This document shows, in pieces, positions 1 to 36,618 of a stretch of 36,618 nucleotides of DNA; position 1 is the first letter of the stretch; every line of letters begins with the position of its first letter. Under the pieces are notes generated by a model. It was given only the letters and a program-made list of their open reading frames with translations. It was not told the DNA's origin and did not search any database. Origin of the DNA: Planctomycetota bacterium (GTDB lineage: Bacteria; Planctomycetota; Planctomycetia; Planctomycetales; Planctomycetaceae); the NCBI GenBank assembly GCA_003670925.1, contig QWQG01000160.1, positions 1-36,618 of the forward strand. The letters run 5' to 3'. The translations under genes were made by a program, and so were the position numbers.

Positions 1-2
1 TC

Positions 3-872
3 AACCCAGGCATGTTGGGTCGGAGCACGGCGTTTCGTTCGCATATTGCTGACCCCGACAGTCGTGAAGCACGCGACATGGTGGCGAAGGGACTACGTCC
101 GTTTATTCTACGTCGTACTAAAAAACAAGTCGCCGCAGAACTTCCGGACCGCCTCGAAGAAACCATCTACTGCGACATGGAAGACGAACAGCGTCGCTTG
201 TACGACGAACTGCGAATTCACTACCGTGAGTCTCTGCTGGGGCTAGTTCAGGAACAAGGGCTAGCGCGATCAAAGATGCATGTGTTGGAAGCACTGCTTC
301 GTCTGCGGCAAGCGGCCTGCCATCCTGCATTGCTTAAACGTGGCGACGAGCAGGAACTTTATGCTAAGCTAGACTTCTTGATTCCGCACCTGCAGGAGTT
401 GATTTCTGAGGGTCACAAGGCGCTCGTATTCTCGCAGTTCACAAGTATGCTCAGCATTGTGCGTGAACACCTCGATAAACAAGGCATTACTTACGAGTAT
501 CTCGACGGCAAAACTCGCGACCGCAAGGCACGCGTCGAACACTTTCAGGAAGATAAGGACTGTCAGGTGTTCCTGATCAGTCTGAAAGCGGGCGGTCTGG
601 GTCTGAACTTGACGTCCGCAGACTACGTCTTCCTGCTTGATCCATGGTGGAATCCTGCTGTCGAGGCACAAGCGATTGACCGCGCTCACCGCGTGGGGCA
701 AACTCGCACGGTCTTTGCCTATCGTTTAATCTGTCGCGACACGGTTGAAGAAAAGATCGCTGAGCTCCAGAAGAAAAAGCGGTCACTTGCGGATGCGATT
801 CTGGCTGGCGACGATTCTGGCAGCGTGTTGCAGGATCTGTCTGTGGAAGATCTGGAATTGCTGCTGTCGTAA
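3..872 (+). CDS. SNF2-family DEAD/DEAH helicase, C-terminal part (5' end outside window)
   Basis: This is the 3' end of a Swi2/Snf2-type ATP-dependent DNA translocase; the frame is open to the window edge, so the N-terminal ATPase lobe lies upstream. The visible start reads NPG-M-LGR, the usual linker after the first lobe. A helicase C-terminal lobe follows: [12 protein letters not shown] (motif IV region), YLDGKTRDR, then [20 protein letters not shown] (motif V) and [19 protein letters not shown] (motif VI, with both arginines). The tail [10 protein letters not shown] is typical of bacterial RapA/HepA-like SNF2 proteins. The family remodels protein-DNA or RNA polymerase complexes in the cytoplasm; the precise role cannot be read from this half. 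It ends at TAA and converges on the LamG gene across a spacer with an inverted repeat. Confidence 0.93.
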
Positions 873-932
873 GCCGAACCTCGGCGGGCAGTGCAGCGTC
901 AGCCCACTGGTATCTAGTTTACAAAATCATCG

Positions 933-1009
933 CGTTTGTCGTCCCGGCTTTAGCCAGAATCTGTTGGCCACTCCTGCCGCGATTCCGCCTAAAGGCGGGA
1001 CTACGAACG
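933..1009. repeat. Imperfect inverted repeat (REP-like palindromic element)
   Basis: Two 23-nt arms (933-955 and 987-1009) are inverted copies matching at 19 of 23 positions, separated by 31 nt. Each arm also contains its own small palindrome: GGCTTTAGCC in the left arm and CCGCCTAAAGGCGG around the right arm. The element sits in the spacer between two convergent genes, so it may fold as an mRNA 3' hairpin for either gene. It has no T-run, so it is not a standard rho-independent terminator. From memory, similar CCGCCTAAAGGCGGGACTAC-type intergenic sequences recur in planctomycete genomes, but no second copy was seen in this window. Confidence 0.6.
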
Positions 1010-1031
1010 GAAACCTTTGCGGCATGGCGTG

Positions 1032-2714
1032 CTACCTGTCTTTCGCATGCGCCTCGATTTCGGCATCTGACAGAGCTCGTCCATAGAGCTTCACGTCAGA
1101 CAGTTTCCCTTTGAAATAGTCATTGGGGCCGAAACCAATCTGGAGTGGATGCGCAACGGAGAGATCGTAGTCCGCAGCTTGAAATCCGGCCTGTGTTGCG
1201 GCGAGGACACCATCGACGAACAATTTGAGCGAACCGCTGGACCGGACGGCAGCCACATGATGCCATCCGGGAGGAAACGCCTTGTCAGCCATGGCCACTC
1301 GTCCCGCGCGCCAGGAATAGATTTTCCCGGAGGGCAGCGTGCTGCAGAAAAGTCGGCCGTCATGTTCTGCCATCGTCCAAGCTCGGCGATAGCGGACGTC
1401 AGGCGTGTGATCGAGGCGCGTCAGCTTTTTCCACGACGACCGGTTGTCAAACTCGTAGACCTCCGCCAGCGGCAGCGTGCCGGCGATCAGTCGTCCGTTG
1501 TGGACCAGCATGCCCATGACTTCGAGTTCCTCACCGAGGCGTCCGACGTCGGTCCATTGCTGCGGTTTTTCGAAGCGATATACGCGACCGCTGGGCCATG
1601 TGCCGACGTAGAGTCGTCCTTCAAGAATCGCGAATGCATACGATTGAGTGTTGTCGGCAAGTTGGCCGCAATCGAACCACGATTCGCCATTAAATCGAAA
1701 AACTCGGCCACCGTCGTAGCTTGTGGCATACAGCCAGCCGTTGTAAACACCCATGGCTTCGACGCGCATCTGCGTGGTATCGCCCGGCAAATCAGCAGGG
1801 CGTTGCGGGCAGCCAGCGTCTTGCCATGTCGTTCCGCCTGCATACCTAAAAAATCCCGCGGGACGGTACAGCGAAGAAGCATAAAGACGGTTGCCGAAAA
1901 CAACCATCCCGCCGACCGCTTCGGATTCAGCTAAACGTCCGCAGTCGATCCAATTTGATTCGCCCGCGTAGCGAAAGATGCGACCACCGAGCACTGTGTT
2001 CTCCGACTCAGGCAATGAAGAGCCTGCGACTCGGTACTTGCCTGTGCCAGCATACAACTGGCCATCAAACACAGCCAACGCCGTCACCGAGTTGGACAGA
2101 TCCGGTGCCCCACAGTCCGTCCATTTTGCGTGGCCGTCGTAGCGATAGACATGACCGGCGTCATCGCGTCCGGGTTCACAGGTTCCCGCGTAAAGCTGAC
2201 CGTCAAACTCGCACAGGGCAAATGCCAGCAAGGCGTTCCCGGGAGATCCACAGTCCTCCCAAGATTCATCTGGTCGATTTTGATCCATTCCGAACTGCAA
2301 TTGCCGCACGTTGGCCTGTGAGAAAGTGACTCCTGCACTGGTTTTTAGTCCGAGATGAAATCCCCTGCGAGTGGCTGCGTCGTACTGGCTGATAAGATCT
2401 CCTGGCACGTCATCGAACCCTGCATCCGCATCGACCCACGCACTCACAGAAAAGTTCTGCGTTCCGAGTTGCAGGCGTTGATGAGCCGGAATCTCCAGCA
2501 AGGCACTCTGACCATCAAATCCAGCTGCCGTATGTGGGACGCCAGTCGGTCCGGCAGCGTTAAAATCAACCCCGTGGGAGGTTGCATGGATGCCGTTGCC
2601 AGAAACGTCCTGACCGTTTTCCGCAAGAGGCCAGTGCGCGATGAGGCCATCGTCGCATTGTGCGGTGGCCGGCAGAAGAATGGCCAACATAATAGGCATC
2701 AACCTGTGTCGCAT
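1032..2714 (-). CDS. Exported LamG-domain protein with inserted seven-bladed beta-propeller
   Basis: Predicted secreted protein of 560 aa. I chose the ATG at 2714: it has AGGGA 8 nt upstream and starts a signal peptide (MRHRLMPIMLAILLPATAQC), while the longer frame begins at a TTG at 2744. Counting from 2744, residues 33-150 look like the first half of a LamG/concanavalin-A-like domain (GLIAHWPL, FSVSAWVDAD), and 490-565 like its second half (GWHHVAAV, LKLFVDGVLAA, GKLSDVKLYGRALSDAEI). Between them, about 160-480, lie seven repeats of the pattern (D/N)G-x-LYAGT ... GRVYRY-x-G-x-x-W-x-DCG, beginning near residues 180, 225, 282, 334, 374, 414 and 460. This is one seven-bladed propeller with kelch/WD-like spacing. 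Binding to surface glycans or proteins is inferred; no catalytic residues are recognised. Confidence 0.85.
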   Translation of the reverse strand: MRHRLMPIMLAILLPATAQCDDGLIAHWPLAENGQDVSGNGIHATSHGVDFNAAGPTGVPHTAAGFDGQSALLEIPAHQRLQLGTQNFSVSAWVDADAGFDDVPGDLISQYDAATRRGFHLGLKTSAGVTFSQANVRQLQFGMDQNRPDESWEDCGSPGNALLAFALCEFDGQLYAGTCEPGRDDAGHVYRYDGHAKWTDCGAPDLSNSVTALAVFDGQLYAGTGKYRVAGSSLPESENTVLGGRIFRYAGESNWIDCGRLAESEAVGGMVVFGNRLYASSLYRPAGFFRYAGGTTWQDAGCPQRPADLPGDTTQMRVEAMGVYNGWLYATSYDGGRVFRFNGESWFDCGQLADNTQSYAFAILEGRLYVGTWPSGRVYRFEKPQQWTDVGRLGEELEVMGMLVHNGRLIAGTLPLAEVYEFDNRSSWKKLTRLDHTPDVRYRRAWTMAEHDGRLFCSTLPSGKIYSWRAGRVAMADKAFPPGWHHVAAVRSSGSLKLFVDGVLAATQAGFQAADYDLSVAHPLQIGFGPNDYFKGKLSDVKLYGRALSDAEIEAHAKDR

Positions 2715-3010
2715 CGCAAAAATCCCTAAAATATGGCCGATCAAACATTCGACTCAAGTCAGTCTCTGAAGTGGATAGCCTACATCTCAAGCTTGGGTCC
2801 TTCAACTCACGCTGTCGTGTTGATATGGCAATCAAACAACTCCAGTAGTTTCGAAACCAGTTCGGGTGAAAGATAGAGCGTGAGTGTTTAGCCAACACGC
2901 CTGAAGTCACTATCGCTGCGTGGGGACGCGGGCATTCGAGGACGCCGAGCACAGTGAGGCCAGACGCGGTGAGTCGTGGTTTTAAGGTTGGGATGTGAAT
3001 TCTGCCTGCG

Positions 3011-4345
3011 TTAGACAACATCCGGCAGGCCAAAGGGTGCCCGATATTTTTTGCTGAGCAGCTGATTGGCTTCGTCGCAGTCGATAAATTTCTCGTTCAC
3101 AGGGTCGAAATCTAGGCGGCCCCGCGTGCGGAACGCGATCTCGGCAAGATGCACCAGCGCGCAACTTCGATGAGCAACCTCGGCTGCGGCACGCGTCGGC
3201 GTGCGATTGCGAACGGCATTAAGAAATTCTGCCATGTGCTCAGCGTAGCCTCGTTCGCCGCGCAGTTCTTTTCCTTCGGTCGGTCCCGGAATTCCCTTGG
3301 GCCCCAAGAACACGCTGAAAGCTCCGCGGCGCGAGAAGACCATATAGCCTTCTGTACCATAGAACACGTTGCCATTATCAAAGCCATGTAGCCCATAAGC
3401 CGTGAACGGATAGTTCTCGTAGATCAAGAGTCGGCCGTCGGGGTATTCGTAAGTTACGTTCATGTTGTCCGGATACTCGCTGGCGTGACCGTCGAGTAGC
3501 ATGCGACTGCCGCGGGCTGTGATCTGCTTCGGCAGGGTGTCGATGCCGAGTCCCCAAGCGGCCATGTCGAGATCATGAATACCGTCATCGCCGATTTCAC
3601 CATTCCCATAGTCTGCAAACATTCGCCACGTCTGGTGAAACCGCTGCGGGTTGAAGGGACGTTGCGGGGCAGGTCCGAGCCAGCGGTCGTAGTCGACTCC
3701 CGCCGGCGGCATCGCATCCGGGAGTGGCTTTTCGATGGTTCGGGTTTCCGCCGTCCACGCGCGGGCCACCTTGACCTTGCCAATGATCCCTTCCTGCAGG
3801 AGTTGCCCCGCCTTTTCTGTCATGGGACTGCTCCGCATCTGACTGCCTTGCTGCACGACCCGGCCATACTTCTTTGCGGCGGCAATGATTAGCAATCCCT
3901 CGTTGAAGACGTGCGAGATTGGCTTCTCGATGTATACATCCTTGCCCGCTTGCATGGCAGCCAGTGCGATCGGTGCGTGCCAGTGATGCGGTGTGGCAAT
4001 AATGACAGCGTCGAGATCCTTGTCTTCAATCAAATCTTCAAAGCGAGATGTCCGCTTTGGCTGCGCCGCCTGAAATTCGCGTGTGACGAGCGCATTCATC
4101 TTCTCGATCTGCGCCGGATCAACGTCACACAGCCATGCGAGCGAAACGGCCTCGCGTCGCGCGACCAGACCTTGGACATGATGCGTCATGATCCCGCCGC
4201 ACCCGATGATCCCAAGTCGAACTTTTGGAGGCTTATCGTCGTTGGCAAAAAGAGGCGCTCTGCCAAGCGCCGCGGCCACCGCGACTGTCGCTACGGCTTC
4301 GGTGGATCGTTGCATAAACTGACGGCGGGTCGTGTCCTGTTTCAT
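3011..4345 (-). CDS. Gfo/Idh/MocA family oxidoreductase with Tat signal
   Basis: A 444-aa NAD(P)-dependent oxidoreductase of the glucose-fructose oxidoreductase/inositol dehydrogenase family. The N-terminus has a twin-arginine leader (TTRRQFMQRS followed by an Ala-rich stretch to about residue 34), so it is probably exported folded with its cofactor. The Rossmann motif RLGIIGCGGI is near residue 43. The family signature IEKPISHVFNEG is near residue 140, with the lysine of EKP present. A canonical GDDGIHDLDMAAWGL segment, with the aspartate and histidine expected near the active site, is near 255. The ATG at 4345 has AGGAG 8 nt upstream. Such exported enzymes are numerous in planctomycetes and are assumed to oxidise sugars or sugar alcohols; the substrate is unknown. 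It lies 296 nt upstream of the LamG gene on the same strand. Confidence 0.92.
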   Translation of the reverse strand: MKQDTTRRQFMQRSTEAVATVAVAAALGRAPLFANDDKPPKVRLGIIGCGGIMTHHVQGLVARREAVSLAWLCDVDPAQIEKMNALVTREFQAAQPKRTSRFEDLIEDKDLDAVIIATPHHWHAPIALAAMQAGKDVYIEKPISHVFNEGLLIIAAAKKYGRVVQQGSQMRSSPMTEKAGQLLQEGIIGKVKVARAWTAETRTIEKPLPDAMPPAGVDYDRWLGPAPQRPFNPQRFHQTWRMFADYGNGEIGDDGIHDLDMAAWGLGIDTLPKQITARGSRMLLDGHASEYPDNMNVTYEYPDGRLLIYENYPFTAYGLHGFDNGNVFYGTEGYMVFSRRGAFSVFLGPKGIPGPTEGKELRGERGYAEHMAEFLNAVRNRTPTRAAAEVAHRSCALVHLAEIAFRTRGRLDFDPVNEKFIDCDEANQLLSKKYRAPFGLPDVV

Positions 4346-4699
4346 GACTGGGCTCCTGAAGTGCCGGTGCGAATCGAGGAAGGAAGGGTCGGTGTTAGGC
4401 TATCGTAATTCAAGGCAAGCTCAGGCATCGTACCGCGAAAGTGGTCCACAATCCCAGTCGCAGACGCCGGCTCAACATTCCGTCGTTGTGACACGTTGCT
4501 TGTTCGGTTCTCTGATGAGTAGCAAATTTTGAGAGTCGTGTAGGTCATGCAACATGATCCTCCTCATTGACTCTCCTAAATAATACTCGTTACCCTTGGC
4601 TATCTAAAAGCGATCATTGAATGATGGTTGCTGCTCACTCGATGTGCGTTGGGTGCAATATTTTCAAAGCATTGCGGCCGTTAGCGAAAGAGAATCCAC
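4346..4699. promoter_or_regulatory. Divergent intergenic region between Gfo/Idh and DUF1501 genes
   Basis: This 354-nt spacer must hold promoters for both outward-facing genes. Short open frames inside it have no recognisable protein or ribosome site. The only structure I see is a perfect 13-nt palindrome, ATCATT-G-AATGAT, at 4613-4625, 75 nt before the DUF1501 start. Its size fits a dimeric repressor site, but a single short palindrome in an AT-richer stretch can occur by chance. No clear -35/-10 pair can be assigned. Confidence 0.3.
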
Positions 4700-6118
4700 A
4701 TGCTGCGTGTCCTTGGTACAGCGAATCGTCTTTGCGACGGTATCACGCGCCGCGAAGTCATGCGTGTGGGCGGATTGTCGCTGTTTAGCGGGCTGAATTG
4801 GTCGCGTGTCGCACAAGCGGCAAATGCCGCTGTGACAAATCGCGGACCGGCTAAGTCTGTGATCATGTTCAATTTATTGGGCGGTCCGTCGCACATTGAC
4901 ATGTTCGATATGAAGCCGCAGGCGGCGTTGGAGATCCGGGGCGAGTTTTCTCCGATCGCGACATCAGTTCCCGGATTGACGATTTGCGAACACTTGCCGC
5001 GGCTCGCGCAGTGGATGCATCGTGGGACACTGATTCGCACCTTCAGTCACATGTTCAACTCACACGATCCGCTACCGTTCATGACAGGCTTTACGGACGG
5101 CAACCCAGCGGCTCAGGCCCTGCCCACTGATCCGCCGGACATCGGTGCTATTTGCCAATATCTAGGACTCGGTCCGAAAGACCTGCCGGGCGCTGTCTGC
5201 ATGCCGTGCTTTCCAGGTTCGGGTCAGAAGGGGCATCGACGTCGTGGTCCGTATGGGGGATTTCTCGGCAAGCGATATGACCCATTGTTCACGCTCTGCA
5301 AGCCCACGTTCGCGCGCGAGCCGAAATTTAATGACTACGATCCCGTGATGGCTATTGGTGAGCCTGTCCCACCGACAGCAGATGCGTTGGACGATATGAC
5401 GGTGGAGCGACTGGATCGGCGCCGTTCGCTGATCTCGCAGATTGACGGCGAATTCGCCCGCACGCAAGCATCCGCTGGCATTGATACGATGAGTGATGCT
5501 CAACGCCGAGCCTTCCTGCTGCTGACCTCTGGGCGGACCCGAGATGCATTTGACCTGAACTTGGAAACCGCCGCGACCCGCGATGCCTATGGTCGACATC
5601 TGCCCGGAGCAAGCCTGATCATTGCGCGTCGGTTGGTGGAATCGGGAGTGCCATTCGTCAGTGTGCATCAGGAAATATTTGATCACTATGGTCATGCATA
5701 CGATATGCATTCGAACAACTTCGGGATGCTGAAGAACCTGAACCTGCCGTTGCTCGACCAAGTCATTCCCGCTCTGTTGCAGGATCTTGATTCGCGCGGA
5801 CTATTGGATTCGACGCTGGTTGTCGTGATGGGAGAAATGGGGCGAACGCCGAAGGTGAATGCTTCGGCGGGACGCGACCACTGGCCGCAATGTGGCTTTA
5901 GTCTCTTGTTTGGCGGAGGCGTCAAGCAGGGTTTGGTTTATGGTTCGACGGATGCAATCGGTGCCTACCCGGACTCGCACCCCGTGTCTCCGGCAGACTT
6001 TGTGGCCACGGTCTATCAGTTGATGGGCATCGACCCTCATCTGACTGTACCCGACCGCAGTGGGCGTCCGATTTTTATTGCTCACGGCGGTGAGCCTGTG
6101 CATGAGATCATCGCGTGA
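4700..6118 (+). CDS. DUF1501 domain-containing protein (Tat-type leader)
   Basis: A 472-aa member of the planctomycete DUF1501 family, which has an alkaline-phosphatase/sulfatase-like fold. The N-terminus has a twin-arginine-like leader (ITRREVMRVGGLSLFSG, residues 15-31). Family signatures follow: VIMFNLLGGPSHIDMFDMKP near 55, LPRLAQWMHRGTLIRTFSH near 105, and LDSTLVVVMGEMGRTPKVN plus GRDHWPQCGFSLLFGGG near residues 370-410. The C-terminus GEPVHEIIA is the usual DUF1501 end. The function is unproven; the family is almost always beside a PSCyt/DUF1549/DUF1553 gene, as here (138 nt downstream). The ATG at 4700 has a purine-rich AAAGAGAA upstream. A second DUF1501 gene lies beyond the PSCyt gene. 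Confidence 0.93.
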   Translation: MLRVLGTANRLCDGITRREVMRVGGLSLFSGLNWSRVAQAANAAVTNRGPAKSVIMFNLLGGPSHIDMFDMKPQAALEIRGEFSPIATSVPGLTICEHLPRLAQWMHRGTLIRTFSHMFNSHDPLPFMTGFTDGNPAAQALPTDPPDIGAICQYLGLGPKDLPGAVCMPCFPGSGQKGHRRRGPYGGFLGKRYDPLFTLCKPTFAREPKFNDYDPVMAIGEPVPPTADALDDMTVERLDRRRSLISQIDGEFARTQASAGIDTMSDAQRRAFLLLTSGRTRDAFDLNLETAATRDAYGRHLPGASLIIARRLVESGVPFVSVHQEIFDHYGHAYDMHSNNFGMLKNLNLPLLDQVIPALLQDLDSRGLLDSTLVVVMGEMGRTPKVNASAGRDHWPQCGFSLLFGGGVKQGLVYGSTDAIGAYPDSHPVSPADFVATVYQLMGIDPHLTVPDRSGRPIFIAHGGEPVHEIIA

Positions 6119-6256
6119 ATTCTGATCAAATGTTAGGCTCATAGTCCATGCGGCTGAAAATAACCCTGTCGACCACGTGCTGCATCTCGGCCCCCGAAAT
6201 CAGCGAATCGGCATCACGATTCGATCCCATCTATTCGCAACAAGTGAGCTTCCGAC

Positions 6257-9200
6257 ATGCAGCGTATGGTGTTGACGGGCGTTCTTCTACTGATCCTGAC
6301 AGACGCGTTGCCGCAGTGCGCGGCAGAAGATAGCATCGAACCACAGCGCATGGTCGACTATGAACGCGAGATTAAACCGCTGCTGGTTCAGAAATGTGCC
6401 GCCTGCCATGGCGCACTGAAAAAGAACTCTGGGCTACGACTGGATGCTGGCGAATTGATTCGCAAGGGCGGTGATAATGGACCTGTCGTGGTGCTAGGGC
6501 AAAGCATTCGCAGCGTGCTGATCGACCGTGTGACGGCACAGCACCACAGCATGCGTATGCCTCCGGAAGGTCAAGGCGAAAAACTGTCGGAATCTCAGGT
6601 TGAGTTGCTGAGACGATGGATTGACGAGGGAGCAACTTCGCCGGTCGATGAAGAAATCCCGGCAGATCCCGGGCGGTATTGGTCCTATCAGAGTCCCGTT
6701 CGTCCCCCAGTTCCGCCTCTTCGAAATCAGACTTGGGTTCGCAATCCGATTGATGCGTTCATCGCCGTCGAACATGAGAAACGCGGTCTGTCCCCCGCAG
6801 AAGAAGCACCTCGGGCCGTCTGGTTACGTCGAGTCTGCTTGGATCTGACCGGGCTGCCACCAACACGCACCGAGCTGCACGCATTCCTGCAGGATCAATC
6901 CCCCGATGCCTTTGAGAAAGTCGTTGACGAATTGCTTGCTCGCCCGGAATATGGCGAACGCTGGGGACGCCACTGGATGGATGTCTGGCGTTACAGCGAC
7001 TGGTATGGAAGTCGAGGGATTAACGAAATTCGCTACAGCCAGCGACATATCTGGCGCTGGCGTGACTGGATTGTCGAATCGCTCAATGATGACAAACCGT
7101 ATGACCAGATGGTTGTCGAAATGCTAGCAGGTGATGAATTGGCTCCGGCGGATGCTGATGTGCTGCGTGCCACAGGATTTCTGGGGCGCAACTGGTATAA
7201 GTTTGACCGCAATGTCTGGATGTTTGACACAGTCGAACACACCAGCCAAGCATTTCTGGGTCTGACACTCAAGTGCGCTCGATGCCATGATCACAAGTTT
7301 GATCCGATCACACAGGAAGACTACTACCACTTCCGCGCGTTCTTCGAACCGCATGATCTTCGCACAGATCCTATCAGCGGAAACGCCGCCACAGAGAACG
7401 ATGCGACGCTGGGACCAGTGCTGAAAGAAGGAGTTGCGCGAGCATTTGATAAAGTAGTTGAGGCGCAGACTTTTGTCTTTGAACGAGGCGACAACCGCTA
7501 TCCGGATGAGTCAAAGTTAATGCTGCCGGCGGTGCCCAAAGCGTTAGGTGAACTAGCCGACGATATTCACGTCGTAACGCTCTCGCCGGAGGCATGGTAT
7601 CCGCAATTACGTGCAGGTGTGGCCGACGGATTAATTGCTGCCGCAGAATCAAAAGCTGTGCTGGCTGAAGAGCAGGTTATCAAGGCTCGTGGCGACGCAG
7701 TCGTCGCCGAAAAAGCGGTCGGAGAACATCAAGTCAGACTTGCACAGCAGCAGGCTCAGGGAGCGGAAGCCGCCAATGTTGCCCCGGTGCTGCATGATGA
7801 TTTCCAATCGCGATCAGACGTCTGGGATATTGTCTCAGGCAACTGGTCGTGGCAGGATGGCAGGTTACTTGAGTCGTCGGTGGAAAGTTTTGCGACTGTC
7901 GTGACCCGCACCGGTCATCCCCGGAACTTTCAGGCACGTGTGCGGTATCGAACTCTCCAGCCGGGAAACTATCGATCGGTGGGATTTAGTTTTGATTACA
8001 TCGATAACGGAAACTCGCAGGATATCTACACGTCCACCGGTGATGCAGCACAGTCGGTGCAGGCTTTTCATCGTGACAATGGGCAGCAGGTGTATCCGCA
8101 GTCTGGGATCGTCAGTTCAAAACTTTCTGTGGGAGAAGTGACAACGGTCGAGATCATGGTAAGAGATCAGCAACTCGCGATTATGTTGAATGGGGAACGC
8201 AAGCTGAATTACACAATGCCGGTGGCCCGGCGTGATGGGAAATTCGCGTTGTGGGTTCACAGTGGTTCGGCCGAATTTTTGGAGGTTGATGTTCGTGAGC
8301 TAGTTCCAGATCTGTCTGATCTCAGACAGCGTCAATTTAGGGCGTCGGAACAAGTGATGCTTGCTGCAGCGAAGCAGACCACAGCTCAGCTTGAAGTCGA
8401 AGCGATTAAGGCCAGACTTGCGGCGGAACGAGCCAAACATTTTGGCGAACCTGAGGACATCGCTCGTGGGAAAGCTCTCGCTGCCAGTCGTGCGGAGCGG
8501 GAGGTTGCCGTGGGGAAGCTGTCCGAAGAAGGTCTGACTGCAGAGCAGTTTCTGGTAGGTGTTCGCGCGTCATCGGCAGCAACGCCCGAGATTGTGGCCA
8601 CAGCGGTGACCGAGGCTGAGCAAAGATTCTCAGAGGTGCAGCAAAAGCTGGCCGCCGCGAAGGTTGCCGTGAATCTAGCCGATGGCACTTATACCGCCCT
8701 GGGAGAATCGTTTCCGAGTTCCTCGACTGGACGACGTCTGGCGCTAGGGCGATGGATCACGAGTCCTCAAAATCCGCGAGCCTCGCGGATCGCCGTGAAT
8801 CATATGTGGCTCCGTCATTTCGGAGAAGCACTAGTTCCTTCGGTCGCCAACTTTGGACTCAACGGTCAACAGCCGTCGAATCCGGATCTGCTCGATTGGC
8901 TGGCAACGGAGCTGACGGGCAATGGCTGGAAGATGAAGTCACTGCAGCGTCTGATCGTACTGTCTGCGACGTATCGGCAGAGTTCCGCAACAGTGCCGCA
9001 ATCGGCATCTTGTCTCGCGAATGTAGCCGCCGATCCGGGCAATCGTTTTTTGTGGCGGATGAATTCTCGTCGGATGGAAGCGGAAGTTGTTCGAGATTCT
9101 CTGCTGTTCGCGGCAGGCGCGCTAGACCCTGCGCGCGGTGGCCCAGAGATTCCGGAAACGGAGGCTCAGACCAATCTGCGACGGAGTCTCTATTTCCGAA

Positions 9201-9640
9201 GCACACCCAATGAGAAGGCTGGATTTTTGGAAACTTTCGATGCGGCAAATCCCAACGAGTGCTATCGTCGGCAAGAAAGTGTTGTACCGCAACAGGCACT
9301 GGCGTTGATGAACAGTCGTCTGTCGCTGGATCAGGCTCGGCTTCTGGCTGGGAAACTTAGTGAGATCGCGGGTGAAGGGGACCATGCGTTCACAAGAGCA
9401 GCCTTCATCACAATTGCATTTGAAACCATTCTAAACAGAACACCGACGGCGATTGAAGTGGCCGCGTGTCAGACATTTTTGGAACGAAATACGGCGACGG
9501 CTGGTACCGCAGACCTCGCTGTTTTTTCTGCTGGAGGAGAGTCCTTACCGCGGGCACCTGCGACTGTTGCTTACCTGCGAGCTCGTGAGAATTTGGTTCA
9601 TGTGCTGTTGAGTCACAATGATTTTGTCACAATCCGCTGA
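6257..9640 (+). CDS. PSCyt1 / DUF1549 / LamG-like / DUF1553 planctomycete cytochrome protein
   Basis: A 1127-aa exported giant. A signal peptide (residues 1-23) precedes a PSCyt1 haem domain with a CAACH motif at residues 47-51 and a later SMRMPPEGQ, whose methionine is a plausible axial ligand. DUF1549 (PSCyt2) spans about 165-370 and includes [20 protein letters not shown], which carries a second CxxCH (CARCH). DUF1553 (PSD1) spans about 828 to the end, with the typical [20 protein letters not shown] and [17 protein letters not shown]. Between DUF1549 and DUF1553, two Ala/Glu-rich coiled-coil segments (about 458-513 and 688-812) bracket a LamG/DUF1080-like beta domain (about 514-683, beginning [15 protein letters not shown]). 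The family is thought to take part in surface polymer oxidation or uptake; the exact reaction is unknown. It lies between two DUF1501 genes. Confidence 0.93.
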
Positions 9641-9659
9641 TTTTTCAGAGAATTCCACA

Positions 9660-11153
9660 ATGGAAACAACGCCTTCAGGATCTTCGCGCGTGAAGTCTGC
9701 CGCCGAAATGAAATGCGGTCGCCGATATTTTCTCTCCGACATGGGAATGGGCTTCACGGGACTGGCACTTGGTTCCCTGTTGGCCCGTGACGGGATTGCA
9801 CGAACAGCCGAGGCCAGATCGAGGGTGATAGCAGATTCTACGATCGCGCATTTCGCCCCCAAGGCCAAGAGTGTTATCTGGTATTTTATGTTAGGCGGTA
9901 CAAGTCATCTTGAAAGTTTTGATCCCAAACCGGCTGTGGACAAGTATGCCGGACTCACGATCGATGAGTCACCATTTAAGTCATCCGTGCTGGACTCACC
10001 GTTCTATCGAAAAAACGTGCGCGATTTTGCGGGAACTCCACGAGCTCTGATGGCAAAGTTGTATCCTACGCAGGTGGGATTTCGAAGACGCGGCAACAGC
10101 GGCATTGAGGTCAGTGACTGGTGGCCACATGTGGGCGATTGCGTTGATGATCTTGCCATCGTGCGGTCCATGTGGACTACAGACAATGATCATGCGGCTC
10201 AGTTACAGTTTCACACAGGACGACACATCTTCGATGGCTTTCACCCGTCAATTGGATCATGGGTGCATTACGGCCTTGGCTCTCTCAATGATAACCTGCC
10301 GCAGTTTGTTGTGATGGGTGGAGGTCCGGGAGACTGCTGCGGGGGCGTGGGAGCCCACAGCGGCAGCTATCTTGGTCCGGAACACTCCGGAGTCAACATG
10401 GCCTTGGACCCGAATAACCCGCTACCGTTTGGAACGCCTGGTGCAAGCGTATCGATTGCTGAGCGTCGGGAACAACTGGATTTGCTCCATGAACTCAACG
10501 GTTTTGCTGAAATCCAATATCCCGATGATCCGGCCATGCGCGCCAGGATCAAAAGTTACGAACTTGCATTCCGCATGCAGATGTCAGTGCCGGAAGTCGT
10601 GCGAATTAGTGACGAAACCCTACAGACTCAGGAGTTGTACGGGCTGCACGAGCCTGCCACAGAGCGTGTCGGGCGCTTCAGTCTCACGGCACGTCGACTG
10701 GTGGAACGCGGTGTTCGCTTTGTGCAGATTTACGACGACGGTTGGGATGCCCATAGTGAACTATTAAAGAATCACTCCACGCGATGTAAGGCGGTGGATA
10801 AGCCAATCGCCGGTCTGCTGAAAGACCTGAAGCAAAGTGGTCTGCTGGACGAAACGCTGGTCGTCTGGGCGACGGAATTCGGGCGCACACCAGGTGCCGA
10901 ACGCTCCGACGGACGCGACCATCATCCTTATGGATTCTCGGTCTGGATGGCGGGTGGTGGATTGAAACGTGGCGTTGTGCATGGAGCGACAGATGAGATT
11001 GGATTTCACGCCGTCGATGATCGCCACTATGTCACGGACATCCATGCCACGCTCTTACATCAATTGGGGGTCGACTCTCGTCGTCTTGAATTTCCTGGAC
11101 AAAAAAGACTGGAGATCGATTTCGGCGCGCCGATCCAGGAGATCATTGCTTAA
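9660..11153 (+). CDS. DUF1501 domain-containing protein (second copy)
   Basis: A second, divergent DUF1501 protein, 497 aa from the ATG at 9660. A longer reading from the ATG at 9618 overlaps the PSCyt gene by 23 nt and cannot be excluded; 9660 leaves a 19-nt gap and has an AGAGA 8 nt upstream. A twin-arginine leader ([20 protein letters not shown]) follows. Family motifs are [20 protein letters not shown], the segment [39 protein letters not shown] and [17 protein letters not shown]; it ends APIQEIIA. The copy at 4700 differs clearly (HWPQCGFS versus HHPYGFS), so this is an old duplication or a separate lineage rather than a recent repeat. It is probably co-transcribed with the PSCyt gene. 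Confidence 0.92.
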
Positions 11154-11269
11154 TTGAGAGCGTTTCACGGCTCGCAGCGCGGAGGGTCGCAAGTGAACAC
11201 TGACGGACGTTTTGCGGAAGATATTTTCGATACACTGGCAGTCTTGTTTTCCCTTTCTTGGAGTCTCGC

Positions 11270-12343
11270 ATGATTCGACACTACTTGTTACTGCTCACAT
11301 GGACTTTGTACGCCGCTGGTTTGGCTGAAGTTGGAGTACTTGCCGAAGATCCAGTGCGCATCGGGATTTTGGGCATCGACAATTTCGGATCGGTGGCCTA
11401 TACCGAGTTCCTTAATCGGCCGCACGCGGAAGGTGTCTTTGCAGGGATCAGAGTCGTTGCCGCCTATCCGATTGGCAGCAGTGACTACCCCGACAGTAGC
11501 AAGCTAACTGAACAATGGAAGAAACAGTTGACGGATCTCTACCAGAATCCAGTGGATCCCAAAGACGCTGTTCCCTCGATCGAAATGGTTAATTCGGTGG
11601 ACGAACTCTTAGCAATGTGTGATGGGGTAATGATCTTCAGCATGGATGGACGCCTTCATCTGGAGCAGGCGGCTCAAGTTCTCAAGGCAGGAAAACGATT
11701 ATTCATCGGTCGTCCGCTGGCCTCATCGATGGAAGATGCTGTGGCGATCTTAAAATTGGCGTCGGAAACAAAGACACCGTGCTGGAGCAGTTCTCAGCAT
11801 CGTTACAGCACCGGCTTTAGCGGGATGAAAAATCACCCGGAAGTGGGGCGCGTGATCGGCTGCGATGTCTATGGTGGGTGGGCGATTAACGCTCCGGAAT
11901 CTGATCAATTTACCCGTCCGTTGCACAGCATCGAGACACTCTACACGATCATGGGACCAGGCGTAGTTTCGGTCGTCTGTACGGCCACGCCGACGGTCGA
12001 GTCGATCACTGCTCTCTGGAATGACGGTCGTGTGGGAACGTATCGTGGTATTAAAGAGGGATCGGTCAAATATAGCGCCACGGTTTTCGGAGATCAAGGT
12101 GTCTCGACATCCGGCATCTACGGGCACGGCGTCCCAGTCAATGGCGTTGTGCCGACGAACGACAAGTACGTCGGCTATGAGGGACTCGCTAGCGAAATTG
12201 CGACATTCTTCAAAGGCGGTCCGGCCCCCGTCAGCCCTGCGGAAACTCTAGAGATTTTTGCTCTGATGCGGGCTGCTGAAATCAGTAAGGCTGAAAACGG
12301 TGCTGTCGTCCGCCTGCAAAACTTCGCAAAAGAGGTTGATTGA
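11270..12343 (+). CDS. Exported, degenerate Gfo/Idh/MocA-like protein
   Basis: A 357-aa protein from the ATG at 11270, which has TTGGAG 7 nt upstream; the longer frame starts at a TTG at 11258. A Sec-type signal peptide occupies about residues 1-26, with no twin arginine. The fold follows Gfo/Idh/MocA order: a Rossmann strand, then ELLAMCDGVMIFSMDGRLHLEQ, KRLFIGRPLASSMEDAVAI and a C-terminal beta domain. Two hallmarks are changed: the glycine-rich loop reads GILGIDNFGS rather than GxGxxG, and the EKP signature reads GRP, replacing the lysine with arginine. The protein may therefore not be an ordinary NAD-dependent dehydrogenase. It follows the second DUF1501 gene by 116 nt and probably works with that block. 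Confidence 0.8.
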   Translation: MIRHYLLLLTWTLYAAGLAEVGVLAEDPVRIGILGIDNFGSVAYTEFLNRPHAEGVFAGIRVVAAYPIGSSDYPDSSKLTEQWKKQLTDLYQNPVDPKDAVPSIEMVNSVDELLAMCDGVMIFSMDGRLHLEQAAQVLKAGKRLFIGRPLASSMEDAVAILKLASETKTPCWSSSQHRYSTGFSGMKNHPEVGRVIGCDVYGGWAINAPESDQFTRPLHSIETLYTIMGPGVVSVVCTATPTVESITALWNDGRVGTYRGIKEGSVKYSATVFGDQGVSTSGIYGHGVPVNGVVPTNDKYVGYEGLASEIATFFKGGPAPVSPAETLEIFALMRAAEISKAENGAVVRLQNFAKEVD

Positions 12344-12633
12344 CCAATAGTCCATCACCTGAGGCCACAGGCTCGATCGCCAGAATGCCACAATCTCCTA
12401 ATGGCAAAAATCTGGGTCAAGTCGGTAACAAAGCAGGCCTGGAGAGTGCGCATCGCTGAGAGTTTGCGGAGCTGAACAGTCCGGTCCGATCGTCAGGATT
12501 CAAGGATCAGTGAAAGACATTCCCAGTCGATCTTCCGACTGATTGAGGATGACGGTAAAGTGTGTGGTTAAAGGAATGACGATGCACGCAGGATGTATAA
12601 CGAATTTGGGGACGGAAACTGGAGTGTCAGCGG

Positions 12634-13407
12634 ATGACGGATCTACGGAATGGACGGAGGATCAGCGTTCCTGCCAGTCGGCGGTTGAGTTGGGATCTCT
12701 TGTATTTCCATCAGGCAGTACCACTCTGCGCTCATGATCGGCGGATGAGTCTTGCGGATGTTTCAGTGGTCCGCAATGCATGCGATGAACGAGTGTCTTG
12801 GCCAGCACTCTTTTTAAAGGCGTATGCAATTGTGGCTCATGATATGCCTGAACTGCGACAGACATGGTATCGCTGGCCGTGGGCTCATTTGTATCAGCAT
12901 TCCTCCAGCGTAGCGACGTTGACGGTGCAGCGAAATATGGATGGCGAGCCGTGGTTGTTCTGGGGGCAAATTTCAACGCCAGACCTGAAGTCCCTGTTGG
13001 AGTTACAGAGGGCGATCAATCAATTTCGCGATGGGGATGTGCGTCAGGTTTTTCGAAAGCAACTACAGCTTGCAAAACTCCCAACGCTGTTTCGCCGGAT
13101 GATCTGGTGGTGGAATCTAAATGTCGCGACAGCCTCCCGTGCGAAACGGCTAGGGACATTTTTTCTGTCAACGTTGGCAGGTCGCGGAGCTGAGATTCAG
13201 TTGCCTCCCTCGATCCATACTGGTTGTCTGACTTTTGGTCCTCTGGATGAAAACGGCATTACGCGAGTCACGCTGGCTTACGATCATCGCATCATGGACG
13301 GGGTTCTCGTCGCCGACATTCTGCAGCGATTAGAAGAAACTCTGAACGGCCTGCTGCTTCACGAATTGCGCGCAATGCCTGCTGCAAAACGTGCAGACGC
13401 GGCCTGA
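12634..13407 (+). CDS. Stand-alone 2-oxoacid dehydrogenase E2-like acyltransferase domain protein
   Basis: A 257-aa protein resembling the catalytic domain of dihydrolipoyl acyltransferases (chloramphenicol acetyltransferase fold). The C-terminal YDHRIMDGVLVADIL (about 216-230) matches the E2 active-site signature HxxxDG, with His218 and Asp222. SWPALFLKAYAIVAHDMPELRQTW (about 55-78) matches the conserved E2 helix. There is no lipoyl or E1/E3-binding domain, and no dehydrogenase E1 or E3 gene nearby, so it is not part of a standard complex. Trp-rich segments (WYRWPWAHLY, RMIWWWNL) suggest a hydrophobic acceptor or membrane contact. The ATG at 12634 has GGAG 9 nt upstream. Acyl transfer to an unknown small molecule or lipid is inferred. 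Confidence 0.78.
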   Translation: MTDLRNGRRISVPASRRLSWDLLYFHQAVPLCAHDRRMSLADVSVVRNACDERVSWPALFLKAYAIVAHDMPELRQTWYRWPWAHLYQHSSSVATLTVQRNMDGEPWLFWGQISTPDLKSLLELQRAINQFRDGDVRQVFRKQLQLAKLPTLFRRMIWWWNLNVATASRAKRLGTFFLSTLAGRGAEIQLPPSIHTGCLTFGPLDENGITRVTLAYDHRIMDGVLVADILQRLEETLNGLLLHELRAMPAAKRADAA

Positions 13408-13603
13408 AGATCGTGCGAGAAGTTTCACTCCGAGTCGAGTGCGTTTTTCAATGGGTCTGCCACTGAGGCACGCGACCAATTGTGAGTCATACTCAGCGGC
13501 CTGTGATGATGGCCAATTAGAGCGGAAGATTTGCAAAGGTGCCTGGGAGCTGCTCACACAATAGAGTTGCAGTCCCTGATCGCAGCTCCGCGGCGTTGAT
13601 GAC

Positions 13604-14602
13604 TTATGGATTTTCGCGACTATCCAATCGGGTTCGAAGATCAGTGACTCGGTCATCGAGCTCGGTCAATGTCAGGGCGGCGAGTTGTTGTTCGCTGCTC
13701 TGCGGTTGATTCAGAAACTGTTCCAGTAAGCGAATCTGGCCAATACGACCGATTCGCAGTCCTTCTTCGCGTCCTTCTTCGCGTCCTTCTTCGCGTCCTT
13801 CTTCGCGTCCTTCTTCGCGTCCTTCTTCGCGTCCTTCTTCGCGTCCTTCTTCGCGTCCTTCTTCGCGTCCTGTCAGCATAGCCTCACGTCTGGCGGTCGA
13901 GATTTCCCATGCTTTGTCGCGAGCAGCGCGTTGCAAAGAATCGTGAATGTGGCGTTGGTTGGGAGTCTTTGAGATCATTTCAAGGATACCAATCATTTTT
14001 TGAAAGGGAGGTTCCGGGAGCACAGAACGCAATTTTTCAGCGTCGAGCTCTTCGGCTCGTTGAAACAGCCATGCCCACTTTTCGAGATGCGGACCGATCG
14101 GACCTTCGGCCAACCCGGCATTGTACTTTGGCAGCTCCACGGTGTGAATCTGAAAATGATCGGTAAATTGGATTCCATGTGGCAAGTTACTTAAGGTGAA
14201 TTTCAGGTGGCCTTGAGAAACTTCGGGAAACATAATCGACAACAGCAGGCAGATCCCTATGGTCGGTCGCAGGTCAGTGTACTCATCACCCTCGGACAGT
14301 TGGCTCGAACAAAGACAAGCGGCATAGTATATCAGCCGCTCGCGAAGTGCCGGAGTGACAGATTTCTGCATCTCCACATTGAGCAGCCTCCCGTCTGAAT
14401 CCCGAGCTTTAATATCCAGAATAGCTAGCTTATCGGTTTCGAATTCTTGCTCGATGAACGGGTTGAGGATCTCGACATTTACGATCGGCGACGGCAATTC
14501 TAGAATCGCATTGAGCAAGTGAATAAGCAAATCCGAATTCGCGGGATCCCCAAATGCAAGCCGAAACACGAAGTCGTTCGTTGGATCAATTCCTAGTCCC
14601 AT
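13604..14602 (-). CDS. Rpn-family / PD-(D/E)XK transposase-like nuclease with tandem REEG repeats
   Basis: A 332-aa protein of the Rpn (recombination-promoting nuclease, formerly 'transposase_31') group. The N-terminus DPTNDFVFRLAFGDPANSDL is diagnostic. The PD-(D/E)XK core is LDIKARDSDGRLLNVEMQ with Asp63, Glu77 and Gln79, the E-x-Q form common in this family. The middle (about 100-230) is the usual Rpn helical part. Nine exact REEG tetrapeptides follow, then a C-terminal segment (LRIGRIGQIRLLEQFL ... LAALTLTELDDRV) resembling DUF4351. The ATG at 14602 has GAGGAAA upstream. Related proteins cut DNA or promote RecA-independent recombination, and some are linked to defence; no terminal inverted repeats or target duplication were seen here, so this is a resident gene rather than a visible mobile element. 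Confidence 0.88.
   Translation of the reverse strand: MGLGIDPTNDFVFRLAFGDPANSDLLIHLLNAILELPSPIVNVEILNPFIEQEFETDKLAILDIKARDSDGRLLNVEMQKSVTPALRERLIYYAACLCSSQLSEGDEYTDLRPTIGICLLLSIMFPEVSQGHLKFTLSNLPHGIQFTDHFQIHTVELPKYNAGLAEGPIGPHLEKWAWLFQRAEELDAEKLRSVLPEPPFQKMIGILEMISKTPNQRHIHDSLQRAARDKAWEISTARREAMLTGREEGREEGREEGREEGREEGREEGREEGREEGREEGLRIGRIGQIRLLEQFLNQPQSSEQQLAALTLTELDDRVTDLRTRLDSRENP
13760..13870. repeat. 12-nt perfect tandem repeat inside the Rpn gene (about 9.25 copies)
   Basis: The unit TCCTTCTTCGCG (plus strand) is repeated without a mismatch across 111 nt. On the minus strand each unit encodes REEG, so gain or loss of units changes linker length by four residues without a frameshift. 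Exact identity between copies points to recent slippage expansion. Confidence 0.97.
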
Positions 14603-14813
14603 GGAGCGAGTTTCCTCAAAAAATCGTCAGCGGCCTCCGCAATCCTTGCCCCTACTAAACCGTCGCGATTCTACTGTCATGCCGACTTGACTACCAATGA
14701 ACATAAATGTTCGTCGTCCATCATGCGATACGTTTGGCGCGCGTAGCTTTGATGCCATAGACTTCGGGCGCGCGAGATTCACTGTTTCCCGGCGATTGAT
14801 CGGTATCTGGCTT
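14603..14813. promoter_or_regulatory. Divergent spacer between Rpn nuclease and ArsC
   Basis: This 211-nt region separates the outward-facing Rpn and ArsC genes and must carry both promoters. The frame of ArsC stays open back to an ATG at 14697, but that extension has no family match. No palindrome or riboswitch-like structure was recognised. Confidence 0.3.
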
Positions 14814-15242
14814 ATGTCGGCTCGTCAACGTATTCTTTTTCTCTGTACAGGCAACTCCTGTCGCAGTCAGATGGCGGAAGGATTTCTTCGACATCTGTTT
14901 GGCGATCGATTTGAATCGCTGTCGGCAGGTGCAAAGCCGGCGGGTTACGTGCATGCTCGCGCGGTCGCAGTCATGGCGGAATGTGGCATCGATATTTCCA
15001 CTCAAGTGAGCAAGTCGATTCGTGATTTTCTGCCACCGCAAGGCACGCCGCCCGATGTCGTCATCAGTGTCTGTTCCACGGCTGATGAAAACTGCCCCGT
15101 GTTTCCGGCGAGTGTCGAACGCTGGCAGTGGCCGTTTGATGATCCGTTTCATGCAACAGGTTCGGAATTAGAACAGATGCTGGAGTTTCGACGGGTGCGC
15201 GATGAAATTCGCGAACAGATCGAAAATAAATTTAGAGACTGA
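14814..15242 (+). CDS. arsC: Arsenate reductase ArsC, thioredoxin-coupled type
   Basis: A 142-aa low-molecular-weight phosphatase-fold enzyme that reduces arsenate to arsenite in the cytoplasm. The P-loop LCTGNSCRSQMAEG carries Cys11 and Arg17 (CX5R). Cys87 and Cys94 in VCSTADENCPVFP have the same seven-residue spacing as Cys82/Cys89 of the Bacillus subtilis enzyme, which relay the disulphide to thioredoxin. WPFDDPF provides the aspartate-proline loop. I started at the ATG at 14814, which gives normal family length; the in-frame ATG at 14697 would add 39 unrelated residues. No arsR, arsB or acr3 is adjacent, so it is an isolated detoxification gene. Confidence 0.88.
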   Translation: MSARQRILFLCTGNSCRSQMAEGFLRHLFGDRFESLSAGAKPAGYVHARAVAVMAECGIDISTQVSKSIRDFLPPQGTPPDVVISVCSTADENCPVFPASVERWQWPFDDPFHATGSELEQMLEFRRVRDEIREQIENKFRD

Positions 15243-15317
15243 AGCTGGCAAGCCATCCTCATTGTTCCCAACCAACTTGTTCCAGTCCCTCGACTTCTCT
15301 GATCGGTCCCCTTCCCT

Positions 15318-16511
15318 ATGACCCTTTCCCGTCTGCCACTCAGTTATTGCACTAATGTTCATCCAGGGCGAACGGTCGCTGAGGTCATTGAGGGATTGAC
15401 GACATACTCCGCCGAAGTGCAGCGACAGTTGGATTTCCCAATGGCGGCGGGACTGTGGTTATCAGCCAGCGTCGTACGTGAATTGACCGGCAACGCCGAT
15501 CAGATGGAACAACTGGCTCAAGTGCTATGGCAGCATGACTTGTGCTGTTACACGCTGAACACATTTCCATATGGCGATTTTCACAGCGAACGAGTCAAGG
15601 AGCAGGTTTATCTGCCTGATTGGGCTTCGTCGAAACGCATCAACTATACCGAACAATGTGCGGCGATTTTGGGGCAACTCTTGCCAGAGGGTGGTGAAGG
15701 AAGTCTATCGACCGTTCCGCTGGGTGGTCGCATGAATCCACGGGATCCCGATTTTCATGCTGTCTGCTTCAGTCATTTGATTCGCTTAGCAAAGTACCTG
15801 CATCACCTGTTTGAAACAACCGGGCGCCGCATACGATTGGGGTTGGAACCGGAACCGCTGTGTGACATGTCTGGCACGGCTGCATGGACATTGCCCGTAT
15901 TCGCGCGTTTGTTTGCGCAGGCGGAAGGGTTGGGCTGTGAACTGTTGGTGCGTGAGTACATCGGGGCTTGTTTCGACGTCTGTCATCAGGCGGTTGAGTA
16001 TGAAGATGTGGCTGAATCGATTGAGCAGTTTGTCCAGCGCGGGATTCGAATCAACAAGGTTCACATCACCAATGCGGTGGAACTCCTAAACCCGTCCGAA
16101 AATTCCGCAGGCCGCGAAGTGCTTCGCCAGTTCGTGGAGCCGCGATATCTGCATCAGACATACGCTCGATTTGCCGATGGGCGAATCGAGACGCGACTGG
16201 ATCTAACGCTTGCGGACATTCAACGTGAACCGGCGGACGAGTTTATGCAGGCAGCTAGTTGGCGCGTACATTTCCATGTGCCAATTTTTGCAGAGACGCT
16301 TGGTGCGTTAGCGACAACACGCGAAGATCTTGCCGCTGCGCTACGGAAAGTTGCGACGCTAACGTACGCCCCGCAGTTGGAAGTGGAGACCTACACTTGG
16401 CCCGTAATGCCCGGTGAGATGGCCTCCGATTCACCGCCGTTGGCAGATCGAATCGCCCAAGAACTGCGTTCGGCAGCTGAGTTATTAGGTGCGGCGGCGG
16501 AACTTGAGTAG
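15318..16511 (+). CDS. eboE: EboE-like metabolite traffic protein (TIM barrel)
   Basis: A 397-aa protein related to EboE of the eboABCDEF clusters, which in cyanobacteria and other bacteria are linked to export of a secondary metabolite precursor to the periplasm. The opening LPLSYCTNVHPGRTV is characteristic. Other visible parts are AAGLWLSASVV, CYTLNTFPYGDFH, IRLGLEPEPLCDMSG, GACFDVCHQAVEYED and the late FHVPIFAE, in keeping with a sugar-phosphate-isomerase-like barrel. His and Asp residues in these strands could bind metal. No other ebo gene is visible within the window; the neighbours are ArsC (75 nt upstream) and RecG (86 nt downstream). The function in planctomycetes is unknown. Confidence 0.82.
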   Translation: MTLSRLPLSYCTNVHPGRTVAEVIEGLTTYSAEVQRQLDFPMAAGLWLSASVVRELTGNADQMEQLAQVLWQHDLCCYTLNTFPYGDFHSERVKEQVYLPDWASSKRINYTEQCAAILGQLLPEGGEGSLSTVPLGGRMNPRDPDFHAVCFSHLIRLAKYLHHLFETTGRRIRLGLEPEPLCDMSGTAAWTLPVFARLFAQAEGLGCELLVREYIGACFDVCHQAVEYEDVAESIEQFVQRGIRINKVHITNAVELLNPSENSAGREVLRQFVEPRYLHQTYARFADGRIETRLDLTLADIQREPADEFMQAASWRVHFHVPIFAETLGALATTREDLAAALRKVATLTYAPQLEVETYTWPVMPGEMASDSPPLADRIAQELRSAAELLGAAAELE

Positions 16512-16597
16512 GCTGCCGCCATTGTCGATGAGGTGTTGCGTACACGGAAGCGACGCCATTCAAGATCGCCTGTTGGAAATGAGTGAGATGACTAACC

Positions 16598-18715
16598 ATG
16601 TCGGATCTAAAATCTGTCAACCCCAACGCCCCACAGGGGTCACCTGCTGAACGGCTATTGACTCCCGTGCAGTTTGTGCGCGGCGTCGGCCCGCAACGCG
16701 CGGAGTTGTTAAAAAATCTGGGGATCCTGACGGCCCGCGATCTGCTGTTTCATGTTCCCACCGGCATTAACGATTTCAGCGATGTGCGGACCGTGCCAAA
16801 GCTGGAAGCCGATGTTGAGCAATCTGTACACGGGTTCGTAGTGGATCGCGATGTCCGGCAGCTTGCCGGTGGTCGCTCGCTGGTTGGAATCATGCTTGAC
16901 TGCGACGGGCACTATGTGCGGGGACTGTGGTTCAATCAGCCATGGGTTTTAAAGAAATATCGGGACAATGAGCACCTAGTTTTCAGTGGCAAGCCGCAGA
17001 AGAAAGCCGGTCGCTGGGAATTCAACGGACCGCGTGTGGCGGTTCTCGCACCAGACGACGATCTTGAAGCCGCCGCAGGTGTCTTACCCCGATATCCGCT
17101 GACTGACGGCATCAAGCTGGATGCCATGCAAAGGATGACGCGTTCGGCCGTCGAAAACTATGGCGATCTGGTCGCCGATTGTGTTCCCGAATCGTTCCGC
17201 ACGGATCATCGGCTTCCAGATTTGTCCACGGCTCTTCGCTGGCTGCACACGCCGGATTCGGTGAAGCAGTGGCAGGACGGACGGTATCGCATTTTGCTGG
17301 ACGACTTGTTGGAATTTCAACTTGGATTAGCGCTGCGGCGGCGGATCTGGAATCGTACGCTGAAGGCCCGACCGATCGAAGTGTCTGCGAAAGTAGATGC
17401 CCGCATTCGACGCCTATTTGAGTTTCGATTCACCGCTGGTCAGGATCAGTCGATTCGCGACATTACGCAGGATCTGCAGCAGTCCGCTCCCATGCATCGA
17501 TTGCTACAGGCAGACGTCGGCGCTGGTAAAACGGCAGTCGCTGTTCACGCTATGTTGTCCGCAATCGCAGCCGGTTATCAGGCAGTGCTGATGGCGCCTA
17601 CGGAGGTCCTCGCCACACAGCATTGGGAAACTTTCAATGAACTGCTGGCGGCAAGCCGCGTGCAGCGTGGACTCCTGATCGGTGGCCTCCCGGCAGCAAA
17701 ACGACGCGAACTTCTCGAAGGCATAAGTTCCGGAAAAATGCAGTTGGTGATCGGCACACAGGCCGTCATTCAGGACAGCGTTAAGTTTCATAATCTGGCG
17801 TTAGCTGTGATCGACGAACAGCATCGTTTCGGCGTTCGCCAGCGGGCCAGCTTCACTGGAAACGATGTCAGTCCGCACGTGCTGGTCATGACTGCAACCC
17901 CGATTCCCCGCAGTCTGTGTCTGACGCAGTTCGGTGATCTGGATGTGTCCGTGATTCGGGATCTGCCACCGGGTCGGCAAAAGGTCGTGACCGCAAAAAT
18001 AATGGAACTGGCGGAGCAGGCGAAGATGTGGAACTTCGTCAGGCAGCAGCTTGAAAAAGGACGACAGGCATACGTTGTCTGTCCGCGTGTGGAGGGGCAG
18101 TCGGAAGACGATGATGCCGCAGCGGAAACTGTTTTCACGCAGTTGTTGCGGACGGAACTGGCGGGGCTTCGCGTCGAATTGCTACATGGACGCATGGACC
18201 GTGAACGGCGACATGACGTCATGAATCGCTATCGAAATCACGAAGTCGATGTGCTTGTGTCGACGACTGTGATCGAAGTCGGCGTCAATGTCCCAAACGC
18301 AACGATCATGATTATTCAGCAGGCCGACCGTTTTGGGTTGGCTCAATTGCATCAACTGCGAGGCCGTATTTGTCGCGGCAGTTATCAGGGCTACTGTTTT
18401 CTCTTATCAACGACAGACGCTCCGGAGGCTCTAGAACGCCTGACCGCTTTGGAGAAATCTGCAGATGGCTTCGAACTGGCGGAAAAGGACGCAGAACTTC
18501 GTGGTCCGGGCGATATACTGGGACTGCGGCAAAGTGGGGCGATGCCGTTGAGGCATGCGGACCCCCTGCGGGATCTAAGTATTCTACAGGTGGCACGCCG
18601 GATGGCTCAGGATCTCGTGGATGATGGACGGTTCGATTTGCCGCAGTTCATTGAATTGAAAACAGTGGTCTTGGCACGATTTGCGCATCTCCTCGATCTG
18701 CCTCAGACCGGTTAA
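16598..18715 (+). CDS. recG: ATP-dependent DNA helicase RecG
   Basis: A 705-aa RecG, close to the usual length. It remodels stalled replication forks and Holliday junctions. The N-terminal wedge (OB-fold) domain covers about residues 60-180, after the opening VGPQRAELLKNLGI. Helicase motifs are ADVGAGKTAVAVHAM (Walker A), VIDEQHRFGVRQR (Walker B/DEQH), VLVMTATPIPRSL (motif III), VSTTVIEVGVNVPNA (motif V) and QQADRFGLAQLHQLRGRICRG (motif VI region). In motif VI the common GRVGRG is GRICRG here, with cysteine in place of glycine; the arginines are kept. The C-terminal RecG wedge-contact segment (AEKDAELRGPGDILGLRQSG) is present, so the enzyme is probably active. Confidence 0.96.
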   Translation: MSDLKSVNPNAPQGSPAERLLTPVQFVRGVGPQRAELLKNLGILTARDLLFHVPTGINDFSDVRTVPKLEADVEQSVHGFVVDRDVRQLAGGRSLVGIMLDCDGHYVRGLWFNQPWVLKKYRDNEHLVFSGKPQKKAGRWEFNGPRVAVLAPDDDLEAAAGVLPRYPLTDGIKLDAMQRMTRSAVENYGDLVADCVPESFRTDHRLPDLSTALRWLHTPDSVKQWQDGRYRILLDDLLEFQLGLALRRRIWNRTLKARPIEVSAKVDARIRRLFEFRFTAGQDQSIRDITQDLQQSAPMHRLLQADVGAGKTAVAVHAMLSAIAAGYQAVLMAPTEVLATQHWETFNELLAASRVQRGLLIGGLPAAKRRELLEGISSGKMQLVIGTQAVIQDSVKFHNLALAVIDEQHRFGVRQRASFTGNDVSPHVLVMTATPIPRSLCLTQFGDLDVSVIRDLPPGRQKVVTAKIMELAEQAKMWNFVRQQLEKGRQAYVVCPRVEGQSEDDDAAAETVFTQLLRTELAGLRVELLHGRMDRERRHDVMNRYRNHEVDVLVSTTVIEVGVNVPNATIMIIQQADRFGLAQLHQLRGRICRGSYQGYCFLLSTTDAPEALERLTALEKSADGFELAEKDAELRGPGDILGLRQSGAMPLRHADPLRDLSILQVARRMAQDLVDDGRFDLPQFIELKTVVLARFAHLLDLPQTG

Positions 18716-18800
18716 TGCGTTTTCGTTTCCTTCGGCATTTCTAGGCAGCGTGCAGATGACTATACTTGACGCAGCATGAGCAGCATAAGGCAAAACCAAG

Positions 18801-19898
18801 ATGAGATATTTCAAGTCCCTGAGTCTAATAATCGCCAGCGTCATCATGACGTGCAGCATTGTCTCGACTATCGTCGAAGCTGCGGTTGTCTCGTTTCGGG
18901 CCGACGATGCTGTTGGTAGAAACGCGGCCGTCGTCTCAGCTGCGTTTGGCCGGATGCCGGTGACGCAACTCAAAGATCGACTGCAGCATTGGCTGACACT
19001 TTCGCGTACAGATGAAGCCATCTCGACGCAGGCGATGGAACTTTGGTCTGACTACGCTCAGGTTGACGGACTGACTGCCGAACAGACGCTCGACCGTTTA
19101 ATTGATTCATTGGCGATCGCTGACAAGTCGGTGCAGCAGCTTGTCGATTCATGCCGCTCGACGGGGACCCGCAGGTCACTTGACTACGAAGGGACGCGTT
19201 CCGACGCGTTCTTCAGGGACCATGTGACTTTATATCACGCGCGCTGGTTGACACAGCATCGTTTTTATGACGAAGCTATTTTAATGTTGGAGGCGCTCAA
19301 TCCGGAAAACGTCGTTGATCCGGCTAGTCTGTTTTTCTATCGGGCAGTTTGCCGGCTGCGGTTGCTCAAGTCGGCAGATGCTGGCGATGACATCACGTTG
19401 CTGCTCAATCATACGTTAGATGTTCCATCGCGTTTTCGAGCGGTGGCTGAGATGATGAAGGAAGAAGCTCAAGTGGCGACGGAGGGGCTGTCGCAGGTAG
19501 CGCGACTCATGTCTGATGTGCAGCGTCGACTGGATCTGGGTAAGTCTGATGATCCCGTGCAGAAACGCGAAGACGAAGTGGTTGCTGCTCTGGACAAGTT
19601 GTTAGAGGAAATGGAACAGCAAAAACAAAAGCAGCAACAAGCTGCAGATGGAAATGGCGAGGGGCAGCAGAATCAGCAGAATCAGCCGGGTCAGCAAGGA
19701 GCAACTCAGGGTGCGATCAAAGGATCGGCGGCTGAAGGCGAAGCCGATCGCAAGGAGCTGAACGAGAGTGGGAACTGGGGGATGCTCGACAAACAGGCCG
19801 AAACCAAAGCACGAGAACTTATTCGACAACAGTTTCCCCCGAATTTCCTTGACGCCATCAGCCGTTATACTCGCCGCATCGCCGAACAGAAGAAGTAG
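18801..19898 (+). CDS. Exported hypothetical protein with Q-rich linker
   Basis: A 365-aa protein not recognised by name. A signal peptide (about residues 1-27) is followed by a helical, TPR-like region (about 45-215, e.g. HARWLTQHRFYDEAILMLEAL and FFYRAVCRLRLLKSADAGDD). A coiled-coil and Gln-rich stretch spans about 255-310 (EEMEQQKQKQQQAADGN and further Q/N/G). The C-terminal motif ELIRQQFPPNFLDAISRYTRR resembles ends seen in planctomycete proteins near MoxR/BatA-type or peptidase clusters; that is from memory and unproven. It is the first gene of the four-gene protease operon, 20 nt before the next gene, and may be its periplasmic adaptor or substrate. Confidence 0.75.
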   Translation: MRYFKSLSLIIASVIMTCSIVSTIVEAAVVSFRADDAVGRNAAVVSAAFGRMPVTQLKDRLQHWLTLSRTDEAISTQAMELWSDYAQVDGLTAEQTLDRLIDSLAIADKSVQQLVDSCRSTGTRRSLDYEGTRSDAFFRDHVTLYHARWLTQHRFYDEAILMLEALNPENVVDPASLFFYRAVCRLRLLKSADAGDDITLLLNHTLDVPSRFRAVAEMMKEEAQVATEGLSQVARLMSDVQRRLDLGKSDDPVQKREDEVVAALDKLLEEMEQQKQKQQQAADGNGEGQQNQQNQPGQQGATQGAIKGSAAEGEADRKELNESGNWGMLDKQAETKARELIRQQFPPNFLDAISRYTRRIAEQKK

Positions 19899-19918
19899 CC
19901 GCCCAAAGAAAGTGAATC

Positions 19919-21163
19919 ATGCTCATCCTAACGCTTTTCGCAGTCCTGCTTGCGCCCTCTGACGCGAAAATCTCGATGCTGAACGGGCAGACACACGGCG
20001 GAGCACTGTCGGCCATTTCAGCGGCTGATGTTGAGATCACGGAAAACGGTGCGTTGTTCAAGTTGCCGCTTGAAGATGTCATGGCGATCGAATTTCCCCA
20101 GATCGCTCCAGTTGCCTCAGTTGAATCACAGATGCTGTTTTTTTTCGATGGGAGCCAGTTACATGGCAGCTCGATCGCGCGTACGGCAAAGTCGCTGACC
20201 GCCCAGACCGTCTTGTGCGGTGCCATTGACGCGAACGTCGATGCGATCCATGCGGTGAGGCTGCAGGCTGATAATCCTTCGTACACTCAACAGTGGAACA
20301 CATTTTTGAAACGCAATTCAGAAAAAGATAATCTCGTCGTGGCGAAGCGTGACGGCTCGGGACTCGATTTTCTGGCAGGGATTGTAAGTAAGGTAACCTC
20401 CGAGAATGTCGAATTTTTGTTGGATGGTGAAACGATTTCCGTGCCGGCTGAACGAGTCTACGGAATTGTGTTCGGTCGTCTACCAGGATCGCAGACAGGC
20501 ACAGCTGGGCCAGACGTTTCAATTCAGCTGACGAGCATCGCGGGTGATGTGTGCAACGCGAAAACAATGATCCTAGAAGGCGATCAATTGAAGGCTGAAT
20601 CCGCTTGGGGACAGATGGTGTCCGTTCCTTTCAATCAACTGCAGAAGATCGATCTCAGCAGCGGACGAATTCAATTCTTAGCCGAAATGCCGGCCTTGGT
20701 AGAACGCTTTGACGGGATCGATCCAGCAAACAGCCTTTTCGCCGGATTGATTCCCCCTGACCAGCAGAAATTATTGTTTGGGCCGCAGCGAAACATGACG
20801 ATCGAACGACAATCCAAATTGCGACTTCGGGGTCGTGAATTTGCCAGAGGGTTGTGTATCCATTCGCGTTCTGAACTGCAGTGGGAGCTTAAAAAACAAT
20901 TTTCAGCCATGGACTGCGTAGTCGGTGTCGATGACGAAGTGGCGTTCAATGGATCGCACGCGGTATTGTTGAAGATCATGGGCGACGACAATGTACTCTT
21001 CGAAAAACTGATCGCGACAAGTGACGATCCTTTGCCATTGCGATTAGCGTTGGATGGTGTGTCGAAGCTGACAATCCTTGTCGATTTTGGAGACGGAAGT
21101 AGCGTGTGCGACTGGCTGGACATTGCAGACGCACGCTTGGTAATTGCGAGGGAAAAGCCGTGA
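19919..21163 (+). CDS. Exported four-repeat beta protein with C-terminal NPCBM domain
   Basis: A 414-aa protein with a short signal peptide (about residues 1-16). Four related beta repeats of about 45-50 residues lie at 15-62, 69-117, 137-188 and 199-248. Each has a charged or polar opening, an 'L.G' turn, and a closing (V)xxI.FP/FG/RL/DL strand pair (e.g. LEDVMAIEFP, AERVYGIVFG, FNQLQKIDLS). Residues about 296-412 match an NPCBM (novel putative carbohydrate-binding module) domain: FARGLCIHSRSEL, FSAMDCVVGVDDEV, KLTILVDFGDG, CDWLDIADARLV. It overlaps the downstream protease start by 4 nt (GTGA), so translation is probably coupled. A carbohydrate-binding scaffold for the protease pair is my inference. 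Confidence 0.8.
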   Translation: MLILTLFAVLLAPSDAKISMLNGQTHGGALSAISAADVEITENGALFKLPLEDVMAIEFPQIAPVASVESQMLFFFDGSQLHGSSIARTAKSLTAQTVLCGAIDANVDAIHAVRLQADNPSYTQQWNTFLKRNSEKDNLVVAKRDGSGLDFLAGIVSKVTSENVEFLLDGETISVPAERVYGIVFGRLPGSQTGTAGPDVSIQLTSIAGDVCNAKTMILEGDQLKAESAWGQMVSVPFNQLQKIDLSSGRIQFLAEMPALVERFDGIDPANSLFAGLIPPDQQKLLFGPQRNMTIERQSKLRLRGREFARGLCIHSRSELQWELKKQFSAMDCVVGVDDEVAFNGSHAVLLKIMGDDNVLFEKLIATSDDPLPLRLALDGVSKLTILVDFGDGSSVCDWLDIADARLVIAREKP

Positions 21164-23055
21164 ATCATGTCAATGTTCGTCCTTTCTGGCAGAACGGACT
21201 TCCACTAAAGGCGGATCATTCCGCTCCGGCACGGGGAAATTATTGTGAGGTCATCCAGCCAAGTTCCTTGAGATCGCAGTTGGGCGCAAATTTCCGCCAG
21301 GCAAGTAAAATCAACTTGTGGCTGCAATTCATCCTGACCGCCCTCACAATGGCGGCCATCGCCGTTCCGACTGTTGCTCAACAAACCGTTGTTGAACGCG
21401 AAACGGCGCGCGTCGAAACACTGCGCAAAATTTCACCGAGCATCGTGTGTGTAATGGACCCGAAGGGCCAGGGTGGTGGTTCTGGCGTTCTCATTTCAGC
21501 GGATGGTTACGCCATCACGAACTACCACGTAACGTCGGGGTGCGGAACGTTTATGAAATGTGGTCTCAGTGACGGTAAGCTGTACGATGCGGTGATTGTT
21601 GGAATCGATCCCACGGGTGATATTGCGCTCATTCAGCTTCAGGGCCGCACGGATTTCTCGTTTGCAATCCCTGGAGACAGCGATCAGGTGCAAGTCGGTG
21701 ATGAAGTCATGGCACTCGGAAATCCGTTCCTGCTGGCAAGCGATTTTACTCCGACTGTCACATATGGAATCGTCAGCGGAGTGCGGCGTTATCAATACCC
21801 GGCCAACACGTTTCTGGAATATACCGATTGCATTCAGATTGATGCGTCAATCAATCCTGGAAATTCAGGCGGCCCGTTATTTGATATTGAAGGCCGTTGG
21901 ATCGGAATCAATGGCCGTGCGTCATTTGAAAAACGCGGGCGAGTTAACTCGGGAGCGGCATATGCCATTTCTGTGAATCAGATTCAGAAGTTTATCGGTC
22001 ATCTCAAGTGTGGTCTAATTGTGGATCACGGGGTTGCTGAATTTACCGTTGCAACATCGGACGCCGGTGAAGTCACGGTGGCTCAAGTGTCTGCCCTATC
22101 AGATGCGTATCGGCGAGGTCTGCGACCGGGTACCCAAGTGTTGTCATTTGCCGGGCGATTGTTGACGTCTGCCAATGATTTTCAGAACGTGCTGGGTATT
22201 TTTCCAGAAGGCACACGCCTGCCGCTGACATGGCGTGATCGTGACGGACTGCATGCAGGAACCATTCGTTTGCGTCCGCTGCATGCATTTCAGAAAGCAC
22301 CTGAGCTACCGGAAGAACGCCGGCAACGACCTCCGCAGGATCCAGAACAACAGGACAGCGAAGGGCACCTGCTCGACACAACTGCCGATGAAGTTCCGGA
22401 AGCACTCCAAAGCCTATTTGTGGCCCGCGACGGCTTCTGCAATTATTACTTCAACGAGATGCAAAGACTGCGTGTGCTCACTGCTCTGAAGGAACGCATG
22501 GCTTCCAACGGCGATCCAAAACCAGTGTGGGGCGTCACATTCACCTCTGATCCCGGATCGCAACTGGCGGGCGAACTCACAATTGCCGCATCTGCTGTGG
22601 GTATGAATCTAAATAACCGGCCATTCCTGCAGAGTACGACCGATCCGCAGATTGACGAAGAATCACCTCAATTGCCCGGTTTGCTCATCGCCATGAATCA
22701 AGTGCGCCGTCTGCTCAGCTGTGACGTGGCTGAGTTTACAGAACAGCAGGCTGCAGGTCGCACTTTTCATCTGCCGTTAAAAAAAGACGTGGATGTGTTG
22801 CTGACGCGTGAAGGTGTTCGCACGTGCCGGTGGTACTTTGACGAAAGCTCGCCACTGCCGGTTGCCGTCGATCTCGAATACGCACAGGGAATCGACGACG
22901 TACGCCTGTTGTTCGCTGACTGGGCGGATCGGAATGGAGTCGTATTTCCGGGGCGGATTGGACTGATCTCCGGCATCCAAGAAGACGTGCGATGGCTGAA
23001 CATCGACAACGTGACGGTCAACAAATCAGCAGCCCCTGAAAAGACAAAACCATGA
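21160..23055 (+). CDS. Membrane-anchored trypsin-like serine protease with PDZ domain (S1C/HtrA-like)
   Basis: A 631-aa protein from the GTG at 21160, which overlaps the previous stop (GTGA) and has GAGGGAAA just upstream; a longer frame from the ATG at 21106 is less likely. One N-terminal hydrophobic segment (about residues 52-74) is a signal anchor or long signal peptide, placing the enzyme in the periplasm. The trypsin-like triad is intact: His123 in NYHVTSG, Asp154 in DPTGDIALI and Ser236 in NPGNSGGPLFD. A PDZ-like domain follows (about 295-375, LSDAYRRGLRPGTQVLSFAG). Residues 400-631 form a domain I do not recognise. It is coupled by ATGA to a homologous gene that lacks the catalytic serine. 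Confidence 0.9.
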   Translation: MNHVNVRPFWQNGLPLKADHSAPARGNYCEVIQPSSLRSQLGANFRQASKINLWLQFILTALTMAAIAVPTVAQQTVVERETARVETLRKISPSIVCVMDPKGQGGGSGVLISADGYAITNYHVTSGCGTFMKCGLSDGKLYDAVIVGIDPTGDIALIQLQGRTDFSFAIPGDSDQVQVGDEVMALGNPFLLASDFTPTVTYGIVSGVRRYQYPANTFLEYTDCIQIDASINPGNSGGPLFDIEGRWIGINGRASFEKRGRVNSGAAYAISVNQIQKFIGHLKCGLIVDHGVAEFTVATSDAGEVTVAQVSALSDAYRRGLRPGTQVLSFAGRLLTSANDFQNVLGIFPEGTRLPLTWRDRDGLHAGTIRLRPLHAFQKAPELPEERRQRPPQDPEQQDSEGHLLDTTADEVPEALQSLFVARDGFCNYYFNEMQRLRVLTALKERMASNGDPKPVWGVTFTSDPGSQLAGELTIAASAVGMNLNNRPFLQSTTDPQIDEESPQLPGLLIAMNQVRRLLSCDVAEFTEQQAAGRTFHLPLKKDVDVLLTREGVRTCRWYFDESSPLPVAVDLEYAQGIDDVRLLFADWADRNGVVFPGRIGLISGIQEDVRWLNIDNVTVNKSAAPEKTKP

Positions 23056-24110
23056 GCATGTGTGTCACTCGTCCTTTCAAACGCGTATGCTGGAAGGCTC
23101 TGATTCTGACGCTGTTGTTCGCGTCCGATAGGTGCTGTGCGTCACAGTCAGACTTTCGGGCAACAGCCGAAGTCCTGAGGTCACAGCAGCAGACGATTGT
23201 CAAGTTGTTCGGTGCGGGAGGCGGCAGTCTAGATTCGTATGGAACAGGAACTTTGGTTTCGGGTGACGGGCATGTTGTAACGGTCTGGAATCATCTGATC
23301 AGTACCGGATATCTCACAGCGATTACAGCGGATGGTCGAAAATTTAGTGTCGATGTCGTCGGCACCAGTGCAGAGTATGATCTGGCACTCTTGAAACTCC
23401 GATCAGAACCCGGCGATTCATTCGCGCACATCGATCTGACTAAGGCAAGTAATCCCGATCCCGGGACGCCGGTACTTGCCTTCAGCAACATGTTTCACGT
23501 GGCGACAGGTAACGAGCCCGTATCGCTGGTGCATGGTGTCATCGCGGCGAAAATCCCCCTAGAAGCAACTCAAGGACGCTGGACGTTCCCGCTCAAATCC
23601 CCCGTCTGGCTGGTCGATGCCATTACGAACAATTCTGGTGCTGCCGGAGGCCTGCTGACTGACACCGCAGGTATCCCAATTGGCCTGATTGGTCGAGAAA
23701 TTCGGCATAGTGCCAGCCGCACATGGGTCAATTATGCGGTTCCGCTGACGACCCTGAAGCCCGTAATTGAAACACTGTTGTCCGGCAAGAAACTGGATTC
23801 AACTCCGAAAGACGCGGCCGCAAAAGTTCCCGTGATTTCTGATCAAGAGCTCACAGCACGTTTTGGTCTGACCATGTTGCCAAATGTCGTCGAACGAACT
23901 CCGGCATGGATCGATACTGTGGCAAAGAATTCAATCGCCGCGAAATGCGGCCTCCAACGCGGCGACCTGATTGTGTTGGTGAATGACGCCGTCATCACCA
24001 GCGTTACGGATTTTCAGCAGCAGATTGCCGCGTTTCGCAGCGGCGAACGAGTGGCGCTCACGATCAACCGCGACCAACAATTGCTGCCCCTAGATTTGCA
24101 GATTCCGTAA
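23052..24110 (+). CDS. Trypsin-like/PDZ pseudoprotease (catalytic Ser replaced by Ala)
   Basis: A 352-aa paralogue of the upstream protease. It has a signal peptide (about residues 1-30), a trypsin-like domain and a C-terminal PDZ (about 265-352, KCGLQRGDLIVLVNDAVI). His81 (VWNHLIS) and Asp110 (SAEYDLALL) are kept. The nucleophile loop reads NNSGAAGGLLTDTAG; aligned without gaps to the upstream INPGNSGGPLFDIEG, the catalytic serine is Ala198 (codon GCC), the preceding Asn is Ala and the Pro is Leu. A shifted serine (Ser195) exists but is out of register. The gene therefore probably encodes an inactive partner, regulator or adaptor. The start ATG overlaps the upstream TGA. Confidence 0.9.
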   Translation: MSMCVTRPFKRVCWKALILTLLFASDRCCASQSDFRATAEVLRSQQQTIVKLFGAGGGSLDSYGTGTLVSGDGHVVTVWNHLISTGYLTAITADGRKFSVDVVGTSAEYDLALLKLRSEPGDSFAHIDLTKASNPDPGTPVLAFSNMFHVATGNEPVSLVHGVIAAKIPLEATQGRWTFPLKSPVWLVDAITNNSGAAGGLLTDTAGIPIGLIGREIRHSASRTWVNYAVPLTTLKPVIETLLSGKKLDSTPKDAAAKVPVISDQELTARFGLTMLPNVVERTPAWIDTVAKNSIAAKCGLQRGDLIVLVNDAVITSVTDFQQQIAAFRSGERVALTINRDQQLLPLDLQIP

Positions 24111-24310
24111 ATCAAGCTGTGAGCGGTGTCGCGGCAGCCCACCCAAACATGACCGTTGTTGGACCTTGGCTAATTTTGCATCTTGTCATTTTTGTGCGCG
24201 ACATGCTTCGCCACGCGCAACTGCTTGACTCCGTTTCGAGACACAACGGTCCCGGATATGGCCACACCACAAGTGGTCCACTGTCTCAGCCATTGTAGAC
24301 CAGTCGTGCA

Positions 24311-25246
24311 TTATTCTTCGTATCGAATCTGACTCCAATCTTGCGACAGTCTGCATAGTTGATCAATGACGTCGATGTCTTCGCTGCACGCCACGATGCC
24401 GGGATAGCGGAGCATTCCGGCACGCGCGTCCATCCACAGATCACGATAATGCACAGGCTGGCGATTGTGGACCCAGACGGCGTCTCCGCCACGAACTCGC
24501 GCGATGTGCATCGCGACGGGAAAGTCATAAATGTTCGGCGAGTGAATAAGTGAACCAGTGTACTCACCTGTCGCCATGAACGGATAAATGCTGCCCGGCA
24601 TTTCGTCCGACGTGTGACCGGCCAGATTACGACCGCGAACAAGGAGTTGATCGACTTCACGCGCGCGTTCAATGTCGCGCTGCTGAAAGCCGATGAGATA
24701 GACTCCTGGACCGGTGTTTGTGCGCCGCGGCGTAAGATCCGGCAGCGCATCTAGCACATCTCGAGCCGTGTGTGATGGATCATCCGGACCGCAGACGATA
24801 CGTTCCGGAGTGACTTCGACCCATGTTCCATGTTCGCCCATTTCGGGGGCAAACACGAGTGAATAGTGCGGTGTTACATCGTCGTGGAGATGCACGATGA
24901 TGGAATAGCCATTGCCGGTTTTGTCGCGATACTGTTTCGTTCCGTCAATCGGATCAATCGAAATTGCGAGACGACTGTCCGTTGCAAAGTGGGCCATGTC
25001 GCCTGTCGTTTCTTCGCCTTCAATGCGACATGATCGCAGGACGGGGTCTGCATCTCGGAGTGCGGCAACCAGCAGTTCCTGGACCGACAGATCCGCGAGG
25101 GTCAAGGCATCGGTGTTGGCGTTCCCCGACGACTTGCCGTCCACCGCAATGTTAAACTGTCGGAGTCGTTTTGCCACAGCTCCGCTCCAGCGAACTACGG
25201 GAGGTAAAGCTTGTTGCAGAGCCTGAATGATTTGTGGGAGGTGCAT
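24311..25246 (-). CDS. Inositol-monophosphatase/CysQ-family phosphatase
   Basis: A 311-aa metal-dependent phosphatase of the inositol monophosphatase superfamily. EGEETTG (Glu78/Glu79) and SIDPIDGTKQYRD (Asp98, Asp101) are the two Mg-binding signatures; a later YDFPVAMHIARVRGGDAVW replaces the usual WDxAAG region and keeps an aspartate. The substrate could be 3'-phosphoadenosine phosphates (CysQ-like), inositol or sugar phosphates, or a cofactor intermediate; the sequence does not decide. It starts 5 nt after the ATP-grasp stop, so the two are co-transcribed and probably share a pathway with Mch. No strong ribosome site precedes the ATG at 25246, in keeping with coupling. Confidence 0.86.
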   Translation of the reverse strand: MHLPQIIQALQQALPPVVRWSGAVAKRLRQFNIAVDGKSSGNANTDALTLADLSVQELLVAALRDADPVLRSCRIEGEETTGDMAHFATDSRLAISIDPIDGTKQYRDKTGNGYSIIVHLHDDVTPHYSLVFAPEMGEHGTWVEVTPERIVCGPDDPSHTARDVLDALPDLTPRRTNTGPGVYLIGFQQRDIERAREVDQLLVRGRNLAGHTSDEMPGSIYPFMATGEYTGSLIHSPNIYDFPVAMHIARVRGGDAVWVHNRQPVHYRDLWMDARAGMLRYPGIVACSEDIDVIDQLCRLSQDWSQIRYEE

Positions 25247-25251
25247 TGTTT

Positions 25252-26130
25252 TTACTGCTTAAGTTCAAGCCATTCAAACAGACGCGTGGGAACGTTGTTG
25301 TCACAAGTCTTCTGCAAACCGCGCCAACCAGGCACGGCGTTTACTTCGATCACGAGCGGCTCATTGTCGGCGTTGTACATCAGATCGACGCCGGCAAACA
25401 GGCTGCCTGTGATCTTTGCAGCTTGGCAAGCCAATCCAAGTTCACGGTCGGTTGGAACGTGGGCGATGCCGGTGCCCTGTTGCGAAATGTTGGCGCGGAA
25501 ATCGCCGGGTTTCGGGATACGTTTCATCGATCCGACAAGCTGGTCATCGAGCAGCAGGACTCGAATATCAAAACATGGCCCGGAGACAAACGCCTGCAGG
25601 TACAGCACGGCCCCGAGACGTTCGAGTGTACGAAACGCCCGCAGCGCGAGTTCCGGATCTGAGACGCGCATGATGCCGCGCCCCTCGGCTCCAAACAGCG
25701 GCTTGACAACGACGTCTCGTCCGAGCCTCTCAAACGCTTCGAGGGCTGTGTCAGAATTTTCGCAAACGATCGTAGCGGGCACGGGAATTCCAGCGAGCGC
25801 GAGACGCTGTGTGGTCAGGTATTTGTCGACGGCACATTCTAAGGCACGTGGGGAATTGATGACACGCACGCCGCAGGCTTCGAGTCCTGCCAACATGTCC
25901 ATCCGTGCCACTACCTGTTCGAGTGATCCGGGCGGCATCGTCCGCACCAGCACCACATCTAGATTTCGCAGATCGCGATCGCCACACGAGAAGTCGACGC
26001 GGCCCGTCTGGACTTTGGCCACGAACTGATTGAACAGCAGTGAATGCATGACGTGTCTCCGCGCCGTGCCGACACGGCATAACTCATTCACATACCAACT
26101 GTCTTGATTTCCAAAGACACCAATTCGCAT
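25252..26130 (-). CDS. RimK-like ATP-grasp ligase, likely H4MPT-pathway
   Basis: A 292-aa ATP-grasp ligase of the RimK group, which joins glutamate or other amino acids to a carboxylate using ATP. Visible features are the N-terminal Rossmann-like start MRIGVFGNQDSWYVNEL, Lys103 (VDKYLTTQ), the P-loop-like VVVKPLFGAEGRGI (Lys143), and the Mg-binding VDLMYNADNEPLVIEVNAVPGWRG (Asp249, Glu262, Asn264). Related RimK-like genes lie beside mch in tetrahydromethanopterin gene clusters and include MptN, which adds glutamate to H4MPT; that parallel supports a cofactor-tailoring role, but it is an inference from position. The ATG at 26130 has GGAAG 9 nt upstream. The next gene follows after 5 nt. Confidence 0.85.
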   Translation of the reverse strand: MRIGVFGNQDSWYVNELCRVGTARRHVMHSLLFNQFVAKVQTGRVDFSCGDRDLRNLDVVLVRTMPPGSLEQVVARMDMLAGLEACGVRVINSPRALECAVDKYLTTQRLALAGIPVPATIVCENSDTALEAFERLGRDVVVKPLFGAEGRGIMRVSDPELALRAFRTLERLGAVLYLQAFVSGPCFDIRVLLLDDQLVGSMKRIPKPGDFRANISQQGTGIAHVPTDRELGLACQAAKITGSLFAGVDLMYNADNEPLVIEVNAVPGWRGLQKTCDNNVPTRLFEWLELKQ

Positions 26131-26234
26131 TGAGAGACTTCCATGGTGTGCCGGCGCGGCCGCTTGTCACAGCCAAAAAGATTCAGAAACTAGGCAGTCG
26201 TGATGGTGTGGCAGCGAGGACGCCGCGCACGTGA

Positions 26235-27209
26235 TTAAGCCATTCCGAACGACTCTCGCAGTAGTTCCGGGTAGAGCGTTCCGGACCGAAACGAACGCCC
26301 AGTCAGGAGATTATGAAACACGACAACCGCCGGGCTGAACAATGCCGCGTCCATCGCATAGAAATCATGATTCGCAGCTTTAAACAGTGAGAGAAATGTC
26401 TGGCCGTATGACGCCGAAGAATTCGATGGTACTTTTGCGACGACAGCTTCGATTACAGCATCGGGGCAACGCACCCACAGATTGACCGTGGCTCCGTACA
26501 GGATCGAATCGTTCGTGCGGCCTATGCCCTGCAGATCGTTCTTTGCCACCGGAGGCAAAGGTGCGATTCCGGTGCCGCTGATAATGTTTTCCAAGGGGAA
26601 CTGCAACTCGTGTAACTTGTGCAGAGCTGTTTCAAGCGACCGCGCCACGACTTGGATGTTGCCCGCCTGCGATGCTGTCGGAGACACGGCCAGTGTCAAG
26701 CGACATGCTGCGGGCAACGACTCCCGGATCAAGTCTAACGCGGCTTGCGTCGGCAGTGACCCTGATTCGAGTACTCCCACAGCCAATCCTCCGTCCTCTG
26801 TCTGCGGCAAATGCTGGAAGATGTCTTCTTTGCGTACGACGGCACGCATCGGGCCGGAACCCATCGCAAAGAAATCAGCGGAAGCTATTTTCCAGCCCGC
26901 ATACTGGCTCATCAGACACGCAGCAACCGGATGATCTGTCCGTACGAAAACCTGCGGCACGTCTGGTAGTCGTGAGTCTGACGGAGTAATTTCTACCTCC
27001 GCCATACCCGAGACGCAGATTCTTGCCAGCAGCACACCTGCTTCCAGACCACCTTCGGATGTGACGCCAAAGTCTAGAATCTGGATTCCACCCTGTTCGT
27101 GAATTCCAATTCTCAGACTCACTGCTTGAGACTTGGCAAGCTCCGTTAAATGGGTGGCACGCTGATTGAGGTTAAGAATGGACAACTCGAACGGCTCCTG
27201 AAAGCTCAC
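26235..27209 (-). CDS. mch: Methenyltetrahydromethanopterin cyclohydrolase
   Basis: A 324-aa Mch, which interconverts 5,10-methenyl- and 5-formyl-H4MPT in the tetrahydromethanopterin C1 pathway (formaldehyde oxidation in bacteria). Family segments are LDFGVTSEGGLEAGVLLARI, FVRTDHPVAACLMSQYAGW and ADFFAMGSGPMRAVV, with length typical of the family. As drawn the gene begins at GTG (27209) without a clear ribosome site; a TTG at 27185 has AGGAG about 9 nt upstream and may be the true start, shortening the protein by eight residues. The mch-ligase gap of 104 nt allows co-transcription. No fae, mtdB or formyltransferase gene is visible in the window, so the rest of the pathway must lie elsewhere. 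Confidence 0.93.
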   Translation of the reverse strand: MSFQEPFELSILNLNQRATHLTELAKSQAVSLRIGIHEQGGIQILDFGVTSEGGLEAGVLLARICVSGMAEVEITPSDSRLPDVPQVFVRTDHPVAACLMSQYAGWKIASADFFAMGSGPMRAVVRKEDIFQHLPQTEDGGLAVGVLESGSLPTQAALDLIRESLPAACRLTLAVSPTASQAGNIQVVARSLETALHKLHELQFPLENIISGTGIAPLPPVAKNDLQGIGRTNDSILYGATVNLWVRCPDAVIEAVVAKVPSNSSASYGQTFLSLFKAANHDFYAMDAALFSPAVVVFHNLLTGRSFRSGTLYPELLRESFGMA

Positions 27210-27295
27210 GATTTAGTTACAGACAATTGTGAAGTATGGACCAGCCGCACCATTTGCTCAAATGAGCCATGAAACCCCCGGTTTTTCAAGTACGG

Positions 27296-28375
27296 TCAAC
27301 GCATCAGGATACACGTGAATTCCCTCGTAACTGCTCGGTTTCGAAGAATCCCGGAATGCGTCGCCGGCACGAAAAATTCAGTCTGAACAGTCGAGATTCG
27401 AGCACTTGGGATGGCTACGACACCGTCGCCCCAGTGGGCATCTGGAAGTAGGAAACCGATCCCAATAATGGAATGTGTCGAGACTCGATCTGAACAACGA
27501 AGCTGGCTGGTAGCCTGCATAATGCTGTTGCGGGGTGAAAGATGATCGATGCTTGTTGGCGGTCGATCGGCAGGATTACGAAACAGTCCCGGGTTTCCGC
27601 GAATTAAGCCAGCGTAATCTTCCTGCAATGTCTGTGGCACATCGATCAGCCAGCGACCAAATCTCCCTAAAGGCAGTTCGCTCCAGTTGGATCCATGATG
27701 TGGAGTGGCAACGTAGATCACTTTGTTTACGAACGGCACCGGTTCAAATAAGAGTGCGGACACCGTTTCGTCCGGGAGTGACCCTGTTGCAAATACTTCG
27801 CTCAAAGGTTTGTCCGAGACCGCGCGCCAGAGCCGATCATCGCTGTAACTCACCTGCAGCCGCGCGATAAGCCCCCCCATGCTGTGTCCGACCAGAACCG
27901 TTTGATCAAACGCGGGATCACGGCTCGCAGGGTCCAGTACGATGCGCGTCTGTTCCAACTCTTTGCGAAGATCGGCCGCCGCTTTCAAATAGGAATTCCC
28001 CGTCGGATACTGATAGACCCAGATCTGGTACCGACATGCAATATTCGGGTTAGACCGCAACGCCACGATCATCTCTGCCCACGTCAAAGCATCCGATGCC
28101 AGTCCGTGAATCAGCACCAACGGAATCCGACCCGGTTGATACGGCTCTAGAAGATACAATCCGGGCGCGTTCGACTTCGAAGGGTTTCGAAACGCCTTCC
28201 AGTAGTTTCGCTGGGGAGGCAGCGTACGACCGTCAAGCGTTTGAGCCGCCTGAAATACCAAAGGCAATGTCGGCTGGTGCCACGCGCAACCACTCGCGCA
28301 GATAACTACGAGGATCGGCAGCCATGGCTGGAACCCTAGACGGACGCGCAGAAGTTGCGGGAAAATTGACAGCAT
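27296..28375 (-). CDS. Lipoprotein alpha/beta-hydrolase (lipase-like)
   Basis: A 359-aa serine hydrolase. The N-terminal VVICASGC-A (lipobox-like, Cys30) indicates a membrane-anchored lipoprotein. PLVLIHGLASDALTW (about 85-99) supplies the oxyanion HG motif, and LVGHSMGGLIARL holds the nucleophile Ser165. Asp317 (HWGDGVV) and His340 (PATHSGIL) are plausible remaining triad members in the correct order, and YVATPHHGSNWS is typical of triacylglycerol-lipase and PGAP1-like folds. The substrate is unknown; a lipid or ester in the envelope is likely. It follows the four-TM protein on the minus strand by 129 nt and may be read with it. Confidence 0.85.
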   Translation of the reverse strand: MLSIFPQLLRVRLGFQPWLPILVVICASGCAWHQPTLPLVFQAAQTLDGRTLPPQRNYWKAFRNPSKSNAPGLYLLEPYQPGRIPLVLIHGLASDALTWAEMIVALRSNPNIACRYQIWVYQYPTGNSYLKAAADLRKELEQTRIVLDPASRDPAFDQTVLVGHSMGGLIARLQVSYSDDRLWRAVSDKPLSEVFATGSLPDETVSALLFEPVPFVNKVIYVATPHHGSNWSELPLGRFGRWLIDVPQTLQEDYAGLIRGNPGLFRNPADRPPTSIDHLSPRNSIMQATSQLRCSDRVSTHSIIGIGFLLPDAHWGDGVVAIPSARISTVQTEFFVPATHSGILRNRAVTREFTCILMR

Positions 28376-28504
28376 AAGACCGATAAGTAGCTAGCGCACT
28401 GTTCACGATGGCGATCTGGATCCACTGCAAAGGACCGGCATTTTAGGAAGCTGGCTTAATTCAGGGAATGTGAGTTTCGCCGCGATTTTCTCAGGATGTG
28501 GCGT

Positions 28505-30100
28505 TCACATGTTCTGCAAATCAATCGTGACTGGCTGTGAATTCCAAGAGCGGAGCGGCATTTCGCCTTTGGAGAGGGCGAGCACCATGCCGACGGACAC
28601 CAGCAATGTTGGTAGCGTAATGCCTACAAACAGGGGCGTTGCAGCGATACGTCGCAGTCGGGTTCCTTTTTGCCATTGTCGAATTCCGAATCCGGCTGAG
28701 CACACGCTCAACCACGCAAATCCGACTACGATTCCAAGTCCCATAATCCGATCACGCTGGATCGACTGGCGAATCTGCCGTACGGCGATCTGATCCACTG
28801 TTTCAGGGAATTCCAGCAAGGCATAGTGAATTTGAAATTGTTTCGGCCCTTCAGTTTCAGTTTCAATGATTTCACGTCGTTCGAAAGTATCGACAACAAA
28901 TTTTTTTGCGGTCGTCTGCGGCAATTCCATGCGGACAAACTTCGCCTGCTCGTGCAGCGTCGAATTCATTGTGGCCGTGATGGCTTGGACGTGCTGTGCC
29001 AGTCCTTCATTGATAGCAGCAGTCAGAGGAGCTGCCGCATCATCTCCGTCCAAGATGGGTTTCGTATGCACGACGATACGGCGACCGTCCGTGTTGGTCA
29101 CCCACTGAGGAATCATCGGCGGAATAGTGAGTCCGGCCTCAGCAGCAGACAATTCGGGAGCCTGAATGTCGGGACTAATTGGGACGCTCACGGTGCCAGC
29201 ACTTTCGACCAGTGACACAATCGAATTGGCAATCGACTGCAGTCCACCGGCAGCCAGCAATGGACTGACGGGAAATGTTGATCCCACCGGCGGAGTGAGT
29301 GGAATTAAGGCATACGTCTGTCGAATGCGACCCGGCAGTTCGGAATTGAAGGACTTAAGCAAGTTTTGACCGGCTGCGCCAAGGATTTGTCGAACCATTG
29401 CGTCCGACGGTTGAAAGACGACCACGTCACCATTGTCCGATTTCGCAGCCTGTCCAAGAACTGTCGTACCATTGTGCTCCCCAACTTTCTCTAGATTTGA
29501 ACTTATGTACTGGCCGATCTTTGACACCAACAGTTCAAGCTCAAGCTTCCGTGCTTCGATGAACGCCGCTTGTTCCGCCGTAGCAACGACGTTCGTGTCC
29601 GTCGCCGTCACCACCGCAGAATCCACCAGCGTGGCCTCGACTGCTGCATCCGCAGGAGCCTCCGCCAGTAATTCTGCCGCCTCATGTCGCTGTCGCAATT
29701 CAGCCGTGTTTCCCAGTTCTCGAACACGTGTCGTGTCGATAGTTTCCAGCGGCCCTGGCCGTTCCGGATGTCCCAGTCTGACTGTAGCGTTTGAGAAAGG
29801 ACTTTCGGCGTGTGCGTAGAGGTTCCCCGGCTGGATAACGGTACGTGGCGTTGACTCTGGTCGCACATCAAACAGCAGCGCAACCATCACCAATCCGACG
29901 AACACCGTTGCGGTCACAGCCAAGGCTGTCACGACGCCCGACCACGCTCCCACCTTTGTCGCCTGCTGAGGTGTCCTGCGTCCCAGCAGCGCGTTCACCA
30001 GCAGCGACAAAAGTTTCAGCCCGCCCAGCCCGATTGTGATCACAATGAGCCCAACGAAGATCACACCAAAGAGGGTTATACCGATAGATGTCTGTTCCAT
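28505..30100 (-). CDS. Membrane protein with large non-cytoplasmic middle domain
   Basis: A 531-aa protein, not recognised. I started at the ATG at 30100; the longer frame begins at a TTG at 30115. Two N-terminal membrane helices (about residues 8-37 and 54-78) and two near the C-terminus (about 450-475 and 480-505) flank a middle region of about 370 residues. Within it lie an Ala/Glu-rich helical part (RHEAAELLAEAPADAAVEATL) and several Ala/Ser/Thr-rich strands. No enzyme motif is visible. It is the third gene after FHA and kinase on the minus strand, 120 nt from the kinase, so a phosphorylated or signalling partner role is possible but unproven. Confidence 0.75.
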   Translation of the reverse strand: MEQTSIGITLFGVIFVGLIVITIGLGGLKLLSLLVNALLGRRTPQQATKVGAWSGVVTALAVTATVFVGLVMVALLFDVRPESTPRTVIQPGNLYAHAESPFSNATVRLGHPERPGPLETIDTTRVRELGNTAELRQRHEAAELLAEAPADAAVEATLVDSAVVTATDTNVVATAEQAAFIEARKLELELLVSKIGQYISSNLEKVGEHNGTTVLGQAAKSDNGDVVVFQPSDAMVRQILGAAGQNLLKSFNSELPGRIRQTYALIPLTPPVGSTFPVSPLLAAGGLQSIANSIVSLVESAGTVSVPISPDIQAPELSAAEAGLTIPPMIPQWVTNTDGRRIVVHTKPILDGDDAAAPLTAAINEGLAQHVQAITATMNSTLHEQAKFVRMELPQTTAKKFVVDTFERREIIETETEGPKQFQIHYALLEFPETVDQIAVRQIRQSIQRDRIMGLGIVVGFAWLSVCSAGFGIRQWQKGTRLRRIAATPLFVGITLPTLLVSVGMVLALSKGEMPLRSWNSQPVTIDLQNM

Positions 30101-30220
30101 AATGTCACATTCCAAGCAACGTCGAATCCAGCTACGTAGAAGGTTTCGTTAGGGGTTCTTAATACTCTTGCACTGGTCACCAACTCGTGAAGCCTCGGAG
30201 AGTCGGGCAACCATGATCCA

Positions 30221-32242
30221 CTACATTCTTTGACCGGCAGCAGCCGGAACTGATACAACCGGGTGACGCACCTGTGTCAGCGTCGGAGCTACCTGAGCAG
30301 AGCCAGGGGCTGGTGCCAGCAAACGATCTTCCTGCGGCGTCCAACCTGACGACAATTGCACAACTGCGGAAATCGCCAAGGCCCAGATGGCGCCTAACTG
30401 TTCTGGAAATGGCAAACATGCAGACAGCATAACCCCGAGGAACAATGAGACAAGCGATGAAGAAATCCGAAATCGTGATTTGCGAAAACTGTCAGCCTGC
30501 CACCACCACCGCCGCATCAGGAACAGAGAGCCGAAAAACATCATGAATCCCGACATCGTCGGTAAACCATCTTCCAACATATGAATCTTCCCAATCGTTC
30601 CGGCATTAAAGACGCCGTCACCATTTGGCTGCAGGAGTGATGTTTGGTTGAGCATGAGGAACTGTCTCAGAACCGCCGCAATGGCTCCGACTCCTAAACC
30701 TAGACTCCCTTGGATCAGACGTCTCACAAGCGCATCGCCCTTACGCCCCTCCCAGACTTTGGCAGGCACAATTAACGCCCATGCCGCAACCAGCGTCACC
30801 GTTCCGAAGAATGCTACGTCGGCAGGATTCGGAAGCATGTCGGTTGCTAGATGCACGGCTGTTGTGACCAATCCCACTGCTGCTAGCGCCATAGTCAAAG
30901 ATGTCGTGATATCAGTCGCACGCTGCCCACCCAGAATTTGACGTATGGTTGCGGGAGTGGAATTGACCAGATAAACCGGGAATGATTGCGGAGCCGATGC
31001 CCGGGATCTCTGCGGAGCTACCACCACGGGCGAGTCCTGCATCGGCTGAAACATCAGCTGCGCAGGGATCGGCAAGTTTTCAGGGTAGGGCGACCGTGAC
31101 GGGGAGGTCACGACCTCAGCCACCTGGCGGGTGGACGACTTTCCAAAAAAGGAACGATAAATTAGATACGCGATCCCACCAATCACGCCGCCAGCCGTGA
31201 GCGGCCGGAACGCGCCAGATTGGACAATCACCCACAACACGGCACCGCTCAGCACCCACTTCACCGGCGGCGGAACTCGAGTATTCCAGAACTCCAATGC
31301 AGAATTCCACTGACCAGTCAGTCCACTTTCTGCATGCGGCGATTCCATGTGCGGATTGCCAAACAAGGATGTCTCAATTCTTCGCGCAGTCCCTTTTGTC
31401 AACGGCTTTGAGGCGTAAATGGGCGTTGGCTTCTCGGCCGCAAACCCCGATTCTTCAATCGCCTTACGAAAACGACGTTCTAACTCTTCCACTTCACTGA
31501 TCCGGCGATCTGGATTTTTTTCCAGCGCCGCCGCGAGCACAGGCCGCAATCTTTCAGGCAGCACCGACAAATCCGGTTCCGCCGTTAAATGCTTCATTAG
31601 AATTTCTGCAGTTGTTTCGCCTTCAAAAGGCACGTGTCCCGTGAGCATTTCGTACAAGATGATGCCTAGGGAATACACATCGACTTCGCGACCATAACGT
31701 CCGCGAGCGACCTCTGGCGCCATGTAGTAAACAGTTCCGACACTCTGCGTCTGCGCGCTGCGACGACTTTCAGAAATATACTTTGAGAGTCCCACATCAC
31801 CAATCTTCACTTGGTCTGCATCGCTGAACACATTCGCAGGTTTTAAGTCACGATGCACTAGCCCGCGATCGTGCAGAAAACTCAATCCCGCCGTCATCCC
31901 GTGCAGCCACCGGAAAACTTCATTTAGCGGTAAGCCGGTCGGATTCTCCTGTAGCACTTCGTACAGCCCCTTGCCGCCGACATACTCCATAATGATCCAA
32001 TGATCTTGGTCGGCATCCTGCCGCATATCAAAAATTGTAACCAGATTAGGATGCTTCAGATTTAAACACTGCGACACGCCACGCAGCTCAACTTCCAAAT
32101 TATTGTGCAGTAACTTCAAGGCAACTTCTTTACCGGCGTCGGTCAGCGCGTAGTACACTTCACCAAATCCACCGCGATGAATCGCGCGCTTAATGGTGTA
32201 ACCTTCCAGCGGTCTAGATTCCGGTGCAAGCGCAAATTTCAT
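30221..32242 (-). CDS. Polytopic membrane Ser/Thr protein kinase
   Basis: A 673-aa Hanks-type kinase from the ATG at 32242 (the longer frame begins at a TTG one base after the FHA stop). The catalytic domain covers about residues 14-265: Lys43 (VALKLL), HRDLKPANV with Asp132 and Asn137, DVG at 149-151 in place of DFG, and the APE motif at 175-177. In the glycine loop, IHRGGFGEV has His22 where the first glycine of GxGxxG is normal. After a Ser/Pro-rich linker, six to eight hydrophobic segments (about 325-655, e.g. KWVLSGAVLWVIVQSG, ALAAVGLVTTAVHLA, FMMFFGSLFLM) make a polytopic membrane part of unknown function. It is preceded by a tandem FHA gene, its likely phosphothreonine-reading partner. 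Confidence 0.92.
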   Translation of the reverse strand: MKFALAPESRPLEGYTIKRAIHRGGFGEVYYALTDAGKEVALKLLHNNLEVELRGVSQCLNLKHPNLVTIFDMRQDADQDHWIIMEYVGGKGLYEVLQENPTGLPLNEVFRWLHGMTAGLSFLHDRGLVHRDLKPANVFSDADQVKIGDVGLSKYISESRRSAQTQSVGTVYYMAPEVARGRYGREVDVYSLGIILYEMLTGHVPFEGETTAEILMKHLTAEPDLSVLPERLRPVLAAALEKNPDRRISEVEELERRFRKAIEESGFAAEKPTPIYASKPLTKGTARRIETSLFGNPHMESPHAESGLTGQWNSALEFWNTRVPPPVKWVLSGAVLWVIVQSGAFRPLTAGGVIGGIAYLIYRSFFGKSSTRQVAEVVTSPSRSPYPENLPIPAQLMFQPMQDSPVVVAPQRSRASAPQSFPVYLVNSTPATIRQILGGQRATDITTSLTMALAAVGLVTTAVHLATDMLPNPADVAFFGTVTLVAAWALIVPAKVWEGRKGDALVRRLIQGSLGLGVGAIAAVLRQFLMLNQTSLLQPNGDGVFNAGTIGKIHMLEDGLPTMSGFMMFFGSLFLMRRWWWQADSFRKSRFRISSSLVSLFLGVMLSACLPFPEQLGAIWALAISAVVQLSSGWTPQEDRLLAPAPGSAQVAPTLTQVRHPVVSVPAAAGQRM

Positions 32243-32303
32243 GACAATCTTTCGACTAAAACGTTTATCGGCGGTTAGCGCCGTTCCGCGAAAACGAATC
32301 AAC

Positions 32304-32903
32304 TCAAGACGTTTTTAGTTTCTCAATGCGAAACCGAAAGTCATCCCCGCAAACAATGGCACCGTCGCTCAGGATAGCGGAATCCCGAACACCTACTCCG
32401 TTGATGCTCAGTCCGGCTTTCGAGCGACACCGCAATCCACCCTCTTGGTGATAAATCACAATAAGTTCCGGCCAGTCCGGACAACACACATGATGATCTC
32501 GTCGTGGCCCCAAGAGAATACTGTCCGTCATCAGAATGATACCATTGACCGAGTGGGCTGGACGATGAGAACTTTCAAAATCTAGTAAAGCCGATCCAGC
32601 CAAGACGCTGGGAATGCGAAAAAGCAGTCGAACTCGTTCGGCCATACAGATTTCGTCGCCTGTCTGCAGCAATGTCGGTCCGGTGACTGCTCGACCAGAG
32701 ACAACGGTGGAGTTGTGTGGATGGATGAACCAATCTTCTCCATTTCGCAAAAGTGACGCATGACGGTGCGACAGGTTAGCCATCAAGCAGATGTCAGCAG
32801 ACTTGTCGTGCAGCTTTGGGCCGCCGATCAGAAACTGAGAACCTACGCACAATTGCCAAGCGCCCACTCCGTCAATCCACAACATGTAACGATCTGTCAG
32901 CAT
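32304..32903 (-). CDS. Tandem FHA-domain protein
   Basis: A 199-aa protein started at the ATG at 32903 (a TTG at 32915 is the alternative). The first FHA domain (about residues 25-95) has FLIGG, then LSHRHASLLRNGEDWFIHP and LLQTGDEICM, matching the phosphothreonine-binding G...S.xH pattern. The C-terminal half (about 130-195) repeats the later FHA pattern: ILLGPRRDHHVCC, LSINGVGVRDSAILSDGAIV and CGDDFRFRIEKL, although the S.xH signature is not obvious there. FHA domains bind phosphothreonine peptides, so it probably reads phosphorylation by the kinase encoded immediately downstream (62 nt gap to the kinase ATG). The second domain may have another partner or be structural. Confidence 0.83.
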   Translation of the reverse strand: MLTDRYMLWIDGVGAWQLCVGSQFLIGGPKLHDKSADICLMANLSHRHASLLRNGEDWFIHPHNSTVVSGRAVTGPTLLQTGDEICMAERVRLLFRIPSVLAGSALLDFESSHRPAHSVNGIILMTDSILLGPRRDHHVCCPDWPELIVIYHQEGGLRCRSKAGLSINGVGVRDSAILSDGAIVCGDDFRFRIEKLKTS

Positions 32904-33330
32904 AGACCACTTCAATTCTCTGCGTTCCGCTAAGTCCCGTCATCTCGCAATTTCTGCAAAAAACGGTGTCAACTGCAGGACGCCTATTGTAGAGCCTTCA
33001 GAGGCTGAAACCAGCGAGCAGCATGAAGGCCAGCACATCATTTTAAAAACAACCCAAGGGCTTGCCCGCCGAAGTGACGCTGGTCTTACCCTGCGCTCGC
33101 AAGAACTCGATTGATGCACATGAACGTGGTTCACCTTTCTCATGCTGAACAAAAAACTCCGGGCCCGAGTGAAGCTCGAACCCGGAGAGATGTGTGTCCC
33201 GGTCAAATTGCAGAAGTCACTTCCGCGTGATTGTTAAATTCTTGCCAGCGATCCCCCGCAACGTTCGTCCTGAGTTGTTGCAGTTAACCCGAGAGTTTGG
33301 GGCACTCGGCTCGCCGACTATGAATCTCGC
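32904..33330. other. Intergenic region with FHA promoter and upstream terminator
   Basis: This 427-nt region lies between the coiled-coil gene and the FHA-kinase genes, both on the minus strand. A rho-independent terminator occupies 33151-33187. The 246 nt between it and the FHA start must hold the FHA promoter, but I cannot assign clear -35/-10 hexamers. From 33188 to 33330 is the 3' untranslated part of the coiled-coil mRNA. Short frames here show no recognisable protein. Confidence 0.5.
33151..33187 (-). terminator. Rho-independent terminator of the coiled-coil gene
   Basis: On the minus strand the 31-nt hairpin (33187-33157) has stem halves CTCCGGG and CCCGGAG around an inner CGAG/CTCG pair; two adjacent U-G wobbles join these into a near-continuous 13-bp stem with a 5-nt loop. 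It is followed by six T residues (plus-strand A at 33151-33156). Confidence 0.88.
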
Positions 33331-34149
33331 TCAGATCGACGGTTGCCCACTAACTTCCGCTACTGACTCTTGGCTTTTCAAGCCAAAGTGTGAATCGATT
33401 TCTCCAACAATGTCTCCCTTTGGCGGTGCGTTTTCTTCATTCACCGGAATCCCGCCAAGCATGCTGCCTTCTGTTTCCAAGACGGACTCACGTACATCTA
33501 AGGCATGATTCATATCTTTAATCATCTTTTCCACATGAGCCAGTTGTGAGTCATCGATCTCGATCGAATTGATCGTTTCCGCAGCCTGAACCTGCTTCAG
33601 GCGTGATTCAAGCTGCGCGACTTTCACAACCAGATCCTGCTTGCGAGACAACAGTGTCTCCAACTTCGTCTGGTTAGCCCGCAGTGTATCACGTTGTGCC
33701 GTCAGAATCTGACGATCGCGTTTGACTGCTTCTTCAACGGAACAGAATGATTGGAAGCGATGAGCCAGATCTGATTCAACTTCACCGCGGCTGTATGAGA
33801 CAGCTCGGTAAGTGAACGAAGTGCCGCCGCTTTCGAGGTCACTTCGCAGAGCAAGGATGGCATCCTTCTGCTTGCCAAGTGACGCTTCTTTGTCGGTCAG
33901 ATCACGTTCCACATCTTTGACATCGACAGATTGTTCCGCGACGATCGTCATGTGCCGCCGAATCTCCGGAACCAGATTGTCCACTTCATCGCGGATGCGA
34001 TCGAGTTCAAACTCGACCGAAATCTCCGACTTCACAGCCTGCCGTACCTGACCACCAAAGGTGCGCAGATAGCTGCACGCATCTGAACCCAATAACAGAC
34101 CACCAGCCAAAGCCAGCGACGCCGTACCAACTACGATTTTCTTCAGCAT
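33331..34149 (-). CDS. Small exported coiled-coil protein (planctomycete family)
   Basis: A 272-aa protein started at the ATG at 34149, which has AGGAG 7 nt upstream; the longer reading from 34206 is not needed. It opens MLKKIVVGTASLALAGGLLLG, a signal peptide, and then SDACSYLRTF. Most of the rest (about residues 35-230) is charged heptad-like coiled coil (EFELDRIRDEVDNLVPEIRR and VAQLESRLKQVQAAE among others). From memory, planctomycete genomes carry many proteins with this start and an 'ELDRIRDEVDNLVPEIRR'-like segment; the function is unknown. It has its own terminator and appears monocistronic. An envelope-spacer or PspA-like role can only be guessed. Confidence 0.8.
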   Translation of the reverse strand: MLKKIVVGTASLALAGGLLLGSDACSYLRTFGGQVRQAVKSEISVEFELDRIRDEVDNLVPEIRRHMTIVAEQSVDVKDVERDLTDKEASLGKQKDAILALRSDLESGGTSFTYRAVSYSRGEVESDLAHRFQSFCSVEEAVKRDRQILTAQRDTLRANQTKLETLLSRKQDLVVKVAQLESRLKQVQAAETINSIEIDDSQLAHVEKMIKDMNHALDVRESVLETEGSMLGGIPVNEENAPPKGDIVGEIDSHFGLKSQESVAEVSGQPSI

Positions 34150-34761
34150 GTCAATTCTCCTGACCGGGGTGCCACACGTTTTTTGCGGGCTCAGTTCCCG
34201 CAGCATGGGGAGGTGATTCGCCGGCTAACTGAGTTGCTTAGATGAAATTAAAAGAAATTCGAAATTACGCTCAATCACGACATTTGCCCAGTATTTTCCG
34301 AATTTTCTCTGCCCAGATTGGAGGTCAGACATTCTTTTCCGGTTCGATTGTTGTCGTTTGCCCCGGATTTGGTACTTCAGGGGATGAGACGGATATTTTC
34401 ACAAGATCTCGTGGTGGAATCGGTGGTCATCGCAATTCAGACGAATGTGTTTCCCCTCGATGCGCTGAAGAACGGATTTGTGTTTTCCAGTGGATTTCCC
34501 ACGGTGACACTGGATACTTCATGGGGAGGGTAGCCGCATATTAATTTCAATTGAACCCTCGAGGCGCTGGTGATTTTTTTCGAAAATAAATAGAGTGATG
34601 CGTCGATTCGTCTGCCAGACATTATGAGAAGCTACAGGTGGAATCATGAGCCACAGGAGTGCATGATCGTTTTGATCCCAGCGGGCGTTTCTTCGCCGAC
34701 TAATAAGCCGTGGCATCGTCGTCACTTCCTTGCTTTGTTGGCTGTGGCGGTGTCATAATTT
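34150..34761. other. Long AT-richer intergenic region between divergent genes
   Basis: This 612-nt stretch between the coiled-coil and ABC-permease genes shows no gene I can support. Two overlapping short frames (34242-34544, 100 aa; 34318-34533, 71 aa, TTG start) have no recognised domain. The right end has a perfect palindrome. No TPP, cobalamin or SAM riboswitch signature was recognised by eye. Confidence 0.35.
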
Positions 34762-34767
34762 ATGACA
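34751..34767. promoter_or_regulatory. Perfect 17-nt palindrome (likely operator) at permease start
   Basis: TGTCATAA-T-TTATGACA is an exact inverted repeat of 8 nt with a 1-nt spacer. It overlaps the ATG at 34762, so it suits a repressor that blocks transcription or translation initiation, or implies that the true start is the ATG at 34816. The regulator is unknown. Confidence 0.6.
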
Positions 34768-35634
34768 TCATCACAGCCGTTTTTTCGATTCCATTCTGAT
34801 AGCCAGTCAGTTCTCATGTCTTCTCACAAACCCGGCTCACGCAACTTCTCGCTTTCGAGTTGGCTGATTCCGGTCGCAGTCCTCCTGTTAATGGCAGGCT
34901 TATGGCAGGGCGTGGTGACGTTTCTGGTGCAGATGCGTGGTCTGAATGCTGGATTGTTTCCGGGACCAATGGCGGTTGTTGAAGCCGGATGGCGGATGCG
35001 GAGTGACCTCGGTCAGGCAACTTTGCTTACGGCGGCTGCGGCCCTGACAGGGCTGTCCTTGAGTATCCTCTTTGGAACGGCGACGGCGTTTGTGTTTTCG
35101 CAATCGTCCATCGTGCGGCGAGCCCTCTATCCCTACGCAGTCCTGTTGCAGACGATCCCCATCATTGCCATTGCACAGATCGTGATTCTGACGTTGGGGC
35201 GTGGCTTTCAAAGTATCGTGCTGGTGTCGTGTATTATCAGCCTGTTTCCGATCATCACGAATACGACGACGGGACTGCTGCAGATTGATCCCGATCTGGT
35301 AGATCTGTTTCGACTGAATCGGGCCACACGACGACAGTTGCTGGTCAAATTGAGATTGCCCTCCGCATTGCCGTATTTGATTTCCGGAATTCAGATTGCG
35401 AGCGGTTCGGCGATTGTCGGTGCGATCGTGGGTGAATTCTTTCTGAGCGCCGGGCCGACGGGCCTGGGATCGCTGATCCAGGGAAAAGTAGCGTCGTTCA
35501 ACATGCCGGAACTTTGCGCTGTCGTTGTTGTGGCGACGCTGTTGGGCACCATCGTGTTGGGTGTTGTCACTGTCCTAGGCGAATGGCTGCTGAAAGGCTG
35601 GTATGGAATGAGCCTTGAGGGACATGGTCGTTAA
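34762..35634 (+). CDS. ABC transporter permease, SsuC/TauC-like
   Basis: A 290-aa binding-protein-dependent transport permease of the sulfonate/taurine/nitrate group. About six membrane helices are visible, starting with WLIPVAVLLLMAGLWQGVVTFL near residue 34. The EAA-loop equivalent is FRLNRATRRQLLVKLRLPSALPYL, which contacts the ATPase. A second in-frame ATG at 34816 (residue 19) is a possible start and would free the palindrome at 34751-34767 for use as an operator. No ATPase or binding-protein gene is adjacent: downstream, the facing TIM-barrel gene ends 4 nt away. Its substrate is therefore unknown. Confidence 0.87.
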   Translation: MTSSQPFFRFHSDSQSVLMSSHKPGSRNFSLSSWLIPVAVLLLMAGLWQGVVTFLVQMRGLNAGLFPGPMAVVEAGWRMRSDLGQATLLTAAAALTGLSLSILFGTATAFVFSQSSIVRRALYPYAVLLQTIPIIAIAQIVILTLGRGFQSIVLVSCIISLFPIITNTTTGLLQIDPDLVDLFRLNRATRRQLLVKLRLPSALPYLISGIQIASGSAIVGAIVGEFFLSAGPTGLGSLIQGKVASFNMPELCAVVVVATLLGTIVLGVVTVLGEWLLKGWYGMSLEGHGR

Positions 35635-35638
35635 TGGA

Positions 35639-36397
35639 TTAAGTGTCAGACGGCAGCCTGTCAAATCCGTTCATGCCACTGCTACGAGAAATGAAGGTCA
35701 GCACGCGAGCGACCAATTGAGCGTTTTCCTCGTAGCGTTCGCAGCGATGGCAGAGCCGCAAACTTCCGCCTGCTGCCAGACTTTCTCTCCATCCTGCTGG
35801 CAATCGACAGGCAAAACTCTTGCCACGCACGACAATCAAGGGCCGAATCAGGGGATTCCCCATGCCATCTAGCCAGCTCAACGGACATTTCTTGGGCCGA
35901 AAGCAATCGTGTGAGTTGCTGAGTACTGTATCGGTTGGAATCAATAGCCGGATGTTTCGCTGGCTCGCGTACTGCGCGACATCCAGCAGTCCAAGGCGAA
36001 TCGTTTTTTCGGCATGACGATAAGTATGGAGTCCCTGTTCTCCGGGAACAATCACAACCGACCTCGCTCCAAGGTCAGCCGCCAAATCAATGGATCGCCG
36101 CGCGTCGCGTGTCGCGGCTTCGTATGACATACCAAGTGACCCGGTAAAACCGCCAGCAAAACCAAGGCAGCTAACCGTGATTTGGGTATCAGCCAGAATG
36201 TCGTGGATCACATGCTCGCCAATGAACAGCACTTGCTGACGTCTTACGCAGACATACCGAATGCCTCGCTGCTGGAGCTGCTCCGCTTCTAGGATCAAAC
36301 CTTCTACAGAATCCGACTTCAAGGGGTATGCGACTGAGATACGCGACACAAGCGTTCTAGGCGGCCATGCTGGATCGTCTGCGAGAAATACATCCAT
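35639..36397 (-). CDS. Sugar-phosphate isomerase/epimerase-like TIM-barrel protein
   Basis: A 252-aa protein with features of the xylose-isomerase-like TIM barrel family. Recognisable parts are RISVAYPLKSDSVEGLILEAEQL and RYVCVRRQQVLFIGEHVIHD, then SCLGFAGGFTGSLGMSYEAA and DLAADLGARSVVIVPGEQG, where the family has its metal-site strand. The usual late glutamate/histidine metal ligands are not clear (RLLIPTDTVLSNSHDCF), and it is shorter than most (270-300 aa), so it may be catalytically altered. It converges on the ABC permease with only a 4-nt spacer and no terminator. The substrate is unknown. Confidence 0.68.
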   Translation of the reverse strand: MDVFLADDPAWPPRTLVSRISVAYPLKSDSVEGLILEAEQLQQRGIRYVCVRRQQVLFIGEHVIHDILADTQITVSCLGFAGGFTGSLGMSYEAATRDARRSIDLAADLGARSVVIVPGEQGLHTYRHAEKTIRLGLLDVAQYASQRNIRLLIPTDTVLSNSHDCFRPKKCPLSWLDGMGNPLIRPLIVVRGKSFACRLPAGWRESLAAGGSLRLCHRCERYEENAQLVARVLTFISRSSGMNGFDRLPSDT

Positions 36398-36618
36398 GTG
36401 AGTAGAGCTGTTTCCGTCGATGGACTCTTTCGCAACACAATCTGCCGCCAGCTCGAATTTAAGAACCTAGTACTCGTGCCGAATCTGAAGTAGAAAATTC
36501 CAGACCGTACTTTGCAAGCCTATGGATCCGTTACTATCAATGGCCTTATGCCGCCGACAAAACAGACTTCCCGGTTGCCGCAGTGTGCAGCGATCGCCGG
36601 CTACTGTAAACCGTTTCA

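Follow-up and report, generated by a model that had tools for sequence, protein, structure and literature searches.

An active HtrA-type protease and two catalytically dead paralogues form a conserved gene set in planctomycetes

Many planctomycete genomes carry a set of three HtrA-family genes, here called A, B and C, of which A encodes a protein with a complete catalytic triad and B and C do not. The set is an active protease/pseudoprotease partnership of a new form, which is real, old and conserved, and larger than was first noted. It is marked by the loss of catalytic residues from B and C and their retention in A, by purifying selection on A and B, by co-inheritance and a recurrent gene order, and by fusions of A with B. 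This suggests that many planctomycetes keep a working envelope protease beside catalytically dead look-alikes, the whole forming a mixed protease machine whose dead members control, direct or help to assemble the live one.

The analysis started from a window of 36,618 nucleotides (the whole stretch of DNA analysed), in which the original prediction described A and B as an adjacent pair and proposed that B is a conserved inactive partner of an active relative. The A-B pair holds, as does the proposal; the further suggestion that B may serve as a substrate-binding or allosteric subunit of a hetero-oligomer is a possible reading of it. A third gene, C, and a cluster resembling MoxR/Bat operons, which lie outside the window, had been missed. 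We consider it probable (roughly 0.6) that A, B and C form one envelope HtrA system, with B and C as non-catalytic partners of A in a presumed common assembly.

Gene organisation in the window

The features are collected in Table 1. Direct reading confirms the coordinates, the strand and the four-nucleotide overlap of A and B. The GTG at 21160 overlaps the TGA of the preceding NPCBM gene (GTGA), and on this basis it is taken as the start of A; a later start is possible, because a hydrophobic, export-like segment is found some 50 residues into the sequence. Residues of A are numbered here from 21163, as His122/Asp153/Ser235. Counted from the GTG at 21160 they are His123/Asp154/Ser236.

Table 1 Features of the A-B locus, in positions of the window.
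Feature	Position	Strand	Description
u2, upstream of the NPCBM gene	18801..19898	+	No Pfam match; homologue in 16/16 distant loci
NPCBM-domain protein, directly upstream of A	19919..21163	+	NPCBM E 1.6e-22
Gene A, HtrA/Deg-type serine protease	21160..23055	+	Trypsin-like domain, one PDZ, C-terminal β-rich domain
A catalytic His codon (His122, counted from 21163)	21526..21528	+	
A catalytic Asp codon (Asp153, counted from 21163)	21619..21621	+	
A catalytic Ser codon (Ser235, counted from 21163)	21865..21867	+	
ATGA stop/start overlap of A and B	23052..23055	+	B ATG at 23052; A stop TGA at 23053-23055; direct reading
Gene B, HtrA-type pseudoprotease	23052..24110	+	Signal-like N-terminus, trypsin-like domain, one PDZ
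B His81 codon	23292..23294	+	
B Asp110 codon	23379..23381	+	
B Ala198 codon (GCC), nucleophile position	23643..23645	+	

Elsewhere in the window, two DUF1501 genes flank a PSCyt1/PSCyt2/PSD1 gene (4700-11153), a pairing typical of planctomycetes. The minus strand carries a PD-(D/E)XK family transposase-like gene (13604-14602), adjoining genes for a methenyl-H4MPT cyclohydrolase (MCH), a RimK-like ATP-grasp protein and an inositol-phosphatase-like protein (24311-27209), and a protein kinase gene next to an FHA-domain gene (30221-32915).

The active protease A

The description of A and B as two trypsin-like PDZ proteins is borne out, by different routes for the two PDZ domains. Pfam identifies Trypsin_2 in A (E 5.7e-30) and no PDZ; the PDZ domain of A is found by alignment to a DegP profile (5e-50), which spans the protease domain and PDZ1. 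In B, Pfam finds both Trypsin_2 (E 3.9e-14) and PDZ_6 (E 4.4e-10). The structure model of A has a pLDDT of 78.7, and a fold search with it gave DegP as the top match, all 50 matches listed being of HtrA type. The model also contains an extra β-rich domain at about residues 413-620 (window 22399-23022), mostly predicted with high confidence. This domain has no Pfam family in the window's A, and a search of five A sequences at E values up to 1 gave a single weak match in two of them (DUF6287, DUF4292).

The catalytic triad of A is intact, as predicted, and is invariant in an alignment of 32 sequences. The nucleophile serine is present in 102/102 A proteins, 62 from one set and 40 from the distant loci described below. 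In the set of 62, the 34 that reach the histidine position all have His, Asp and Ser (HDS), and the other 28 are cut by the end of the locus. Among the 40 distant loci, where A keeps its serine beside B in every case, 39 have the whole triad; the exception is L176, whose N-terminal part is damaged or misaligned. With a triad and at least one PDZ domain, A belongs to the HtrA/Deg serine proteases.

The pseudoproteases B and C

The histidine, aspartate and alanine assigned to B in the original prediction (His81, Asp110 and Ala198) were read correctly. In a profile alignment to the solved wild-type DegQ, the B sequence NNSGAAGG sits on INPGNSGG, which places Ala198 in the nucleophile column. As this alignment is independent of the ungapped one used originally, the column is real and a misaligned loop is ruled out. 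The structure model of B has a pLDDT of 81.5 and a pTM of 0.59, so that the placement of its domains is uncertain; its best matches in the PDB are DegQ, DegP and DegS, with Deg1 also among the first matches.

Serine at this position in orthologues of B was named at the outset as the observation that would speak for a strain-specific decay. It occurs in none of 170 B proteins, taken one per genome with the window included (0/70, 0/40 and 0/60 in three sets). These represent 131 genomes of the window's family (130 plus G004) and 39 from outside it. The set of 40 distant loci comprises these 39 and the G004 locus; it was picked as the best matches to B, and represents 39 of the 51 genomes beyond the family that have B. 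A separate scan of 80 loci (the best 80 of 323 relatives, in genomes partly overlapping the other sets) also gave no serine, but its search pattern demanded a non-serine loop, and it is therefore left out as a test of serine absence and used for adjacency, alignments and dN/dS. Several bins in the sample (L180, L205, L211, L218, L223) are titled Candidatus Kuenenia stuttgartiensis; their contigs match the window's family, and they are probably mislabelled.

The His, Asp and nucleophile positions of the 70-member set read HDA in 46 proteins, HDG in 14, HAA in three, HDT, HEA and PDA in two each, and HDE in one; in the 60-member set the nucleophile position is A in 41, G in 18 and L in one. Histidine is kept in 68/70 and 51/60 of these family members. 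In the distant set the nucleophile position is occupied by A, G, T, P, D, Q, E, Y or F, with histidine kept in just 4/40 and aspartate in 6/40. The dead site of B is thus not uniform: the statement that B has lost only its nucleophile holds for most of the window's family and fails for the distant set. Around the dead loop, Asp189, Thr192, Asn193, Asn194, Gly196, Gly199 and Gly200 are invariant, which suggests that the shape of the loop is still in use. B is found in 160/170 genomes of the window's family (E <= 1e-20) and in 128/130 of the good ones, although one match, in G123 (5.5e-22), is probably another HtrA.

The third gene, C, encodes a Trypsin_2 domain and two PDZ domains, followed in some members by an α/β-hydrolase-like C-terminal part. 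All 64 C proteins compared have Tyr at the nucleophile position, and all lack the first Gly of the oxyanion loop. The His position is occupied by F in 51, Y in six, W in four and otherwise by E, V or L, and the Asp position by M in 30, G in 13, K in seven, R and N in five each, Q in three and A in one. C occurs in 160/170 genomes of the window's family and 129/130 of the good ones; in the window's own genome it lies on another contig (G000:C78), with 44% identity. B and C share the HtrA/Deg order of a trypsin-like domain followed by PDZ, for B also in the structure model, and neither has the triad (Ser 0/170 in B; Ser, His and Asp each 0/64 in C).

Selection and ancestry

The comparison of dN/dS proposed for the two genes was made by the Nei-Gojobori method, for the window against relatives and for two pairs of relatives; three comparisons with saturated dS gave no value. 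The ratio is 0.047-0.139 for B, which indicates purifying selection, and 0.076-0.168 for A. In a tree of 169 sequences, a chosen subset of 55 A, 55 B, 53 C and six other HtrA proteins (these last few in number and all planctomycete), the four groups form one clade each, with support of 99, 98, 99 and 97, respectively.

Linkage of A, B and C

Conserved pairing was the other check proposed, and A and B pass it. Among the best 80 of 323 relatives, 73 loci have at least 2.5 kb of upstream DNA, and 68 of these have A immediately upstream of B in the same orientation. In four of the five exceptions (L186, L210, L227, L229) the genes are unlinked, and in L234 they are 1.6 kb apart. Five of the genomes in which B is unlinked (G119, G083, G091, G002, G006) were tested, and all have A elsewhere. 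The 68 adjacent pairs overlap by ATGA in 23 cases, by the same four bases with another start in six and by one base in four; of the rest, 19 have another start nearby and 16 have none near. In the distant loci, the two genes either adjoin or share a frame in 40/40.

The two genes are also inherited together. Among the matches listed for 391 sampled Planctomycetota genomes, both A and B occur in 86, only B in one and only A in one, the cut-offs being placed where the scores show a gap: at least 150 bits for B (87 genomes; next match 114 bits) and at least 275 bits for A (87 genomes). For A the margin is small: the next match scores 265 bits (a second HtrA of G208), and genomes lacking A reach at most 256 bits. 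The B-only genome (G480) has a low-scoring piece of A (235 bits) beside B. In the A-only genome (G282), A occupies 854-1732 (minus strand) close to a contig end, where a B behind it would be lost. Three of 25 genomes of the same class are without both A and B, and no clear A or B is present in two fragmented drafts (G123, G124).

In six of the 40 distant loci, A and B form a single frame (L163, L165, L166, L174, L176, L179), in five families. Four of these fusions (L163, L165, L166, L174) begin with a clear export-like segment; L179 has an uncertain start, and L176 is a doubtful case. Over the 130 residues that precede B, the maximum 15-residue hydropathy is 0.65-1.6 in the fusions, and the two highest (L165, L174) have their peak some 100 residues ahead of B. 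For nine unfused B proteins, the corresponding value for the stretch before the domain is 1.3-2.5 in seven and negative in two, so that the fused and unfused ranges overlap slightly. From their places in the tree, the fusions look like several separate events. Taken together, the fusions and the co-occurrence of the genes support a functional, and probably physical, partnership. The stop/start overlap and the fusions would fit the production of A and B in equal amounts.

Of the family loci (again among the best 80 of 323 relatives), 64 extend at least 2.5 kb downstream, and C comes directly after B in 34 of them; the 30 loci without C next to B include many close to the window. In the distant loci C is beside B in 38/40; L163 stops at the contig end, and L176 is without C. 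Since A and B are unlinked in 4/73 loci and C does not adjoin B in 30/64, joint translation is not essential.

The surrounding gene cluster

The set stands at the end of a longer cluster, seen in full in G149 as an 11-gene order: MoxR, DUF58, BatA/vWA, genes for proteins of 867, 841 and 624 residues, u2, NPCBM, A, B and C. The stretch u2, NPCBM, A, B has the same order in G089, G096 and G014, and the NPCBM gene is upstream of A in L086, L088, L089 and L090. In 16 distant genomes, chosen for their long contigs, genes found in the same order are u2 and the 624-residue gene (16 each), the 867-residue gene (15), the 841-residue gene and NPCBM (14 each), BatA (13), DUF58 (8) and MoxR (7), several of the loci ending before MoxR. 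In three of the 16 (L336, L341, L342), some upstream genes of the cluster were not found, though the DNA is present. The cluster order thus recurs in families other than the window's. In L106, Pfam identifies MoxR, DUF58 and a BatA-type vWA protein in order, as in a Bat/MoxR-vWA operon. The window does not have this arrangement, as the cluster is split in its genome: u2-NPCBM-A-B lies behind recG, the 841-residue gene is on C258 and the 867-residue gene on C207.

Comparison with known systems

We found no description of a planctomycete A-B-C system in the open-licence literature of PubMed Central, in agreement with the original statement that no planctomycete system of this form is described, and no paper there joining planctomycetes, MoxR, vWA and a serine protease. 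The three proteins resemble DegP, DegQ and DegS in fold, in the order of protease and PDZ domains, and in their probable envelope location. DegP, DegQ and DegS are homo-oligomers in which all subunits are active, whereas two of the three planctomycete paralogues have no triad. The cluster resembles Bat/MoxR-vWA operons in having MoxR, DUF58 and a BatA-type vWA gene in a row, and differs in its additional NPCBM gene and three HtrA-type genes; to our knowledge, no Bat operon with these has been described.

The nearest precedents are MamE/MamO, which is closest in fold and logic, and CspB/CspA/CspC, which is closest in layout. MamO is an HtrA-family pseudoprotease of magnetosomes, genetically linked to the active HtrA-family protease MamE much as B is to A; it promotes the activity of MamE without catalysis, and physical interaction was not detected in the experiments described (PMC4794232). 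MamO differs from B in having Thr at the nucleophile position, a TauE-like transporter domain and metal binding (PMC4794232), and the planctomycete set differs in the PDZ domain of B, the second pseudoprotease C and the MoxR/Bat-like context. Scores against the NCBIfam models are far below the cut-off of 800 bits, at 119.5 for A against MamE and 40.3 for B against MamO. In Clostridioides difficile, CspB, CspA and CspC are one active protease and two pseudoproteases, which the authors conclude to be regulators of germination, and CspBA, like the A-B fusions, places an active and a pseudoprotease in one chain (PMC6464247). CspC is called subtilisin-like (PMC4619724), however, and the Csp proteins act in spore germination in Firmicutes. 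A and B are of the trypsin/HtrA type and do not have a subtilisin-type fold, so that the likeness is one of analogy only.

Two further systems share single features with the set. PflC of the Campylobacter flagellar motor is a structural disk protein with an HtrA fold and a lost triad, as in B and C; it differs in that no active HtrA partner in the disk is described in the part of the paper available (PMC12222027). Deg5/Deg8 of Arabidopsis is given in a 2016 review as the sole known Deg hetero-oligomer, and the same review mentions inactive Deg proteins in two cyanobacteria (PMC4877387). Deg5/Deg8 resembles A/B/C as an HtrA-family hetero-oligomer, which A/B/C would presumably be; unlike B and C, both of its members have a catalytic triad, and it acts in photosystem II turnover (PMC4877387). 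A survey of PDZ domains reports many PDZ proteins in planctomycetes, and its main text does not contain the words inactive or catalytic (PMC6411480).

Proposed function

On the basis of these observations, we propose that the three proteins are HtrA-family paralogues of ancient origin which, judging from their signal-like N-termini, are probably exported to the planctomycete cell envelope. A would be the sole peptidase of the set. B, without Ser at the nucleophile position, and C, with Tyr there and with His and Asp also lost, would act as its non-catalytic partners. HtrA proteins such as DegP and DegS function as trimers, which makes mixed A/B/C assemblies plausible: B and C probably co-assemble with A, either replacing the usual HtrA homotrimer or with trimers arranged in layers. 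B and C may use their PDZ domains and inactive clefts both for capturing substrates or peptides and for setting the activity of A. Because the set ends a MoxR/DUF58/vWA (Bat-like) cluster, the module probably serves the maturation or quality control of envelope proteins, presumably together with the AAA+/vWA system. A stronger version is that the MoxR AAA+/vWA (Bat-like) system builds or drives, widely in the envelopes of Planctomycetota, an HtrA hetero-oligomer of one live subunit and two that are obligately dead, the dead ones sensing and controlling, all encoded by one ancestral 11-gene cluster; we regard this as a tentative idea.

It may be instead that B and C have non-catalytic jobs of their own, such as peptide or ligand sensing, chaperoning or metal binding, and affect A indirectly. 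MamO would be the model, since it activates MamE without catalysis and binds metal, with no interaction detected in the experiments described (PMC4794232). The retention of PDZ domains in B and C, the α/β-hydrolase-like part of some C proteins and the unlinked genes of some genomes point the same way. However, independent jobs sit poorly with A and B being one chain in several lineages and with their close co-occurrence, and we think this reading rather unlikely. A role for B and C as HtrA-fold scaffolds, making the complex a part of the MoxR/Bat envelope apparatus and not a regulated protease, is less likely again. It has a parallel in PflC, a triad-less HtrA fold that forms a disk lattice (PMC12222027), and the cluster does encode vWA and NPCBM proteins; but B is paired with an A that keeps Ser in all 40 distant loci (the whole triad in 39), and the fusions seen join B to A and never to structural genes. 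That B or C has some other catalytic activity through a different residue seems highly improbable: the Tyr of C is invariant (64/64), but it stands in a site without His, Asp or the first oxyanion-loop Gly, and no single new chemistry fits B, where the residue may be A, G, T, P, Q, E, Y, F, D or L. Explanations by recent decay, or by sequencing error, in a single strain have next to no chance of being right, given Ser in 0/170 B proteins, a dN/dS of around 0.1 and open frames across the phylum.

The preferred reading, of B and C as non-catalytic partners of A, describes a widely kept and old bacterial set of one active and two dead HtrA paralogues, joined as live-dead chains in some lineages and linked through its cluster to an AAA+ system of the MoxR/Bat-like kind, the role of which is itself little understood. 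Three questions become testable: whether HtrA can form a hetero-oligomer of live and dead subunits, what purpose kept but dead protease clefts serve, and what job MoxR/vWA clusters have in planctomycete envelopes. It also carries a caution for annotation, in that planctomycete genes matching trypsin-like peptidase models need not encode peptidases.

The window's genome contains one further HtrA-like chain (L006:1150-3255, on G000:C237), in which Trypsin_2 and PDZ each match twice. Its first site appears active (GDSGGP), and near the end of the sequence examined there is a second, loop-like RQVGGP without Ser. This chain is a possible separate live-dead pair within one polypeptide.
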